Origin: a virus
Length of the DNA stretch: 64,000 bases
Virus record (IMG/VR): IMGVR_UViG_3300032322_002033
Location: 1 to 64,000 of that record
Direction: 5' to 3' (one strand)
The translations under genes were made by a program, and so were the position numbers. The notes under the pieces are model-generated. The model worked only from the letters and a program-made list of their open reading frames with translations, had not been told where the DNA came from and did no database searches. The stretch's first letter is position 1; each line of letters starts with the position of its first letter. This document shows positions 1 to 64,000 of this stretch, one piece after another.

Positions 1-135
1 GAAGATTATATTACTGATTTGGTTGACAGGTCAAGAAAACTACAAAATAAGATGGGACAAAATCCATCCTACGCAAAAAAGAAATTATATGGACAGACAG
101 GTGATGATGATTACCTATCAAGTTTAGGACTTTAA
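1..135 (+). CDS. C-terminal end of an unidentified protein (partial)
   Basis: The reading frame is open from the first base and stops with TAA at 133-135, giving the last 44 residues of a protein that begins outside the window. The tail is basic then acidic (KKKLYGQTGDDDY) and ends SSLGL. In T4 the gene before the large terminase is the small terminase gp16. Position alone suggests that here, and I see no diagnostic motif. A strong terminator follows directly, so this is the last gene of its transcript. Confidence 0.6.
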   Translation, partial: EDYITDLVDRSRKLQNKMGQNPSYAKKKLYGQTGDDDYLSSLGL

Positions 136-139
136 GTTT

Positions 140-170
140 AAACCCCTCACAATTGAGGGGTTTATTATTT
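140..170 (+). terminator. Rho-independent-type terminator
   Basis: Perfect 10-bp stem AAACCCCTCA / TGAGGGGTTT (140-149 and 154-163) with a CAAT loop, followed by a T-rich run. It separates the partial upstream gene from the terminase gene. Confidence 0.85.
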
Positions 171-175
171 CCAAG

Positions 176-183
176 TATTTATA
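176..183 (+). promoter_or_regulatory. TATTTATA element (putative late promoter)
   Basis: TATTTATA ends 4 nt before the terminase ATG. The same octamer family precedes many head and tail genes here. The spacing is shorter than the usual 12-15 nt. If it is a -10 element, the transcript would be nearly leaderless, or translation would start at the Met codon at 215. Confidence 0.45.
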
Positions 184-187
184 GAAT

Positions 188-1930
188 ATGTCACTAAGTA
201 AAGAAGCGGTTATAATGGAATATAAAAAGTGTATGATGTCAACAGAATACGCTTTAAAAACATACCTACAAACCTACGATAATACGGTACAAAAATATGT
301 GCCGTTAGAATTATTTCCTGACCAAGTTGGATTGGTTGAAGATTATGAAAATTTTAATGAAAATATTGCATTAAAATATCGACAAGCGGGGGTCTCCACA
401 GTAACCGCCGCATGGTCGTCAAAAAAATTGGCTTTTGCTAAAAAAAGTAAACCTGAAAAAATTCTAATAATTGCAAATAAATTGGATACTGCGGTTGAAT
501 TTGCTAACAAAATACGAGGTTTTACTGAGCAGTGGCCAAGTTGGGTTGGAATTGGATTCTCGGCTGAAAAAAACTCACAAAGACATTTTAAATTAAATAA
601 TGGATGTGAGGTTAAAGCAGTTGCAACATCAAAAGATGCTCTACGTGGTTACACTCCAACCATATTAATATTTGACGAGGCGGCATATATTGATGCTGAT
701 GATGATTTTTGGGCGGCTTGTATGGCATCCTTATCCACAGGAGGTAAGGTAATTGTTATATCAACACCAAATGGCTATGACCCAATTTATTATGAAATCT
801 ATGACCAAGCATTAAAGAGAATGAATGAGTTCAAAATTTCTGAGATGGTTTGGTGGAAAGACCCGAGATATAACAAGGATTTAAAATTATTAAAAGTTAA
901 AGATGTTATTCATTATTATTTGAATCGAGGGGAATATAGTGATGTTGAGGAAATAAGTTATGAAAATACTCAAAAAAATTATGATGAGATAAGAAAATAT
1001 ATTGCTCAAGGGTTTAGACCTTCTTCCACTTGGTATGAAACTATGGTTAAAAAATTGAAGTATGACCGAAGAAAAGTTAACCAGGAGTTGGAGTGTGAAT
1101 TTTTAGGTTCGGGGGATAATGTATTTGACTCGGATGTTATTGCAAGGATAAAAAACGAACAAATTAAAGAACCTGAGACAACTATGATTGGTGGAGCTCT
1201 TTGGATTTGGAAAGAAGTAACTGCGGGTCACAAATATATTATGGGAGTTGATGTCAGTAGAGGAGATAGTGAAGATTATTCAACATTCCAAATAATTGAT
1301 TTTGACACACGAGAACAAGTTGTAGAATACGTTGGAAAAATACCACCTGATACGTTAGCGGAACTATGTTATAAATGGGGAACCATGTATTCTGCGTTTA
1401 TAGTTGTGGATATTACAGGTGGAATGGGTGTAACAACATCTTTACGACTTAGAGAATTAGGATACAGAAATATGTATGTTGATGGAGTTGACTTATCAAA
1501 CAAATGGCAATATGACCCAAAAATAAATGAAAAAATACCTGGTATTAATTTTAATAATAAAAGGGTTCAGATTATTGCAATATTTGAGGAATACTTACGT
1601 CACGGGTTTTCAGTTAGGTCGAAAAGGTTACTAAACGAAATGAATACTTTTGTTTATGTGAATGGAAGACCTGACCACCAAAAAGGTCAACACGATGATT
1701 TAATTATGTCAATAGCAATGGCAATATATGTCGGGGAGTCATCGTTTTCTCAATTAACAAAAGTTACTAATCACACCAAGGCAATGTTAAATTCATGGTC
1801 AGTTGAGACAAATGAATTAAAAAAAGAAACTTTTGCAGCTCCTGTTATAATTGAAGGCGGTCATAAAAAAAATCAACCAACACTTAAAGACTACCAAACA
1901 TATTCATGGTTATTTGCTGGAAAAAGATAA
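188..1930 (+). CDS. terL: Terminase large subunit (gp17-like)
   Basis: Packaging motor ATPase and headful nuclease, 580 aa (T4 gp17 is 610). The ATPase domain shows a P-loop-like KYRQAGVST (63-71), Walker B ILIFDE (159-164) and coupling motif ISTPNG (191-196). The RNase H-like nuclease has acidic residues at D355 (GVDVSRG), D408 (VVDITG) and D503/D504 (QHDDLIMS). The N-terminal helix with EYKKC...TYL lines up with the T4 segment EWKKC...TY. The P-loop lacks Lys in the usual GK(S/T) place. A Lys sits at its start instead, as in lambda gpA. Met10 (215) is an alternative start. It precedes portal directly; T4 has sheath and tube genes in between, and they are not in this window. Confidence 0.97.
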   Translation: MSLSKEAVIMEYKKCMMSTEYALKTYLQTYDNTVQKYVPLELFPDQVGLVEDYENFNENIALKYRQAGVSTVTAAWSSKKLAFAKKSKPEKILIIANKLDTAVEFANKIRGFTEQWPSWVGIGFSAEKNSQRHFKLNNGCEVKAVATSKDALRGYTPTILIFDEAAYIDADDDFWAACMASLSTGGKVIVISTPNGYDPIYYEIYDQALKRMNEFKISEMVWWKDPRYNKDLKLLKVKDVIHYYLNRGEYSDVEEISYENTQKNYDEIRKYIAQGFRPSSTWYETMVKKLKYDRRKVNQELECEFLGSGDNVFDSDVIARIKNEQIKEPETTMIGGALWIWKEVTAGHKYIMGVDVSRGDSEDYSTFQIIDFDTREQVVEYVGKIPPDTLAELCYKWGTMYSAFIVVDITGGMGVTTSLRLRELGYRNMYVDGVDLSNKWQYDPKINEKIPGINFNNKRVQIIAIFEEYLRHGFSVRSKRLLNEMNTFVYVNGRPDHQKGQHDDLIMSIAMAIYVGESSFSQLTKVTNHTKAMLNSWSVETNELKKETFAAPVIIEGGHKKNQPTLKDYQTYSWLFAGKR

Positions 1931-1972
1931 ACAAATATTTAAACTAAATTTAAAAATATTATATTTTGAGTT

Positions 1973-3790
1973 ATGAGTAATGAAAAATTAACAGTATGGC
2001 AAAGGTTATCGCAAACATTTGGACCTAATTCTTTATTAGGACAAGATTACCCGACATACAAATATGACAAACAAGAGCTTTTAAAAACTACTTCAAAACA
2101 AGAGTATGACAAAGAAAAATTACAGGCTCAACAAACATATTATTTGGCTAATCAATGGGCTAAAATAGAAAATAATTTATATACTCAGGCGGTATATTAC
2201 GAACCAACTAGATTATCATCATTTTATGATTATGAATCTATGGAATTTACTCCTGAGATATCTGCGGCGTTAGATATATATTCGGAAGAATCGACTACTG
2301 TAAACCAAGATGGATATATGTTACAGATTTATTCTGAATCTAGACGTATCAAATCAATTATTGCCGATTTATTTAATAACGTATTAGATATCAACACAAA
2401 CTTACCTATGTGGACAAGAAACACATGTAAGTATGGTGATAATTTTGTTTACTTGAAGTTAGACCCTGAAAAAGGTGTTGTTGGGTGTTTGCAATTACCG
2501 ATAATTGAAATTGAAAGATTAGAAGCGGGAATGGGAGCTCACTCAACTGACTCAACAACTGACCCAAAGAAAAAACATTTGAAGTTCAAATGGAAACAAA
2601 AAGATATTGAGTTTAATACGTGGGAAATAGCTCACTTTAGAATTTTAGGTGATGATAGACGATTACCATACGGAACTTCGATGTTAGAGAAGGCTCGTCG
2701 TATATGGAAACAATTATTATTGGCGGAAGATGCTATGTTAATTTATAGAACATCAAGAGCTCCTGAAAGACGTGTATTTAAGGTATTTGTCGGTAACATG
2801 GATGATGCAGATGTTGAACCATATATCCAAAGATTTGCAAATAAATTTAAACGTTCTCAAGTAGTTGACCACAATACAGGTAATGTGGATATGAGATTTA
2901 ACCAAATGGCGGTTGACCAAGATTACTTTGTACCTGTTCGTGACCCTCAACAAGTGTCACCTATTGATACATTAGCAGGTGCTCAAAACCTATCAGAGAT
3001 TGCGGATATTGAGTATATCCAAAAGAAACTATTGGCGGCAATTAGAGTTCCAAAAGCGTTTTTAGGATTTGAAGAAACTGTAGGTGACGGTAAAAATCTA
3101 TCATTACAAGATATACGTTTTGCAAGAACTATTAATAAAATTCAGAAAAGTATGATATCTGAATTAAATAAAATTGCAATTATACACTTGTTTATTTTAG
3201 GTTTTGAGGATGAGTTATCTAATTTCCAATTATCTCTGACAAATCCTTCAACACAAGCCGATTTATTAAGAATTGAAGTTTGGAAAGAAAAAATACTTTT
3301 ATATAAAGATGTTGTTACAGGTGTTGAAGGGATTGCCCCGGCATCAGTGTCTTGGGCTAAGAAACACATTCTTGGTTTTTCTGATGAGGAAATTAAACTT
3401 GATTTACAACAACAAAGAATTGAAAGAGCGGTTGCATCTGAATTAACTAAAACTCCTGAAGTTATTACTCACACAGGTTTATTTGATAACTTAGACAAGT
3501 TATATGGTAAAAAAGAAAATGAACCAGCAGGTGCTGAGGCACCTGCAGGAGAACCAACTGACATGGGAATGGGTTCACCATCTGAACCTGTAGGAGGTCC
3601 GACACCACCAGAGCCAGGTGCTCCTGGAGAAATTCCACCAACAGTACCTGAAGAAGAAAGAAAAGGAAATTTAAATATTTTATTGGAAAATTCTAATGTG
3701 TTTGGGGATGATGAAATTATTGATTTGTCTAAAGCCAAAAATTTCTTAAATGAAATGGAGAAAGAACTTGATAAGTTATTAGATAAGTAA
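1973..3790 (+). CDS. Portal vertex protein (gp20-like)
   Basis: Dodecameric portal through which DNA is packaged, 605 aa against 524 in T4 gp20. The N-terminal third carries the portal signature RLSSFYDYESMEFTPEIS, followed by ALDIYSEEST (residues about 80-107). The centre (LDTLAGAQNLSEIADIEYI, GFEETVGDGKNLSLQDIRF) matches the T4-like portal core. Beyond the core lies a Pro/Gly/Ala/Glu-rich stretch (about 516-558) and then a charged helical tail, which account for the extra length. It lies 42 nt after terminase and just before the prohead genes, as expected for the T4 order. Confidence 0.95.
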   Translation: MSNEKLTVWQRLSQTFGPNSLLGQDYPTYKYDKQELLKTTSKQEYDKEKLQAQQTYYLANQWAKIENNLYTQAVYYEPTRLSSFYDYESMEFTPEISAALDIYSEESTTVNQDGYMLQIYSESRRIKSIIADLFNNVLDINTNLPMWTRNTCKYGDNFVYLKLDPEKGVVGCLQLPIIEIERLEAGMGAHSTDSTTDPKKKHLKFKWKQKDIEFNTWEIAHFRILGDDRRLPYGTSMLEKARRIWKQLLLAEDAMLIYRTSRAPERRVFKVFVGNMDDADVEPYIQRFANKFKRSQVVDHNTGNVDMRFNQMAVDQDYFVPVRDPQQVSPIDTLAGAQNLSEIADIEYIQKKLLAAIRVPKAFLGFEETVGDGKNLSLQDIRFARTINKIQKSMISELNKIAIIHLFILGFEDELSNFQLSLTNPSTQADLLRIEVWKEKILLYKDVVTGVEGIAPASVSWAKKHILGFSDEEIKLDLQQQRIERAVASELTKTPEVITHTGLFDNLDKLYGKKENEPAGAEAPAGEPTDMGMGSPSEPVGGPTPPEPGAPGEIPPTVPEEERKGNLNILLENSNVFGDDEIIDLSKAKNFLNEMEKELDKLLDK

Positions 3791-3791
3791 A

Positions 3792-3799
3792 TATTTATT
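3792..3799 (+). promoter_or_regulatory. TATTTATT element (putative late promoter)
   Basis: TATTTATT with 13 nt to the ATG at 3813 and a purine/A-rich spacer. Member of the repeated late-element family. Confidence 0.5.
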
Positions 3800-3812
3800 A
3801 AATAAAAGAAAA

Positions 3813-4523
3813 ATGAAATTCGGATTAATTAAAACCCTAATTGAAAATAGATTGGTAGAATCATTCAAAAAGGATGACCTAACAAAGAATATGAAAATAT
3901 TCAAATCAAAATTATTAACAAATAAATCGTTTGTTAGTATGATGAATATTTACGACAATTTAAATGAACATAAGGAATTGGATAAAGAGAGCGCAAATTA
4001 TTTAGTTGATGATTTGTCTAATGAATTTAAATCTATTAAACTTGATGAAAACACAATTAAGTTTATTAAAACTTGGACATCAGGTATTGTAGTTGAAAAC
4101 AAATACTCAGTTATTGATGATTTGTTATATGGTGATAATACTAAACCCGAGAAAAGGTCTATTGCTAGAAAATCAATCGTAGAGTCATTAGGTGAGAAAA
4201 ATATTATTAAAGAGTCTAAAACTCCAAAATTACCAATATCAACTATGTTGAAGGTTGCTAACTCAAACGCTAAGAAATATTTAGACACGTTAACCGAATC
4301 TGAAAAAAAGGAAGTTCTTTCAATAATGGAATTAAAGGATGAAAAATTAACTGAAAGTTTTTCTAAATTAAAAGAAGATACGATTTCTAAAATAGATAAA
4401 CTCATTTCAGAATCTGAAGAAGGACTTAAAGAAACTTTGTCAGATACAAGAGAAAAAATACAAAGTTCAATCCCGACAAAAAAGGAATATATAAAACTTT
4501 TGGAATTAAACAAAAACATTTAA
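3813..4523 (+). CDS. Predicted prohead core/internal protein, helical
   Basis: 236 aa, not recognised as a named family. It is Lys/Glu/Ser-rich and predicted mostly helical, with long charged stretches towards the C-terminus (KLKEDTISKIDKLISESEE). It occupies the place of the small core genes 67 and 68 of T4, between portal and protease. The N-terminus MKFGLIKTLIENRLVES resembles the T4 capsid-targeting sequence, with possible gp21-type sites after LIE and LVE. That suggests it is built into the prohead core and cut during maturation. It has its own TATTTATT element and ends at a strong terminator. Confidence 0.7.
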   Translation: MKFGLIKTLIENRLVESFKKDDLTKNMKIFKSKLLTNKSFVSMMNIYDNLNEHKELDKESANYLVDDLSNEFKSIKLDENTIKFIKTWTSGIVVENKYSVIDDLLYGDNTKPEKRSIARKSIVESLGEKNIIKESKTPKLPISTMLKVANSNAKKYLDTLTESEKKEVLSIMELKDEKLTESFSKLKEDTISKIDKLISESEEGLKETLSDTREKIQSSIPTKKEYIKLLELNKNI

Positions 4524-4527
4524 CAAT

Positions 4528-4554
4528 AAGTCCGACATCTGTCGGACTTTTTTT
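4528..4554 (+). terminator. Rho-independent-type terminator
   Basis: AAGTCCGACA (4528-4537) and TGTCGGACTT (4540-4549) form a perfect 10-bp inverted repeat (inner pairs probably open), followed by a run of T. It lies directly after the stop of the core-protein gene. Confidence 0.9.
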
Positions 4555-4616
4555 GACAATAAAGTATTAAATGTTTATAATTAAAATACTAATAAACTTT
4601 GTTGTGAAATTTTTTA

Positions 4617-5072
4617 ATGAAGAAAGGAAAATCATGTGTCGTCAATGGATACAAAAAATTTAAATGCAGTTATGGAACAGTAGATTCCAAAAATCTAAAA
4701 TCAATTTATTTGAACTTACAAACTTGGGTACAACCAAAAAATCACGAAGTTAATTGGGAGAGATTAATCTCAAATTTATCAAGAAATATTAAAATGTTGG
4801 TGTCTGAAATATTGGATGTTAACATATATGGTGAAAACATTATTGTTGATTTAGATTTAAGAGCCAGCGGAATATCACTTAAAAAAAGGTCGTTCATGAA
4901 TTTAGAAATTACTTTATTTGTTAAAACAAATACTGAATTCAAATCTAATGAAATAAAAAATTCTGTTAAAAATATTATTTCTCATATCGAGAAAGAGGTG
5001 ATTAAAAAAAATAAATATTTTTCTTTTTATTTGACAAAATCAGATACTAAAATAAAAACTGAATTGGTTTAG
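4617..5072 (+). CDS. Hypothetical protein
   Basis: 151 aa, family not recognised. It has a basic, Cys-containing N-terminus (KKGKSCVVNGYKKFKC), a central predicted strand region (NIIVDLDLRASGISLKKRS, then a hydrophobic strand) and a charged C-terminal helix. It lies between a terminator and the prohead protease gene, 21 nt upstream of the latter, on the head-gene strand. A head-assembly role is possible from context only. No TATTTAT element stands directly before it. Confidence 0.7.
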   Translation: MKKGKSCVVNGYKKFKCSYGTVDSKNLKSIYLNLQTWVQPKNHEVNWERLISNLSRNIKMLVSEILDVNIYGENIIVDLDLRASGISLKKRSFMNLEITLFVKTNTEFKSNEIKNSVKNIISHIEKEVIKKNKYFSFYLTKSDTKIKTELV

Positions 5073-5080
5073 TATTTATT
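5073..5080 (+). promoter_or_regulatory. TATTTATT element (putative late promoter)
   Basis: Overlaps the end of the previous gene and lies 13 nt before the protease ATG, with a spacer made almost only of A and T. Confidence 0.5.
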
Positions 5081-5093
5081 ATAAAAAAAGAAA

Positions 5094-5813
5094 ATGCAAA
5101 ACTATAAGATATTAGGTCCAAATGAATCAGGAAAAGGGGTATTAATTGAAATGGATGCTGGTTATGTTTCCCCAAATGAAGCAAGAAATATTAAAGTACT
5201 TCAGGAAAATAAAAACATAGCTGACTATTCTAAACCTTTTGAGTTTTATGCGGTATTACAAAAATACGATACACCAAATAGAAATGGTAGAATTTATCCT
5301 GAAAGAATATTAAAGAGAGAGGCCGACAATTACATTAAAAATTATATTAATAAGGGAACATCTCTTTCAGAATTAAATCACCCTGAATCGTCTTTAATTG
5401 ACTTAGATAGGGTTTCTCACATTATTACCGAAGTATGGTGGGAAGGGAATGTTTTAATCGGTAAACTTAAATTATTAACATCACCAGGATTCCACGAAAG
5501 AGGGATATGTTCAACTAAAGGAGATTTGGCGGCAAATTACCTAAGACAAGGTGTTACTTTGGGTATATCATCAAGAGGTGTTGGTTCTTTAAAAAAGAAA
5601 GGGGAACAAAATGAAGTTCAAGAAGATTTTGAATTAATTTGTTTTGACTTAGTATCGTCTCCATCTACACCAGGAGCATATCTATTCTCAGATGTTAATG
5701 ACAGATTGAAATTTGAAGAAGATTTGAAAGAAGAACAAGTTGTTAAAAATCAAAGATTAGGTGGTAACTCTATTGATTTAATGAATAAATTAAACGATTA
5801 TTTAGGAAAATAA
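5094..5813 (+). CDS. Prohead core protease (gp21-like)
   Basis: Serine protease of the herpesvirus/HK97/T4 prohead class (Peptidase_S80/gp21 type), 239 aa against 212 in T4. It cuts scaffold, capsid and internal proteins after (L/I)xE before DNA packaging. The core is easy to align with T4 gp21: NRNGRIYPERIL (62-73), the presumed catalytic His in SELNHPE (H96), a WWEGNV strand, LAANYLRQG, and the Ser motif GISSRGVGS (157-165). FDLVSSPS (184-191) supplies an Asp. A 45-residue N-terminal segment precedes the core. It sits between portal and scaffold genes as in T4. Confidence 0.95.
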   Translation: MQNYKILGPNESGKGVLIEMDAGYVSPNEARNIKVLQENKNIADYSKPFEFYAVLQKYDTPNRNGRIYPERILKREADNYIKNYINKGTSLSELNHPESSLIDLDRVSHIITEVWWEGNVLIGKLKLLTSPGFHERGICSTKGDLAANYLRQGVTLGISSRGVGSLKKKGEQNEVQEDFELICFDLVSSPSTPGAYLFSDVNDRLKFEEDLKEEQVVKNQRLGGNSIDLMNKLNDYLGK

Positions 5814-5819
5814 TTTAAT

Positions 5820-6035
5820 ATGGAAATGGACGAAAAATATTTTGTGGCAAAAATCCAATACGATTTGCCAGATGAAAACTCAGGAAAGATTAAAAAAGTC
5901 AGAGAAGAGAAATTAGTTAAAGGTTACAACGTAACAGATGTTGAAGCCAAAGTAACTAAAGCTTATGAATCATTTTCTTATGATTGGAGAATTACTTCAG
6001 TTGCGGAAAGTAAGATTGATGAGATTTTTGAGTAA
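5820..6035 (+). CDS. DUF4494-like small protein
   Basis: 71 aa. The pattern YFVAKIQYDLPDENSGKIKK, then the block VREEKLVKGYNVTDVEAKV and a terminal ITSVAESKIDEIF, resembles what I recall of DUF4494, small proteins of unknown function common in Bacteroidota genomes. It starts 6 nt after the protease stop, so it is co-transcribed, and a terminator follows. Function unknown. The family match is from memory and should be treated as moderate. Confidence 0.75.
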   Translation: MEMDEKYFVAKIQYDLPDENSGKIKKVREEKLVKGYNVTDVEAKVTKAYESFSYDWRITSVAESKIDEIFE

Positions 6036-6058
6036 TTTTTAATTAATCTTAAAATAAT

Positions 6059-6086
6059 AAAGGGGAGTGTAAACTCCCTTTTTTTA
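6059..6086 (+). terminator. Rho-independent-type terminator
   Basis: GGGAGT/ACTCCC stem (6063-6068 and 6073-6078) around a GTAA loop, flanked by AAA and TTTTTTT. It ends the protease transcript and separates it from the scaffold gene. Confidence 0.85.
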
Positions 6087-6128
6087 TGCTCAAAACAAAC
6101 AAAAATTAATTTTTTTTAAATCTTGCCA

Positions 6129-6136
6129 TATTTATC
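6129..6136 (+). promoter_or_regulatory. TATTTATC element (putative late promoter)
   Basis: TATTTATC with 14 nt to the scaffold ATG. It follows a terminator, so a new promoter is needed here, which strengthens the promoter reading. Confidence 0.55.
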
Positions 6137-6150
6137 AATAAAATATCTAA

Positions 6151-7599
6151 ATGAAAAAAGAAAATTTAGTTGAAGAAACAATCTTACAATTACAAAATTT
6201 GGAAGATGTTATCAATGAAAACGCAAAAGAAATACTTGCTTCTACTATGGAGAAAGAAATTAGCGAATTAGTAAAAGAGTCTATGAAAGAAGAGGCTGAT
6301 GATGAAACATTAGAGCAGTCTAATGACACCCCTGAAGAAATGTCTGAACAGGAATCTGATAAAGAATTAGAAATGGATTTGGATGACATGGATGACGATT
6401 CAGAAGAAATTGATATGGACATGATGAATATGGACATGGATGACGATTCAGAAGAAATTGATATGGGCATGATGGACATGGACATAGATGATGATTCTGA
6501 TGAATCTGATATGGGAATGGACATGGACATGGATATGGGTGGAGAAGAAACAATCGACTTAACAGATGCGAGCGATGATGAAATTCTTAAAGTATTTAAA
6601 TCTATGACTGACAACGACTCTATCTCAATCGAAAAAGATGGAGATTATCTTCATTTAACTGATGAAGATGATGAGTACTTAATCCAAACTGAATCTGAAG
6701 AAATGGACGAATCTTGGTCTGAAGAAATGGACGAACAAGAAGAGGACATGGATATGATGGATATGGATGATGAAATGGACATCACAGTTGCTGATGATGA
6801 TTCAGAAGAAATTGTCTATGAAATTGAAATGGATGAAGAAGAAGTTGAAGATGACGAATTTATGAATGAGAACAAACACTTTGCATTTGCAAAAGGCTTT
6901 AAAACTGAAACAAAAGAATCTGCAAAATCAATTAAACCAAAAGTAGGTAATGACGTAACGACTGGAACTCCTAATAAATTTTCATACAAGAAGACTAATA
7001 AAGGATTCAAAGAGGAAATGCCACAAGGCACTAAAGGTGTTGGAATGGGTAAAGCCAAATTTGAATACAAAGAGTCTAAAATGAAAGAACCTAAGAAAGT
7101 TGAAACTAAGGAAGCTGCTAGAACATTAGGTAATGGTAAGAGATGGGGAAGAAAAGGTTTAGACAAACCAAGAAGTGCTCCTCGTCACTTAGCAATTGAA
7201 TCAACGCAGTCTGAACTTGAAATGTTGAGAACAAAAAATGAAGAATACAGAAAATCTTTGAATTTATTTAGAGAAAAACTTAACGAAGTTGCTACATTTA
7301 ATTCAAATTTAGCTTACGCTACAAGATTGTTCACAGAACACTCAACATCTAAACAAGAGAAAATCAACATTCTAAGAAGATTTGATACCGCAGAAACTTT
7401 AAAAGAGTCTAAAGCACTATATAAGCAAATTAAAGACGAATTAACAGGTGAAAAGAAAAAATTTGTTAATGAGTCAATCGAAACAGCAATTGAGAAGACT
7501 CCACAATCAGGTTCAGCAATGAATTTAATTGAGTCTAAGACTTATGAGAACCCTCAATTCTTGAGAATGAAAGACATTATGTCAAAAATAACAAAATAA
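6151..7599 (+). CDS. Prohead core scaffold protein (gp22-like)
   Basis: 482 aa scaffold, longer than T4 gp22 (269 aa). The C-terminal third (LFREKLNEVATFNSNLAYA, RLFTEHST, IKDELTGE) matches the gp22 core region of T4-like phages, including the segment just after a helical KNEEYRKSL stretch. The N-terminal half is extremely acidic, with Asp/Glu/Met runs such as DMDMDMDM and a 16-residue repeat. A basic linker (about 250-340) follows. Several (L/I)xE sites would allow degradation by the gp21-like protease. It precedes the capsid gene by 36 nt without a terminator, so both are co-transcribed. Confidence 0.88.
   Translation: MKKENLVEETILQLQNLEDVINENAKEILASTMEKEISELVKESMKEEADDETLEQSNDTPEEMSEQESDKELEMDLDDMDDDSEEIDMDMMNMDMDDDSEEIDMGMMDMDIDDDSDESDMGMDMDMDMGGEETIDLTDASDDEILKVFKSMTDNDSISIEKDGDYLHLTDEDDEYLIQTESEEMDESWSEEMDEQEEDMDMMDMDDEMDITVADDDSEEIVYEIEMDEEEVEDDEFMNENKHFAFAKGFKTETKESAKSIKPKVGNDVTTGTPNKFSYKKTNKGFKEEMPQGTKGVGMGKAKFEYKESKMKEPKKVETKEAARTLGNGKRWGRKGLDKPRSAPRHLAIESTQSELEMLRTKNEEYRKSLNLFREKLNEVATFNSNLAYATRLFTEHSTSKQEKINILRRFDTAETLKESKALYKQIKDELTGEKKKFVNESIETAIEKTPQSGSAMNLIESKTYENPQFLRMKDIMSKITK
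6391..6534 (+). repeat. 48-bp tandem repeat, 3 copies, in scaffold gene
   Basis: Copies start at 6391, 6439 and 6487, each beginning GATGA(C/T)GATTC and encoding a 16-residue acidic unit like DDDSEEIDMDMMNMDM. The third copy is more diverged. The repeat stays in frame. Confidence 0.85.
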
Positions 7600-7635
7600 A
7601 CAATAAACTAAAAAATAATTAAAACCAAATAAAAA

Positions 7636-9495
7636 ATGGGAGCATTATTAGAAAGTGGATTAGTAGGTAACATCGGTCTTAAGCACCTTAAAGTTATCAA
7701 AGAAGACACTATAAACAAATGGGACAAATTAGGGTTCCTAGAAGGTCTACGTGGCCACCTAAAAGAAAATGTAGCTCAGTTGTATGAAAACCAAGCTTCA
7801 TTCTTAATCAACGAATCTTCATCTACAACTGATTCAGGTTCATTCGAAACTGTGGTATTCCCTATCATCAGACGTGTGTTCTCTAAATTGTTAGCGAATG
7901 AAATCGTATCTGTACAAGCTATGAACTTACCAATCGGTAAATTGTTTTACTTTGTACCTCAAATCCAAGGTTATACTGCAGCAACTCCCTCAGTTGCACA
8001 AGGTGAAACTAATGGTCACTACGCACCATTTGGAGCCCCAAATTCAAATGCGACAAGTATTAACGCAGGTTATGAAGGTTCAAATGCTTATGCTAAAAAT
8101 CTTTATGATTTATTCTATGAAGGTAGTGAAGGAGCTTTAGACCCTCCTGGATTGTTTGACTACTCTAAAGGTCGTTTCTACTGGTTATCAGCCGCAACAT
8201 CTACAGTTTCTTGGTCAAATGGTTATATGGTATCTACAAATTTAACTAGTGGTGATGTTTATCGTAAAGTAATCATTGCAATGTCAGGATTCTCTAGCAC
8301 AGGTGCTGGTAAATTAATCGGACCTGACGGACAAGAAATGGATAATGAAGCGTTCTTATCAGATTTGACTTTATTCCCTAACTCAACAATGGTTACTCAA
8401 GTAAACACTGCCGCAGGTGCTACAATTTTAGGTGCAACAACACCTCTTTTATTCCGTGTTGTAACTCAAAAATATGGAAAAGGTATTGTTCAGTATGGTT
8501 CAACAACTACTACGTCATTCCCAGGTACTAACACTGGTGGTGGAAATGGTGGTACTTTCCAAGATTTATGTTCACAAAATGGTGTAATTTATTTGGAAGT
8601 TGACTTACAATTCCCAGCATGTATTTCTTGTGGTCAGTCTAGTCCTGATGGATATACTGGAGCAACTTTAACTGCCGCAGCAATTACTGGTGACACAAAC
8701 GTTATTAGAGCGTTCTATAAGAGATATGAAGAGTTAGAATTTGAAGACAAAATCGGTGAAGTTTCTTTCAATTTGGAGTCTGTAACAGTTTCTGTAACTG
8801 AAAGAAAATTAAGAGCACAATGGTCTCCTGAATTGGCACAAGACGTTGCGGCATTCCACAACATCGACGCTGAGGCTGAATTAACAGCTTTATTGTCTGA
8901 ACAAGTTGCGGCTGAAATTGACCGTGAAATCTTACGTGACTTACGTAAAGGTGCAGCTTGGACATTACGTTGGGATTACAACGGATGGAAGAGACTGAAC
9001 AACCAAGCTACTCCATACACTCAAAAAGACTGGAACCAAACTTTGATTACTGCGATTAACCAAATCTCAGCTCAAATTCACAAGTCTACTTTAAGAGGTG
9101 GAGCTAACTGGATTGTTGTTTCTTCTGAAATCAGTGCTATTTTTGATGACTTGGAATACTTCCACGTATCAAACGCAGCTCCTGAGCAAGACCAATACAA
9201 CATGGGTATTGAAAGAGTAGGAACATTGAGTGGACGTTACCAAGTGTATCGTGACCCATACTTCCCACCAAATACTATCTTGATTGGTCATAAAGGTACA
9301 TCTTTATTGGATACTGGTTACATCTACGCTCCATATGTACCTCTACAATTAACTCCAACTATGTATAACCCATTCAACTTCACACCTATCAAAGGTATCA
9401 TGACACGTTACGCTAAGAAGATGGTTAACAACCGTTTCTATGGACGTATCGTAGTTGATGGAGTTCGTACATTTGACTTGAGAGAATTAAGATAA
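7636..9495 (+). CDS. Major capsid protein (gp23-like)
   Basis: HK97-fold capsid protein, 619 aa (T4 gp23 is 521). The N-terminal region (LGFLEGLRGHLKENVAQLYE) and the block VFPIIRRVFSKLLANEIVS, followed by VQAMNLPIGKLFYF, are typical of T4-like gp23. The C-terminal part (GIERVGTLSGRYQVYRDPYF and GRIVVDGVRTFDLREL) is equally typical. The motif FLINE-S at 57-61 fits the gp21 cleavage rule, so the mature protein probably starts at Ser61, near the T4 site (65/66). An insertion at about 150-350 (Gly/Thr/Ser-rich) explains the extra length. Codon choice differs from the neighbours, with many CGT, AAC, GAC and TTC codons, as expected for the most abundant virion protein. Confidence 0.97.
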   Translation: MGALLESGLVGNIGLKHLKVIKEDTINKWDKLGFLEGLRGHLKENVAQLYENQASFLINESSSTTDSGSFETVVFPIIRRVFSKLLANEIVSVQAMNLPIGKLFYFVPQIQGYTAATPSVAQGETNGHYAPFGAPNSNATSINAGYEGSNAYAKNLYDLFYEGSEGALDPPGLFDYSKGRFYWLSAATSTVSWSNGYMVSTNLTSGDVYRKVIIAMSGFSSTGAGKLIGPDGQEMDNEAFLSDLTLFPNSTMVTQVNTAAGATILGATTPLLFRVVTQKYGKGIVQYGSTTTTSFPGTNTGGGNGGTFQDLCSQNGVIYLEVDLQFPACISCGQSSPDGYTGATLTAAAITGDTNVIRAFYKRYEELEFEDKIGEVSFNLESVTVSVTERKLRAQWSPELAQDVAAFHNIDAEAELTALLSEQVAAEIDREILRDLRKGAAWTLRWDYNGWKRLNNQATPYTQKDWNQTLITAINQISAQIHKSTLRGGANWIVVSSEISAIFDDLEYFHVSNAAPEQDQYNMGIERVGTLSGRYQVYRDPYFPPNTILIGHKGTSLLDTGYIYAPYVPLQLTPTMYNPFNFTPIKGIMTRYAKKMVNNRFYGRIVVDGVRTFDLRELR

Positions 9496-9515
9496 TATAT
9501 CTTAACCCAAATATA

Positions 9516-9543
9516 AAAAGGTCAGAGAAATCTGACCTTTTTT
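9516..9543. terminator. Bidirectional terminator after the capsid gene
   Basis: Perfect 11-bp stem AAAAGGTCAGA / TCTGACCTTTT (9516-9526 and 9531-9541) capped by a GAAA tetraloop, with A on one side and T on the other. It can end both the capsid transcript and the opposing small gene, whose stop lies in the right arm. Confidence 0.92.
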
Positions 9544-9796
9544 ATTTATTAGTAATTACTCGAATTGACTTGGAGATTGCTTCAGATTCTTCTAATCTAA
9601 AAGCACCTCTTGTATATGCTGATTTAACTGCTTCAATTACACAATATAAAGCTTGGTCATAGTTTAAATTAGAAATAAATCTATCTAAATCATCATAGTT
9701 TGAGTATTGAATTGAATCAAACAACTCTCCAATTGGGGATATTTTATTTAATTCATTATTAATATCTTGTTTTAATTTTTCTGCGTCATTTTCCAT
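9542..9796 (-). CDS. Hypothetical protein
   Basis: 84 aa, unrecognised. It is acidic and helical, with IQYSNYDDLDRFI followed by SNLNYDQALYCVIEAV and a C-terminal SKSIRVITNK. It faces the capsid gene tail-to-tail and shares its bidirectional terminator. Its start faces the next + strand gene across a 37-bp divergent gap. No function can be assigned. Confidence 0.65.
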   Translation of the reverse strand: MENDAEKLKQDINNELNKISPIGELFDSIQYSNYDDLDRFISNLNYDQALYCVIEAVKSAYTRGAFRLEESEAISKSIRVITNK

Positions 9797-9805
9797 ATTA
9801 AAATA

Positions 9806-9813
9806 TATTTATA
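9806..9813 (+). promoter_or_regulatory. TATTTATA element (putative late promoter)
   Basis: Lies in the divergent gap, 20 nt before the ATG at 9834. Spacing is longer than the 12-15 nt seen at most other sites. Confidence 0.4.
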
Positions 9814-9833
9814 ATAAACGTTATTGTCAATTA

Positions 9834-10787
9834 ATGAGTAATAGAAAAGAAATATTGGAAATCATTAAATTAATGGAAGATTATAATTCTGTTAATGAAT
9901 CAACAAGTGACTCATCAGGAAGTAGAGGTTCATACGTTGCTCCAATAATGCCGGGGTTTAGAAAGTTTAAAAAAACTCAATTGGCTCCGTTTAATACTCG
10001 AGTATCAAAATATGATGATTCTGAATTAGCGTATGATAGTTATGATGGTGAAATGGATACCCCAAAATCTGAAATACAAAAAATAGAAAAAAAGGCTAAA
10101 AAAATATCTAATTACGTTGCAAAACATTTTGTCGCTAACGATGAGGATGGGGATATTATGAATAACAATCCAATTTTTAAAAATAAAAATAAAAATATTT
10201 CTAAACCATTTGTTAGTGAATCAGATAGTACAATTACCGCTGGTGAGTATACTGGACCAATAGAAATTGGATTAAAAAAATGGAGAAAACAAGAATTAGG
10301 ACCCTTTACTGAATTTTCAAAACACCCTGTAAATAAAACAAAAAAACAAAAAACTTTAAAAAATAACATTAAAAAAATAGTAGGTGTTTGGGAAAAACAT
10401 CATGAAGATGGGTATGAAATACCTACTCATGACGCACATTCAATTAATGAAGATTTAGGCGTTTGGTTTGGAACTAAGAAAAAACCTAAGGGTAGTAAAC
10501 AACCAAAAGGTCCATGGGTTAACATTTGTAGGAAAGTTGACGGTAAACACCCACCTTGTGGTAGACCTGACGCTTCTGATAAAGCATATCCAAAATGTAG
10601 AGCCGCAGGTGTTGCGGGTAAAATGTCCGATTCACAAAAAAAGGCTGCATGTGCTCAAAAAAGAAGGGCTGAAAAATCAAACCCAAAAAGTGGTACGGGA
10701 AATAAACCAAAAATGGTATCTTACAAACCTAAGAAAAAAACTAATGAATCAATCATCATTAGTTTAATTAGAAAAGCAATAAATTAA
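9834..10787 (+). CDS. Predicted virion internal protein with duplicated motif and Cys/Lys-rich tail
   Basis: 317 aa. The N-terminus (EILEIIKLMEDYNSVNES) looks like a capsid-targeting sequence, with possible protease sites after LME and VNE. Residues about 33-55 (GSYVAPIMPGFRKFKKTQL) and 138-160 (GEYTGPIEIGLKKWRKQEL) are copies of one unit ending L(A/G)PF. The C-terminal domain begins LGVWFGTKKKPKG and contains NICRKVDGKHPPCGRP, KAYPKCRAAGVAGKM and KKAACAQKRR. It resembles small basic Cys-containing phage domains (DUF6321-like, from memory) that may bind DNA or metal. The stop codon overlaps the convergent next gene by 4 nt. Confidence 0.75.
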   Translation: MSNRKEILEIIKLMEDYNSVNESTSDSSGSRGSYVAPIMPGFRKFKKTQLAPFNTRVSKYDDSELAYDSYDGEMDTPKSEIQKIEKKAKKISNYVAKHFVANDEDGDIMNNNPIFKNKNKNISKPFVSESDSTITAGEYTGPIEIGLKKWRKQELGPFTEFSKHPVNKTKKQKTLKNNIKKIVGVWEKHHEDGYEIPTHDAHSINEDLGVWFGTKKKPKGSKQPKGPWVNICRKVDGKHPPCGRPDASDKAYPKCRAAGVAGKMSDSQKKAACAQKRRAEKSNPKSGTGNKPKMVSYKPKKKTNESIIISLIRKAIN

Positions 10788-10975
10788 TCTTCTCTTTTAT
10801 ATTTTGTAACGGGGAAGTTAGAATTTAATTCATTAAGTGCACTTACGTACTCATCACCATATTCACCAATTCTACTTATTACATCATCACAAAACATTCT
10901 TCTTTCGAACATTGTGTATTTTGCAAAACTCTCTTTAAGATGTTTTTTAACTATTTTAGATAATTCCTTGCTCAT
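10784..10975 (-). CDS. Small protein with capsid-targeting-like N-terminus
   Basis: 63 aa from ATG at 10975. An upstream GTG at 11002 is in frame, but it is part of the TATTTATA element, so I prefer the ATG. MSKELSKIVKKHLKESF is an amphipathic helix ending in LKE-S, which fits the gp21 rule. The rest (FERRMFCDDVISRIGEYGDEY) is not recognised. It overlaps the upstream gene by 20 nt and the convergent gene by 4 nt. Confidence 0.65.
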   Translation of the reverse strand: MSKELSKIVKKHLKESFAKYTMFERRMFCDDVISRIGEYGDEYVSALNELNSNFPVTKYKRED

Positions 10976-11378
10976 TTTCTGATATTTTATTATAAATATC
11001 ACTTAATGAATCTTTTATCTGTAAAATCATCTCAGTATCATACATTTCACCTCTTTTTTCCAACTCATTTTCAAATGAATTAGTTAGTTTTCTTTCATTA
11101 TTAGGGGTTAATTTGATTTCATATGAATATCTATGATTGGCAACTGACAATATGTTATCGCAAATCACCATATAGACCCCCAATTTTTCATTTTTAATGT
11201 AGTACTTAACACTTTTAGGGGTGTAGACTAAAATGGACGAATTATCCCTTATTAATGACTTTGCAACCTGAACGCAAAGGGATTCATATTTCTTTTGTTC
11301 GACAATGTGGTTAGGTCGACTGATTGAGTTTCTTAGGAAAATTCTAAGTTTGTAGTACTGTTTCTTAATTGGGTTCAT
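10956..11378 (-). CDS. Hypothetical protein
   Basis: 140 aa, unrecognised. The basic N-terminus (NPIKKQYYKLRIFLR) is followed by predicted strands (SSILVYTPKSVKYYIKNEK, LGVYMVICDN, YSYEIKLTP) and an acidic C-terminal helix. The mixed alpha/beta pattern suggests a small globular protein. It is preceded by a host-type promoter rather than a TATTTAT element, so it may be expressed early. Confidence 0.65.
   Translation of the reverse strand: MNPIKKQYYKLRIFLRNSISRPNHIVEQKKYESLCVQVAKSLIRDNSSILVYTPKSVKYYIKNEKLGVYMVICDNILSVANHRYSYEIKLTPNNERKLTNSFENELEKRGEMYDTEMILQIKDSLSDIYNKISENEQGII
10991..10998 (-). promoter_or_regulatory. TATTTATA element (putative late promoter)
   Basis: Minus-strand TATTTATA, 15 nt before the ATG at 10975, inside the end of the upstream gene. 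The spacing matches the main class. Confidence 0.5.
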
Positions 11379-11397
11379 ATTATTGATGAATATGAAA

Positions 11398-11427
11398 CAA
11401 AGATAATCAAAAAACTAATACTAACAA
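11398..11427 (-). promoter_or_regulatory. Bacteroidota-type promoter (TTG-N19-TATCTTTG)
   Basis: On the minus strand TATCTTTG (11405 to 11398) is an exact TAnnTTTG -7 box. A TTG (11427-11425) lies 19 nt upstream as a -33 element. The ATG at 11378 follows 19 nt later. This is the known primary-sigma promoter pattern of Bacteroidota. A chance match in AT-rich DNA is possible. Confidence 0.45.
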
Positions 11428-11435
11428 TAAGGTTG

Positions 11436-11924
11436 TTAAGATTTAATAAACAATTTAATAAAGGATACCCAAGTTTCTAAATCGTTTTCATTCCTACCAA
11501 TATTCGCAGAATAACAAGTGAGAACTACATTATCTTTTGTATAACCTTTGTCCCTATCTAATCTATCTAATGATGGTTGTTGTGGATGTTTTGATTTATC
11601 TGATGGGACTAAAGGAGTTTTAAACCAATAACATAATCCATTTTGTCTCTCAAACATCTCGTTAATGTCCTCAACTGTTAATGTGTTTTCTATATTTCTG
11701 TGTTTTGAATCATTAATTAAAGTATTTTGCCAAAGCCTAACTCTTCTTTCTTTTTGTTTTTTCCCTTCAGTTTTTCTAAACTCAGAATCTTTCCTTTTTT
11801 GTCTTTTGTATTCTCTTGTTACATTAAGGACACATAATTTGCATTTTGTCCCTCTTTGTGATTTGTAAAAATCATCTTTATTTTTTGTTTTACCGCAAAT
11901 ACTACAAGTTTTATGTATTTCCAT
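11436..11924 (-). CDS. HNH endonuclease (free-standing homing type)
   Basis: 162 aa from the ATG at 11924. An in-frame ATG at 11948 would add 8 residues, but a TATTTATA element lies between the two. The N-terminal zinc-ribbon-like part has C7-x2-C10 and C28-x2-C31, followed by a very basic helix. The C-terminal nuclease part reads NGLCYWFKTPL, then SLDRLDRDKGYTKDNVVLTC and YSANIGRN, the His/Asn/Asn-type core of phage HNH enzymes where DR.D..KGYT.DN is conserved. A role in DNA cutting and gene spread is usual for the family. It is flanked by unrelated small genes. Confidence 0.85.
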   Translation of the reverse strand: MEIHKTCSICGKTKNKDDFYKSQRGTKCKLCVLNVTREYKRQKRKDSEFRKTEGKKQKERRVRLWQNTLINDSKHRNIENTLTVEDINEMFERQNGLCYWFKTPLVPSDKSKHPQQPSLDRLDRDKGYTKDNVVLTCYSANIGRNENDLETWVSFIKLFIKS

Positions 11925-11927
11925 ATA

Positions 11928-11935
11928 TATAAATA
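11928..11935 (-). promoter_or_regulatory. TATTTATA element before HNH gene
   Basis: Minus-strand TATTTATA, 3 nt before the ATG at 11924 and just after the terminator of the previous gene. Same short-spacing class as the terminase site. Confidence 0.35.
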
Positions 11936-11960
11936 TATGGGTATACATAAAAATACAAAA

Positions 11961-11986
11961 AAAAAGAAGAATTATTTCTTCTTTTT
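11961..11986 (-). terminator. Terminator overlapping a stop codon
   Basis: Perfect 11-bp stem (11961-11971 with 11976-11986), loop TTAT. On the minus strand it is followed by more T. The stem includes the poly-Lys end and stop codon of the 11972-12475 gene, an economical coding/terminator overlap. Confidence 0.75.
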
Positions 11987-12475
11987 AGAACCACAATACG
12001 GAGGGGAACATCTTTTTTTACCATCTAATCCTGGCATTCTACCTTGACATACTTGAACTCCGTAACCATTCGAATAAGCTGAGGGGTGTACTTTAAATTT
12101 AGATTTTGCGGCGGCATAACCACGAGAACAAAGTTTTGTGCCGGCCTTTTTACGACCTTCATTCATTTGGTATAGGGCTAATGCTTTGTCAGGGTCTTTT
12201 TCGGTCATTGCTAAATCGTCGATAATATTATCATCTTCCATCATATCACCACCTTGTGTTTCATTCATTATGAAATCAAAAACTTGGTCCATGTTGTTCT
12301 TTGCTTCCGCAATATGGTCTTGAGCCCAATCATGTCCATCAGATAAAATTCCCTCAACCATATTACGGTCTAAATCTAACAATAAGTCACATTGTCTTCT
12401 CATTTGTTCTAAATTACTGAAAAACATATATCTTTCAGATTCTTCTTTTAAAATTTTTTTAATTAATTTTTCCAT
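11972..12475 (-). CDS. Predicted virion internal protein with Cys/Lys-rich tail
   Basis: 167 aa, three parts. Residues 1-11 (MEKLIKKILKE) form an amphipathic helix ending LKE, like a T4 capsid-targeting sequence. The acidic middle (DWAQDHIAEAKNNMDQVFDF) resembles a helical segment I recall from many phage proteins. The C-terminal part (KKAGTKLCSRGYAAAKSKF, PSAYSNGYGVQVCQGRMPG, KKRCSPPYCGSKKKK) is basic with five Cys and may bind metal or DNA. It lies 4 nt after the next upstream gene in the same transcript. Function unknown. Confidence 0.72.
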   Translation of the reverse strand: MEKLIKKILKEESERYMFFSNLEQMRRQCDLLLDLDRNMVEGILSDGHDWAQDHIAEAKNNMDQVFDFIMNETQGGDMMEDDNIIDDLAMTEKDPDKALALYQMNEGRKKAGTKLCSRGYAAAKSKFKVHPSAYSNGYGVQVCQGRMPGLDGKKRCSPPYCGSKKKK

Positions 12476-12479
12476 ATTA

Positions 12480-12983
12480 TTAAGTCATTAAATCACCTTT
12501 TAAGTCATTACATACAATACTTAGAAACGATTCGATTTCATGTTCTAATCCTTCGTATGTTTCAAATAAGTTTACACTTTCATCAGATTCGAAATTACAT
12601 AAAGAATAATTTCCTTCATTATCACAGTAAATTTCACCATAAAATTGGTCATTATTAACTGCTAAATATCCTGTATGAATTATCTCGTCAATATTCTCTT
12701 CTGTTGTCTCATACTGGAATTCCATTTTTGGTATACCTGGTACACCATCAAAAACCCAAGTTTCACCTGAAGGAACTCTGTCTAGTGATGTTATTAATTC
12801 TTCATCATCTAAATAACCACCTGTCTTTGCGTGGTAGTCCAAATATTCCATTTCTTTTTTTGAAAGTTTCTCAATACCGACTTGATTTATCTTATCCAAA
12901 ATTGAGTCAATTTTTTCTTGACTCTCATTCACCACACGTTTGACAATATTAAGAATTTGTTCTTCAGTTATTATTATTTTCAT
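12480..12983 (-). CDS. Predicted internal protein with DUF6576-like segment
   Basis: 167 aa. The start MKIIITEEQILNIVKRVVNE-S is an amphipathic helix of the capsid-targeting type. Residues 24-50 (KIDSILDKINQVGIEKLSKK, then EMEYLD) resemble DUF6576, a short helical motif at the end of Bacteroidota rhomboid proteins. The remaining acidic domain (GYLAVNNDQFYGEIYCDNEG) is unrecognised. Its start overlaps the stop of the large upstream gene by 4 nt (ATGA), so translation is probably coupled. Confidence 0.68.
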   Translation of the reverse strand: MKIIITEEQILNIVKRVVNESQEKIDSILDKINQVGIEKLSKKEMEYLDYHAKTGGYLDDEELITSLDRVPSGETWVFDGVPGIPKMEFQYETTEENIDEIIHTGYLAVNNDQFYGEIYCDNEGNYSLCNFESDESVNLFETYEGLEHEIESFLSIVCNDLKGDLMT

Positions 12984-14473
12984 TTTTGATTAACTATTTG
13001 GAACTGTAATGTTCTTTTATAAGTATCAACTTGTCCTGAAGATAATACTTTAATGTCTATAAAATATTCATTTGGTAATTTATCTCTTGTGTCGAACATA
13101 AAGAAAAATTCATTTGAAGTTCGATTAATCCTTGTCCAATCCTGAACTTGAACTTCTGTTTGACCTTCTCTAACATACACTCTATAAGACGCGGTAACCG
13201 GAGTTAAAACTTCATTTGTACTGTACGCCTTTTTAATAACTACACCGACTTTTCTAATATCTGTGTTTACTATTTTTTCATTTTGTTTGATACCATAAAA
13301 ATCAAAACCATATATTGAGGGGTCTTTACTCTCAGTACCTAAAGTGAAATAATTCTTAAACGGTAATACTACTAAATCATTTGTGATGTTTGGTATTGCA
13401 ATATTATTATATTCTAAATTTGACCATTCATCTGTCCACATACAAGGTGTTGTAATAGACGACGCTGAGAAACTTATTTGATATATACCTGTGGTCACTT
13501 CACAACTAACTTCAGTTGTTACTGTCTCATCTAAATGGTTTCGTATCTCAACTTGTGGGTATTGGTCTAAACTTGTTAGTTCACCATTTATATAGGAATA
13601 AAGGTATAATTTGTTAACTTTATTTGAATAAAAAGAATTTCTATCGTCATCTACAAAATCATTATATGTTGTTTCTAAAAATGGTTGATAGAATGTTTGA
13701 GTATGTCTTGTGAAAAATCCAACTGAATAGTTTTGTGTTAATCCTGATAAGTTTTCTAATTCAGGGACAAATGCTATCCCCCATCCTGTAACACCTGTGG
13801 TACCTCCGGTCAATATTGAATTAATTTCATTTGTCATATTAAATTCAATATCTTCATTACCAAATTCAAAATGTTGAGTATCAACAATAATTAAATTATT
13901 ATAATTAACATTACCATTATTTTTATTTGAATATATCCCGTATTCACTCCACCCACTTAAAGTATTTCTTTGGTACCAATTGGATGGTCTATTTGAATAT
14001 GATTTATCTTCAGGTAATACAAGTGGTGTTAATAAAGCATTTGTTGAGTTTTCTGTTTTTTTAATGTCGTAGTAATCATATCCGACGCCTTCATCCCATG
14101 TTTGTGGTGTTCCTGTGGTACCTGACGTTTTTGGTATTCTAAATAAAATTAAATCAAATGATGTTGCTCTTTTTCTTCCCTCACTTGTTGATGTGTTCAA
14201 TAATTCATTATCGAATGATGAAGTATTGGTCATACGTAAAGTATGAGTTGTTGATGAAAAATTACATCCGTATTGAGGGATTGTTTTATTTGAAATTTTT
14301 TGAATTAAATCGGTTAAATCTAAATCAAATATAAATCTACTAAATCCTGGTGATGAATAGAAATCAGTAGAAGAGCCAAAGTATAGTTCAGTAATAGGAG
14401 ATTTACCTGTATTGGTAAAACTATTATTAATGATAGTATTATTTCTTTTAAAATATGAACGATGAATTGACAT
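12980..14473 (-). CDS. Putative virion/baseplate structural protein
   Basis: 497 aa, beta-rich, with many Thr, Ser, Asn and Gly, no signal peptide and no membrane segment. N-terminal FGSSTDFYSSPGFSRFIFDL is followed by repeated strand-turn patterns. The C-terminal YRVYVREGQTEVQVQDWTR, then IKVLSSGQVDTYKRTLQFQI, looks like an Ig-like or fibronectin-like domain. It shares the operon direction with the gp5-like and other baseplate candidates and has its own TATTTATC element. I cannot name the family. A virion role is inferred from composition and neighbours. Confidence 0.65.
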   Translation of the reverse strand: MSIHRSYFKRNNTIINNSFTNTGKSPITELYFGSSTDFYSSPGFSRFIFDLDLTDLIQKISNKTIPQYGCNFSSTTHTLRMTNTSSFDNELLNTSTSEGRKRATSFDLILFRIPKTSGTTGTPQTWDEGVGYDYYDIKKTENSTNALLTPLVLPEDKSYSNRPSNWYQRNTLSGWSEYGIYSNKNNGNVNYNNLIIVDTQHFEFGNEDIEFNMTNEINSILTGGTTGVTGWGIAFVPELENLSGLTQNYSVGFFTRHTQTFYQPFLETTYNDFVDDDRNSFYSNKVNKLYLYSYINGELTSLDQYPQVEIRNHLDETVTTEVSCEVTTGIYQISFSASSITTPCMWTDEWSNLEYNNIAIPNITNDLVVLPFKNYFTLGTESKDPSIYGFDFYGIKQNEKIVNTDIRKVGVVIKKAYSTNEVLTPVTASYRVYVREGQTEVQVQDWTRINRTSNEFFFMFDTRDKLPNEYFIDIKVLSSGQVDTYKRTLQFQIVNQK

Positions 14474-14485
14474 TATCTTTTTTTA

Positions 14486-14493
14486 GATAAATA
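14486..14493 (-). promoter_or_regulatory. TATTTATC element (putative late promoter)
   Basis: Minus-strand TATTTATC, 12 nt before the ATG at 14473, filling the gap between two virion genes. The downstream spacer CTAAAAAAAGATA closely matches that at 50274-50293. Confidence 0.55.
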
Positions 14494-16044
14494 TCAATTT
14501 ATTCTAATATTTTGATTAATAATCTTCGTATCAAATTGTTGTAACTCAGATTGAATCTCCTCAACACCTTGTGGTATTGGGGGAGTTCCGTGATATGGGT
14601 GTTGATGTGAAATTAAAAAGTTAACAATTACGTTTATTAATTGTTTTAATGCTTCACCCCTAACTAAACCTTCGGTGTTTGTTTTATATGAGTCGTAAAG
14701 TAAACTTCTATCAATACCATATACCGTATTTTCGCCTAAATCAACTTTAACTTTACCGGGTATAGAAGTTTTGTGTGATAATAAAAATATATTATCTGAA
14801 CCCATAACTGAAAATCCCACAGGACTTGTTTCATAACGATATTGTTTTATAACCTCAGTTTGTGTCTTATATTTTGGACCTGAGTCATTAAATCCACTTA
14901 ACAATCCACTTCCTTTTTTTAAACTTGAGGGTGAGTAACTTATTTGTAATAATATCTGATTAACTCTATTTGCAACATTAATATCATTTTTAAGTGCGTC
15001 TGATTTTGAAAGAAGAGCCTTTGATGGTCGATAAAAAAACGGGAATCTAACATCCTCACTAAATGAAACCGTTGTCCCTGTTAAATTATCGACAACTTTA
15101 CCGTCATTAAGTCCTTTGATTATTGAGTTAATGATATTCACAACATTTGTTTGTCCTGAGATTCCAGTAAATGTGCTTGTAAAAACAGGAGTCATAAATT
15201 GAGACGGTAATTCCGTTTTTTCACTAAAAGTAGATGTCTCAGTTAATGCAATATTTGGAACATTATAGATTTTAACATTACCTGAATATACATCAAAATC
15301 ATTATCCAATCCCGCAATAATGTCATACTCAATTAATTTTTTTAAATTGTTATTTTGTTCAACTATTTTAGTTAATATTTTGCTGGGGTCTTCAAATCTT
15401 TCATTTTCAAAATATGACAATTGTAAAAAAGACCTATTTTGATTTTTCTCAGGAAATTTATTTTCTTGTAAATTATTAGTTTTTGCGGCTCTAATTAGAA
15501 CTTCGGTATCTTTTAAAATAATATCTGAACGACCCTTTGAATAAATTCCAATATCTTCTTTATTTGCAAATACTCCTTCACTTTTTTTATTTCTAAACTT
15601 ACCTGTCTTATCTTTTATTGCCAAATTTTGTCGAATATTAGCACCAAATCCAAGTATTTTTCTTGTTTCTTTTTCAGATTCGAATGATAAGTTCATAGGA
15701 CTTGAGTTAGGTCCCGGTATGTAAAATTGATTTTTTCGTCCTGGATTTTCTTGGCTGTTTGTATAAAATATGTGAACATATTCTTTTTCTGAGGGGACGT
15801 AATTTAAATTAAATGGTAGTAATGGAATAAATACGAATGGGTCAAAGTCAGTAAATCGATAATTTTCGGCAATATCAGTCTGACTACTATTTAAGTATTT
15901 TGCATCAATTGACCTAAGTTTTTCTTTAATTACTTCATGGTCGGGAAAAACTCGAACTCTACCAATATTTAAATCGTCATCTCCTTCTTGGACAACCCCT
16001 CCAAATATTACTCTATATGGACTATTAATTTCTTTTTCTGACAT
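14494..16044 (-). CDS. Baseplate hub/spike-type protein with gp5-like OB fold
   Basis: 516 aa. Residues 12-37 (YRVIFGGVVQEGDDDLNIGR, VRVFPDH) match the OB-fold start of T4 gp5/VgrG-type hub proteins (G.V..........GRV+V). VPSEKEYVHIFYTNSQENPG and YIPGP continue the fold. The C-terminal third has LLSHKTSIPGKVKVDLGENT and ISHQHPYHGTPPIPQG, which could form a beta structure at the tip. No lysozyme domain is visible, unlike T4 gp5. Its start overlaps the small coiled-coil gene upstream by 20 nt. Confidence 0.72.
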   Translation of the reverse strand: MSEKEINSPYRVIFGGVVQEGDDDLNIGRVRVFPDHEVIKEKLRSIDAKYLNSSQTDIAENYRFTDFDPFVFIPLLPFNLNYVPSEKEYVHIFYTNSQENPGRKNQFYIPGPNSSPMNLSFESEKETRKILGFGANIRQNLAIKDKTGKFRNKKSEGVFANKEDIGIYSKGRSDIILKDTEVLIRAAKTNNLQENKFPEKNQNRSFLQLSYFENERFEDPSKILTKIVEQNNNLKKLIEYDIIAGLDNDFDVYSGNVKIYNVPNIALTETSTFSEKTELPSQFMTPVFTSTFTGISGQTNVVNIINSIIKGLNDGKVVDNLTGTTVSFSEDVRFPFFYRPSKALLSKSDALKNDINVANRVNQILLQISYSPSSLKKGSGLLSGFNDSGPKYKTQTEVIKQYRYETSPVGFSVMGSDNIFLLSHKTSIPGKVKVDLGENTVYGIDRSLLYDSYKTNTEGLVRGEALKQLINVIVNFLISHQHPYHGTPPIPQGVEEIQSELQQFDTKIINQNIRIN

Positions 16045-16222
16045 CGAATTCTTTTAAAATTTCATTATATGACGATTCAATATAGTCCAACTTTTTAGTA
16101 AGGTAAATTACTGACTCTTTTGTTTTTTCAAACTCAGTTGTCAAATAATCCATAGCCTTAATTAAATCCTTATTTGGTCTATTTTTAAAATCTTTTATTA
16201 TTTCTTTAATCTCATTATCCAT
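16025..16222 (-). CDS. Small coiled-coil protein
   Basis: 65 aa, almost entirely helical with heptad-like spacing (TTEFEKTKESVIYLTKKLDY). It is sandwiched between two baseplate candidates, overlaps the downstream one by 20 nt and starts 1 nt after the upstream stop. It could be a baseplate assembly factor or chaperone, but this rests on context only. Confidence 0.65.
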   Translation of the reverse strand: MDNEIKEIIKDFKNRPNKDLIKAMDYLTTEFEKTKESVIYLTKKLDYIESSYNEILKEFDVRKRN

Positions 16223-16223
16223 A

Positions 16224-18158
16224 TTAAAAATATTTTCCTGAAGCTCTTGCAGGTTGTGTTACAAATACACCAGTCGCTAATGGAGGAATAAAAACCTCAA
16301 CCTTACCATTTTCATCCCTTTCCTGATACATTCCACTTATCAAACAAAAATCAGCAATTAAACCTAAGTTAGGACTTCCATTTGAGTATGGTCCAGTATT
16401 AATTCCAACTCTTTGTAGATTTTGTATATAATTCATCCACGCTCTATTTGCCGATGCTCCTGGTAATAAGTCAGCTAACGCCAAGATTGGTGTTGGAATA
16501 ATCTGAGCGGATGTTGGTAATCGTAAATTGAATAATTGTAATAGTGTTTGGATTAAACTTCGACATTTTCTAAAATCTCGAATTGCGGTTGCAATTGCAA
16601 CTGCTAACCCAACAAGGTTATTAATTGCGGATAAAACGGTTTGTGCTCTTTCATTTGCAATATCCTTAATAATAGATTTCGCAAGTGCTAAAACATCTCT
16701 TGCGATTTCATCAAACAATGCCTTTAAAAATATTTCCCCAATTCTGGAAATTAACCCTATCATTAATTTTTTATTTTGTTTAAAGAAATTTTGAATCCCT
16801 GTAATGGAGTCATCAAACATCACACCTAATGACTTTAACATTAATATAAAACCTAATAAAATTTTTGGACTAAGTAACGCCCCTACTACCGCTTTTGGAA
16901 ATGTTTTTATAATATCTGTGTTAATTGATAGTTTAACAGAATTTGGAAATGGTATCTGTAACTGCCATCTTGGGTCATTAACTAAAGAGTCTAAAATATT
17001 ATTAATTGATTGACTAATATTAGAACCATCAACATTTGACATAATCTCAAGAGCATACTGAGTATCAGTAATAGGTAATCGAATATTATCGCAAGACTCA
17101 AGTTCGACAAAACCTGACCTTGTTAATTGAGTCTCTTGTTCAATATTTCTTAAATCAACATCCGACAACTCAAAAAAACTTTCATCAATATTATCAACCT
17201 CAGGAGTTTTTGCTAATCCTGATATTGAAATCTCCTCATCATTATCAAAACATAAACCTAAAACTCTCTGTACTATTAATCCAAATTTATTTTTATCATC
17301 TAATTGTGCAGTACTATTACCCACTTCAACCGAAACAACATTTGTAATAGCATCAATTAATTTTGCAACAAATGAATTAAAATCAATCATGTCAATTGTT
17401 TTATAATAATCAATAATAAAATCTTTAATTCTATTTGGTGAACTTGATGTACGATTTAATAAATCAACTTTGAAAAAACTACCTTGATTATTGTTATTAT
17501 CATTAGTGACATAGGTAATGTCAAATAGTTCATTTGATGAGATTCCTTTATATTTTGTATTATATAAAGAATTCATAGATTGTCCCTGATGACTAATTAA
17601 ATCATATAATAATTTGTTGGTAGGTCTCGGATTTAAATTTACCGTAAAATTGTCTAAAATATCTTTTTCATACAATACTTTACCTGCAGTACTATCAGGG
17701 TTAGTTACTAACATTTTAAATAAATCAATTGAACTTACTTTAATATAGATTGATTGTGGTCCATATGTTTGTTCTTCCGAGCAACCTAACGATGTAATAA
17801 CTTCCTGAGTAAATATTTCAAAAATCTTCGGTTTAATTTCTTGGACAATTCTTGAAAACTTTTTGGTTAAGTAATTATTTGTTGAAGAACCGGCTCCTCT
17901 TGAAGACCCAAAAAGTTCAAATAACTCATCAAAAGTGCTTTTAACTTTGTTTTTGGCCTCATTAATTTTTTGCTCGGCATTATCAACCTTTTTATTAACC
18001 TTATTTAATGCAGTTTGTGTTTTTTGTAAATTTTGTTGATATAAGTCATTAGCCTTATCTTTGGCATTATTTATAGAACTTTTTGCCGCGTTAAAACTTT
18101 TGAAGGATTTTAATTTTTCCTTACTATCATTAAACCCTTGGTTAACATCTATTGGCAT
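16224..18158 (-). CDS. Putative large baseplate/tail structural protein
   Basis: 644 aa. The N-terminal 75 residues are a Lys/Ala/Asn-rich helix (NNAKDKANDLYQQNLQKTQT). A mixed domain follows, then a long hydrophobic helical part at about 440-560 (GALLSPKILLGFILMLKSLG, LVGLAVAIATAIRDFRKC). The Ala-rich hydrophobic helices could be internal packing or membrane-active segments. It lies in the baseplate-type operon with a 1-nt stop/start overlap to the gene upstream. No named family recognised. A membrane-contacting hub or tail-tip protein is possible. Confidence 0.62.
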   Translation of the reverse strand: MPIDVNQGFNDSKEKLKSFKSFNAAKSSINNAKDKANDLYQQNLQKTQTALNKVNKKVDNAEQKINEAKNKVKSTFDELFELFGSSRGAGSSTNNYLTKKFSRIVQEIKPKIFEIFTQEVITSLGCSEEQTYGPQSIYIKVSSIDLFKMLVTNPDSTAGKVLYEKDILDNFTVNLNPRPTNKLLYDLISHQGQSMNSLYNTKYKGISSNELFDITYVTNDNNNNQGSFFKVDLLNRTSSSPNRIKDFIIDYYKTIDMIDFNSFVAKLIDAITNVVSVEVGNSTAQLDDKNKFGLIVQRVLGLCFDNDEEISISGLAKTPEVDNIDESFFELSDVDLRNIEQETQLTRSGFVELESCDNIRLPITDTQYALEIMSNVDGSNISQSINNILDSLVNDPRWQLQIPFPNSVKLSINTDIIKTFPKAVVGALLSPKILLGFILMLKSLGVMFDDSITGIQNFFKQNKKLMIGLISRIGEIFLKALFDEIARDVLALAKSIIKDIANERAQTVLSAINNLVGLAVAIATAIRDFRKCRSLIQTLLQLFNLRLPTSAQIIPTPILALADLLPGASANRAWMNYIQNLQRVGINTGPYSNGSPNLGLIADFCLISGMYQERDENGKVEVFIPPLATGVFVTQPARASGKYF

Positions 18159-18520
18159 TATAAACTAAATTTTTCGTTTGAATTATCAATATCCTTCTTA
18201 ATTAATTCGTCTAATATAGAATCGTCCATAGATGTGATGTCGAATGAATCTTCATTATTCTGTTGCTTTTCCCATATGGATGATTGTAATTTAGATAATT
18301 GAAGTTTTTTCTCAACACAATCATTAATTATTTTTTGTTGTTTTTCAATAACCGGTCCAATTAAAGTCATATCCTCAGGTTCTTTCATCATAGAAACCAT
18401 TTTATTTTGGATACGTATAGCTGTGGCTCTTTGTTCAACAAGTTCGTTATAAATTTCTTGCATAAGAGTCAATATTGAATCTTTTGTGAAATTTATTTGT
18501 TTTCTTTTAGGTTTACTCAT
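18158..18520 (-). CDS. Hypothetical helical protein
   Basis: 120 aa, charged and helical (DSILTLMQEIYNELVEQRAT; VIEKQQKIINDCVEKKLQL), with an acidic C-terminus. First gene of the baseplate-type transcript, next to the late sigma gene. A TATTTATT element lies 3 nt before its ATG. Unknown function; an assembly chaperone is one possibility. Confidence 0.65.
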   Translation of the reverse strand: MSKPKRKQINFTKDSILTLMQEIYNELVEQRATAIRIQNKMVSMMKEPEDMTLIGPVIEKQQKIINDCVEKKLQLSKLQSSIWEKQQNNEDSFDITSMDDSILDELIKKDIDNSNEKFSL

Positions 18521-18523
18521 AGT

Positions 18524-18531
18524 AATAAATA
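18524..18531 (-). promoter_or_regulatory. TATTTATT element (putative late promoter)
   Basis: Minus-strand TATTTATT in the short gap after the sigma gene, 3 nt before the ATG at 18520. Short-spacing class. Confidence 0.4.
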
Positions 18532-18547
18532 TTTTTTTACCTAAAAT

Positions 18548-19285
18548 TTATTCAGATGGTGGCTCTAATAATGAAGTATATATTTTTTTATACTTTTTAA
18601 TTGCAACTCTGATTTCTTTTGTTGACATATTTGTCATTTCTCTTAATGACAAAAGAATAACATTTTTATTAAATTTATTGTTATCAGTTGCAGGAAATAT
18701 AGTTTCGTAGTTTTCAAATATATCATGTAATGCAACCCCAAGTTTCATTTCATTCTCATTTAAATCATCCGTTTCAATTGTATCTTTAATATATGATTGT
18801 AAAATTGGGATTATGTTAACTTCTTCTTTCTCTTCCAAATCTAAGTGATATACCATATTTGGATTATTTTCCAAATCTGAGGATATATCCTCGTAAGATA
18901 TTTTTCTATTTTGTTCTTTTTGGTCTTTTAAAATTTGACCCATTAAATAATTTTTACATATTGTACCAAAATACGAATATGCCTTTTTTTCTTTGGATGG
19001 ACTAAACTTATCAATCTTAGTCATTAGAAATGAATGAGTATCGGTGTGTAACTCGATAAAATCCATATCTTTTCTATATAATTTATATCTTCTTATAATT
19101 GAAGATATCATTTTATCCAAAGGGTGTCTTAAAAAATCATTATAAATCTTGTTCTTCTCATCAAAAGTAGTTGCGGTCAGGTAACACCTAACCGCAATCT
19201 CTTCTCGTGTGTCAAAATAGTTTTCAGAACCGGCTTTTTTTACTTTTTTTGAGCCAGAGCTTTCTGATTTTGCACTTAATATCAT
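18548..19285 (-). CDS. Late-transcription sigma factor (gp55-like)
   Basis: 245 aa. Residues about 58-125 fit a sigma region 2: DKMISSIIRRYKLYRKDMDF, then a helix TDTHSFLMTKIDKFSPSK and KKAYSYFGTICKNYLMGQIL followed by KDQKEQNRK. In T4-like gp55 proteins the equivalent reads NF.P....AFGYC..I....F..RI..E.K.Q. T4 gp55 (185 aa) directs host RNA polymerase to the -10-only late promoter with gp33 and gp45. The longer C-terminus contains another helix-rich segment (NKNVILLSLREMTNMSTKEI) that resembles a helix-turn-helix. It lies between glycosyltransferase genes and baseplate genes. Confidence 0.75.
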   Translation of the reverse strand: MILSAKSESSGSKKVKKAGSENYFDTREEIAVRCYLTATTFDEKNKIYNDFLRHPLDKMISSIIRRYKLYRKDMDFIELHTDTHSFLMTKIDKFSPSKEKKAYSYFGTICKNYLMGQILKDQKEQNRKISYEDISSDLENNPNMVYHLDLEEKEEVNIIPILQSYIKDTIETDDLNENEMKLGVALHDIFENYETIFPATDNNKFNKNVILLSLREMTNMSTKEIRVAIKKYKKIYTSLLEPPSE

Positions 19286-20091
19286 TAAACATTTGATTCA
19301 TCATATTTTATGTTTCTATCATTTGAGAAAAAATATTCTTTTTTGGCGGTAGAAACCCAAAACCTAACTTCATCTTCTGACATTTTCTTACTTCCATTCT
19401 TGTACTCCCAAAAAAGTGAATCTGGTCTCAAATTGATATGCTTATATCCAATCTTTGGAATTGTCATTATTTTTACAGAGTTGTATGTCATTCTCAATAA
19501 AAACTCATAACCAAATGTTAATTTGAAACTTGATTTAAATCCTCCGAAGTCTTCCAAGATTGACTTTTTAATTAATATTCCTGATGTTTGAAAGTTTTGA
19601 TAATTTAACAAAGTTTCATTAGTTAAATAACCAATTTCTTGTGTGAAGTTTGCGGCAAATGTTGCCTCGTTTGTAAACCCTGCAAATACTGACTTATTAT
19701 CAACATCAACAACAATAGGTAAAAATGCATCGACTTCAGGATAGAATTCAGAATATTTTAAAACATTCTTAAACCAAATTTGAGAATATTCATCGTCAAA
19801 TTCAAAAAATGAAACCCATTCAGAAGTTGCATTTTTAATACCTAAATTTATTTGTTCAGTATAATTAGGTTCAGAATCAAATTTAATTTTTTTAACATTT
19901 AATTCCCCAAAATTAAATCCATCCAAATAACTAGTTAAACTTTCTTCATTAGAATGGACAATAATAAGTTCATTAAATGTGACTTGTTGATTTTGTAATG
20001 ATTGAATTGCTTTCTCAAAATACTCATCAAATTCTCTCACAAGATTTGATTTAATTGGTAAAATGACACTTAAATTAATTTTATTTTCCAT
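19285..20091 (-). CDS. Glycosyltransferase family 2-like
   Basis: 268 aa GT-A enzyme. NLSVILPIKSNLVREFDEYF opens the fold, followed by TEQINLGIKNATSEWVSFFE and a metal-binding type FDDE. FGGFKSSFKLTFGYEFLLRM corresponds to the acceptor-side region of GT2. It transfers a sugar from a nucleotide donor, specificity unknown. Its stop shares one base with the start of the sigma gene, tying the glycan cluster to the late regulator transcript. Confidence 0.82.
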   Translation of the reverse strand: MENKINLSVILPIKSNLVREFDEYFEKAIQSLQNQQVTFNELIIVHSNEESLTSYLDGFNFGELNVKKIKFDSEPNYTEQINLGIKNATSEWVSFFEFDDEYSQIWFKNVLKYSEFYPEVDAFLPIVVDVDNKSVFAGFTNEATFAANFTQEIGYLTNETLLNYQNFQTSGILIKKSILEDFGGFKSSFKLTFGYEFLLRMTYNSVKIMTIPKIGYKHINLRPDSLFWEYKNGSKKMSEDEVRFWVSTAKKEYFFSNDRNIKYDESNV

Positions 20092-20092
20092 A

Positions 20093-21154
20093 TTATTGTT
20101 CTGTTGTTTGTGCGTGTTTATCTAATTCAGATTTAAAATTTTCTATTCTTAAATTAAAGTAACCTTGAAATAAATTACTAATATTTTCATCAAATTTAGT
20201 TCTATCTGAATATTCATTTGGAGTTGATTCCATGTTAGAATATAATTCCACAGAAATATTGTCCTCTAACCAATTCTGAATATAATCGGCGATTATGTCA
20301 GTTAATTTAATTACATCCTGTATCCATATACCATTATTTTCATTAATCCAATCTGGTAACAAATTAGGTAGTTTACCAATAACAGGTACTCCACACATCA
20401 TAGACTCTAATGGGAAGGTACCAAATGATGATGTATCGTCTAACCATACTGATACCATAGAATCTTGTAATTGAGTTGCAAATTCTTTTTGAGACAAGTT
20501 TCTTAAATCTCTAAATCTAACCCATCTGTATTGTGGATATTTTTGATAAAAAGTTTTAATTAGATTCATAGTATCTCTTTGGTCTCTTGAGTGAACTGAC
20601 ACTATTGGTTTAACAGGTAACTCTGACTTTGTAAAAATATTGTCAATAACAGGTGGTAATACATCGTAAGAAACTGCTCTCATTATTGAAGATACATGGT
20701 CTTTTAATTTGTTTCCTGTGATAATACATTTTGTGAATCCCATATCTGACCATGATTGACCTGGTTGTAAAGTTTCAAAAATATGGTCATATGCTTGACA
20801 CAAAACAATTTTACCACATGGTAAATTAGAAATTTGAGACATAACATACCCAAATATTTCAGGTACAATAATAAAATCTTCAGGGGATACTTCTAAATTT
20901 TGACCCTCAACAGGTTGATGTGGTAATGTCATAAACTCTTCACCCAACCAATTTTGAACACCAAAATAGTCAGGTTTTTCGTGTAAAATTATGGTGTTAA
21001 ATCCTGATTTTTTTAATGACATAGCCATGTCATAAGTGTGTTTAATTGATGCTCTTGGGTTACCCTTTGTATCTTGTACAAAGAAATAAATTCGAGATTT
21101 TTTCTCTTTTAAATTTTCTACCGAAATTTCAATTTTTCTAATAATTTCTTGCAT
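20093..21154 (-). CDS. Glycosyltransferase, GT-B fold (group 1-like)
   Basis: 353 aa. The C-terminal nucleotide-sugar site is recognisable as SSFGTFPLESMMCGVPVIGK, the E-x7-E-like region of GT4 enzymes. The N-terminal half (GNPRASIKHTYDMAMSLKKS) is the usual acceptor domain with the glycine-containing first loop. Spacing to the downstream gene is 1 nt. No membrane segment, so a soluble cytoplasmic enzyme. Confidence 0.82.
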   Translation of the reverse strand: MQEIIRKIEISVENLKEKKSRIYFFVQDTKGNPRASIKHTYDMAMSLKKSGFNTIILHEKPDYFGVQNWLGEEFMTLPHQPVEGQNLEVSPEDFIIVPEIFGYVMSQISNLPCGKIVLCQAYDHIFETLQPGQSWSDMGFTKCIITGNKLKDHVSSIMRAVSYDVLPPVIDNIFTKSELPVKPIVSVHSRDQRDTMNLIKTFYQKYPQYRWVRFRDLRNLSQKEFATQLQDSMVSVWLDDTSSFGTFPLESMMCGVPVIGKLPNLLPDWINENNGIWIQDVIKLTDIIADYIQNWLEDNISVELYSNMESTPNEYSDRTKFDENISNLFQGYFNLRIENFKSELDKHAQTTEQ

Positions 21155-21155
21155 T

Positions 21156-21419
21156 TTAGTATTTTTGGATTATTTTATTATTAAGTAATGTATTAAAGGC
21201 AATTTTAAAAGGAATACTTGTTGACGATTTTTCACCTAAAGTTTCGTCAATATCTTCTCTTTCGGTTATGATTGTCTCAATCATCATTTTAACAAGTTCG
21301 TATCTAACAACACTTATGTGTTGTTCAGTTGAGCCAGAAGTGTCTTTTACATCTAAATTAACGTATTTATTTATTTCTTCTAAATCGAAATAATAATGGT
21401 CATTAAATAATTTTAGCAT
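21156..21419 (-). CDS. Hypothetical protein
   Basis: 87 aa. DHYYFDLEEINKYVNLDVKD, then VRYELVKMMIETIITEREDI and IPFKIAFNTLLNNKII. The pattern of short FDLE start, VRYELVK helix and FNTLL end is one I have seen in small T4-like phage proteins of unknown function. It overlaps the HAD-like gene by 17 nt. Confidence 0.65.
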   Translation of the reverse strand: MLKLFNDHYYFDLEEINKYVNLDVKDTSGSTEQHISVVRYELVKMMIETIITEREDIDETLGEKSSTSIPFKIAFNTLLNNKIIQKY

Positions 21420-22053
21420 TTATTTTATCTTTTAATTCTGTTATTGAATTTATTGTAATAGTATGGTCAACATCATTATTATAATCAGTATTGTACTTAA
21501 TAATTGTTGATTTATTTCTATAATTAATAATTGTATCAGGGTTAGAAGTAACTATTAAATCAAAAGAACTTAATAAATGATTTTTAGTTTTTTCATTATA
21601 AAAATGAATACTCTCAATTAAACACCCAAATTTTGATAAGAAAAATAATGTTGCGGGTTTTGATTTACCAATTTCATCTGAGATTATACAAATTTCATAA
21701 TTTTCTCTTAAATCAATATATAAATTATTAAGTATTTGAAATGTATTCATTTCAGATGAAGGGGAATGACCAAATATTTCCATTGCGAATTCTTCATACA
21801 TAAAAGAAAATTGTTCTTCTTTATTTTGAAATGAGAAATGTTCATCTAAATTCAAACTAGTTACAGGTAGGTTCATAGAATAATTAAATGGTTCAGGATG
21901 AACATCTATTTCAGTATTACCTGACATATCAATCTGATACGTATCAATTGTAAAATTGTCCTCAGAGTTATCTATAAAATTTTTTTGATATACCTGAGTT
22001 ATTTTACCAATAGTGTCTCGTAAAACCCCATTAACATCAATCCCTATCTTCAT
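21403..22053 (-). CDS. HAD-like (deoxy)nucleotidase-type protein
   Basis: 216 aa. The first motif is IGIDVNGVLRDT, where HAD phosphatases have DxDGxxRD. The second Asp, the general acid, is Asn here. IISDE could be motif II (S/T), SKPATLFFLSKFG holds a Lys for motif III, and SFDLIVTSNPDTI fits the acidic motif IV. The layout resembles phage 5'(3')-deoxyribonucleotidases. With Asn in motif I it may be catalytically weak or act by binding only. Overlaps PhoH gene by 17 nt. Confidence 0.7.
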   Translation of the reverse strand: MKIGIDVNGVLRDTIGKITQVYQKNFIDNSEDNFTIDTYQIDMSGNTEIDVHPEPFNYSMNLPVTSLNLDEHFSFQNKEEQFSFMYEEFAMEIFGHSPSSEMNTFQILNNLYIDLRENYEICIISDEIGKSKPATLFFLSKFGCLIESIHFYNEKTKNHLLSSFDLIVTSNPDTIINYRNKSTIIKYNTDYNNDVDHTITINSITELKDKINAKII

Positions 22054-22768
22054 ATCTTTTTAATAGTTCTGTTATTATTGGATTCCTAACAACATCCTCA
22101 TCTCCAAATTGATGAACCCCAACTTCTGACATGTTTTTTAACCTCTCCAACGCATCCCAAAGACCTGAATGTTTTTTATCTTTATATCGGTCAGTTTGTT
22201 CTAAATCACCTGAAATAAAAAACTTACTATCCGTACCAATACGGGTTAATAAAAGTTTCATTTGTTTTGGAGTTGCGTTCTGAGCCTCCTCAAAAATTAA
22301 AATTGAATTATCAATATTCATACCCCTCATGTATGCTAATGCAAACACTTCAATAACTTCCATTGCTTTTAATTTTTCACGAGTCTCTTTTCCTACAATT
22401 TTATTTAATAGGTAATAAGATGGGAAAATATAGGGGTCTAATTTCTCCTCAACATTACCAGGTAATGAACCTAATTTTTCTTCAGCTTCAACTGCAGGTC
22501 TTACGATAATAATTTTTTCATACGGAGAATCGTGTTCGGCAAGTAAATCTACCGCCGCCTTCATTGCAATAAAACTTTTTCCAACACCTGCAGGTCCTGA
22601 ACAAACAGTAATTTGGTTTTTTCTAAGTTTATCGTAATACTCTCTTTGACTTTGAGTTAAAAATTTGTCTTTACCTTTTTTAATGATTCTACAAATTTGG
22701 TCTTTCTTTGAGATTTTAATTTCTCCCCCAAAATCTATCGGGTCTTTAGTTGTTTTTTTTCTTGTCAT
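22037..22768 (-). CDS. phoH: PhoH-like ATPase
   Basis: 243 aa P-loop ATPase with Walker A GPAGVGKS (58-65) and Walker B ILIFEEAQN (156-164). IVRPAVEAEEKLGSLPG, TRIGTDSKFFISGDLEQTD and a Sensor-like SGLWDALERL are typical of PhoH. Common in marine and T4-like phages, where its exact role (RNA handling or helicase) is not settled. It sits in the glycan cluster between the HAD-like gene and the sugar epimerase, starting 1 nt after the latter's stop. Confidence 0.93.
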   Translation of the reverse strand: MTRKKTTKDPIDFGGEIKISKKDQICRIIKKGKDKFLTQSQREYYDKLRKNQITVCSGPAGVGKSFIAMKAAVDLLAEHDSPYEKIIIVRPAVEAEEKLGSLPGNVEEKLDPYIFPSYYLLNKIVGKETREKLKAMEVIEVFALAYMRGMNIDNSILIFEEAQNATPKQMKLLLTRIGTDSKFFISGDLEQTDRYKDKKHSGLWDALERLKNMSEVGVHQFGDEDVVRNPIITELLKRYEDRD

Positions 22769-23641
22769 TTATTTGTTATTTAACCAATCTTTAACTGATA
22801 AGGTTGGAGTCCAACCTAAATCTAATTTAATTTTTTTATTATCACATAGGGTTTCAAATGGCTCAATCCTATTACCAATATATGATGTAGGGTGGTTAAA
22901 GTAACTAGCAATTTCATTTACTGATATATTATCACTGTACCCCACATTATATATGTTAAAATTTTCAGTATCCATAATACACGACAAATAATTTGCGATA
23001 ACAACATCTTTTACGTAAATAAAATCCCTTCTTTGATTTCCGTCATTAGTTATTGTTAATGGTGTATTTTTTTCTTTCTGTTCTTTAAACACCGATATTA
23101 CTGATTTGTATGCACCTTCATTTGTCATCCTTTCACCAAATACATTAAAATATCTTAAACAAACTGACTTAACTGAATATAAGTCAGAATATAATTTTAA
23201 ATAATTTTCGCTAGTTAATTTATCTAAAGCATATGGTGACATTGGGTTTGGTATTGAATTTTCACAAGTTGGAAAATTTTTTGGATTTCCATAGATTGCG
23301 GAAGTACTTGAAAACACAATTTTTTTAACATTTGTATTAACACATTTATTTAATACGTTTAAAGTTGTTTGGAAATTATTTTTATAAGATGTGTGAGGGT
23401 CGTCAATTGACTGTTGAACATTTGGTGTTGCTGCCATATGAATTATAAAATCAAAACCATCAAAAGAGTCTAAATAGTCGTTTAAATCTTTATTTATAAA
23501 AATTGCGTTTGGATTAATGTTTGACTTTTTTCCTGTGTACAAGTTGTCAATTATTGTAACATTATGACCTAAATCAATTAAATAATCAACCATATTTGAA
23601 CCAATAAATCCGGCACCACCAGTAACTAAAAAATTATACAA
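22769..23641 (-). CDS. NAD-dependent sugar epimerase/dehydratase (GalE-like)
   Basis: 290 aa extended short-chain dehydrogenase. Nucleotide-binding TGGAGFIG (7-14), Ser/Thr site SST (111-113) and catalytic Y137-x3-K141 (YALDK) are all present, as is RYFNVFGERM. Members convert UDP-glucose/UDP-GlcNAc to the C4 epimers or dehydrate dTDP-glucose. The family cannot be narrowed by eye, but UDP-galactose 4-epimerase would feed the UDP-galactopyranose mutase in the same cluster. It is slightly short for GalE (about 330). Confidence 0.88.
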   Translation of the reverse strand: MYNFLVTGGAGFIGSNMVDYLIDLGHNVTIIDNLYTGKKSNINPNAIFINKDLNDYLDSFDGFDFIIHMAATPNVQQSIDDPHTSYKNNFQTTLNVLNKCVNTNVKKIVFSSTSAIYGNPKNFPTCENSIPNPMSPYALDKLTSENYLKLYSDLYSVKSVCLRYFNVFGERMTNEGAYKSVISVFKEQKEKNTPLTITNDGNQRRDFIYVKDVVIANYLSCIMDTENFNIYNVGYSDNISVNEIASYFNHPTSYIGNRIEPFETLCDNKKIKLDLGWTPTLSVKDWLNNK

Positions 23642-23720
23642 AATATTATATTTCTAATTGTTTATTAATCCCGTCTTGTCATAATAAATGGTTTAACTAT
23701 TAAAATAAAATCTCCAATTT

Positions 23721-24269
23721 TTATAATTTTTTAATATTAGTGATACAAAAAGTTGGACATCCATCATTTGTTAGATAATTTATTTTTAAATCTTTATTTT
23801 GACAAAATTCATTAACCGCTTGTACAACACCTGGAAATTTATCTGAAGTATAATCGTGACCACAAATTAATCCACCATTTTTTGTCTTTAGAAAAGATAC
23901 TGATAAATCTGACTTAACCCCTTCATAACTATGGTCACCGTCAATATAAATTAAATCAAAATAATTATCATCAAATTTATTTAGAACATCTAAACTTTTA
24001 TTTTTGTGTATTATTACACTACTATCATTTGAAAAATAATCAACTAATTTATAATATTCTTCGTTTAGATTAGTCCATATAATATTATTACCGTCTTTAT
24101 CTCCAGAACATCCATTACCTTCAAAAATATCAATTAAATGCAACTCTGAAGGGCTTAAATTTTCTTTTATGAACTTTGAAAATTCCCCTTGGAATACTCC
24201 TATTTCACATATTATTGTGTTTTTATCAAATGATTTGAGTAAATCATTCCTAGTATTAAAATTAATCAT
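23721..24269 (-). CDS. Class I SAM-dependent methyltransferase
   Basis: 182 aa. CEIGVFQGEFSKFI is the SAM-binding motif I (E-x-G-x-x-x-G), LHLIDIFEG places the ribose-binding acid, FDLIYIDGDHSYEGVKSDL and GGLICGHDY are the Methyltransf_24 signature. Probably O-methylates a sugar on the growing glycan. The 79 bp upstream hold no recognisable signal, and it overlaps the downstream stop by 4 nt. Confidence 0.85.
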   Translation of the reverse strand: MINFNTRNDLLKSFDKNTIICEIGVFQGEFSKFIKENLSPSELHLIDIFEGNGCSGDKDGNNIIWTNLNEEYYKLVDYFSNDSSVIIHKNKSLDVLNKFDDNYFDLIYIDGDHSYEGVKSDLSVSFLKTKNGGLICGHDYTSDKFPGVVQAVNEFCQNKDLKINYLTNDGCPTFCITNIKKL

Positions 24270-24997
24270 AGTATATTTTTATTAAAAAAATTAATCATTT
24301 TATCGTATTTAATTCCGTAATTTCCGGGACCTCCCGCAAAATGCAAGACAACTCCATTAAAACTATCAATATTATATCCATTATGAGACACATACTCCGT
24401 TAATTTATTATCATATAATGAATTTCTATAAAGATAAGTATTAAAAAATGGTTGCTCTAAACATTCATTAGAAAGATGAATGTTATCATTTAAAAATGAA
24501 TCAATATTTTTTAGGTGATTAACCATATTTTGGTTAAATGCAAAAAATCCGGCATTTATACCCATAATCCTATTTTCATTAATTTTATCTTTTTCATTTT
24601 GATTTAATATTTTAGAACCCCACCATTCCTCAGACATCAACTCATTTTCATTACTAACATAAAATTTATCTTCAATTATATTATCAAAAATAATATCAGG
24701 GTTATCGGTAAATAAAATATCTAAATCTGAAAATATTATTTTGTCATATTCATTTATCTTTTCAAAATTGTACAATTTAAGTTTATTTGAACTTGATGTG
24801 TATAACCCTTCATTAGGAGTATCCATGAAATAAACATTATTTTTAAATATAATATTTTCAGTTATTAAATTTTTAAAATTTGTTATGAATAAAAAATCAC
24901 CATCATAGTTAAATTTTTGGATACTTTCAATACATAATTTGGCTAAATTTAAATATTCTGAGTTATTACCTAATGTAAAATATATTAATTTTTTCAT
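24266..24997 (-). CDS. Putative GT-A glycosyltransferase (nucleotide-diphospho-sugar type)
   Basis: 243 aa. YDKIIFSDLDILFTDNPDII carries a DxD metal site (SDLDIL), GINAGFFAFNQNM is the typical acceptor loop of GT8-like enzymes, and VLHFAGGPGNYG ends the fold. Very AT-rich coding. Eight-nt gap to its upstream neighbour, so same transcript. Confidence 0.78.
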   Translation of the reverse strand: MKKLIYFTLGNNSEYLNLAKLCIESIQKFNYDGDFLFITNFKNLITENIIFKNNVYFMDTPNEGLYTSSSNKLKLYNFEKINEYDKIIFSDLDILFTDNPDIIFDNIIEDKFYVSNENELMSEEWWGSKILNQNEKDKINENRIMGINAGFFAFNQNMVNHLKNIDSFLNDNIHLSNECLEQPFFNTYLYRNSLYDNKLTEYVSHNGYNIDSFNGVVLHFAGGPGNYGIKYDKMINFFNKNIL

Positions 24998-25004
24998 ATT
25001 AGTA

Positions 25005-25616
25005 TTACAGGAGATATTTTTTTTTGTATTTGTATAAACATAGACCTACTGAATCAAATTCATCATCAGTAAAATCCGAATTTTTTTTGTCAGAATGTAA
25101 CTGCTCAACTAAAATCCAGTTATCAGAGTTTTCAATATACTCTCTAATTTTAATTGATTTTGTTGAGTAGTTATTGTCATAAGGTCTATAGTAATCCCAA
25201 TCGTGCATACAAAAATAAGTTCCATCGTCAATATGATTTTCTAAAAAAACAATATCTTCATATGCTATGTCCTGTTTTTCCGGACCGTCAAACATAATAA
25301 AGTTAGGTTTTATATTATCATTTATCAACATTTTTAACATTTCACTTGAATTATTTTTGTAATAATTCACAAATTTAAATTTTTCTAAAAATAATTTTTG
25401 TGGTGACCTAACAGGGTCACAAGTATAAAACTTAGTGTTGTAATTTTTATCAGAAATTGCTTTAGAAATATAATATGTTGACCCCCCTCCATCTCCGGTG
25501 CCAATCTCAAAAACTACTTTAGGTGATAACTCACTAATCCAAGTGTATAGTTTAAATCTTTCAAATGGTAACATTTCGCCGCCAAAATCATTATGTTTAA
25601 AATTATCTTTATCCAT
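25005..25616 (-). CDS. Class I methyltransferase (CmcI/Methyltransf_24-like)
   Basis: 203 aa. KVVFEIGTGDGGGSTYYISK is a Gly-rich SAM motif, TKFYTCDP the second strand, KPNFIMFDGPEKQDIAYEDI the fourth and DDGTYFCMHDWDYYRPYD the metal-type H-D. Such proteins sit in polysaccharide clusters as sugar O-methyltransferases. Second methyltransferase of the cluster. Confidence 0.8.
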   Translation of the reverse strand: MDKDNFKHNDFGGEMLPFERFKLYTWISELSPKVVFEIGTGDGGGSTYYISKAISDKNYNTKFYTCDPVRSPQKLFLEKFKFVNYYKNNSSEMLKMLINDNIKPNFIMFDGPEKQDIAYEDIVFLENHIDDGTYFCMHDWDYYRPYDNNYSTKSIKIREYIENSDNWILVEQLHSDKKNSDFTDDEFDSVGLCLYKYKKKYLL

Positions 25617-25624
25617 TATTTATT

Positions 25625-26428
25625 TTAAATTTTTTCTGACATTTTTTTTATTTTATCAACCCAATAGTAATAATCTAAAGTTTCTAAGCTATTATTTTTA
25701 ACTTCTTTTATTCTCTTTTCGACATTTCTAAAATCATCAAATTCTTTAATATCTCCAACAAATACGACTGGTAAATTTTTATATATTTTATTATTAATTG
25801 CATTATATTCTTCAGAGTTTCCATAAATAATAGGAATAGATTTTAAATATAAAACTTCATATGTTCTGATACATTCAATACCATTACCTCTAGGTGAAAG
25901 TGTTGCCATATGACTTTTCACCCCTTTAACAAAATCACCATAAGTTAAACCTTCTTCATTTGAAAAATTTTCATTAAAGAAACAATAATTTTTTAAAGGT
26001 GACCTTATTGGTATATTGGTATTTACGTTAAAATTTGAATATATTTTATTTTTAACCTCAAAATCACCGACGTTAACCTCACCTAATAGATAAGGTTTTT
26101 TTTCAAAAATGCCAGGATTAATCATTCCATGACCAGCTCTTGTTGTTAATTCCTCAATTTCAACTCCTATAGGAATTGGTGTTACTTTGTCAGAATTTGA
26201 AGTAGTATTTGTTGCGAAAATATGTTTTACATTTGGTGGACACCTTGATAAAATATCGTCAGTAACACTATAATCACTATTTGCAATAATTAAAATAATA
26301 TTTTTTTTAAAATTTCTAATTCTTTCAAATTCTTCGAGAATAAAATCTGTTTTACAAAAAACAATTTTTTCATCGTCATGCAGGTCATTGCAAAACCTGG
26401 ACATTTGAATTAAATTATGATTAATCAT
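25625..26428 (-). CDS. Exostosin-like glycosyltransferase
   Basis: 267 aa. The C-terminal block MATLSPRGNGIECIRTYEVL, then YLKSIPIIYG, matches the exostosin-type GT-B site (SPRG.G.D..R..EAL..G.IPI). The N-terminal part supplies strand-rich segments with FATNTTS. Start overlaps the stop of the oxidoreductase gene by 8 nt. Exact donor unknown. Confidence 0.75.
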   Translation of the reverse strand: MINHNLIQMSRFCNDLHDDEKIVFCKTDFILEEFERIRNFKKNIILIIANSDYSVTDDILSRCPPNVKHIFATNTTSNSDKVTPIPIGVEIEELTTRAGHGMINPGIFEKKPYLLGEVNVGDFEVKNKIYSNFNVNTNIPIRSPLKNYCFFNENFSNEEGLTYGDFVKGVKSHMATLSPRGNGIECIRTYEVLYLKSIPIIYGNSEEYNAINNKIYKNLPVVFVGDIKEFDDFRNVEKRIKEVKNNSLETLDYYYWVDKIKKMSEKI

Positions 26429-27434
26429 CTCTTCGATATTTTATGTTTGATTTATTATATATGTTGTCTATTAAAGAAATTACATTTAAACTTTCACTTA
26501 ACGAAAAATCATTTAAGTTTTTATAAACAAATGGATGATTTGGACATGAGCCTTGGTAGGAACCATATACATTAGGTTCAGTTATTATATTATATTTCTT
26601 TTCAATCTTATCAAATTCTTGTTGAGACCCGTGTGATAAAAAGTTGGCGGATTCCAAAATGTTTAAAGCTTTACCCCCAACCTTCATAAAACCATTTGAC
26701 CCCAATATAGAAATTGAACACTCCAAGTTATGAGGCTCCGCAGCAATTGTAATTTCACAAGTTCCTCCAAATGAACCAAAATCAAATATTGAATAGATTG
26801 TATCTTCAATATCCACTGATGCGTGTTTCATTTTATATACTTTTGATGAATGAACCTCAGGTTTACCAAATAAAAATTGTAATACATCCAAATAATGGAT
26901 ACCAACTTCATATAGAGTCCCCCCTCCAATTGATGGTACTGACCTCCATCCTGTAAAATATTCTACAGGACGTTGCCATCTTTGTATTAGATTAACTGAC
27001 CTTATATCACCTAATAATTTTTTATCAATTACTTCTTTTATTAGTTGTACTGTAGGGTTTAACCTAACTTGAAGTACACAATAAGCCTTTTGATTATTTG
27101 AGTCTGCTATTTTTTGTATCTCATCAATTTCATCTTTACTAAAAGACACTGGTTTTTCGATTAATACATCGCAGTTATTTTCAAGTGCGTAAATTGATTG
27201 TGAAAAATGTAATGAGTTAGGTGTTGCAATTGTGATAAAATTAACGCTTCCATCTTTTATCATTTCTTTATAATCAGTGTAGTATTTTACATTTAGTTTT
27301 TTTCCAATTTTTTTGGAGATATCTTCTTGTATGTCACAAACCGCAACCAATTCAAAATCTTTATTTTCATAAATAGATTCAAGGTGTCTTGGTAATATTG
27401 CTCCGCAACCTATAATACCAACTTTTTTAGTCAT
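26421..27434 (-). CDS. Gfo/Idh/MocA-family sugar oxidoreductase
   Basis: 337 aa. Rossmann motif GIIGCGAILPRH (6-17), VAVCDIQ at the second strand, TIATPNSLH and the family signature EKPVSFS (93-99) are all present. YEVGIHYLDVLQFLFGKP holds the catalytic-type His. Such enzymes oxidise C3 of nucleotide sugars (WbpB/WlbA type) among other reactions. The adjacent acyltransferase overlaps it by 8 nt, a pairing known from O-antigen amino-sugar pathways. Confidence 0.9.
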   Translation of the reverse strand: MTKKVGIIGCGAILPRHLESIYENKDFELVAVCDIQEDISKKIGKKLNVKYYTDYKEMIKDGSVNFITIATPNSLHFSQSIYALENNCDVLIEKPVSFSKDEIDEIQKIADSNNQKAYCVLQVRLNPTVQLIKEVIDKKLLGDIRSVNLIQRWQRPVEYFTGWRSVPSIGGGTLYEVGIHYLDVLQFLFGKPEVHSSKVYKMKHASVDIEDTIYSIFDFGSFGGTCEITIAAEPHNLECSISILGSNGFMKVGGKALNILESANFLSHGSQQEFDKIEKKYNIITEPNVYGSYQGSCPNHPFVYKNLNDFSLSESLNVISLIDNIYNKSNIKYRRDD

Positions 27435-27903
27435 TTTTTATTTTTTTTATTAGTTTAACTGGATTACCATAAGCTAAAAAATTATTGGGGATGTTTTTAG
27501 TTACCACACTACCTGCACCAATAAATGAGTTTTCACCAATAGTATTTCCGCATACAATAGTTGTATTAGCTCCAATGCTGCAACCTGATTTAAACAATGT
27601 TTTTCTAAATCTATCACTCCAATCATTATTTACATCAGGATAAATGTCGTTAGTTGTAATAACATTAGGACCTATAAAAACATTATTTTCAATAACGACT
27701 CCCTCATAAATCAAAGAATGATTTTGAATTTTACAATTATTACCTATAGTAACATTTGGACCAATATATACACCCTCACCAATTACACAATTATCTCCAA
27801 TTTTAACTCCTTTACAGACATGAGAAAACGACCAAATTTTAGTACCTAAACCTATATCTGAACTTTCAACTATTGAAGTTTCGTGACAAAAATATTCTTT
27901 CAT
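27427..27903 (-). CDS. Hexapeptide-repeat acyltransferase (WbpD/WlbB-like)
   Basis: 158 aa left-handed beta-helix enzyme. Repeats of (I/V)G-x4 run through most of it: VKIGDNCVIGEGVYIGPNVT, NNVFIGPNVITTN, CSIGANTTIVCGNTIGENSF. It ends in IPNNFLAYGNPVKLI, the cap of serine/sugar acetyltransferases. The preference for SIVESSDIGLGTKIWSFSHV at the start is typical of the WlbB/WbpD type that N-acetylates a 3-amino sugar. Confidence 0.9.
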   Translation of the reverse strand: MKEYFCHETSIVESSDIGLGTKIWSFSHVCKGVKIGDNCVIGEGVYIGPNVTIGNNCKIQNHSLIYEGVVIENNVFIGPNVITTNDIYPDVNNDWSDRFRKTLFKSGCSIGANTTIVCGNTIGENSFIGAGSVVTKNIPNNFLAYGNPVKLIKKIKND

Positions 27904-28692
27904 TTAATTATATTTTGGTATCATATCAAATAATGTATCTAAATATTTTTGATGGTCATGGTACGGTCTACATGAGTGACACTCAATATATCCATTATTC
28001 AATAATAAAGGTAAATCGTACACAACTTCAATATTTCTATAACAATCAACTCTTTTATTTAAAAAATCAACGGTTTTACTTAAATCACTTATCCGATTTC
28101 TATTTTTAAAGTTTTTTAATTTGTTACAACTATAAGCTTCGTCAGTACCCCACTTATCTCCCCACATAGTTGGTATATTTGTAGAGTCAACTTTTAATAT
28201 CTCAGATTCAAAAGTATCTTCAAATTCGTATATTTCATTAAATGTTTTACCTTTTGCAATATGGTAAGCTGAAGGACTAAAACCTCCTTCATCCCATTTA
28301 TATTTTGTTTTACCTTCTAAAGTATATTGATTATCTATCAACATAACATATCTATCATCAGGGATTGTTTTAATAGAATCCTTTAAAAAATACGTACCTA
28401 AAGGTATTTGGTCAATACCCATAACAATACATGTGTCATTTTCGTAAAATTTAGTGAAATAAAATAATGCCCATGTATATTGCCAAGGTAAAATCCCATC
28501 AACAGATTTTTCAACAATGATGTTACCAAATTCGGTACTCAAATTAAGTTTTTCAGGTTCATCTTCATCCCCGAAAAATATTAATGTTGGATTTATATTA
28601 AATTTTTCTTTATATGTGTATGATAATTTATTCCAAAACTCATAATATAATGGATTATTATTTGAAACTAATATAACTCTATCTATTTTCAT
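27904..28692 (-). CDS. Putative glycosyltransferase-like protein
   Basis: 262 aa. DRVILVSNNNPLYYEFWNKL, then a LPWQYTWALFYF segment and CIVMGIDQIPLG, which has the place of a DxD loop (GIDQ) in GT-A enzymes. WGDKWGTDEAYSCNKL resembles the acceptor region. Family not certain. It starts 4 nt inside its upstream neighbour's end and is part of the glycan run. Confidence 0.6.
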   Translation of the reverse strand: MKIDRVILVSNNNPLYYEFWNKLSYTYKEKFNINPTLIFFGDEDEPEKLNLSTEFGNIIVEKSVDGILPWQYTWALFYFTKFYENDTCIVMGIDQIPLGTYFLKDSIKTIPDDRYVMLIDNQYTLEGKTKYKWDEGGFSPSAYHIAKGKTFNEIYEFEDTFESEILKVDSTNIPTMWGDKWGTDEAYSCNKLKNFKNRNRISDLSKTVDFLNKRVDCYRNIEVVYDLPLLLNNGYIECHSCRPYHDHQKYLDTLFDMIPKYN

Positions 28693-29504
28693 AATTTATT
28701 TATATTTTTGTTGTGACTTGCGTGAAAGTATTTAATTTTAGTAGATTCGTAATATTTTTCTGAATCCACTAACGTTGATAAAATAACACCCCATATTGGT
28801 AAATCCCCCCATCGATTACTATAAATCCCGTGAGAATTCTCAACGTAATGTAAAAAATCCTGAACAAGTTGGTTCTCCTTAAAAAATTTAAGGTCAAGCA
28901 TCATAAAATTAGTATATGGGCAAGTAATATTTTTAAAATCCATAAACGGAGAAATTTTTTTATCTGCAATAAACTTGTTCCAAAGTTTTTCTAATCCAAC
29001 TATTACATAATCTTCGTCTTGACCCTGGAAATATCCTGAAACAAATTTAACATTTCCATTTATTAGGTTTGATAATGCGTCAAAATCAAAATCTGTGATA
29101 AAACAATCTTCATCAATTCTAATAATATAGTCATAATCTTTTAAATATTCAAAAAAATCAATAGACCAAAAATGACACATATGTTTATACCCCAAATGAA
29201 AACCTTGAGATTCTATTGTTGGTGGACACAACTCATAGTTCATAATGTTTTTTTTATCATTAAAAGCTTCCCCATTACCAGAATACCTAACATCTTTAAA
29301 AATTAAATTAGGTTTACTCAAACTACTTATATGTAATTGGTGGTCATTTGTAATATTACCTTCATGAAAAATAATTAAATCAAAATTAAATTTTGATTTT
29401 TTTAGGATATTTACAAAGATTAAATTATTTCTTTGAATTAATTGATTATATTGTGATAGATTGTAATAACCTTTAGTTAATACTGTTATTGCAATTTTTT
29501 TCAT
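28689..29504 (-). CDS. GT15-like (Kre2/Mnt1) glycosyltransferase
   Basis: 271 aa from the ATG at 29504. A longer frame begins at 29570, but it would overlap the upstream gene by 65 nt, while 29504 is 1 nt after that gene's stop. GYKHMCHFWSIDFFEYL, then YDYIIRIDEDCFIT matches the GT15 signature (Y..MCRF.S..F......Y.YY.R.EPD). NRWGDLPIWGVILSTLV fits the later W-D-P-I block. GT15 enzymes add mannose in fungi, and phage versions are unusual. Confidence 0.75.
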   Translation of the reverse strand: MKKIAITVLTKGYYNLSQYNQLIQRNNLIFVNILKKSKFNFDLIIFHEGNITNDHQLHISSLSKPNLIFKDVRYSGNGEAFNDKKNIMNYELCPPTIESQGFHLGYKHMCHFWSIDFFEYLKDYDYIIRIDEDCFITDFDFDALSNLINGNVKFVSGYFQGQDEDYVIVGLEKLWNKFIADKKISPFMDFKNITCPYTNFMMLDLKFFKENQLVQDFLHYVENSHGIYSNRWGDLPIWGVILSTLVDSEKYYESTKIKYFHASHNKNINKL

Positions 29505-29505
29505 T

Positions 29506-30261
29506 TTAATTAGATAATAAATTATTAAATAGTATATCAAATCTGTTATTTGGCAGAGGTGACGTGTCATGAGAATTCAATTGAAAATGTTCAATAAATC
29601 CTGGAAAAATTACTACCTTTAAATTATTAATAAAATAATAAAAACTTATTGACCTTTCATGTGAGTGTCCGGGAAATTCAAAAGTTTTTAAATCTTCAAA
29701 TATTTTTTCAAACCATATCATGTAATTATTAAATGTTTCTTTAGAAAAGGTTGAATTACTTGTTGAGCTCCATGACGCACTTTGATTTTTTTGAATATAA
29801 TTTTTAAAAAAATTGTCCATGTCAATCGAATAATGGTTTTTAATTGATTCTATCATTTTTTCAGTCCACACCCTATCTTTCAGATAACAAGGCTCATGGA
29901 TTGACATTGGTAAGTATCCGATAAAATCAAAATTACTATTTTGTATTTTATTAAAAATACTGGAAATATTTTGACGAGTATTAATATCGTACTCAAAAAG
30001 ATTTACATAATCAGTTTTAATTAAATCATATTTCCAAAGAATATACCATCCTGTATAGGATGTAAATTTTGGGTAGTCTTCAATATTTCCTTCAAGTTTT
30101 TGACAGATGATAACATCCTCAAAGTCGTCAACTAAATTATGAGAATTTTTACCGACAAGAACAAATTTAACGTCTGGTAATGTGTTGAATTTACCAATTT
30201 TTTTAAATTCAATTATTATGTCTTGAGTGTGAGCAAATATAAAAGTGCTTATTGTTTTCAT
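29506..30261 (-). CDS. Putative glycosyltransferase-like protein
   Basis: 251 aa. TISTFIFAHTQDIIIEFKKI, then FTSYTGWYILWKYDLIKTDY and VNLFEYDINTRQN, where EYDI could be the metal-binding acidic loop. GFIEHFQLNSHD ends the fold. It resembles DUF4422-like or capsular transferases in layout, but I cannot fix the family. Four-nt overlap with the next gene upstream. Confidence 0.55.
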   Translation of the reverse strand: MKTISTFIFAHTQDIIIEFKKIGKFNTLPDVKFVLVGKNSHNLVDDFEDVIICQKLEGNIEDYPKFTSYTGWYILWKYDLIKTDYVNLFEYDINTRQNISSIFNKIQNSNFDFIGYLPMSIHEPCYLKDRVWTEKMIESIKNHYSIDMDNFFKNYIQKNQSASWSSTSNSTFSKETFNNYMIWFEKIFEDLKTFEFPGHSHERSISFYYFINNLKVVIFPGFIEHFQLNSHDTSPLPNNRFDILFNNLLSN

Positions 30262-30983
30262 ATAACTTTTATTTTATTTTTTCTTAAATGTTCAGTATAA
30301 GTTATGGCATTTTTATCAGTATAGTGAGAACCAAAACCATTATTTTTATTAAAATTAGATAGTCTCTTACTTGACATCCTATATCTTTCTAAAACATATT
30401 TGAAATCTATAAATTTATAATGTAATAGTTTTAACTCGGCAGTTTCATTTGATTGACAATTATTACACACTGACTGATGAGCACCAATTCTATAATCAAT
30501 ATCTACCTCAGGGTTTATTAATATTTGTTTTGACATCGGTTCATATACTTCGGAACCAAATTTTATTTTTTCTGTAATTAATTCCCCATCATATATTGGA
30601 AAATTTTCACTAAACATGTCATGTCCATCTATTTTAGGTGAAGTTATGCCTAAATTTTTATATTCCTCAAGTTTAGATAATAAATTTTCGTGATATAAAA
30701 ATTCATCGCAGTCACAAATTATGACCCAGTCAACTCCTTGACCTCTACTTCTTTTTTTGTATTCTTCAGATTTAATTTTTGTGTAATTTAATTCATGTAT
30801 TTCATTACCACTATCCCATTTAATAACTTCCACTTTTGGATATTTTTTATAAATTTTATCTGAAGAGTCTGTTGACATATTATCATAAATAAAAATTTTT
30901 TCACAAATATTACTATAATAGTCTAATGTAAATGGAAGAATTTTTTCTTCATTCCATGATAGTATGTGGGCATGTATTTTCAT
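30258..30983 (-). CDS. Glycosyltransferase (GT2/GT92-like)
   Basis: 241 aa. ILSWNEEKILPFTLDYYSN, KIFIYDNMSTDSSDKIYKK and VDWVIICDCDEFLYHENLL form the GT-A start, with the DxD as DCDEF. LLHYKFIDFKYVLERYRMSS matches the C-terminal block of the Glyco_tranf_2_4 family. Four-nt overlaps with both neighbours. Confidence 0.83.
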   Translation of the reverse strand: MKIHAHILSWNEEKILPFTLDYYSNICEKIFIYDNMSTDSSDKIYKKYPKVEVIKWDSGNEIHELNYTKIKSEEYKKRSRGQGVDWVIICDCDEFLYHENLLSKLEEYKNLGITSPKIDGHDMFSENFPIYDGELITEKIKFGSEVYEPMSKQILINPEVDIDYRIGAHQSVCNNCQSNETAELKLLHYKFIDFKYVLERYRMSSKRLSNFNKNNGFGSHYTDKNAITYTEHLRKNKIKVI

Positions 30984-31666
30984 AATGGTATTGATGAATA
31001 AACTTGTTGACTAAATGTTAAATTATGTTTAAAAAATAATTCGTGAAGTTCTTGTATTGGTTCTTTAGTAAATCTTCCATTGTAATTACCACCTATTGGC
31101 TTAGTATGTTCAACAGTAATAATATCAACTATCGCAATTTTATCAATAGGGTGACCTAATATTTTAGGCCATAAATAATCCATACCCCATCCTGACTCAT
31201 TGAGTGTAAAATAATTAACTAATTTAAAAACCGTTTTTTTACTCATCGATGGACATATTATCTCAACAAAATTTGTAAATCTAAGTTTTGACCCAAAAAC
31301 TTTCTTTTCAATTTCATATGAGACATAACCACTTAAACTTGGTTGTGATAACCACAAAGAATGTTCTTTAATTATATCAAAATACAAATTTATATCTTCA
31401 GTATTAGTTAACAAATCATCATCCGGAAACCAAAAATATTCGTAATTTGAAATATTGTTAAAATTATTTGTTATATAGTCAGATATTAAATGCCATTTAT
31501 GTCCTTTTTTTCTTACACAATGTTCAGATTGATTGGAATACTCATTAAATTTTTCTTCAGAATCTCCATAATATATTATGACTAAATCAAAATTAGTATC
31601 ACCACTAACCCAATGATGATGTAAAGAATAATCACCTGACGGGACTATAATTAAATTATTTTTCAT
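30980..31666 (-). CDS. DUF707-like putative glycosyltransferase
   Basis: 228 aa. GHKWHLISDYITNNFNNISN, YEYFWFPDDDLLTNTEDINL, SLWLSQPSLSGYVSY and FTNFVEIICPSMSKK line up with the DUF707 family (KW.L........YDY.W.PDDD, QPSL, R.TNFVE). The FPDDDL is the expected metal site of a GT-A fold. Family members are thought to modify surface glycans. It overlaps the mutase gene by 11 nt. Confidence 0.78.
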   Translation of the reverse strand: MKNNLIIVPSGDYSLHHHWVSGDTNFDLVIIYYGDSEEKFNEYSNQSEHCVRKKGHKWHLISDYITNNFNNISNYEYFWFPDDDLLTNTEDINLYFDIIKEHSLWLSQPSLSGYVSYEIEKKVFGSKLRFTNFVEIICPSMSKKTVFKLVNYFTLNESGWGMDYLWPKILGHPIDKIAIVDIITVEHTKPIGGNYNGRFTKEPIQELHELFFKHNLTFSQQVYSSIPL

Positions 31667-32759
31667 TTGTTATTTTTTCTATAAAGTTTATTGCCGATTC
31701 AACAACCTGGTGCATATCGTAATATTTATACTCCGCTAAACGACCACCAAAATATATGTTATTTTCTTCCTTGGATAAATTTAAATATTTTTGATATTTT
31801 TCATTATTTTCCGAATCGTTTACTGGATAATATGGCTCAATATCATCAGGAACATAATTAACAGGATATTCCCATGTACACCAACTTACTTCACTATTAT
31901 TATCCTGAAAATGTTTATGTTCAATTATCCTAGTAAATTCAATTGATTCATCCGTATAATTAACAACACTAGTGCCTTGGTAGTTATCTTTATCTATTTT
32001 TTTATGTTCAAACCTAACTGACTTATACTCTAAATGACCAAATTTATAATCATAAAATTTGTCTATGGGGCCTGTGTAAATTAATTTTTTTGACATTGAC
32101 ATAAGTTCATTTTTATTTAAGAAAAAATCAGTATTTAATTTAACGTCAATGCCTGATAATAACTTTTCAAAAATTTTAGTGTACCCTTCTTTTGGAATGC
32201 CTTGGTAAGTATCATTAAAATAGTTGTTATCATATTTAAATCTAACAGGTAACCTTTTAATTATTTCTTTTGGCAGTAATTTTGGTTCTTTTTTCCATTG
32301 TTTAGTTGTGTATCCTTTAATTAATTTTTCATAGACATCCTTCCCGACTAATTTAATCGCTTGTTCCTCCAAGTTGTTAGGTTCTATTATTTCATTACCT
32401 TGCTCCAATATTATTTTTTTAGCATCTTCAGGTTTATTAATACCCCATAGTTTATTAAACGTGAACATATTAAAAGGTAATGAATATATTTCTCCTTTAT
32501 AGTTAGCCAAAACATGGTGTCGGTAATTATTAAATTCGGAAAATTTATTCATATAATCCCAAATTTTTTTATTTGATGTGTGGAAAATATGTGCTCCATA
32601 TTTGTGAATATCTATATTATCTTGATTTTCAGTATAACAATTACCCCCAATATGACTACGTTTATCAAGAACTAAACACTTATATCCCATATCAGTTAAT
32701 TCTCTTGCACATATAGAACCAAAAAAACCTGAACCTACTATTAAAAAATCGTACATCAT
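31656..32759 (-). CDS. glf: UDP-galactopyranose mutase
   Basis: 367 aa, the same length as E. coli Glf. It converts UDP-galactopyranose to UDP-galactofuranose using reduced FAD. The dinucleotide motif IVGSGFFGS, KRSHIGGNCYTE, YGAHIFHTSNKKIWDYMNKF and SLPFNMFTFNKLWG are diagnostic. YTTKQWKKEPKLLP and IYFGGRLAEYKYYDMHQVV complete the active site (Arg and Tyr residues that hold UDP). Two Met codons start the frame, and either could be used. It is embedded between glycosyltransferases, implying galactofuranose in the product. Confidence 0.96.
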   Translation of the reverse strand: MMYDFLIVGSGFFGSICARELTDMGYKCLVLDKRSHIGGNCYTENQDNIDIHKYGAHIFHTSNKKIWDYMNKFSEFNNYRHHVLANYKGEIYSLPFNMFTFNKLWGINKPEDAKKIILEQGNEIIEPNNLEEQAIKLVGKDVYEKLIKGYTTKQWKKEPKLLPKEIIKRLPVRFKYDNNYFNDTYQGIPKEGYTKIFEKLLSGIDVKLNTDFFLNKNELMSMSKKLIYTGPIDKFYDYKFGHLEYKSVRFEHKKIDKDNYQGTSVVNYTDESIEFTRIIEHKHFQDNNSEVSWCTWEYPVNYVPDDIEPYYPVNDSENNEKYQKYLNLSKEENNIYFGGRLAEYKYYDMHQVVESAINFIEKITNEK

Positions 32760-33541
32760 AGATTAAATAAATTTTTCCATAAATTTAATACTTCATTATT
32801 ACTAAGTAAAGAAACCTCATTTTCAGTTTCTTCATTACCGTAAAATTCAGTATTAGTTAAATAACATTCATCTTTAACTAAACAGGCAACTTCTCCTTTT
32901 GAAGAATGGTATACCTTTCCAATCATATCATACATCTCTTGTTTGTTTGTGGTATATCCATGATGAATAACTTTATTTGATATAAAGGGTTTAACGTATC
33001 TTTCATAGTACTGTTGGTCACCTATTTGACCAAATAAATATATTTTTTCACATTTATCTTTTAGAGCTCTCTGTATTGAAACATGAGTTTGTTTCCTATC
33101 CTCAATAGTTCCAATAATACCAACAATATTTGAAACTAAAGATTTGTCAGATTTAGATAAATTTTCTTTTATATTAGGGATTATTGTAAATTCACCAATA
33201 TAATCTGAATGATATTTTCTATGTTCATCATGTAAAAAAACACAAACATCCCAATATTGTTTTACCTTACCAACAGGGAACCACCATTTTTCATGACAAG
33301 ATAAAATGACTTTTTTAACTGGTGGTCTTTCAGATAATTGTAAAAAATGTGTAATTATAATATCATCGGAATTATATTTTAAATCATTTTTAATAGTACC
33401 TGATTTACATTTATCTAAGTGGTACGGTTGGTCACCATAAAACACACAATCAATACCATTTTCATTAAAAAAATTGGTAAGATTAATAAAAAAAGTTGTA
33501 GACCCACCTTTGTCAGTATACCCTGAAACTATTTTAATCAT
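32756..33541 (-). CDS. Glycosyltransferase, GT-B type
   Basis: 261 aa. GYTDKGGSTTFFINLTNFFN is the N-terminal Gly-rich loop of GT4 enzymes, IIGTIEDRKQTHVSIQRALK the start of the C-terminal Rossmann half, KIYLFGQIGDQQYYERYVK and HHGYTTNKQEMYDMI the donor-site strands. The last part is short, so the usual E-x7-E helix is only partly seen (VACLVKDECYLTNTEFYGNE). Overlaps mutase by 4 nt. Confidence 0.78.
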   Translation of the reverse strand: MIKIVSGYTDKGGSTTFFINLTNFFNENGIDCVFYGDQPYHLDKCKSGTIKNDLKYNSDDIIITHFLQLSERPPVKKVILSCHEKWWFPVGKVKQYWDVCVFLHDEHRKYHSDYIGEFTIIPNIKENLSKSDKSLVSNIVGIIGTIEDRKQTHVSIQRALKDKCEKIYLFGQIGDQQYYERYVKPFISNKVIHHGYTTNKQEMYDMIGKVYHSSKGEVACLVKDECYLTNTEFYGNEETENEVSLLSNNEVLNLWKNLFNL

Positions 33542-35004
33542 TTTATAATTTTAAATTTTGAATTTAATTCACTATTTTGATTAACAAAATACATTATTTT
33601 TTGAAATTCTTGATTAACAATTTGGTCAGAAAAATAATCAGTTTCTTTTTGAATAATGCTATTAGTATCCACAAAACTTTTTAAAGACTTTAAATTAGTT
33701 TTCATACAAAAATTTAAAGAAAATAAGTCACTCTCAAAATCGATATCAAACCAATCATTTTTATTTAAAACAGAATATGTTGTTGCAAATAAAGGTGAGA
33801 TATTACCAAAATATACAGGTTGATACCCATTAAGAACATTATAATTAGTTAATCTTCCTTTAAAAAATACATTTAATTTTTGTTCTTGATTTTTTAAAAT
33901 TTCTAATCCATTTGAAAAAATGGTGTAATCATTATTTAATACTGATGGAAAAATTATTGACAATAGATTTTTTTCTTTTTGGTGTACTTTATACATACTA
34001 CCAAAAATATTACTCAATAATATTGTAGAATCATTTGAAAAGAAAATTAAATCATCTTTAATTGAATTAATAAAATCATCGTCCCATTTTAAAACAGATA
34101 AATTTTTGTTAATGGAGTTAAAAAAACCCTCAAAAACTTTTATATTTTCAGATGTAATTCCTTTTAAATCCTCATAATTATTTTCATTAGAAATTAAAAT
34201 AAAATTAACATCCTCAAAAACACCAATAGACTTAGTATTATTAATAAATTTTTCAGTTAAGTTTAAATCAGATGTTGTTTGTAGTACTAAGTTGTAACGT
34301 TTTTTTGGTTTATCGTAGTTTATTTGATTATAATTAATATTTGGAATTAAATTAATTGGTAAAGAATCTTTAAACTTCTCGGTAAACTCTAATCTATTTT
34401 CTTCCCATTTATCATTTGTTTGACCAATCGATTTATGAGTTAGTCTAACATCATGTGTAACCCCAATTTTAACGCCTGATAAATGATTCTCAACTGAAAA
34501 ATAAACATCATAGAAGTGAAATCCTTTAACGGATTCATTAAATTTATGGTTAATTTTATTTTTATTTAGTGATATAAAAACCCCATCAATCAAACAAACT
34601 TCTTGTAAAGAATTAATTAAACTACTGGAGTATTTTGATTCCCATTTTCTACCTTCGTGTTCATGATTAACAATTCCCGACATTTTAGACATGTCTTCCC
34701 ACCATCTTCCACTTACAGGAATGTTGGTTGTTCCGGCCACTCCGATAATTCCAAAATCATTATTTTGAAAATTCTTTAAAAGTTTTTTACCCCAATTGTT
34801 AGTATCAAAATAAATGTCATCGTGACATAAAACTATGATATCATAGTTTGACTCATCAATTATTTCATTATAAACCTGTGATAAACTCTTATCACCGTTA
34901 TTAACCTTTTCAATTACTTGAATTTTGTGTATACCTGAAGACTTTTTTAAATATTCGTAAAATTCAGGTTTAGTTTCTCTTGTGCTATATCCTATTGTAA
35001 TCAT
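33538..35004 (-). CDS. Glycosyltransferase (GT2-like) with second domain
   Basis: 488 aa. Residues 1-220 match the Glyco_tranf_2_5-type domain: TIGYSTRETKPEFYEYLKKS, YDIIVLCHDDIYFDTNNWGK (HDDIYF as metal site), GIIGVAGTTN, CLIDGVFISL and FHFYDVYFSVE. The second half (about 235-488) is less clear and may be a second GT-A-like domain (VNFILISNENNYEDL, LIFFSNDSTILLS). Four-nt overlaps to both neighbours. Confidence 0.78.
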   Translation of the reverse strand: MITIGYSTRETKPEFYEYLKKSSGIHKIQVIEKVNNGDKSLSQVYNEIIDESNYDIIVLCHDDIYFDTNNWGKKLLKNFQNNDFGIIGVAGTTNIPVSGRWWEDMSKMSGIVNHEHEGRKWESKYSSSLINSLQEVCLIDGVFISLNKNKINHKFNESVKGFHFYDVYFSVENHLSGVKIGVTHDVRLTHKSIGQTNDKWEENRLEFTEKFKDSLPINLIPNINYNQINYDKPKKRYNLVLQTTSDLNLTEKFINNTKSIGVFEDVNFILISNENNYEDLKGITSENIKVFEGFFNSINKNLSVLKWDDDFINSIKDDLIFFSNDSTILLSNIFGSMYKVHQKEKNLLSIIFPSVLNNDYTIFSNGLEILKNQEQKLNVFFKGRLTNYNVLNGYQPVYFGNISPLFATTYSVLNKNDWFDIDFESDLFSLNFCMKTNLKSLKSFVDTNSIIQKETDYFSDQIVNQEFQKIMYFVNQNSELNSKFKIIK

Positions 35005-35585
35005 ATTCCTGTACTCCCAAAACCATTTTCATTTCTATCTTTTTCATCAAATGAATCGACCTTCACAAAATTAATGTTTCTACCCTGTACACATCTTGTC
35101 AATACTGCTTGGGCAACTTTCATTCCTTTATTAATTGTAATTGATTCAGGATTTGTGTTAAAAATAATAACTTTAATTTCACCAGTATACCCCTCATCGA
35201 TGGTACCTGGACTATTTAAAACCATAATACCTTGATTTAATGCTAATCCACTTTTAGTTCTAACCTGAACCTCAAATCCAAAAGGTATATTAATTTTGAC
35301 TCCTGTTGGAACAAGAGCTCTACCAAATGAACCTATCTCAATTGTGTCGTTTGAATATAAATCAAATCCACTATCTGAGTCATAGTTAAACATTAAATCT
35401 TTCTCATTTGTTGATGAATATTCTAAATCCATCTTTGGTACTTGATTCATCATTTGTTTTTCTAATTCGTTTAAATCAATCCCTATTTCTTCAGAGATAT
35501 TTTTAAAATTATCTTCTCCTAATGACTCTATTAATTTTTGTAATTCTTCTAAATCACTATAAAGTCCGTTTTTATCTTCACTCAT
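35001..35585 (-). CDS. dut: dUTPase (dUTP diphosphatase)
   Basis: 194 aa trimeric dUTPase that keeps uracil out of DNA and supplies dUMP. All five motifs are visible: DSGFDLY (71-77), RTKSGLA (109-115), GTIDEGYTGEI (127-137), AQAVL (158-162) and ENGFGSTG (186-193). The core needs about 140 residues. The N-terminal 55 are an acidic helical extension (YSDLEELQKLIESLGE) not usual in the family. Surrounded by glycan genes and overlapping them by 4 nt. Confidence 0.94.
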   Translation of the reverse strand: MSEDKNGLYSDLEELQKLIESLGEDNFKNISEEIGIDLNELEKQMMNQVPKMDLEYSSTNEKDLMFNYDSDSGFDLYSNDTIEIGSFGRALVPTGVKINIPFGFEVQVRTKSGLALNQGIMVLNSPGTIDEGYTGEIKVIIFNTNPESITINKGMKVAQAVLTRCVQGRNINFVKVDSFDEKDRNENGFGSTGI

Positions 35586-36280
35586 AATTCAATTATTTTT
35601 TTAACCACATTTATTAACACTTCAACATCTTTTTCACAATATTCTTGAATTTCACCATATTTGTTTTCGTTCCAAAATGAGTTATGAACTTTATTACCAG
35701 TCACTTCCATATTTTTAGAACTTTCAACTCCTAATGAAATACACATTAATTCTAATGAGGAAATTGCTCCAAATTGACCATATTGCCATATTTCTTTGGT
35801 GTCAATAACTTTCATTTCCCATGGCTTAGTATCATATGTTGGTAATAAAGATGAAGGTCTAACTCCATTTATTAACATTCTTTTTGATAAGACAGGAATG
35901 TCAAAATTTTTAACATTATGCCCACACAAAACAAATCCAAGTTTATCAACCCTATTAAACAAATTATTAACATCTGTTAATAATTGTTTTTCATCAGAAT
36001 TAAAGAAAGTTTGTTTTTTAACCTCTCCTTTTGGGCCAATAAACCCAACTGACACACATATAATTTTATTGAACTCAGGTACTAAAGCGGACCTATTAAG
36101 GAAAACTTCTTCTTTTGTTTTTTCAGAATCTTCAGGGAACCTCTTATGAAACCAATCCAAATAGTTTTCAAATTGGTAACATAATGAAGGATAATCTGAT
36201 TTAAAGTTTTCGAAATTACTGGAAATACCAACAGTTTCAATATCAATAAATAAAATTTTGTGTATTGGATGTTTTATCAT
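35582..36280 (-). CDS. DnaQ-like 3'-5' exonuclease (PolB exo2 type)
   Basis: 232 aa. Exo I FIDIETVG, Exo II CGHNVKNFDIPVLSKRM and Exo III-type EYCEKDVEVL give the DEDDy set. This layout matches the PF10108-type predicted exonuclease, frequent in Bacteroidota. It overlaps dUTPase by 4 nt, so the two nucleic-acid enzymes form a pair inside the glycan run. Confidence 0.87.
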   Translation of the reverse strand: MIKHPIHKILFIDIETVGISSNFENFKSDYPSLCYQFENYLDWFHKRFPEDSEKTKEEVFLNRSALVPEFNKIICVSVGFIGPKGEVKKQTFFNSDEKQLLTDVNNLFNRVDKLGFVLCGHNVKNFDIPVLSKRMLINGVRPSSLLPTYDTKPWEMKVIDTKEIWQYGQFGAISSLELMCISLGVESSKNMEVTGNKVHNSFWNENKYGEIQEYCEKDVEVLINVVKKIIEL

Positions 36281-37491
36281 ACTAATGTTTTATAAAATTC
36301 TGCTCTTTCTTTTGTTACAACATGTAGTGAATATTTTTTCGATACATGTTCATATAAGTTTTCACCTAAATCAATACGTAAGTTAGGATTTTGTACTAAT
36401 TTTTTCACATATTTTGCCCAATCGCTGTGGTTTCTCGAATCACCAACTAGTAAAGCGTTTCCACCATTATAGTTACCATTGGTTAATGCGTGTTTTAAGT
36501 CGATAGTATATGGACCAAAATCACTTGCAATTAACGCCTTCTTATAAAAACCTGCTTCAATAACCTTTAGTTGAGATTTAACTTTATTAAAAATGTGTTG
36601 TTTAATCGGAGCCAAAGATATATCAAATTTTGAATAATTCCGAGCATAAGATGTGACAGGTTTTGTCCACACTCTCAAATAAGGTTCTTCACTTTCGTTT
36701 TCAAAATTTGTTTGAGTGAACTGATAAAGATAATCTTTATACTGAGGAGATACTATTGAATAGTTATTTGTAAAAATTTTCTCATACTCATGCCAAACAG
36801 TTTCGTGTGGTTTAATGGGTCTTTGTTTTTTCTCACCTGTTTGTTGGTTGATTTCTGTCATCATACCTCTTGTATCAAATCCACACAATACGTATTGTAT
36901 TTGGTCTTTAATTTCAGAAAGTTTTGAAACCATCCCATCCAATAACATTAAGTCATGTAAGTGTGATGAACCTCCTAACCAACCAACTCTAACTCTATCA
37001 GATTCAATTGTCGGTTCGTTAAATTGTGGTTCATTTGGGTCAATTGCGTTTGGGAATACAACAACATTAGGATTGTGTTTTTTAATCTCATCGGCAAAAA
37101 TTTCCGTAGTTGTAGTTACGTATCTTGCAACCTTTAAGTTGTTGATTATTTTTTCATGAATTTTTTCTTGTCTAATTAAATCATGTAAAGGATGTTCTTT
37201 TGTCGGTGCCCAATAGTCATCTAAATCACAAATTGTTATAATACCCATACTATTCAACATAGGGACTATTTGTGCTGACCTATCTAAATCTTGTCCAAGA
37301 CTTCTATGATAATGAATTATCTGATATTGTTTAAAGTAATTTAAATTTGATAAATCAGGATTAAATTCAATATCGACATGGAAATCATCAGGATAATTAT
37401 CTTGTAAAAAAACGTGTGGATTAATTGAACGGAATCGACCAACTCCTGTTCCATCCGAAGGTACTACTAAAATTTTAATTTTTTCTTTCAT
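36277..37491 (-). CDS. Glycosyltransferase, GT-B (GT4-like)
   Basis: 404 aa. VVPSDGTGVGRFRSINPHVF is the N-terminal loop, IIHYHRSLGQ and ITICDLDDYW follow, TTTTEIFADEIKKHNPNVVV, FPNAIDPNEPQF and VGWLGGSSHLHDLMLLDG mark the domain crossover. FDISLAPIKQHIFNKVKS plus IEAGFYKKALIASDFGPY is the donor site. A 6-bp inverted repeat AGTTTA/TAAACT (37493-37508) lies just before the ATG and could be an operator. First gene of the large run, 49 nt after the previous operon. Confidence 0.88.
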   Translation of the reverse strand: MKEKIKILVVPSDGTGVGRFRSINPHVFLQDNYPDDFHVDIEFNPDLSNLNYFKQYQIIHYHRSLGQDLDRSAQIVPMLNSMGIITICDLDDYWAPTKEHPLHDLIRQEKIHEKIINNLKVARYVTTTTEIFADEIKKHNPNVVVFPNAIDPNEPQFNEPTIESDRVRVGWLGGSSHLHDLMLLDGMVSKLSEIKDQIQYVLCGFDTRGMMTEINQQTGEKKQRPIKPHETVWHEYEKIFTNNYSIVSPQYKDYLYQFTQTNFENESEEPYLRVWTKPVTSYARNYSKFDISLAPIKQHIFNKVKSQLKVIEAGFYKKALIASDFGPYTIDLKHALTNGNYNGGNALLVGDSRNHSDWAKYVKKLVQNPNLRIDLGENLYEHVSKKYSLHVVTKERAEFYKTLV

Positions 37492-37540
37492 AAGTTTAAT
37501 AATAAACTAAAATGAAAGAATTTTCAATATAAATCTTTAA

Positions 37541-38161
37541 TTACTTAGAAGTTTGTTTGATTTTTAAAATCTTACCTTCAAATATATGTTTTCCTACTTT
37601 AATTTGAACTACCTCATTTGCCTTTTGAGATGATTCGTACAATAAACCATTCTCAGATAAAACTTCTTCTAAAACTTCTCTTATCATTTCTTTTAATTCA
37701 GAGTTGTTTGATTTTGTCTGTGGTTGTGGTTTTTGAGTAGTTTTTTGTGTTGGCGTTTCAGATACCAATCCGTTTTTCTTCATTAATCTTGCGGCTCCTT
37801 CAATAATATCATCAGATAATGTCGCTTGATATTGTTGAGGTTTATCTATTGGGTGTTCTATCATTAATTTTTTGATAGCATCTGGTAATTTAGAATTTTT
37901 AATTCTGTCTTCAGTTACCACAGGTGCCTGCATTGTCATTTGTTTTGGTTGTTGTGGAGACAAATATTCTTCAGGTATTGAGTATTTTGCATCAATTGGT
38001 AATGTTGAGGTGTCACTAACCGAACTAACAGATTCGGATACTGACATACTGGGGTCATATTGATTTTGGTTTCTTGGCATTTGTTTATGTCTATCCATTA
38101 TTTGTTTAGATATCGCCAATTTTTGCATTAAATCATTCATATTCTTCGTCAAATTTTGCAC
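37541..38161 (-). CDS. Hypothetical protein, disordered with helical ends
   Basis: 206 aa. Gln/Ser/Pro-rich and probably disordered in the middle (YLSPQQPKQMTMQAPVVTED; TQKTTQKPQPQTKSNN), with a helix LKEMIREVLEEVLSE and a beta-like end (VVQIKVGKHIFEGKILKIK). I recall similar T4-like phage proteins of unknown role. Overlaps the WYL-like gene by 29 nt. Confidence 0.65.
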   Translation of the reverse strand: MQNLTKNMNDLMQKLAISKQIMDRHKQMPRNQNQYDPSMSVSESVSSVSDTSTLPIDAKYSIPEEYLSPQQPKQMTMQAPVVTEDRIKNSKLPDAIKKLMIEHPIDKPQQYQATLSDDIIEGAARLMKKNGLVSETPTQKTTQKPQPQTKSNNSELKEMIREVLEEVLSENGLLYESSQKANEVVQIKVGKHIFEGKILKIKQTSK

Positions 38162-38525
38162 ATACTTTAAGACCTACCATTCCCTTATCGTCAGGGTTAT
38201 ATTTTGGTCTAATTTCATTAAATTTATCTTTAGGGTCAATTGAATAGTTACCTATTCTATCTACTCTAAATAATCTCCACCCAGGTAATGGTTGTTCACC
38301 TTTACTTGCGGTGAAAGATGCTCCCTCACGTTCCCAAGCTCTAATAACTTTATTCCCCCTCTTTGATGTACCATAACAAAAAGGTTCAATAGTTCTTAAT
38401 CCCTTCCCACCATTATCCTCACCATTATAATAAATGGTTACAGGATTACGGTTCTTGATGGACTGAATTATAGTATCAGAACTCTTCTCAAGAATAATTT
38501 GTTTGATTAGATTGTAAAGCTTCAT
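38133..38525 (-). CDS. WYL-like domain protein with capsid-targeting-like start
   Basis: 130 aa. Residues 20-95 resemble a WYL domain: IKNRNPVTIYYNGEDN, GLRTIEPFCYGTSKRGN, VIRAWEREG and GWRLFRVDRIGNYSI. WYL domains sense nucleic acids or nucleotides in bacterial regulators, often in defence loci. Here it stands alone without a helix-turn-helix. The first 14 residues (MKLYNLIKQIILEK) form an amphipathic helix with LxE and resemble the T4 internal-protein leader. Confidence 0.72.
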   Translation of the reverse strand: MKLYNLIKQIILEKSSDTIIQSIKNRNPVTIYYNGEDNGGKGLRTIEPFCYGTSKRGNKVIRAWEREGASFTASKGEQPLPGWRLFRVDRIGNYSIDPKDKFNEIRPKYNPDDKGMVGLKVCAKFDEEYE

Positions 38526-38815
38526 TAAGAAGTCGGAGTTGTGTACGGTTTATCAGGTTGATAAGCGTTTATTTTTATCTCGTTGTTTCTCTCAACGATA
38601 TCTTCACTTGTTCCACCATTTTTTATATCTAAAAATGTACCAGTACCTCTACCAATTTCATCACCATCAGATAATGCGTCTTTATTGGTACTTCCGTATT
38701 CATTTTTTTGAGATGCAAAATTGTTTTTTGCTAATAATTGATTTCTAATTTTATCAGCTACAGATGTCATATTGTTTTCTGGTTGTGATAAATCAACAGG
38801 TTCTTTTTCAGCCAT
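38525..38815 (-). CDS. Hypothetical protein
   Basis: 96 aa, polar and probably disordered (NEYGSTNKDALSDGDEIGRG; NAYQPDKPYTTPTS). No family recognised. Shares one base with the start of the WYL-like gene (stop/start overlap), so the two are translated together. Confidence 0.6.
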   Translation of the reverse strand: MAEKEPVDLSQPENNMTSVADKIRNQLLAKNNFASQKNEYGSTNKDALSDGDEIGRGTGTFLDIKNGGTSEDIVERNNEIKINAYQPDKPYTTPTS

Positions 38816-38816
38816 A

Positions 38817-39209
38817 TTACAGTAATTTTTTAATTATTTCATTTATTCTTTGTAAACTTTCGACAACAGATAAATCTTGTTGTGTATCTATTTTTTTAGT
38901 GTTATTATTGTGAGCCTTTCTAAATTGATTTTGCATCCCTCCATATTCTGATTTATGTTCATCACTTCTCTCAACCTGACCTCTCTTCTCACCTAACAAA
39001 CCATTTAAATACTCTAAAAACTTTTCACCCCCCAATTTCTCTTTCTCATTTGGGTCTGACATTCTATTAATAATTCTTTTAGCATTTGAATAGGATATTT
39101 GTTTAGATGATAGTATATTCTTGATACTTTCTTCAGATTTGAATTGCTCCAAATGTGATAAAATATCAGAAGTTAATGTAAAGTTTTTACCGTATAATTT
39201 GCTATTCAT
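38817..39209 (-). CDS. Hypothetical protein
   Basis: 130 aa. Helical N-terminal half (TSDILSHLEQFKSEESIKNI; AKRIINRMSDPNEKEKLGG), Gln/Asn/Lys linker and a C-terminal amphipathic helix (VVESLQRINEIIKKLL). The helix resembles the leader found on the predicted internal proteins, but at the other end. One-nt gap to the next gene. Confidence 0.62.
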   Translation of the reverse strand: MNSKLYGKNFTLTSDILSHLEQFKSEESIKNILSSKQISYSNAKRIINRMSDPNEKEKLGGEKFLEYLNGLLGEKRGQVERSDEHKSEYGGMQNQFRKAHNNNTKKIDTQQDLSVVESLQRINEIIKKLL

Positions 39210-40075
39210 TATTTTTTCATTAATTTAATCAAATCCATTATATCAACACCTTCTTTATCCGCAATCTTTTTTATATTTTCAATATTTTTTGATAATATTT
39301 TTGTAATCCCCTTTTGTTTTTTTGGTGACATTTTATCTTCCTTTTTTTTCTTATTTAGGATGATATCCTCAACCATTTTTACAACTTCATTTTTCCTATG
39401 CTCTTCAATTTTTTCTTTTTCAGTTAGTCTTCTTTTTGTGAAACAATTAAGACATTTACCATTCTTTTTTTGTTTTTCTAAAGATTTATCTAATTTTTTT
39501 GAAAATCCAAATTTAGATAGTCTATCATCTAATTCCAAATCATCTTCTACACCCATTTTTTTCATAATGTTTGCCGCCTGATTGTAGGTTTTAGCGTCCT
39601 CTACTTCTTCATAACCAAAAGCATCCGAAAAGTCAATTTCTTTAATTACAGAATCTTCATTATCCACACTTTCTCCCCAATAAACTCGATAACCACGAGT
39701 AACAGGATTATTTGTTTGTCTTGTTGCAACAACCTCTTGGTCAGTAGTTTTCTTTGGTGATAAATAAGGATTGAAAATTGGAATTTTTGAACTTAACATA
39801 GTCCCGTCATAATCAACCAACTCTTCTAATTCTTCTTTTTTATCTGAAAGATGTTTTTTTAAATCTGAAGTATTTTTTATATTTTTTTCCTTTTTAATTT
39901 TACTCAATTCTTTTTTTAAAGAGTCTTTCTGAGTTTTTTTAAATTTTAAAATTTCATCTTTTTTTCTAGCCTCAGTTAAAGTATTTGACACACTAAAATA
40001 AAGAGTAATATCGTCTTTACCTTCTTTAAGGAAAAAGTAATATGGTGAACTAAAATATTCTTTTCTAAATTCCAT
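39209..40075 (-). CDS. Hypothetical protein, Lys-rich with CxxC
   Basis: 288 aa from the ATG at 40075. An in-frame ATG at 40099 lies upstream, but a TATTTATA element fills the 24 nt between, so the inner start is preferred. Very Lys/Glu-rich helices (DSLKKELSKIKKEKNIKNTS), a central segment VTRGYRVYWGESVDNEDSVI and a single CLNCF pair. No family recognised. First gene of the five-gene - strand operon. Confidence 0.65.
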   Translation of the reverse strand: MEFRKEYFSSPYYFFLKEGKDDITLYFSVSNTLTEARKKDEILKFKKTQKDSLKKELSKIKKEKNIKNTSDLKKHLSDKKEELEELVDYDGTMLSSKIPIFNPYLSPKKTTDQEVVATRQTNNPVTRGYRVYWGESVDNEDSVIKEIDFSDAFGYEEVEDAKTYNQAANIMKKMGVEDDLELDDRLSKFGFSKKLDKSLEKQKKNGKCLNCFTKRRLTEKEKIEEHRKNEVVKMVEDIILNKKKKEDKMSPKKQKGITKILSKNIENIKKIADKEGVDIMDLIKLMKK

Positions 40076-40088
40076 TAGTCTTTTTACA

Positions 40089-40096
40089 TATAAATA
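40089..40096 (-). promoter_or_regulatory. TATTTATA element (putative late promoter)
   Basis: Minus-strand TATTTATA with 13 nt to the ATG at 40075. Faces the + strand element at 40109 in a divergent arrangement. Confidence 0.55.
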
Positions 40097-40108
40097 CATC
40101 GGATTAAC

Positions 40109-40116
40109 TATTTATC
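40109..40116 (+). promoter_or_regulatory. TATTTATC element (putative late promoter)
   Basis: TATTTATC, 6 nt before the ATG at 40123. Divergent partner of the minus-strand copy 12 bp away. Confidence 0.45.
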
Positions 40117-40122
40117 TACAAA

Positions 40123-41880
40123 ATGGCTCAACAGAATATTAATCAATATAATTTTAAAAAATGGTTTATCAAATCGGTTCCAAAAAATAACGATTTAAGT
40201 CTGGCGTCGGATGAGGTAGACTTTAATCAAGAAGTTATTTTTTCTACAGAGTTGATAGGGTTAAATGATGGTAATCGATTACCTATACATTTTGATTTAA
40301 ACAATTCGGGCAGTTCTCAACTGTTTACAATTAATTATGGTGATTATTACACAGGTAATACTCTTGTATCTTTAAATTATTATAACCCTAATAATGACAA
40401 TTTAAATTGTTATACCTCATCGACATTATGTGACATAGGTTTAACAGGTGTTGATAATGGTTTAACTACTCAAATATCAGGTGAAACCCTGTATTATACT
40501 ATGGGGGTATATACTGGAGATACAAAATGGGATAGATACCATTATGATAGAAGAATGAAATTAATTCCTGTGTCTTATGGTACTAACGAACTAGTAGAAT
40601 TAGTACTAACTTCAGATATTAGTGCCGGCTCAGTTATTGTGAATTATGTTTTTTCAGCAAGCACAAATGTTAAAACTAATGTCTCAATATCATTTACTCA
40701 GTCAATTGGTAGGGAAGACAATACTCCTCTAGTGGTTACTACAGGGGTTACAATTTTTTCAGGAACATCAACAGGGTCAACAACTGTTGTGTTTGATGCG
40801 AGTTTTTCTAATTTAAATCGAACAAGTAGTTTTGAAAATGTGACAATATCGGGAGTTAAATACACACAACCCATTGTTCTCAAAGAAGATACAAAATTCG
40901 AAGTACCTGTGTGCGAACAATTTTTAACTAATGAATTGAGTAATATTTTAACAACTGAAAATAGTGATAATATAATTACTGAACTTGATGGTTGTTATAA
41001 TTGTTATTCTGGATTACAAACATTAAATGTCGGATATAGAACTGGTGCAATTGTTTATAATAGCGTTGATAACACAATTTACGTGGCAGCGGTAGAAAGC
41101 CCATATGTTTTTATAATTGACCCTTTAAACTTTACTGTTTCTGATACCGTAACGTTAAGTCAATCTTCTTCGTATTATAATTATATGGCTTATTATTCAG
41201 GAACAAATTCAGTATATGGTAGTTATTTGTTTAGTGATAACACAATTGGTGTTGTTTCATCAAACACTGAAGATAGTACGTTATCAATTTTTGTACCTAG
41301 AGGATTAACTGTACAACCAAATGAACAAAGATTATATGTTGGCGGGACAGGTAGGGTTAGATATGTCGATTTAAATACTCTAACAACACATACCGGTGTC
41401 TCATTAGGCTCAGCATCATTCGAATCAGTTTATAATAGTGTTGACAATACAATATATTTTGCAAAATATATTGCAGGCCAAGTTGCAGTTTACGATTGTT
41501 CAACAAGTAATGTAACTACCAATATTACTGTTGGGAAAACTCCATATAACTTACAATTTAATCCATTACTTAATGTTGTATATGTACTTAATGAAGGTGA
41601 TGATAGTGTTTCGGTAATTGATTGTAATACAAATATAGTAATTGCAACAATTACAGGGATGACTAACGTGTTATCAATTTTGTATATACCTAATACGACA
41701 AAACTTTTAGTTAGTAATCTAAATGGAGTTGTTTATAAAATAAATTGTTCTAACAACACAATTACTTGTTCTCAGGATTTAGGTACTAATATACCTCAAA
41801 TGACATACAATCCAAATGATGGGTTTGTATATGTGAGTGATTATAACGAAACAGCAACTATGAGAAGATTCATACCGTAA
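40123..41880 (+). CDS. Virion adhesin with YVTN-type beta-propeller
   Basis: 585 aa. The N-terminal half is beta-rich (Ig or fibronectin-like). From about residue 300 there are repeated blades with the YVTN pattern: YNSVDNTIYVAAVESPYVFI, NSVDNTIYFAKYIAGQVAVY, NPLLNVVYVLNEGDDSVSVI, NPNDGFVYVSDYNE. Each blade ends in a VID or VYDC-type strand and about seven can be counted loosely. Beta-propellers of this kind bind proteins or glycans. It heads the fibre region, so a receptor-binding role is likely. A propeller on a phage virion is uncommon. Confidence 0.75.
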   Translation: MAQQNINQYNFKKWFIKSVPKNNDLSLASDEVDFNQEVIFSTELIGLNDGNRLPIHFDLNNSGSSQLFTINYGDYYTGNTLVSLNYYNPNNDNLNCYTSSTLCDIGLTGVDNGLTTQISGETLYYTMGVYTGDTKWDRYHYDRRMKLIPVSYGTNELVELVLTSDISAGSVIVNYVFSASTNVKTNVSISFTQSIGREDNTPLVVTTGVTIFSGTSTGSTTVVFDASFSNLNRTSSFENVTISGVKYTQPIVLKEDTKFEVPVCEQFLTNELSNILTTENSDNIITELDGCYNCYSGLQTLNVGYRTGAIVYNSVDNTIYVAAVESPYVFIIDPLNFTVSDTVTLSQSSSYYNYMAYYSGTNSVYGSYLFSDNTIGVVSSNTEDSTLSIFVPRGLTVQPNEQRLYVGGTGRVRYVDLNTLTTHTGVSLGSASFESVYNSVDNTIYFAKYIAGQVAVYDCSTSNVTTNITVGKTPYNLQFNPLLNVVYVLNEGDDSVSVIDCNTNIVIATITGMTNVLSILYIPNTTKLLVSNLNGVVYKINCSNNTITCSQDLGTNIPQMTYNPNDGFVYVSDYNETATMRRFIP

Positions 41881-41891
41881 AAAATAAAATA

Positions 41892-41899
41892 TATTTATA
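41892..41899 (+). promoter_or_regulatory. TATTTATA element (putative late promoter)
   Basis: TATTTATA with 14 nt to the ATG at 41914, in the 33-bp gap after the propeller gene. Confidence 0.55.
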
Positions 41900-41913
41900 A
41901 ATAAAATTAAAAA

Positions 41914-42894
41914 ATGTCAAATATTAAAATATCACAGTTAACTCAGTTTACTGGTTCATCAAGTAATACGTGGTTAGTTATAAATAACTCAGCTCAAACT
42001 GAAACGTTTAAAATAACAAGAGAAACCTTATTATCAGGATTAATACAATGTTCAAATGTTATTGCGAGCGAATCACTACAGGCGAATGAAATTTTCCCAT
42101 CAGATGATGTAGATTTAAATATAAGTACAAGAACTAACACTGGCACCAAAGGGATTAATTTAATGACCGGACCAAAACCTGGTGGTCTCGGGTATATTAG
42201 AATTAAAATCACATCCGGAGGTACGGTAGGTATTAATACAGATACACCAACTGCTCAACTTGATGTGTCAGTTCCAACAGGAAGTACGGTTGGATTAAGA
42301 GTTTCAGGTAATTCAAATACTGACATGGTTAGAATTACGCAAGTAGGAACAGGACATACTTTTGTTGTTGAGGATTCTCAAAATCCTGATAGTACACCAT
42401 TTGTCATAAGAAATGACGGTAAAGTGTATATGGGAACTTATACTGAAGACACCTCATCACTACTTAATGTTGGAGGTAACGCCCATTTTTGGGGTAATGT
42501 TTTTTTTACGGGAACCGCTAATGTCGCAATCCAAAATGCAGTTCCTGGAAGAACTTTAATAAATTTTGCATCAGTTGGGAATTCCTATTTTAATAACGGT
42601 AATTTAGGTGTTGGTACAATATTACCTGACGCCAGATTAGACGTAACCTCAACAGGAAGTACGGTTGGGTTAAGAGTCTCAGGTAACTCGTCAACTGACA
42701 TGGTTAGAATTACTCAAACAGGTAGTGGGAATGCTCTTATAGTTGAAGGAAATATAATATACCCGTCTCCATCTACTCCACCTGTAAGTAGTGGTAGTAC
42801 CGGAACAAAAGGTACTGTGACATGGGACGGAAGTTATTTTTATATCTGTGTTGATACTAATACTTGGAAGAGGTCACAATTATTATCTTGGTAA
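41914..42894 (+). CDS. Short tail-fibre protein
   Basis: 326 aa. It starts with a fibre-type head (SNIKISQLTQFTGSSSNTWL) and contains two copies of a unit at about 110-145 and 237-272 (TGSTVGLRVSGNS-x-TDMVR, then ITQ-x-G-x-G). The last 30 residues (GTVTWDGSYFYICVDTNTW, KRSQL) are nearly identical in pattern to the end of the protein at 44695-45189. Such end domains fold trimeric fibres or bind receptor. Confidence 0.78.
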   Translation: MSNIKISQLTQFTGSSSNTWLVINNSAQTETFKITRETLLSGLIQCSNVIASESLQANEIFPSDDVDLNISTRTNTGTKGINLMTGPKPGGLGYIRIKITSGGTVGINTDTPTAQLDVSVPTGSTVGLRVSGNSNTDMVRITQVGTGHTFVVEDSQNPDSTPFVIRNDGKVYMGTYTEDTSSLLNVGGNAHFWGNVFFTGTANVAIQNAVPGRTLINFASVGNSYFNNGNLGVGTILPDARLDVTSTGSTVGLRVSGNSSTDMVRITQTGSGNALIVEGNIIYPSPSTPPVSSGSTGTKGTVTWDGSYFYICVDTNTWKRSQLLSW

Positions 42895-42909
42895 TAAAAA
42901 AGTCCAAAG

Positions 42910-42917
42910 TATTTATA
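42910..42917 (+). promoter_or_regulatory. TATTTATA element (putative late promoter)
   Basis: TATTTATA with 15 nt to the ATG at 42933, in the gap after the fibre gene. Confidence 0.55.
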
Positions 42918-42932
42918 TAAAAATAGTTTTCA

Positions 42933-44690
42933 ATGTCAAGAAGATTTTCTGGAAATACCAAAGAAACCGTATATAATATTGTATCAAAAACGGGTAATAC
43001 TATAGGGTATTATAACCAACTTTACGGAGGGTTTTACCAAGGATTTTTTAAACTATTCGGATATGACTATGAAGTATTTCCGGACAGAACTAATAAAGGT
43101 TGGTCTGTTGAGATGTTATTAAGAGCGAGACAAGAAGATGAGTTTTATCATTTAGAGAATCAAACTTATTTAAATGAAGTTTACCCTAATAACAAGAATA
43201 CTTTTTTTTATTTTGGTACAAGAGCTGAGAATAAATTTTATCATCATGCGGCAGGTTCACCCGCGACAGATACGGGGTATACAAGAGTTACGGCAAGTCT
43301 AAGTGGATGTTTTGAAACTTGCGCATGTTCAAACACAGGAGTCACCAACTCTCGATGTGTTGAAGTCTATGAACCTTTAACATATCTACCACAACATAAT
43401 ATTGATTGTAATTGCGGTTGTGGTTCATCAACAACGGAAGTTCCTAATTCAGATAAAGACCCATTATTTGACACTATGTCAAATAGTTTTTCATTAAAAT
43501 TATCAGGTGACCCAAAAAACCCAAAAATATGTGTCAGAGTTTTAAAATTTACGGGAGGGTGTGAAGTAACAGGTACTTGTTCAACAACAGGAATTACATA
43601 TGCAACAGGTTATACAGTTTCAGAGTATTGTTCATCAAAACAAATTTACGATTATTGCCAGGTCGCAAACGATGATTATTTAAATAAAGAGCATTGGTTT
43701 TTAGTTGATTGTGTTTGGGAAAGAAATGAATATTTTGATACATGTGATTTATATTATAAAGGTGGGCTCGGTCTGATTAGTGAAACTAAATATGTTGATT
43801 CATTATCACAAAATACGGTTAATTTAATTTCCCCACCAATTACAAATGGGGAAGTAGTCGCTGAAACTATAGAAGTTATTGAGTTGAATGAAAGATGGTT
43901 AACTGAAAAAGACCACAGACTTGGTTCTTTAAAATTATATGTTAATGGTAAATTGTTTTATGTTATTAATGGATTTGAGGAAATTATACCAAGAGGATTA
44001 AATACTGAAAAAGAAAAACAATTAGGTGTACCTTTTAATCTTTCTTGGGGTGGAGGAACTCAAGGACTTAGAGAAAGTTTAACTTTGGTATCTTGTAATG
44101 ACAACACAGATTACCAGCAAGACCCTGAGGTAATGCCAAACCAAACATTATCAGGTACCTCATTATCCGCATTAACAACAAATATATTTATTGAACCTAA
44201 TTTTGCAGGAAGTTTTGATGGTGCCATAAGTCAATTTAGGATGTATACTGAACCATTATCTTATCCTGAAATTATACACAACTTTGATATATTAAAAGAA
44301 AATTTTTCTTTATTTGATTGGAAATGTCCAAATTGTAATGATTTTTTGGTAAATGATATTGTTAGTGGAGTTACTAATAATGTTTTAACTTTTTCTTCGG
44401 CAACTTTTTCAGCATATAGTTATGACTTGAGTTGGAAACCTTTAAATCAAAATTTTAGAATTTCAATCACAGGTAATACATCAATACCATCATTCCCATA
44501 TTCAATAAATTTATTAGACCCATTAATAATTCCTTACTTTGGTGGTGGTAGTTATTATTTTTATTTTCAACATATAGACCAAACATTACGTGTTGATGTT
44601 CCTGATAATGTAGTTAACGTATTATTATTTGGAGGTGATAATGTGTTAGATGTTGGTAATGATGCATATTTATTAATAGAACCTTTATAA
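42933..44690 (+). CDS. Cys-rich virion protein with ConA/LamG-like domain
   Basis: 585 aa. N-terminal YGGFYQGFFKLFGYDYEVFP, then GWSVEMLLRARQEDE. A Cys-rich middle (CFETCACSN; CNCGCGSS; CEVTGTCST; about 120-260) could bind metal or form disulfides. The later part LGSLKLYVNGKLFYVINGFE, then SFDGAISQFRMYTEPLSYPE is the typical end of a ConA-like lectin/glucanase fold, which binds carbohydrate. It ends CPNCNDF plus a beta tail. It lies 4 nt before the next fibre gene. Role as a virion lectin is inferred. Confidence 0.72.
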   Translation: MSRRFSGNTKETVYNIVSKTGNTIGYYNQLYGGFYQGFFKLFGYDYEVFPDRTNKGWSVEMLLRARQEDEFYHLENQTYLNEVYPNNKNTFFYFGTRAENKFYHHAAGSPATDTGYTRVTASLSGCFETCACSNTGVTNSRCVEVYEPLTYLPQHNIDCNCGCGSSTTEVPNSDKDPLFDTMSNSFSLKLSGDPKNPKICVRVLKFTGGCEVTGTCSTTGITYATGYTVSEYCSSKQIYDYCQVANDDYLNKEHWFLVDCVWERNEYFDTCDLYYKGGLGLISETKYVDSLSQNTVNLISPPITNGEVVAETIEVIELNERWLTEKDHRLGSLKLYVNGKLFYVINGFEEIIPRGLNTEKEKQLGVPFNLSWGGGTQGLRESLTLVSCNDNTDYQQDPEVMPNQTLSGTSLSALTTNIFIEPNFAGSFDGAISQFRMYTEPLSYPEIIHNFDILKENFSLFDWKCPNCNDFLVNDIVSGVTNNVLTFSSATFSAYSYDLSWKPLNQNFRISITGNTSIPSFPYSINLLDPLIIPYFGGGSYYFYFQHIDQTLRVDVPDNVVNVLLFGGDNVLDVGNDAYLLIEPL

Positions 44691-44694
44691 AATT

Positions 44695-45189
44695 ATGGCA
44701 CAGGGAAAAACTTTAAATGAATTAACAGGGACAACATCAGTAAATCAACAAGATTTACTTTTAATATACCAAACAGGTAGTACTAAAAACGTATCAATAA
44801 GTGCATTGACTCAGAATATTGTAAACAAAAATTTTACAGGAGGTACTATGTCAGTAACTGGTACATCTTCTTTTGAGGGTAATGTAACAATTAATGTTTT
44901 AAGTGTTACTGGGGAAACAATTTTTTCAGATAACATCACAGGACAAACAGGGACGTTTAATGAGATAACTATTACCGGAAGTACCACAATTAGTGGTAAT
45001 ACTGAAATTGGAGGTAATGTGAGAATATCTAACGATTTAATTTACCCAACACCATCAGTAGTACCAAGTTTAAGTGGTGGTAGTTATGGAACTACAGGAA
45101 CTACAGGAACAATTTCATGGGATTCAGATTACATATACGTATGTGTTGCAACTAATACATGGAAAAGAGCTCAGTTATTAATATGGTAA
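44695..45189 (+). CDS. Short tail-fibre protein, paralogue of 41914-42894
   Basis: 164 aa. AQGKTLNELTGTTSVNQQDL starts a fibre head like its paralogue, a short Gly/Thr beta part follows (TGTFNEITITGSTTISGNTE), and the end (GTISWDSDYIYVCVATNTW, KRAQL) repeats the terminal domain of 41914-42894. It is a compact version of the same design, translated with the ConA-like protein. The next 59 bp before the glycosyltransferase hold no clear signal. Confidence 0.76.
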   Translation: MAQGKTLNELTGTTSVNQQDLLLIYQTGSTKNVSISALTQNIVNKNFTGGTMSVTGTSSFEGNVTINVLSVTGETIFSDNITGQTGTFNEITITGSTTISGNTEIGGNVRISNDLIYPTPSVVPSLSGGSYGTTGTTGTISWDSDYIYVCVATNTWKRAQLLIW

Positions 45190-45248
45190 GTTAAAAAAAG
45201 ATTTATTTAGTTTTAAATTTTATTAATATTTTATTCAAATAGTAAACT

Positions 45249-46496
45249 ATGAGTAAAATATTCATACAAGTCGCGTCATATCGAGACCCCCAACTTATCC
45301 CAACAATAAAATCGGCGATAGATAATTCCAAAAATCCTGAAAATTTGGTATTCGGTATTTGTCGTCAATATCACCCTTCTGACAAGTTTGATGATTTAGA
45401 AGAATATCGAAATGATGGTAGATTCAAGATTATTGATGTGAATTATAAAGATTCTAAAGGTGCTTGTTGGGCAAGACATCAAATCCAACAATTATATGAT
45501 GGTGAGGATTATACCTTACAGATAGATTCCCACATGAGGTTTGCTAAAGATTGGGATTTTGAAATGATAAAAATGGTTAAAGATTTGAAAAAGAAAGGTT
45601 ATAAAAAACCATTACTAACTTCTTATGTTTCATCTTTTGACCCTGATAATGACCCAAATGGTAGAACTATGGAACCTTGGCAAATGGCTTTTGATAGATT
45701 TATTCCTGAAGGGGCGGTATTCTTTTTACCTGAAACAATACCTAATTGGCAAAATTTAGACTCACCTGTAACCTCAAGATTCTACTCGGCACATTTTTGT
45801 TTTACCCTTGGTAAGTTTGCTAAAGAAGTACAACACGACCCTGATTTTTATTTTCATGGTGAAGAAATATCTATTGCGGTTAGAGCGTTCACACATGGTT
45901 ATGATTTATTTCACCCGCATAAAGTTTTAATTTGGCATGAATACACAAGAAAAGGTAGAGTTAAGCAGTGGGATGATGATTTAAAATGGTTTGAGAAAAA
46001 TAATGTTGCCCATCAAAGAAACCGAGCTCTATTTGGAATGGATGGAGAAGCTGAAATTGAATTAGGTAAATACGGATTTGGGAAAGTTAGAACATTAAAA
46101 GATTATGAAAAATACTCAGGTCTAAAATTTTCAATACGAGGAGTCCAACAACATACATTAGATAAAAAATACCCACCTAACCCATATAATTTTAATAATG
46201 ATGAGGAATGGGAAAATTCATTTGCAACAATTTTTAAACATTGCATAGATGTTGGGTATTCAGATGTACCTGAAGATGATTATGATTTTTGGGCAGTTGC
46301 ATTTCACGATGAAAATGACAATACGATGTATCGATTAGATGCGACAAAAGAAGAAATAAAAAGAATGAAAAATGACCCCGATGGATATTGTAAAATATGG
46401 AGACAATTTGATACTTTAAAGAAACCAAAGTATTGGGTTGTTTGGCCACATTCAGAATCTAAAGGGTGGTGTAATAGAATAACAGGTAACTTATGA
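45249..46496 (+). CDS. Glycosyltransferase (GlcNAc-transferase PF11397-like)
   Basis: 415 aa. IFIQVASYRDPQLIPTIKSA, GACWARHQIQQLYDGEDYTL, QIDSHMRFAKDWD (DSH as metal site), TSRFYSAHFCFTLGKFAKEV, PDFYFHGEEISIAVRAFTHG and HPHKVLIWHEYTR fit the GlcNAc-transferase family known from Dictyostelium Skp1 modification and bacterial relatives. The last 110 residues are an extra acidic domain. Directly follows the fibre genes and overlaps the next transferase by 4 nt, so modification of fibre protein is a fair inference. Confidence 0.88.
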   Translation: MSKIFIQVASYRDPQLIPTIKSAIDNSKNPENLVFGICRQYHPSDKFDDLEEYRNDGRFKIIDVNYKDSKGACWARHQIQQLYDGEDYTLQIDSHMRFAKDWDFEMIKMVKDLKKKGYKKPLLTSYVSSFDPDNDPNGRTMEPWQMAFDRFIPEGAVFFLPETIPNWQNLDSPVTSRFYSAHFCFTLGKFAKEVQHDPDFYFHGEEISIAVRAFTHGYDLFHPHKVLIWHEYTRKGRVKQWDDDLKWFEKNNVAHQRNRALFGMDGEAEIELGKYGFGKVRTLKDYEKYSGLKFSIRGVQQHTLDKKYPPNPYNFNNDEEWENSFATIFKHCIDVGYSDVPEDDYDFWAVAFHDENDNTMYRLDATKEEIKRMKNDPDGYCKIWRQFDTLKKPKYWVVWPHSESKGWCNRITGNL

Positions 46497-47209
46497 ATAT
46501 AGATTTTTGTTTTGCAACATTTTGTTTTGGTGATAGGTATTATTCCCAAACAAACACACTAATTAATGATTTGAAAATATCAGAATTAAAACCAAATTTA
46601 ATTGTGATTACTGATAATCCTGATAAAATATTAATTGAAGATTTTGTTAAAGTTTTTAATGTCTCAGAATATTCTGAGGATTATTTAAACTATGCTAACA
46701 ACTATTACGATTTTGATTTTTCAGTTAAACGATTTACAGTAAAGAAAGCATTTGAATTAGGTTATAATAAAATTATTTTGGTTGATACTGACATTCGAGT
46801 CAACTATGGGTTATTCACTCATGAAAATATTTCCAATTCGTTTGAAGATAATTCAATTTTAGGTTCAGTCACTTACAACTTTGATGAACAAATAACTACT
46901 AATAGTGAATTAGGTAAACGTTTAATGTATTATGAAAATCATTTTGGTTATGAAATAAATAAAAATGAATTAAACTTTATGCCTGAGGATTGTATTCAAT
47001 ATTTGAATATTGATACTGATAAAATGGTTAATTTTTTAAATGATTGGGACAATTGTATTCAAGTTAAGAATAGTCATGGGTTAAGGAACATACCTGCGGG
47101 AAATATTGATGAAATGTGTTTTAGTGCAATTAAGAATGGTATTAAAGTGGGTAACAATTCAAATAAATCTTTAAACATAGTTTTTGCACAACATGACAAA
47201 TGGTACTAA
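46493..47209 (+). CDS. Putative GT-A glycosyltransferase
   Basis: 238 aa. CFATFCFGDRYYSQTNTLIN, LKPNLIVITDNPD, FTVKKAFELGYNKIILVDTD (DTDIRV metal site) and RNIPAGNIDEMCFSAIKNGI give a GT-A outline. Four-nt overlap upstream; the next gene starts 17 nt before its stop. Confidence 0.68.
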   Translation: MNIDFCFATFCFGDRYYSQTNTLINDLKISELKPNLIVITDNPDKILIEDFVKVFNVSEYSEDYLNYANNYYDFDFSVKRFTVKKAFELGYNKIILVDTDIRVNYGLFTHENISNSFEDNSILGSVTYNFDEQITTNSELGKRLMYYENHFGYEINKNELNFMPEDCIQYLNIDTDKMVNFLNDWDNCIQVKNSHGLRNIPAGNIDEMCFSAIKNGIKVGNNSNKSLNIVFAQHDKWY

Positions 47210-48047
47210 AATAGTTAGTTCAATTTATGAACTAAATTATGTCAAAGAAAGAAATGGTGAAAGATATAAAAACTTTCCATTACTTGTTGCGACTTTAAAA
47301 AACATAATTTTTCCCGAATACAACTATGTAATTTATACTGACCAAAATTCGTATGAAAAATTCAATTTACAATATGAATTTAATAAACCAAATGTTGAAT
47401 TTAAATTCAAAGAACTTAATACGTCAGAATCTTGTGAATTAATTGATAAAATCAGACATGATGAATTATCAGGGGGTATGAACTATGATAGAATTTATTG
47501 TGTTAACAATTATTTAGAAGTCGTAATTAATAAGTTGAAGTTTTTAATTGATGAGTCAGTTGATTGTGAAAATATATTTTGGATTGATTCTGGTTTGATT
47601 GGAACATCTTGTCATGACGGATGGAGAGATTACATGGCTCCACTAATTAACTCAAAAAATTTTTTAGAAAAAATTTTGGAAAAAATCCAAAAACATGGAT
47701 TTATACATTTAAAAGGTAATTCAATTGTTATGAATTATGAAATGGTTGATAGATTCCAAGAGTTGTATGGTGTAGAATTAAAGGTAGTGCCAGGATGTCT
47801 ATTTGGTGGAAAATCTGAAAAAGTTAGACATTTATTAGACGGATATTTAGACATTTTTACAAGTTATCTTATCAAATATAATCAGCTAATAAGTGAACAA
47901 GAAGTCCTTACGGCTATTACAGGTCAAAATAAAGAAGAATGTTATGCTTTTGAATTTGGAGATTGGTTAGACTTACAAAAAGGATTTTTAAACATTTTAG
48001 ACATTTATGATGAATCAAAGTACACAAGAGAAAGATGTTATGTTTAG
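47193..48047 (+). CDS. Putative glycosyltransferase-like protein
   Basis: 284 aa from the ATG at 47193 (an in-frame TTG lies 9 nt upstream). IVSSIYELNYVKERNGERYK, PEYNYVIYTDQ, CENIFWIDSGLIGTSCHDGW and VPGCLFGGKSEKVRHLL resemble the HtrL/YibB-like half of the protein at 48600. The pairing of FWID and GGFFGG-type motifs is shared, which suggests a common GT-A-like fold. It overlaps both neighbours. Confidence 0.65.
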   Translation: MTNGTKIVSSIYELNYVKERNGERYKNFPLLVATLKNIIFPEYNYVIYTDQNSYEKFNLQYEFNKPNVEFKFKELNTSESCELIDKIRHDELSGGMNYDRIYCVNNYLEVVINKLKFLIDESVDCENIFWIDSGLIGTSCHDGWRDYMAPLINSKNFLEKILEKIQKHGFIHLKGNSIVMNYEMVDRFQELYGVELKVVPGCLFGGKSEKVRHLLDGYLDIFTSYLIKYNQLISEQEVLTAITGQNKEECYAFEFGDWLDLQKGFLNILDIYDESKYTRERCYV

Positions 48048-48603
48048 TCTTAATATTGTATGTACAAGTATTGGAAGACAAACTCTACCAAGGTTAATCG
48101 ATTCATTTGTTAATCAACTAAAAAGTAATGATATTTTTACAATCATATCAGACATAAATCATGATTTTGTTTCTGAGGTTTTATCAAGATACAATTTTAA
48201 TTTTACTGTTAATCATATCATTAATAATGGTGAAAGAGCGTGGAAATATGGTCATCCATTAATTAATAAACACGTAAACAATTTAGATGGTGATTTTATA
48301 ATGTTTGCTGACGATGATGATAGATATACCGAAGGAGCGTTTGATGTAATTAGAGATAATGTTAAAGACAAAAATAAATTATATATTTTTAAACATAAGT
48401 GGGGTTCCGATATTAATTGGAAGTTAAAAGATTTTACAATAGGTAATGTTGGAAAATGTATGGGGGTAATTCCGAACACTCACAATCTTCCAAAATTTAG
48501 AGAAGATGTTTTTGGTGATGTTTATTTTTATGAGGAAATTGGTAACATGTTTGAAAGTGAGTTTATTGACCACATAATTTATAAAGTTAGGGATACAGAA
48601 TGA
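48040..48603 (+). CDS. Glycosyltransferase family 2-like
   Basis: 187 aa from the ATG at 48040, 8 nt inside the previous gene. A longer frame from 48007 would add a Gln/Lys/Glu leader without family support. SLNIVCTSIGRQTLPRLIDS, NNGERAWKYGHPLINKHVNN and GDFIMFADDDDRYTEGAFDV show the GT2 fold with an Asp-rich metal site. Compact single-domain enzyme. Stop overlaps the next start by 4 nt. Confidence 0.78.
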   Translation: MFSLNIVCTSIGRQTLPRLIDSFVNQLKSNDIFTIISDINHDFVSEVLSRYNFNFTVNHIINNGERAWKYGHPLINKHVNNLDGDFIMFADDDDRYTEGAFDVIRDNVKDKNKLYIFKHKWGSDINWKLKDFTIGNVGKCMGVIPNTHNLPKFREDVFGDVYFYEEIGNMFESEFIDHIIYKVRDTE

Positions 48604-50267
48604 GTCTTACGTTAGTTACAGGTTTATGGAATATTGGTAGAGATAATTTAAATGAGGGATGGTCAAGGTCCTATCAACATTATTTAGATAAATTTTCACA
48701 ATTATTAGAAATTGATAATAATCTTATAATTTTTGGAGACTCTGAGCTTGAGACTTTTGTTTGGGAAAGAAGAAGTTCTGAAAATACTATGTTTATTGTT
48801 AGAGATAAAGATTGGTTTGTCAATAATGAGTTTTATGAAAAAATACAAAATATTAGAAAGTCAGAATCTTGGTATTCACAATCATCTTGGTTAAAAGACT
48901 CAACCCAAGGTAGATTAGAAATGTATAACCCATTAGTCATGTCAAAAATGTTTCTTTTACATGACGCAAAAATATTCGATAAATTTGATTCTGATAGTTT
49001 ATTTTGGATTGATGCGGGTATTACAAATACGGTACATCCTGGTTATTTTACTCACGACAAAGTTATTGAAAAGTTAAAAAAGAAAATTAATAAATTTACT
49101 TTTGTTTGTTTCCCATATGATGCGAATACCGAAATTCACGGATTCATATACCCAAAAATAAACCAGTGGTCAGGTAAAGATGTAAAAAAAGTTGCTCGAG
49201 GTGGATTTTTTGGTGGACCAAAACACATCATATCTGAAATAAATTCAATATACTATAATTTACTTAACGATACCTTATCACAAGGTTATATGGGGACTGA
49301 GGAATCAATATTCTCAATAATGGTTTATAAATTTTCAGAAATTATTGATTATTTTGAAATAAATTATGACGGGTTGTTGGGAACATTTTTTGAAAATGTT
49401 AAAAACGAAAAATTAACAATCAAAAGTGAAAATACAAAACCAACTAAAAATTTAAATATTACAAATGTTGGTCTTTATGTAATCACATTTAATTCTCCAA
49501 ATCAGTTCAGAACTTTAATACAATCTATGTCTGAATATGATAATGATTTTATTAAATTAACTAAAAAGTTTTTATTGGACAATTCAACTGATTTATCAAC
49601 TACCGACGAGTATTTAAAAATCTGTGAAGAGTTTGGATTTGAACATATCAAAAAAGATAATATTGGTATAACAGGCGGAAGACAATTTATTGCCGAACAC
49701 TTTAATGAAACTGAATTAGATTATATGTATTTTTTTGAGGACGATATGTTTTTTTATCGTGGAGAAAATAATGTTTGTAAAAATGGGTTTAATCGAAAAG
49801 TTAGTAATCTTTACCAAAAAAGTTTAGAAATTATCAATAAAGAAAATTTTGACTTTTTGAAACTTAATTTTTCCGAATTTTATGGTGATAATAGTACTCA
49901 GTGGAGTTGGTATAACGTACCTCAGAATTTTAGACAAAGTCACTGGCCAAATAATCCTAAATTACCTGAATTTGGTTTAGACCCAAATGCTCCTAAAACA
50001 AAATTTGAATTTATAAAATCTCACAAAAACTTACCATATGCGGGTGGAGAAATATTCCTATGTAATTGGCCAATTCTATTATCCAAAGAAGGGAATTTTA
50101 AATGTTATATTGAAACAAAATTCCAACATCCATTTGAACAAACAATAATGTCTCATTGTTTCCAAGAAACTATTAAAGGTAATATTACACCAGGTATACT
50201 GCTAATCACTCCTACTGAACATGATAGATTTGAACATTATGACTCATCTTTGAGGAAAGAATGTTAA
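48600..50267 (+). CDS. Fusion of HtrL/YibB-like domain and GT-A glycosyltransferase
   Basis: 555 aa. Residues 1-285 match HtrL/YibB: TLVTGLWNIGRDNLNEGWSR, YLDKFSQLLEIDNNLIIFGD, SLFWIDAGITNTVHPGYFTH, ARGGFFGGPKHIISEINSIY and QGYMGTEESIFSIM. From about 300 a second domain begins: VGLYVITFNSPNQFRTLIQS, TDEYLKICEEFGFEHIKKDN, GITGGRQF and DYMYFFEDDMFFYR (acidic metal site). HtrL/YibB genes occur in LPS-core and capsule loci. The fusion is the largest glycan enzyme here and closes the second cluster. Confidence 0.8.
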   Translation: MSLTLVTGLWNIGRDNLNEGWSRSYQHYLDKFSQLLEIDNNLIIFGDSELETFVWERRSSENTMFIVRDKDWFVNNEFYEKIQNIRKSESWYSQSSWLKDSTQGRLEMYNPLVMSKMFLLHDAKIFDKFDSDSLFWIDAGITNTVHPGYFTHDKVIEKLKKKINKFTFVCFPYDANTEIHGFIYPKINQWSGKDVKKVARGGFFGGPKHIISEINSIYYNLLNDTLSQGYMGTEESIFSIMVYKFSEIIDYFEINYDGLLGTFFENVKNEKLTIKSENTKPTKNLNITNVGLYVITFNSPNQFRTLIQSMSEYDNDFIKLTKKFLLDNSTDLSTTDEYLKICEEFGFEHIKKDNIGITGGRQFIAEHFNETELDYMYFFEDDMFFYRGENNVCKNGFNRKVSNLYQKSLEIINKENFDFLKLNFSEFYGDNSTQWSWYNVPQNFRQSHWPNNPKLPEFGLDPNAPKTKFEFIKSHKNLPYAGGEIFLCNWPILLSKEGNFKCYIETKFQHPFEQTIMSHCFQETIKGNITPGILLITPTEHDRFEHYDSSLRKEC

Positions 50268-50273
50268 TGTGAA

Positions 50274-50281
50274 TATTTATC
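50274..50281 (+). promoter_or_regulatory. TATTTATC element (putative late promoter)
   Basis: TATTTATC with 12 nt to the ATG at 50294, directly after the glycan cluster, where transcription of the fibre genes resumes. Confidence 0.55.
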
Positions 50282-50293
50282 TAAAAAAGATAG

Positions 50294-50659
50294 ATGGAGT
50301 TTAGTATTGGTAAAAATTCAACCCTTCCCATATTAAAAATGCAGGTCGTTAATAACGGCAAAACTGAATTAGATGAATTTAATCAGGTGATTGAAAATTC
50401 TGCAATATTTTTTTCTATGAAAAATATGAAAAATGGGTCTTACAAGATACTAAATTCTCCCGCAGGATTTGTCGAAAGAACCAAAGAAAATATGGATGCT
50501 CCAACTGAATATTATGTGTATTATAGATTTAGTTCAGGTGACACAAGAACTGCTGGATTATATGAGGGTGAGTTTATGTTTAGAAATGAAGAGGGTACAT
50601 ATTTGTTACCAATCCGAGAAAAACTTACAATAAAAATTAATGAAACAAATGTGATATAA
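50294..50659 (+). CDS. BppU-N-like immunoglobulin-type baseplate protein
   Basis: 121 aa. MEFSIGKNSTLPILKMQVVN, AIFFSMKNMKNGSYKI, YYVYYRFSSGDTRTAGLYEG and LLPIREKLTIKINE follow the N-terminal domain of the BppU family (receptor-binding baseplate protein of Siphoviridae, PF10651-like). The fold is an Ig-like sandwich. Overlaps the next, longer paralogue by 1 nt. Confidence 0.72.
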   Translation: MEFSIGKNSTLPILKMQVVNNGKTELDEFNQVIENSAIFFSMKNMKNGSYKILNSPAGFVERTKENMDAPTEYYVYYRFSSGDTRTAGLYEGEFMFRNEEGTYLLPIREKLTIKINETNVI

Positions 50660-51648
50660 TGGATTTTTATATTAAGAAAAACGCAACATTACCACAAATT
50701 CAGGTTGAGATATCTAAAAACGGAGTAAGTGATTTTAATGTAAATCAAAATCTATCCGAAATAATTGATGCGTACATTTCAATATTCAATCCTGATAATA
50801 ATCAATATATTGTTGCATCTAAAAATTGTACCATAACTCAAAGTGCGTCAACTACCAACCCAACTGATATATCATATTATTTAAATTATCAATTAACAAA
50901 TAGGGAAACAAAAAAACCTGGTAAATATGAAATTCAGATTTCTTTAACTGACACTAATGGTGAAATAATTTTACCATTACAAGAAAAAGTTTATTTGAAT
51001 ATTTTGGAAAGTTTTGCAATACAGGATTACCCATTTTCATCAAATTATATTGTTGATTTACCTTGTTGTGGTCCTGTTGAGGTTCTTCCTCCTGTTGTAC
51101 CTGTTAAAGGTCCTGCATTATTATTTATTGAACCTATTAGTGAGGCTAGTTTTGTAGGTAATTACTTACATTTACGTGAGGCTTCTTTTTATGGTTTCTC
51201 TAATGGTACTTCACCACAATCAGGTTCTGATATTGGAAAGTATATGGACATGTATGCTGAATATATAAATTCATTACCTAATGTTATTACACAAGACATT
51301 CCACAATCTTCAGGTGGGTTTGACTCATTTGGAAACGCAATTGTTCAATATAATTTCTATACAACAGAAGTAAGTGCAAATACCGTTAGTGAATTTGCAT
51401 GGTACACATGGGTTATACCAAGTGAATCTATTGGGGATTTAAAACAATCTGAAATTGCTTACGGATACGAGTTTGATAACCTTAGCACTGAGTCTATGAA
51501 CAATACGATTTACCAATATAATTTTTATTATACAGGTACATCTTATTCTGTAGGGCATTACTCGATGTATACCACATTCCAATCAAATAACTTTAATCTC
51601 AATAACACTAATAGAAGTATTTATTTTAAAGGTCAAACGGTACAATAA
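50659..51648 (+). CDS. BppU-N-like baseplate/fibre protein, long paralogue
   Basis: 329 aa. Residues 1-115 repeat the previous protein (MDFYIKKNATLPQIQVEISK, YYLNYQLTNRETKKPGKYEI, ILPLQEKVYLNILE). A Pro/Val linker (CCGPVEVLPPVVPVKGP) leads to a beta-rich C-terminal domain with many Tyr and Ser (YYTGTSYSVGHYSMYTTFQS), probably a host-contact domain. Two nt before the next gene. Confidence 0.72.
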   Translation: MDFYIKKNATLPQIQVEISKNGVSDFNVNQNLSEIIDAYISIFNPDNNQYIVASKNCTITQSASTTNPTDISYYLNYQLTNRETKKPGKYEIQISLTDTNGEIILPLQEKVYLNILESFAIQDYPFSSNYIVDLPCCGPVEVLPPVVPVKGPALLFIEPISEASFVGNYLHLREASFYGFSNGTSPQSGSDIGKYMDMYAEYINSLPNVITQDIPQSSGGFDSFGNAIVQYNFYTTEVSANTVSEFAWYTWVIPSESIGDLKQSEIAYGYEFDNLSTESMNNTIYQYNFYYTGTSYSVGHYSMYTTFQSNNFNLNNTNRSIYFKGQTVQ

Positions 51649-51650
51649 TT

Positions 51651-53258
51651 ATGTCATTACAATATAAAAATCCATTAACATCAAGTTTATTAGACGGGTC
51701 ACAATCCGCACTAAGAACAAAAACGTTTGGTACTAATTTTTCAGTACTACAAACGGGTGGATATATGGAAGTATATACCCTTAACGATTTAGTTTTTTCA
51801 ACTAATGGTCAAACAGGGTTAATAGAATATAGTGGTAATACGATTCCAATTAAATTTAATGTAAGAACATTAAATTTTTTACCTGATGTTTTAACATTAG
51901 AATCAGACAATATTTCAACAGGTAGACAAAGATTAGGTATGCTAGTTTACGTTAAAGAAGTAAATCAAGTATATCAATTACACATAGACAATTATAATAC
52001 TCTTTGGGATAATGCGGTTGCTGATGGTGATGTAATTCAAACTGAATATGGGACTTCAGTATATTCTAACCACGCAGGTGGTCGAGCATTAATTAACGCA
52101 TGGTCAGCATCTACAATTGAAGGTGTTGGTGGGATTACTAGACCAAACGCTAAATGGAGAAAATACTATGGGAATGATTTAGCCTTAACAGGTGGGTCAT
52201 TTAATTCATCCACAGGTATTTTAACTATGGTAACCATAACTGGAGGAACTGTACCAATTACAGGATTTGGAACGCCTTCAGGTGGTACGTCTGCAAACAT
52301 TACGGGAGGAACATCATTTGCTGGAACGGGTGGTACAAGAGATATAAGTTTGACATTAATTAACAGCGGACAAACAGAAGGTGTTGATATTAGTTTACTT
52401 GAAGCATTTTCTTTTGAAAATGACAATGCAGTAAAAGTAACTGTTGGTGGAGTTAGTGCCGGAACTGCTCCGTTTTCAGCGGCAACATCAATACATGAGA
52501 TAATCCAACAGATATTTTACCCAAGAATTGCTCCGGTATATAATCCCCAAAGAGACTCATCTCTTACTTTAAATCCGGGCACTTTATTATTTGAAGTTAA
52601 TCAAACAATATCAACATTAGTATTAAATTCAGCATTTACTAGAGGTATATACACTGGGGGTATTTATCAAAAAATTGGAGGACTACCAACTTCGTATGTA
52701 TACTCGGGACCGGATATTTCTCCTTCAGTTACAGCAACAACTAGTAATTTAACTAATTCATATACTTTAAATAATTACATCGTTTCATTAGGGTATAATA
52801 TTTGGACATTACAAGTAAATTATGGAGAAGGTGATATACCTGTTTATGATACAAATGAACCATATCCTGTTCCTATATTCACAAATTCAGGGTTCACAAC
52901 AACAACTGATAGATTTGAAGGGGTATATCCATTATTTGCGAATTCCACAACAATCAATACCAAAACTAGACAAACTTTAGTTTCTATAATTACATCAAAT
53001 ACTGTTGAGATATATTTTGCTGAAGGAGATAATAATGATGGTAGACAATATTTTGAAATTGCCGATGAATGGATAAACAGCCGGTCAATCAAAAGAGTAG
53101 AACAATTCAGTAGTATTACTCAATGGACATTAGACCCATATTGGACTAACATAACATCAACGACAAATACAATTCAGGGGGTTTCGGTTAATTATAAAAG
53201 ATATACATACGCAGCAGGAATTGATGTTGGATTTAGATTAATAAGATTAGTTTTTTAA
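51651..53258 (+). CDS. Tail-fibre protein with conserved C-terminal module
   Basis: 535 aa. N-terminal region with NPLTSSLLDGSQSALRTKTF and a beta-rich stalk. From about residue 215 a module shared with 53266-55068 begins: GTSANITGGTSFAGTGGTRD, FSAATSIHEIIQQIFYPRIA, RFEGVYPLFANST and DDGRQYFEI, then a tail ending in FRLIRLVF. The pattern HEIIQQIFYP is repeated as QEIIQAMFYP in the paralogue. Seven-nt gap to the next gene. Confidence 0.76.
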   Translation: MSLQYKNPLTSSLLDGSQSALRTKTFGTNFSVLQTGGYMEVYTLNDLVFSTNGQTGLIEYSGNTIPIKFNVRTLNFLPDVLTLESDNISTGRQRLGMLVYVKEVNQVYQLHIDNYNTLWDNAVADGDVIQTEYGTSVYSNHAGGRALINAWSASTIEGVGGITRPNAKWRKYYGNDLALTGGSFNSSTGILTMVTITGGTVPITGFGTPSGGTSANITGGTSFAGTGGTRDISLTLINSGQTEGVDISLLEAFSFENDNAVKVTVGGVSAGTAPFSAATSIHEIIQQIFYPRIAPVYNPQRDSSLTLNPGTLLFEVNQTISTLVLNSAFTRGIYTGGIYQKIGGLPTSYVYSGPDISPSVTATTSNLTNSYTLNNYIVSLGYNIWTLQVNYGEGDIPVYDTNEPYPVPIFTNSGFTTTTDRFEGVYPLFANSTTINTKTRQTLVSIITSNTVEIYFAEGDNNDGRQYFEIADEWINSRSIKRVEQFSSITQWTLDPYWTNITSTTNTIQGVSVNYKRYTYAAGIDVGFRLIRLVF

Positions 53259-53265
53259 AATAGTA

Positions 53266-55068
53266 ATGAATAGAATAACAGGAAGTACTACAATATCGTT
53301 GAACGTTGATGTGTTAGCGTCAGGTCCGTGGGACGCTCGCTCAATAATACCATATTACACAGGACTTACGGATAATGTAACATTACCTTATCCATACAAA
53401 GGTATGGTAGTTACTGTCTATAATGACCCTGATATTACAAAAAATGGGGTTTATTATTGTACTAACAAGGGTACCAATATTCCATTTGCAAATTCTGATG
53501 CAACTTGGACTAAAGTAGGTTCTGACTCTCAAACAATCACAGGTAATTCTTGGACATATTCTTCAGATACTTTAAATCTACTATATTCAACTGGTGGAAC
53601 AATCCCAATCACAGGTTTTACATTTGTTAATACAACAGGTGATACAATATTAGGACAATTAACAATATCTGCCAATACCAATCCATTAATTTTATCAGGA
53701 TTAACTGGTAGTACGTCATCAGTTGATACTAACACAAAATTTTTAACATTAGACCAATTTAATAATGTAATATATCAAACGGGTGTTACATCTACAGTTA
53801 TTACAGGTAATACTTGGACATATTCTTCTGACACTTTAAATCTACAAATGTCGACAGGTGGTACGATACCCATAACTGGATTTACATTTGTTAACACAAC
53901 AGGAGATACAATTCTTGGTAAGTTGATAATATCGGCAAACACTAATCCTCTTAATTTATCAGGTTTAACAGGGTCAACAAGTGCTGCCACAATAGATACA
54001 AAATTCCTTACTTTAGATGAATTCAATAATGTAATTTATCAAACAGGTTTAACCGCATCTTTACCTTACACAGGTGGTACTTCATCAGCGGGGACTGAAG
54101 GAACTACCGCAATTACCGCAACATTAATAGTATCAAATGAATCTACAGGAACTACAATTGATTTATCAGGGGCATTAACATTTGAAAACCCACTACCAAC
54201 AAAAGAATCTTTTGGAAGTATTGGTCAAAACACAACTTTTTTTGCCGGAGGTAAAACATTCCAAGAAATAATTCAGGCAATGTTTTATCCTGTAATACCG
54301 CCTACAATAACGGCAATTTCAACAAGTTTTACTCGAAATACAACTGGTGGGGGATTTAGTCCTTCACAATTACAAATTGCAGGAACAAGTGGTAATGTTA
54401 CTCTTACCGCAACTTACGTAAGTGGAACATCAATTGGTGGTGCTTACGTTGCAAAAACAGGTCCAGTAACTTCATTTGTATTTAGTGGATTTACTGAACC
54501 AACACCTGCTGTAACAGCATACACTTCTTTAAGTACTACCGCATATACTGTAAACTCAAATTATTTAGTAGTTTCAGGATATAACACTTGGAATTGTCAA
54601 ATAAATTTTGCACCAGGTCAACAGCCATTAGATGATAGTGGAGCGCCATACTATGGGTCAGGTACTCCGGACTTTATTAACGGAGGTACTAAAACACCCG
54701 CCAATATTGTTATAGAAGGAGTATTTCCAATATCGGCAACATCAGACTCAAACGCATTTTATACTCAACAATCATTAGTATCTATGAAAACTAATGCAAC
54801 CTCAACGTTTAATACTGCAGATGAAACCACATCAGATAGACAAGCATTTATATTACCGATAATGCTATACAATAAATTACAAACTATGGAATTATATGAT
54901 GGTAATAGTCAAAGATATGTGACGGTTACTCCGTCTGAATTTTATACAATTACAGATTTTGGTCCGGTATATATTAACAGTACATATTCAAGTGTTGCGT
55001 ATAAACAATATAAATATGATATAAGAGGTCAACACGGGGCTCAATTAATAAGATTAACATTTAGCTGA
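53266..55068 (+). CDS. Tail-fibre protein with two 88-residue repeats and shared C-terminal module
   Basis: 600 aa. N-terminal head (RITGSTTISLNVDVLASGPW, PYPYKGMVVTVYND, NGVYYCTNKGTNI) is shared with 55070-56992. Residues about 91-266 are two 88-residue repeats (TWTYSSDTLNLQMSTGGTIP, TGFTFVNTTGDTILG). The C-terminal module (GGTSSAGTEGTTAITATLIV, FQEIIQAMFYPVIPP, DRQAFILPIMLY, QLIRLTFS) matches 51651-53258. It therefore bridges both neighbours as a mosaic. Confidence 0.78.
   Translation: MNRITGSTTISLNVDVLASGPWDARSIIPYYTGLTDNVTLPYPYKGMVVTVYNDPDITKNGVYYCTNKGTNIPFANSDATWTKVGSDSQTITGNSWTYSSDTLNLLYSTGGTIPITGFTFVNTTGDTILGQLTISANTNPLILSGLTGSTSSVDTNTKFLTLDQFNNVIYQTGVTSTVITGNTWTYSSDTLNLQMSTGGTIPITGFTFVNTTGDTILGKLIISANTNPLNLSGLTGSTSAATIDTKFLTLDEFNNVIYQTGLTASLPYTGGTSSAGTEGTTAITATLIVSNESTGTTIDLSGALTFENPLPTKESFGSIGQNTTFFAGGKTFQEIIQAMFYPVIPPTITAISTSFTRNTTGGGFSPSQLQIAGTSGNVTLTATYVSGTSIGGAYVAKTGPVTSFVFSGFTEPTPAVTAYTSLSTTAYTVNSNYLVVSGYNTWNCQINFAPGQQPLDDSGAPYYGSGTPDFINGGTKTPANIVIEGVFPISATSDSNAFYTQQSLVSMKTNATSTFNTADETTSDRQAFILPIMLYNKLQTMELYDGNSQRYVTVTPSEFYTITDFGPVYINSTYSSVAYKQYKYDIRGQHGAQLIRLTFS
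53536..54063 (+). repeat. 264-bp tandem repeat, 2 copies, coding
   Basis: Copies start at 53536 and 53800, with the marker TGGACATATTCTTC at 53551 and 53815. The unit encodes 88 residues and is in frame, related to the four copies at 55328-56383. Confidence 0.88.
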
Positions 55069-55069
55069 T

Positions 55070-56992
55070 ATGAGTAGGACATTAGGAGCATTTGATTATA
55101 CACAAAACTATGAAGTATTAAATTCGTATCCTTTAGATGCTAGAATGAAAACCGGTTTATATGCCGATTTACAAGATAACGTAACAATACCTTATCCATA
55201 CACAGGAATGATTGTTGCCGTCACAGATGATGGGTCAAATAACGGATTATATATTTGTACTAATAAAGGAACCGCAATACAATATGCTAATGGTACTACA
55301 ATTTGGGAAAGAGTTGGTAGCCCAATTATAACTGGCAACACTTGGACTTATTCTTCTGACACTTTAAATTTACAAATGTCAACTGGAGGTACAATATCTC
55401 TAACAGGGTTTACTTTTGTCAATACAACAGGTGATACAATATTAGGTCAGTTAATAATCTCAGCGGACACTAACCCATTAATTTTATCAGGACTTACTGG
55501 TTCAACAACTTCTGTAGATACAGACACTAAATTTTTGATATTAGATGTTAATAATAACGTGATTTATCAAACGGGAGTGACCTCAACGGTAATAACTTCA
55601 AACACTTGGACATATTCTTCAGATACTTTAAATTTGGAAATGTCAACAGGTGGGACAATCCCAATCACAGGTTTTACATTTGTCAATACAACAGGTGATA
55701 CTATACTTGGTAAATTAACAATATCTGCGGATACTAATCCACTTAATTTATCAGGATTAACCGCAACAACTACGTCAGTTGACACTAATACGAAGTTTTT
55801 ATCTTTAGACTCAAATAATAACGTAATAATTCAAACAGGGGTCACTTCAACCGTTATTACCAGTAACACTTGGACATATTCTTCGGATACTTTAAATTTA
55901 CAAATGTCGACAGGTGGTACAATTCCGTTAACTGGATTTACATTTGTTAATACGACTGGTGACACAATTTTTGGTAAATTGGTAATATCTGCTGACACTA
56001 ATCCTCTTAATTTATCAGGGATAACCGCAACAACAACTTCAGTAGATACTAATACAAAGTTTTTATCTTTAGATTCAAATAATAATGTTATTATACAAAC
56101 TGGAGTCACATCAACGGTAATAACTTCAAACACTTGGACATATTCTTCGGATACTTTAAATTTACAAATGTCGACCGGAGGGACAATTCCGTTAACTGGA
56201 TTTACATTTGTTAATACGACAGGTGACACGATACTTGGTAAACTAACAATATCTGCAGATACCAATCCATTAAATTTATCAGGATTAACTGCCACAACAT
56301 CAGCACTCACAGTTAATACTAAATTCTTATCTTTAGATGAAAATAATAATGTAATTATTCAGACGGGTATTAGTGTAAGTAACGCATCCGCATTATCTGG
56401 TGGTGTTACAAACTATCTTGCAAAATGGACAGGAACAAGTGCAATAACGACAACATTATTAAGAACAACTGATGATGGTTCAAAACTTGCGATAGGATTA
56501 CCAAGCGGTGATACAATAAGTTATCCTTTAATGGTTTCTGCCGACACAAGTCCCGTATCATTTAAAGGAATAGTATCAAATTCTTTTGACCCTTCAAATC
56601 AATATTTGTATGTTGATACTTCATCGGGTGAGATTAAATCAAGTGTTATTTCAGAGCAGACAGGTATTACGGTTTATATAAGCGCAAGAACAAATAGCGG
56701 TCAAGTAGACTTCATTCAAACAGGTTCACCTGAAAACTTTAGAAGTGTTTATTACAACTATCACTTAAAAAGTTTAAGTAGTTATTCTATAAGAAGTGGT
56801 ACTTTACAAGCGGTTTGGGGGACAGGAGCGACGGCAGATTTAAATTATACTGACCAAGGCCCTTTACAAATCATAGAAGGAGCTAATACTATTAGTGGAA
56901 TAAATGTGTCAGGTGTGACAGGAGGTATTAGTGTGGTTATTGAGGTTGCAAATGGTAATTGGGAATTTAAAGCATATAGAGTAAAATTATAA
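55070..56992 (+). CDS. Tail-fibre protein with four 88-residue repeats
   Basis: 640 aa. The head (RTLGAFDYTQNYEVLNSYPL, PYPYTGMIVAVTDD, GLYICTNKGTAI) is shared with the previous protein. Four tandem 88-residue repeats fill about residues 87-438 (NTWTYSSDTLNLQMSTGGTI as landmark). A different C-terminal part follows, with LAKWTGTSAITTTLLRTTDD and EQTGITVYISARTNSGQVDF, ending in VVIEVANGNWEFKAYRVKL. Repeat number sets the stalk length. Its stop shares one base with the next start. Confidence 0.8.
   Translation: MSRTLGAFDYTQNYEVLNSYPLDARMKTGLYADLQDNVTIPYPYTGMIVAVTDDGSNNGLYICTNKGTAIQYANGTTIWERVGSPIITGNTWTYSSDTLNLQMSTGGTISLTGFTFVNTTGDTILGQLIISADTNPLILSGLTGSTTSVDTDTKFLILDVNNNVIYQTGVTSTVITSNTWTYSSDTLNLEMSTGGTIPITGFTFVNTTGDTILGKLTISADTNPLNLSGLTATTTSVDTNTKFLSLDSNNNVIIQTGVTSTVITSNTWTYSSDTLNLQMSTGGTIPLTGFTFVNTTGDTIFGKLVISADTNPLNLSGITATTTSVDTNTKFLSLDSNNNVIIQTGVTSTVITSNTWTYSSDTLNLQMSTGGTIPLTGFTFVNTTGDTILGKLTISADTNPLNLSGLTATTSALTVNTKFLSLDENNNVIIQTGISVSNASALSGGVTNYLAKWTGTSAITTTLLRTTDDGSKLAIGLPSGDTISYPLMVSADTSPVSFKGIVSNSFDPSNQYLYVDTSSGEIKSSVISEQTGITVYISARTNSGQVDFIQTGSPENFRSVYYNYHLKSLSSYSIRSGTLQAVWGTGATADLNYTDQGPLQIIEGANTISGINVSGVTGGISVVIEVANGNWEFKAYRVKL
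55328..56383 (+). repeat. 264-bp tandem repeat, 4 copies, coding
   Basis: Copies start at 55328, 55592, 55856 and 56120, located by the TGGAC(A/T)TATTCTTC landmark at 55343, 55607, 55871 and 56135. Exactly 264 bp apart. Copies 2 to 4 are most alike, and synonymous differences show they are not recent exact copies. Confidence 0.92.
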
Positions 56993-58398
56993 TGGGAATT
57001 TTTAGTGGAATAGTAAACTATCAAAATTTTGAGGTAGAATCAGGTATAACATCTAATTTTTTTATATCTCCAACTATCTCCGCTAATACAATTTCAGGTG
57101 GGGCATTATCGGCTTTATATGTTGCTAGCGGAAAAGTTACAAATCAGGAGTTTAAATATTTGAGTGGAACTACATCAAGTATTCAAATTCAAATAAATTC
57201 TTTAGCAAATAAAAACGAACAGTTTGTTTCTTATAGTGCGAGTACTAATTTAGATAATGATAAAAGTAGTATTGCGGGAAATGCTATAACATTTAGTCAA
57301 GGAAATAAAGAACTACTTATTAATACCACATTAACCAGTACTGAATTTGTTTGGATTAATTTTAATATGACGGACATATCCGTAACATCAATAACTAATT
57401 GGAATCCAACAGGTTTTCAAACAAATAATAATAATAGAGCTACACATATAATAATTGGTGGGGGGTCAACATCTGTCTATCCTTCAGTAATTTCAGGATT
57501 AACTGGTGGTACTAATGGTAGAATTGCAATAATAAGTAATTTGGGTACAGGATTTCCTGTGATATTTGAAAATAATAGTTCAAAATGTCCGACAATTTGT
57601 AAATTTAATTTTTCAAATAACGAGGCATATTTTTTACCTCATAACGCAACTATGACTTTAATATATGATGGAGAGTCTCAGTCGTGGAAGGAATTTTATC
57701 CATTAACAAGAGAAAGTATGTTTTCTACATACCAAGACTTTAACTATGTTGGTCGAAATACTAATTTTGGAAATGGTGCTTATGGTAGATTTTATTCATC
57801 GCAAGGAGTAATTGCATATACAGGTTTTAATGATACTAATAGTGTTATTTCTTTTAGGGGTACGAGTACTTATGCAGCACCTGGATTATCCGCAAGCTAT
57901 TGTGCCGGAAGAGTCCCCCAAAGCTTAGGAGGTTCACAGTTCACTTTTTTTTTATCAAAAGTTGCAATTGATAATGATTTTGCAGGTCAAATGACTTTTG
58001 AAAACACAGTTGCGGTATTAAATAACGGCAAAGTCAATAATTATGGACAGGTGTGTGGTGCGGTAGGTACGGCAGCTAGTTCTAATCAGCATTGGATGAT
58101 TTCTGGGAATAATTGGGTAAATATGGCAACAGTTGCTGGGTCGATAGTTCAAGTTACGCCTACAAATTTATTGGCATCTGATAGTGTGTTTAATTTTGTG
58201 TATTTAGGTATTGCAAATAATAATACAAGATGTTTTTGGTTTTATTCTAAAGACGGAAATGAATATGAAATAAGTAACATTAGAGCACAAGCATCTAATA
58301 ATTTTATGGCAGGATTTGGGGCAGGTGTAAGGATAGTTACGCCAACAACAATCACACCAACTTTATTTGTTGACTGGTATGGAATGAATTTAAATTAA
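56992..58398 (+). CDS. Tail-fibre paralogue A (fibre family with ConA-like end)
   Basis: 468 aa. Shared family features are FKYLSGTTSSIQIQINSLAN near residue 60, NRATHIIIGGGSTSVYPSVI, NGRIAIISNLGTGFPVIFEN and NATMTLIYDGESQSWKEFYP in the middle. The C-terminal beta-domain (GVIAYTGFNDTNSVISFRGT; FFLSKVAIDNDFAGQMTF; TPTLFVDWYGMNLN) is divergent. First of three tandem paralogues, with no spacing to the next. Confidence 0.74.
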   Translation: MGIFSGIVNYQNFEVESGITSNFFISPTISANTISGGALSALYVASGKVTNQEFKYLSGTTSSIQIQINSLANKNEQFVSYSASTNLDNDKSSIAGNAITFSQGNKELLINTTLTSTEFVWINFNMTDISVTSITNWNPTGFQTNNNNRATHIIIGGGSTSVYPSVISGLTGGTNGRIAIISNLGTGFPVIFENNSSKCPTICKFNFSNNEAYFLPHNATMTLIYDGESQSWKEFYPLTRESMFSTYQDFNYVGRNTNFGNGAYGRFYSSQGVIAYTGFNDTNSVISFRGTSTYAAPGLSASYCAGRVPQSLGGSQFTFFLSKVAIDNDFAGQMTFENTVAVLNNGKVNNYGQVCGAVGTAASSNQHWMISGNNWVNMATVAGSIVQVTPTNLLASDSVFNFVYLGIANNNTRCFWFYSKDGNEYEISNIRAQASNNFMAGFGAGVRIVTPTTITPTLFVDWYGMNLN

Positions 58399-59949
58399 AT
58401 GGGAAAAATAGTTAAAACATATGGAAATTTATCAGTATCCTCGACAGCTAATACCTTGTCCTTTACCTCAAATACAATAAATGGTGGGCTATTATTAGGG
58501 AATATTGATGCGTCATTTATAGGAACCGGAGATTCTTTGACTAACAAATCAAATTTTGTAACCAATATTGAATTTATTTATTTGTCAGGATTAACAGGTC
58601 ACGTGCAAACACAGATAAATGAAAAATCTTATAGTAGTCTGTCGTATCTAACAACTTTATCATCCCCAAACTTAATTAATTCAAAAATAATTTCCGCAGA
58701 TACTAATATAAAATTTGTAACAAGTTCAACAGAAATAGTAATTAATCAGTGGATAGGAGCGTTAGAATTCGGTTCAATTAGTGTATCAACATCGGGGGAT
58801 AGCTCATATTCTGTAAATAATTTAACTTTGACTGGTTGGAACGATGTATACCCTAATAGGGCATTACAAATTAAAATAAATCCTCTATGTGTCTTGAAAT
58901 TAACAGGTTTGGTTGGGGGTTCTGACGGCAGAATGGTAACAATAACAAATGTTGGGAATTTTTTAATAATTATTGAAAATTTAAGTCAGAATAGTAACTC
59001 TGACAATAATTTTTCACTTTACAATAAAACCAGTTATTTTTTGGGTAAGAATTCATCAATTAATTTTTTATACAATAATAATTTAAAAAAATGGGTACAA
59101 AATCTATCGTATCCTAATAACGAATTTTTAATTTACGATGATTTTACAAAGTCTTATTTTGCAGATATTACAACAACTTCATTATATTCAGGTTTAACTT
59201 CAGCATCAACACTATCAACAATAATTTATAGTGGTGGAACACAACCAGGAGCTACTTTTGTACCTGGATTTAGAACCTTTTCAGGATGTGCCACAGGTGC
59301 TGTCGAATTATATAAAAATTTTCAAAATAATTCAACAAATTCAACATCTTCGATATCTATAGGTTTTAGGGATAATTATAAAGGATTTCAATCTAAAACA
59401 GGATATTCTATGACAATTATTTCTAAATTCACCTCAATTAAAAACGTTCCCCCATTTTTAGGTCCTTTGGATAATTGGGCATTAACTTTAGGTACTAAAA
59501 ATGTTAATATTTTAACAAATTACTCAGCAACCACAAATAGTAATACCATATTTCCAAATTTTAATGGAGGTACTTTTTGGTTGTTTGATTATAGTGGTAG
59601 TCCACAATATGCAAGATTTGCGGTTCAGGACACTTCAAACTCAACAATCGTAAAAAATTCAACTTTTAATTTATTAGATATTACAGGTAACACTTTTAAA
59701 ACTTTTGGGGTTTATTCATTAACACCTTCAGGGTCTTCTTTTGGTAGTTCTACTTTTTTTTGGTGTGTAAATTCAGGAAGTTCTGAAAATTATATAATAG
59801 AGCCACCAATATTCCATACAGGAGGGACTATAAATGGATATCCTTCACTTACTTTTTACGGTGCTTACAATTATAGTGGTAATAGTAATTTTAATAATGT
59901 ATCTAAAATTGTTGTGGACAATTTTGGATTTGATTTTAAAAAAATATAA
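58399..59949 (+). CDS. Tail-fibre paralogue B
   Basis: 516 aa. Same plan as its neighbours: GNIDASFIGTGDSLTNKSNF, IEFIYLSGLTGHVQTQINEK, NRALQIKINPLCVLKLTGLV, GRMVTITNVGNFLIIIENLS and SINFLYNNNLKKWVQNLSY. The C-terminal domain (TPSGSSFGSSTFFWC, FHTGGTINGYPSLTFYG) is nearly the same in pattern as paralogue C. Starts one base after the previous stop and ends 1 nt before the next ATG. Confidence 0.75.
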   Translation: MGKIVKTYGNLSVSSTANTLSFTSNTINGGLLLGNIDASFIGTGDSLTNKSNFVTNIEFIYLSGLTGHVQTQINEKSYSSLSYLTTLSSPNLINSKIISADTNIKFVTSSTEIVINQWIGALEFGSISVSTSGDSSYSVNNLTLTGWNDVYPNRALQIKINPLCVLKLTGLVGGSDGRMVTITNVGNFLIIIENLSQNSNSDNNFSLYNKTSYFLGKNSSINFLYNNNLKKWVQNLSYPNNEFLIYDDFTKSYFADITTTSLYSGLTSASTLSTIIYSGGTQPGATFVPGFRTFSGCATGAVELYKNFQNNSTNSTSSISIGFRDNYKGFQSKTGYSMTIISKFTSIKNVPPFLGPLDNWALTLGTKNVNILTNYSATTNSNTIFPNFNGGTFWLFDYSGSPQYARFAVQDTSNSTIVKNSTFNLLDITGNTFKTFGVYSLTPSGSSFGSSTFFWCVNSGSSENYIIEPPIFHTGGTINGYPSLTFYGAYNYSGNSNFNNVSKIVVDNFGFDFKKI

Positions 59950-59950
59950 T

Positions 59951-61489
59951 ATGTCAGAAATAGGTCAAATAAGAGGAAGATTTGTTAGTTCAAACTTTAG
60001 TGGGTTTTCAAACAGTCTTAGTTCAACTACAATATCAGCCACTACTTTTTTTGGTAATATTAGTGCCAAATTTATAGGTACGGGTACAACAATTGGGGAT
60101 ACCCCAAATTTTGTGACTGACTTAGAATTTTCATATTTATCCGCAACGACCTCTAACATTCAAACTCAAATCAATACTAAAGCGAGAAAATTAGACCCAT
60201 TTTTAACTTATTCTTCAGAGACTAATTTAACAGATTACCGACAAATTTCGGCCGGAACAAACATAAATTTTACATCATCCACTACTAATTTTGGAATTTC
60301 TGCAAAATTTGATTTATTTAACCCAAATATAGTTTATGATACACCAACAATTCCCTCAAATAAAATAATTTTAGATTATTTCCCAAATGGGTGGTCTAAC
60401 ACCTATCCAAACAGAGCAACTCATTTAATAATTAACCCAACAGGAGTAACCCAAATATTTAATTTGAGTGCAAACACATTCGACTCACAATTAAATAGAT
60501 TTGTAACAATCACAAACGTTGGTAACTATGTAATAATATTAGGAGGTACCCCATCATCAAGGGTTGGAAAATTTGAGGGAATCCCCACAATAGTGATGGG
60601 TGGAATGGCAAATTCAAGTTACACAACTGGATTTTATTTAATGCCTAATAAAAGTGTAAGTTTCGTTTGGTATAATTTTAATTGGTATATGATAAATTCA
60701 TATTTGGCGGATAAACAATGCGGTCTGGATGCTAATGATTTATTTTTAGTTGTACCTGATACCGCAAATTCCCCTTTGAATAGCGGATTAAATCTACAGT
60801 CAAAAAACTACACAATGTGGTGTGACCCAAGTCTAACTCGTTCTTGTTTTGGTGGGGACCATGGTGCCCTCTTAAACGGATATATTGCATTTGGGGCACC
60901 AAATAACGGTTCGTGTTCTATAGGCTCTTTTTCTAATACCGCATTTCAATCTCAATCAGGTATGTCTTTTTTATACACAGTAATGACTAGAGCTAAATTT
61001 GTGGTGGATAATTATCGAACCACTAAAATATTTGGAACTCAAAATAGATTATCAACGACCTCATATACTGCATTAACAAATAATTTCCAAACCATCCCTA
61101 ATCTTGGTGGGGGGACATTTATGTTAAATGATTACAGACGTAACCAAAACTATTGGTCCATGTGCGTACAAACTCAAGATGGTTCTACAATTGTCTCATC
61201 GTCTACTTTGCCTTTTTCAGCATTGACCTCAGAAACTGTTGCGGTACATTTTGGATTATACACAATAAATCCATCAGGTAGTAGTTTAGGTAGTACAACA
61301 TTTTTTTGGAGAAAGACTTCCGACACGTATTGGACTATTGAAAATGAGATATTTCACACCGGTTCAACTATCAACGGTAACCCTTCATATGTATTATACG
61401 GGATTACAGGTAACAGCTCATCTATATCGACACGAGAATGTCAACAAGATTTGTATTATATGGGACACGCGGTTGGTTATTTAAATTGA
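59951..61489 (+). CDS. Tail-fibre paralogue C
   Basis: 512 aa from the ATG at 59951, which follows the previous stop by 1 nt. An earlier in-frame Met (59834) lies inside paralogue B and gives a hydrophobic leader that looks like out-of-frame reading. Shared blocks are ISAKFIGTGTTIGDTPNFVT, FSYLSATTSNIQTQINTKAR, NRATHLIINPTGVTQIFNLS and RFVTITNVGNYVIILGG. INPSGSSLGSTTFFWRKTSD and IFHTGSTINGNPSYVLYG follow. C-terminal ConA-like end suggests glycan or protein binding. Last gene of the fibre run. Confidence 0.77.
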   Translation: MSEIGQIRGRFVSSNFSGFSNSLSSTTISATTFFGNISAKFIGTGTTIGDTPNFVTDLEFSYLSATTSNIQTQINTKARKLDPFLTYSSETNLTDYRQISAGTNINFTSSTTNFGISAKFDLFNPNIVYDTPTIPSNKIILDYFPNGWSNTYPNRATHLIINPTGVTQIFNLSANTFDSQLNRFVTITNVGNYVIILGGTPSSRVGKFEGIPTIVMGGMANSSYTTGFYLMPNKSVSFVWYNFNWYMINSYLADKQCGLDANDLFLVVPDTANSPLNSGLNLQSKNYTMWCDPSLTRSCFGGDHGALLNGYIAFGAPNNGSCSIGSFSNTAFQSQSGMSFLYTVMTRAKFVVDNYRTTKIFGTQNRLSTTSYTALTNNFQTIPNLGGGTFMLNDYRRNQNYWSMCVQTQDGSTIVSSSTLPFSALTSETVAVHFGLYTINPSGSSLGSTTFFWRKTSDTYWTIENEIFHTGSTINGNPSYVLYGITGNSSSISTRECQQDLYYMGHAVGYLN

Positions 61490-61534
61490 CAAACCCAAAT
61501 TTGTAAATTATAATTAAACCAAAATAAGGTAAAC

Positions 61535-61552
61535 TCCGACCTATAATTCGGA
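61535..61552 (+). promoter_or_regulatory. Small hairpin upstream of DNA polymerase gene
   Basis: TCCGA (61535-61539) and TCGGA (61548-61552) can pair around an 8-nt loop, 25 nt before the polymerase ATG, in an 88-bp gap that otherwise shows no signal. In T4, gp43 represses its own translation by binding a hairpin before its gene. The stem here is short, so this is weak. Confidence 0.25.
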
Positions 61553-61577
61553 AGCAAATACACCAAAAGTTTAATTT

Positions 61578-64000
61578 ATGATATCAAATGAAGAAATTGA
61601 GAATTTCCTACAAGGAAATGACGATGAGAAATACATCATCGGAGTAGAATACGATTACGTCAAAGATTGTGTTTGGAAAATTATTGAAGACCCTATTCAC
61701 GGAAAACTAATTAAAAAAGATACATTCATCCCATTTGCATGGGTTGGTGACTTACGTGGATTAAACTTTTATCAATCATCAAAAGCGTTACAGAAAGAAG
61801 CAATGACAAAACATAAGATTGTCATTGAAAAATTACGAACTGATGGTAATGAGCGATTAGAAAAAGGTTTGACATTTATGGTTAAATCCCTAAATGGTTA
61901 TCGTTCTCTTATTCAGTTTTTTAGAGATGGTGGAGTTGACCCTTGGGGTGAAAAGACCAAAGGACTTATCCTTATTCTACCACCTGTTGAGCAATTTCTA
62001 GTTACAAAGGAGAAACGACTATTCAAAGGATTTGACGATTACAATAGTATTACGAGGTTTGTATTTGACTTAGAGACGACCGCATTAGAACCAAAGGATG
62101 GTCGTATCTTTATGATAGGGATGAAAACCAATAAAGGTTTTAGTCAAGTAATTGAGTGTTCAACTGAAGAACAAGAAAGAGAAGGTATTATCAAATTCTT
62201 TAATACCATAGATGAACTTAAACCAAGTATCATTGCATCTTATAACGGATTTAACTTTGACTGGTTTTGGATATTTGAAAGAGCCAAGGCTCTAAAATTG
62301 GATATTAAGAAAGTTGCAAAAACTCTTAATCCAATTAACCCAATCAAACAATCTGAAAGTATGTTGAAACTCGCAAACGAGGTTGAAAGATTTAATCAGA
62401 CATCTATGTGGGGGTATAACGTTGTGGATACATTACATGCAGTTAGAAGAGCTCAAGCAATTAACTCATCTATTAAATCTGCGGGTTTGAAGTATATCAC
62501 CCAATATATTAAAGCCGAGGCCGCTGACCGAGTTTATATTGACCACACAGATATTGGTTCGTTCTACGCTAAGAAAGAAGAGTATTGGTTAAACATCCAA
62601 AACGGAAAATATAAGAAAGTGGGGATTGATACCTCAATTGATGAAGCGTGTTCCAAACATTCAAATGTTTATATTAAAACAACAGGTGATGATTTGGTTG
62701 AACGATACCTTGACGATGACTTGGAGGAAACTTTAACCGTAGATGAGGAATTCAATCAGGGTTCGTTCCTACTTGCGTCTTTGGTCCCAACAACATATGA
62801 AAGGGTTTCCACTATGGGAACTGCAACATTATGGGAAATTCAAATGAGAGCTTGGTCATACAAACATAATTTGGCAATTCCCGCAAAGAATGAAAAAACA
62901 GAATTTGTTGGTGGATTATCGCGACTACTTAAAGTAGGATACTCAACTGATGTATTGAAACTTGACTTCTCGTCACTTTACCCTTCAATACAACTTGTAC
63001 ACGATGTATTCCCAACTTGTGATATTACAGGAGCAATGAAAGGAATGTTAAATTACTTCCGTAATACTCGTATTAAGTATAAAAACTTGGCTAAAGAATA
63101 TGCCGATATAGATAAGAAACAATCGACATCTTATGATAGAAAACAATTACCGATTAAGATTTTCATCAATAGTATGTTTGGCGCGTTATCTGCACCACAG
63201 GTATATCACTGGGGTGATATGTATATGGGTGAACAGATTACTTGTACAGGACGACAATACCTTCGTCAGATGTTACGTTTCTTTATGAAACGAGGTTATA
63301 CTCCACTTGTATGTGATACGGATGGTATGAACTTCTCATTACCTGAAGGTGGTGTGGATGATAGAAGATACATTGGTAAGGGTAACAATTGGTTGGTTAA
63401 AGAAGGTAAGGAATACAAAGGTTATGATGCTGATGTTGCCGAGTTTAACGATATGTTTATGAAAGGTGCGATGGGTCTTGACTGTGATGGAACTTGGAAA
63501 TCTTGTATGAACATTGCTCGTAAGAACTATGCAACAATGGAACATAATGGTAAGATTAAACTTACAGGTAACTCAATTAAGAGTAAGAAACTACCACTTT
63601 ATATTGAGGACTTTTTGGACAAAGGAATTAAGATGTTGTTAGAAGGTGATGGTCAATCATTTGTTGAATGGTATTACGAGTACTTGGAAGTAATCTTTAA
63701 CCAACAAATTCCATTAATGAAGATTGCCCAAAGAGCAAAGGTTAAGTTATCAATTGACGATTATAAAAAACGTTCAAAGGAAAAGACCAAAGCTGGTAAT
63801 GAGATGTCTCGTATGGCTCATATGGAATTGGCAATCCGTGATGGTATTGCCGTGAGTTTAGGTGATGTAATATTCTATGTAAATAATGGTGTTAAAGCAT
63901 CGCACGGAGATGTCCAAAAGGTTAATAAACCTAAAAAAGGGTGGTCACAATCTGATTTGGATAATATGATGGAAGGATATGGTAAAATACCTCGTGAAAT
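61578..64000 (+). CDS. Family B DNA polymerase (gp43-like), 3' end outside window
   Basis: 807 residues visible, no stop before the edge (T4 gp43 is 898). Replicative polymerase with proofreading. Exo I VFDLETTAL (D164, E166), Exo II ASYNGFNFDWF (N223, D228) and a likely Exo III YLDDDLEET define the exonuclease. Pol A LDFSSLYPSIQ (about 462-472), Pol B KIFINSMFGALS (527-538) and Pol C VCDTDGMNFS (578-587, catalytic D580 and D582) define the polymerase. Thumb sequences follow (KNYATMEHNGKIKLTGNSIK). Codon use is richer in C-ending codons than the fibre genes. First gene of a replication module. Confidence 0.96.
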   Translation, partial: MISNEEIENFLQGNDDEKYIIGVEYDYVKDCVWKIIEDPIHGKLIKKDTFIPFAWVGDLRGLNFYQSSKALQKEAMTKHKIVIEKLRTDGNERLEKGLTFMVKSLNGYRSLIQFFRDGGVDPWGEKTKGLILILPPVEQFLVTKEKRLFKGFDDYNSITRFVFDLETTALEPKDGRIFMIGMKTNKGFSQVIECSTEEQEREGIIKFFNTIDELKPSIIASYNGFNFDWFWIFERAKALKLDIKKVAKTLNPINPIKQSESMLKLANEVERFNQTSMWGYNVVDTLHAVRRAQAINSSIKSAGLKYITQYIKAEAADRVYIDHTDIGSFYAKKEEYWLNIQNGKYKKVGIDTSIDEACSKHSNVYIKTTGDDLVERYLDDDLEETLTVDEEFNQGSFLLASLVPTTYERVSTMGTATLWEIQMRAWSYKHNLAIPAKNEKTEFVGGLSRLLKVGYSTDVLKLDFSSLYPSIQLVHDVFPTCDITGAMKGMLNYFRNTRIKYKNLAKEYADIDKKQSTSYDRKQLPIKIFINSMFGALSAPQVYHWGDMYMGEQITCTGRQYLRQMLRFFMKRGYTPLVCDTDGMNFSLPEGGVDDRRYIGKGNNWLVKEGKEYKGYDADVAEFNDMFMKGAMGLDCDGTWKSCMNIARKNYATMEHNGKIKLTGNSIKSKKLPLYIEDFLDKGIKMLLEGDGQSFVEWYYEYLEVIFNQQIPLMKIAQRAKVKLSIDDYKKRSKEKTKAGNEMSRMAHMELAIRDGIAVSLGDVIFYVNNGVKASHGDVQKVNKPKKGWSQSDLDNMMEGYGKIPRE

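What the first reader, a model, noticed from the sequence alone, without database searches (positions are those of the whole stretch)
9834..12983. Cluster of small proteins with T4-internal-protein-like N-terminal leaders
Four adjacent genes after the capsid gene begin with a short amphipathic helix ending in (L/V)xE: EILEIIKLMED, MSKELSKIVKKHLKES, MEKLIKKILKEE and TEEQILNIVKRVVNES. Two more carry it elsewhere (3813-4523 and 38133-38525). In T4, internal proteins IPI-III and Alt carry a leader of this type that targets them to the prohead core, and gp21 removes it after (L/I)xE. The genome also encodes gp21. These would then be head-packed proteins injected with the DNA, an effector set not obvious from homology.
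Basis: partly seen in the sequence, partly recalled or inferred. Interest (0 to 1): 0.8.

Follow-up and report, generated by a model that had tools for sequence, protein, structure and literature searches.

The report
Head-targeting leaders tag phage cargo proteins
A T4-like virus of bacteria, and the larger relatives compared here, put a short removable tag on the front of many unrelated proteins; the tag ends in the cut signal of the virus's own head protease, so these proteins are probably packed into the head and may be delivered into the next host cell.

Summary
The quoted strings are real. By pattern alone they are barely above chance in this genome, but comparison makes a strong case. 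In 27 relatives of 11972-12475 the leaders differ (short helix or MKKIIRLTESDLTRIVKRVIKE type), yet the glutamate ending them is invariant, as is a second, internal one. 9834-10787 looks like a polyprotein: of four invariant columns in 29 relatives, two are glutamates at domain borders. The gp23 propeptide ends LINE|A/S; conserved hydrophobic-x-E sites also occur in gp21, the gp22-like scaffold and the gp67/68-position protein. A residue-blind screen finds 7 such sites with Glu, 0-2 with any other residue tested. About 60 proteins in five related contigs carry such leaders on largely unrelated mature parts; conserved borders also precede an Fe/Mn superoxide dismutase and a WYL-like protein. 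Best reading: a T4-type capsid-targeting and gp21-maturation system with a new leader family and large cargo set. Packaging is inferred; injection is untested. Corrections: the N-terminal site of 3813-4523 is not conserved, the site in 9834-10787 is VNE|S rather than LME|D, and the genes are not strictly adjacent.

The parts
9834..9899 (+). Leader of the polyprotein, residues 1-22, ending VNE|S (predicted cleavage after codon 9897-9899)
   Evidence: E22 invariant in 29 relatives; hydrophobic P3 in all unique contexts; low-confidence segment 18-36 after helix 3-17 in the model
9900..10220 (+). Polyprotein domain A (residues 23-129), ends VSE|S
   Evidence: Domain A starts shortly after hydrophobic-x-E in 42/42 unique contexts
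10221..10451 (+). Polyprotein domain B (residues 130-206), ends INE|D
   Evidence: Domain B starts shortly after hydrophobic-x-E in 27/27 unique contexts, including near-N-terminal copies such as L044; E206 invariant
10452..10787 (+). Basic Cys-containing domain (GPWVNICRK...HPPCGR, phrog_23735), net charge +20, plus a short C-terminal helical tail
   Evidence: Border hydrophobic-x-E|D in 36/38 unique contexts; copies near the N-terminus in G001 and L031 start at the same border
10784..10975 (-). 63-aa protein; leader MSKELSKIVKKHLKE (10931-10975), border LKE|S
   Evidence: Relatives carry different leaders (...HLRE|G; MRTRITESEINRIVKKIVLE|D) before the same mature part; only 3-4 relatives
10956..11378 (-). 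Leaderless conserved gene inside the cluster; in-cluster negative control
   Evidence: 44 relatives, no E site found in the residue-blind screen
12443..12475 (-). Leader MEKLIKKILKE of 11972-12475
   Evidence: E11 invariant in 27 relatives although leaders differ in sequence and length
12158..12442 (-). Acidic helical fragment (residues 12-106, net charge -17), ends MNE|G
   Evidence: E106 invariant in 27; hydrophobic-x-E in 34/34 unique contexts, variable sequence before it; helical model 16-74, low confidence at 97-115
11972..12157 (-). Basic C-terminal fragment GRKKAGTKLC... (phrog_27331), net charge +15, with stop codon
12924..12983 (-). Leader MKIIITEEQILNIVKRVVNE of 12480-12983 (window member of the LTESDL-type leader family)
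   Evidence: Leader HMM 29.4 bits; Pfam DUF6576 match begins at residue 20, the predicted cleavage point
12480..12923 (-). Mature part with a DUF6576 match
   Evidence: Pfam 3e-9
38487..38525 (-). Leader MKLYNLIKQIILE of the WYL-like protein 38133-38525
   Evidence: Hydrophobic-x-Glu leader end in 5/5 genomes with differing P2 (LIVE|A, LITE|A, IINE|I, LICE|I); WYL match 3e-4, just under Pfam's cut-off
7636..9495 (+). Major capsid protein gp23; propeptide 7636-7815 ends LINE|S
   Evidence: Pfam Gp23 5e-73; LINE|[AS] in all relatives
5094..5813 (+). gp21-type prohead protease (S77); likely self-cleavage site VLQE|N at residue 38
   Evidence: Pfam 5e-25; invariant Glu in 34 unique contexts
6151..7599 (+). 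gp22-like acidic scaffold (by position); conserved site FVNE|S at residue 441
   Evidence: 58 unique contexts, Glu and hydrophobic P3 both 1.0
3813..4523 (+). Protein at the gp67/gp68 position; N-terminal leader not conserved at P1, internal site TLTE|S at residue 162 conserved

Best explanation
The leaders are capsid-targeting propeptides of a T4-type head. Proteins that carry one join the prohead core; the phage's own gp21 protease then cuts after hydrophobic-x-Glu, removes the leader and, in the polyprotein 9834-10787 and in 11972-12475, also cuts at internal borders, leaving mature domains in the head with the DNA. Shown by sequence comparison: conserved borders, replaceable leaders, leaders shared by unrelated mature parts, and the same site signature in gp23, gp22-like, gp21 and gp67-position proteins. 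Inferred: actual packaging and cleavage. Inferred with less confidence: ejection into the host on infection.
For: (a) gp23 relatives all keep LINE|[AS]. (b) A1: 27 relatives of 11972-12475 have leaders that do not align as one sequence but invariant E11 and E106. (c) A2: at 32% mean identity only four columns are invariant in 29 relatives, and two of them (E22, E206) are predicted cut residues. (d) At the borders before KLC, PCGR, domain A and domain B, hydrophobic-x-E occurs in 34/34, 36/38, 42/42 and 27/27 unique contexts, with P2 and P4-P12 variable. (e) Domains found inside the polyprotein in one phage start at the same border near an N-terminus in another. (f) Screen of 26 families for an invariant residue after hydrophobic-x in variable context: E 7 sites, other residues 0-2; six of the seven lie in gp21, the gp22-like scaffold, the gp67-position protein, 11972 and 9834 (two). 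Repeat over 57 genes with orthologs in the larger contigs: E 5, others 0-2. (g) About 60 leader proteins in five contigs; 67 hits fall into 49 mature clusters, against 7 decoys. (h) A DNA pattern covering only the LTESDLxRIV part retrieved 85 unique N-terminal proteins; the unselected Glu follows at the fixed place in 78 of 83, and 5 of the others have a 4-residue insertion that still ends in hydrophobic-x-E. (i) S77 protease is in 15 of 20 large leader-bearing contigs against 2 of 9 unselected large contigs; the 5 without it also lack gp23. T4 gp21 specificity L/I-X-E and CTS function: PMC9026906, PMC9958956.
Against: No virion proteomics or cleavage data for this clade were found in the sources held. 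P1' of LTESDL leaders is mostly Q/N, while gp23 and gp22-like sites have A/S. In the gp67-position family the N-terminal site is not conserved. Motif counts in this one genome are not significant alone. Structure models have low confidence (pLDDT 53 and 60). Leader-bearing contigs were sampled from one collection, and the S77 control is small. Relatives share ancestry, so counts of unique contexts are not independent events.
Confidence: 0.78

Rival explanations
1. The conserved cluster proteins (9834, 11972 families) are structural prohead-core or DNA-condensing head proteins, processed by gp21 like T4 gp67/gp68/gp22, and are not injected effectors.
For: Near-universal next to gp23 in relatives (63 and 47 hits), unlike the variable T4 internal proteins; mature fragments strongly basic (+15, +20) or acidic (-17).
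Against: Does not account for the many variable leader-tagged proteins elsewhere in relatives, nor for a superoxide dismutase and a WYL-like protein with the same kind of border.
Confidence: 0.4
2. The leader is a docking tag for another phage structure (tail, baseplate, an intracellular compartment) and the conserved Glu is part of the docking motif, not a protease site.
For: One leader-tagged protein has a peptidoglycan-binding, endolysin-like end; P1' differs from gp23 sites.
Against: The same hydrophobic-x-E signature sits at internal domain borders of 9834 and 11972 and in gp21, gp22-like and gp23, which a docking helix does not explain.
Confidence: 0.12
3. Coincidence: short amphipathic N-terminal helices with a Glu are common in AT-rich phage genomes.
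For: Loose motif occurs in 33% of N-termini here against 23% of interior windows.
Against: Invariant Glu at borders across relatives, residue-specific screens, near-identical leaders on unrelated proteins.
Confidence: 0.03

Closest known systems
T4 capsid targeting sequence (CTS) and internal proteins IPI-III, Alt
   Same: Short N-terminal leader ending in a gp21 motif, on mature parts unlike each other, in a phage with gp21, gp23 and a gp22-like scaffold (PMC9026906, PMC3012670)
   Different: Leader sequences of other types (KLIKKILKE or LTESDLxRIVKRVIKE); polyprotein cargo; tens of tagged proteins in the largest relative instead of four; some cargo genes are conserved core genes
Propeptides of inner-head and ejection proteins in phiKZ-like giant phages (SPN3US, 201phi2-1)
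   Same: Several head proteins with propeptides removed by a prohead protease after x-E motifs; ejected proteins (PMC5694885)
   Different: There several propeptides are over 100 residues and reported sites are of the AxE/SxE type; here they are about 10-25 residues with hydrophobic-x-E
T4 gp67/gp68/gp22 core proteins
   Same: Cut at several internal gp21 sites (PMC9026906)
   Different: Here conserved domains lie between the sites and are shuffled among relatives
Chlorovirus PBCV-1 packaged Cu/Zn superoxide dismutase
   Same: A virion-packaged superoxide dismutase is known in another virus (PMC7019647)
   Different: Here an Fe/Mn-type enzyme in a tailed phage, packaging only predicted

Membership tests
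T4-type prohead maturation system | S77 protease gp21 encoded in the head module next to gp23 | tested here: met
   Pfam S77 5e-25, Gp23 5e-73
T4-type prohead maturation system | gp23 propeptide ending in (L/I)xE | tested here: met
   LINE|[AS] in all relatives
T4 CTS / internal-protein type cargo | Short N-terminal leader ending in the gp21 motif, conserved at P1 and P3 | tested here: met
   Met for 9834, 11972, 12480 families; 10784 and 38133 with few relatives; not met for the 3813 N-terminus
T4 CTS / internal-protein type cargo | One leader type on unrelated mature proteins | tested here: met
   67 hits in 49 mature clusters; 81 proteins in 62 clusters
T4 CTS / internal-protein type cargo | Leader sequence homologous to T4 CTS | not tested
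   No T4 leader was aligned here; the leaders are short and vary within the clade itself
T4 CTS / internal-protein type cargo | Protein found in the mature head, N-terminus processed | not testable with these tools
   Needs virion mass spectrometry
T4 CTS / internal-protein type cargo | Mature protein injected into the host | not testable with these tools
   Needs a delivery assay
phiKZ-like ejection proteins | Mostly long propeptides cut by a diverged protease after S/A-x-E type sites | tested here: not met
   Leaders about 10-25 aa, P3 hydrophobic

The most novel reading that the evidence does not exclude
In a widespread, mostly uncultured clade of large T4-like phages, a short leader family acts as a general head-import tag for dozens of unrelated proteins per phage, including polyproteins and enzymes such as superoxide dismutase, which are trimmed by gp21 and delivered with the DNA: a large predicted injected protein set that can be read from sequence.
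Probability: 0.45. Interest if true: 0.85.

Novelty: new variant of a known kind. Interest (0 to 1): 0.68.

Why it matters
If right, head-packed cargo can be predicted from sequence in uncultured phages, turning many 'hypothetical' N-terminally tagged proteins into testable early-infection proteins. It also gives a leader family to test as a packaging tag outside T4, and a predicted head-packed Fe/Mn superoxide dismutase.

Tried and rejected
Loose hydrophobic-x-E counts over whole proteomes: only 1.3x enriched, not decisive. tblastn of the LTESDL leader against phage isolates: no match. tblastn of the polyprotein against isolates: no match. Search for virion proteomics of the nearest Flavobacterium isolate (immuto): the paper read does not mention that phage or mass spectrometry. 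Literature search for the leader strings in the held library: none. AlphaFold models of A1 and A2 were too uncertain for a fold search, which was left out. N-terminal site of 3813-4523 rejected as a conserved cleavage site. LME|D in 9834 rejected in favour of VNE|S. Pfam on 20 leader-tagged proteins mostly found nothing. The leader HMM list includes a few likely false hits, so 'about 60' is used rather than 67-69. The first control pattern for the S77 base rate gave too few contigs and was replaced.

Full report
What the window is. The window is bases 1-64000 of a 94,074-base virus record. Gene order is that of a T4-like head module: gp17 (188-1930), portal (1973-3790), a protein at the gp67/gp68 position (3813-4523), gp21 protease (5094-5813; Pfam S77 5e-25), a gp22-like acidic scaffold (6151-7599) and gp23 (7636-9495; Pfam 5e-73). 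gp17, portal and scaffold are named here from sequence and position. All capsid-gene hits in phage isolates were below 60% identity. Eighty relatives came from IMG/VR, and four larger relatives were read nearly or fully (296, 229, 120 and 99 kb).

The observation. All quoted leader strings exist. The genes are not strictly adjacent: 10956-11378 and the HNH gene 11436-11948 lie between leader-bearing genes and carry no leader, 9542-9796 lies between gp23 and 9834, and 9834 is on the opposite strand to the others. Counting motifs in this genome alone does not establish the case: a helix + xE rule hits 6% of N-termini against 2.6% of interior windows (p = 0.09), though the same rule gives 13% in the 296-kb relative (p = 7e-15) and 9% in the 229-kb one (3e-8). 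The bare hydrophobic-x-E motif is only 1.3 times enriched.

Conservation makes the case. All gp23 relatives keep the propeptide end LINE|A or S, which sets the protease signature for this clade and agrees with T4 gp21's L/I-X-E (PMC9026906). In 27 relatives of 11972-12475 the leader is either a short helix (MEKLIKKILKE, MRNIDSLIRKVIKE) or a longer one (MKKVVKLTESDLSRIVKRVLNE, MKTVKLTESDLNRIVKKVLTE). These do not align as one sequence, yet the glutamate that ends them is invariant, and so is E106 before the basic domain GRKKAGTKLC. The relatives of 9834-10787 share only four invariant columns at 32% mean identity: E22, P37, P52, E206. E22 ends the leader and E206 precedes the basic domain DLGVWFG...HPPCGR. 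Between them, domain B begins after VSE, IKE, INE, VNE and the like in 27 of 27 unique contexts. In some relatives a domain that is internal here lies near the N-terminus and begins at the same border (L044 for domain B, L031 and G001 for the basic domain). Column statistics at these borders show Glu at 100%, hydrophobic P3, and variable P2 and P4-P12. This fits a protease recognising hydrophobic-x-E, and so 9834-10787 is best read as a polyprotein.

Residue-blind screens. Across 26 families I looked for columns with an invariant residue, hydrophobic two before it, and little conservation around. Glu gives 7 such columns; D gives 2 and K, R, N, Q, S, T, G, A, H give 0 or 1. The seven are in the gp22-like scaffold, 9834 (two), gp21 itself, 11972, the gp67-position protein, and a gene family found upstream of gp17 in the 296-kb relative. 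Several of these are the proteins T4 gp21 is known to cut (gp22, gp67/68, itself; PMC9026906, PMC9958956). A second screen over 57 genes with orthologs in the larger contigs gave Glu 5, others 0-2, and added the superoxide dismutase.

A leader family with many cargoes. A profile built from LTESDL-type leaders finds 69 N-termini in five contigs against 7 decoys. The 67 above 9 bits fall into 49 clusters by their mature parts. A few are probably false, so about 60 is a fair number; 43 of the 69 are in the 296-kb relative. The terminal Glu, which was not part of the pattern, is there in 78 of 83, with I, L, V or M at P3, and five others have a four-residue insertion that still ends hydrophobic-x-E. 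Their mature parts form 62 clusters. The S77 protease occurs in 15 of 20 large leader-bearing contigs, while the five without it also lack gp23 and so probably lack the head module; in 9 unselected large contigs it occurs in 2. This control is small.

Cargo. Recognisable mature parts include DUF6576 in 12480-12983, whose Pfam match starts at the predicted cut, a WYL-like domain just under the cut-off (38133-38525), an Fe/Mn superoxide dismutase at 65862-66569 of the record, outside the window, with FLTE|M, LITE|M, FIME|M, IISE|I, VVTE|A borders in five genomes, a DHH/SET protein and an endolysin-like protein in relatives. Most have no known domain. A superoxide dismutase packaged in a virion is known from chloroviruses (PMC7019647), of a different enzyme class.

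Mechanism. In T4 the CTS takes internal proteins into the core, gp21 removes it, and the mature proteins leave with the DNA (PMC9026906, PMC3012670). I infer the same path here. What is shown is the conserved sequence logic; packaging, cleavage and injection are not shown. Points against: P1' of LTESDL leaders is mostly Q or N rather than A or S; the N-terminal site of 3813-4523 is not conserved, its conserved site being internal; no proteomics of this clade was found in the sources held.

Effectors or structure? The 9834 and 11972 families are near-universal beside gp23 and would release strongly basic pieces (+20 and +15) and one acidic piece (-17), so a structural or DNA-condensing role is as likely as an effector role. 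The variable tagged proteins in relatives are better effector candidates.

Novelty. The principle, a cleavable head-targeting leader, is that of T4, and its use as a general way to load proteins has been suggested for T4-like phages (PMC9026906). New here are the leader families, the polyprotein organisation, and the size and variety of the predicted cargo. I file it as a new variant of a known kind.

Noticed in passing
record 65862-66569 (L082:5862-6569), outside the window: Fe/Mn superoxide dismutase (Pfam Sod_Fe_C 3e-38, Sod_Fe_N 1e-22) with a conserved hydrophobic-x-E border before the enzyme domain; in some relatives the predicted protein is about 510 aa.
   Followed up: partly
window 37541-40099: Second cluster with possible sites: 37541-38161 has several xE motifs (SVSE|S, LVSE|T, VLSE|N), and 39209-40099 was picked by the residue-blind screen at residue 154.
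   Followed up: partly
window 19285-36280 and 45249-50267: Many genes that look like glycosyltransferases, methyltransferases and sugar-modifying enzymes, judged by eye from translations only.
   Followed up: no
window 11436-11948: HNH/endonuclease VII-like gene inside the leader cluster, with only 9 hits among the relatives; probably mobile.
   Followed up: no
G002 216449-218695 (L114:16449-18695): 748-aa leader-tagged protein with DHH-like and SET-domain matches.
   Followed up: partly
G001, several places (e.g. 166712-167158, 238754-242671): Twelve-member paralog cluster, mostly with MKIIITESQYK-type leaders, partly in tandem.
   Followed up: no
L122 2712-4012 (Flavobacterium phage immuto): Two neighbouring proteins share another leader-like start (FxLxxFLxENKLTxNxxxLxE), suggesting further leader types in Bacteroidota T4-like phages.
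   Followed up: no
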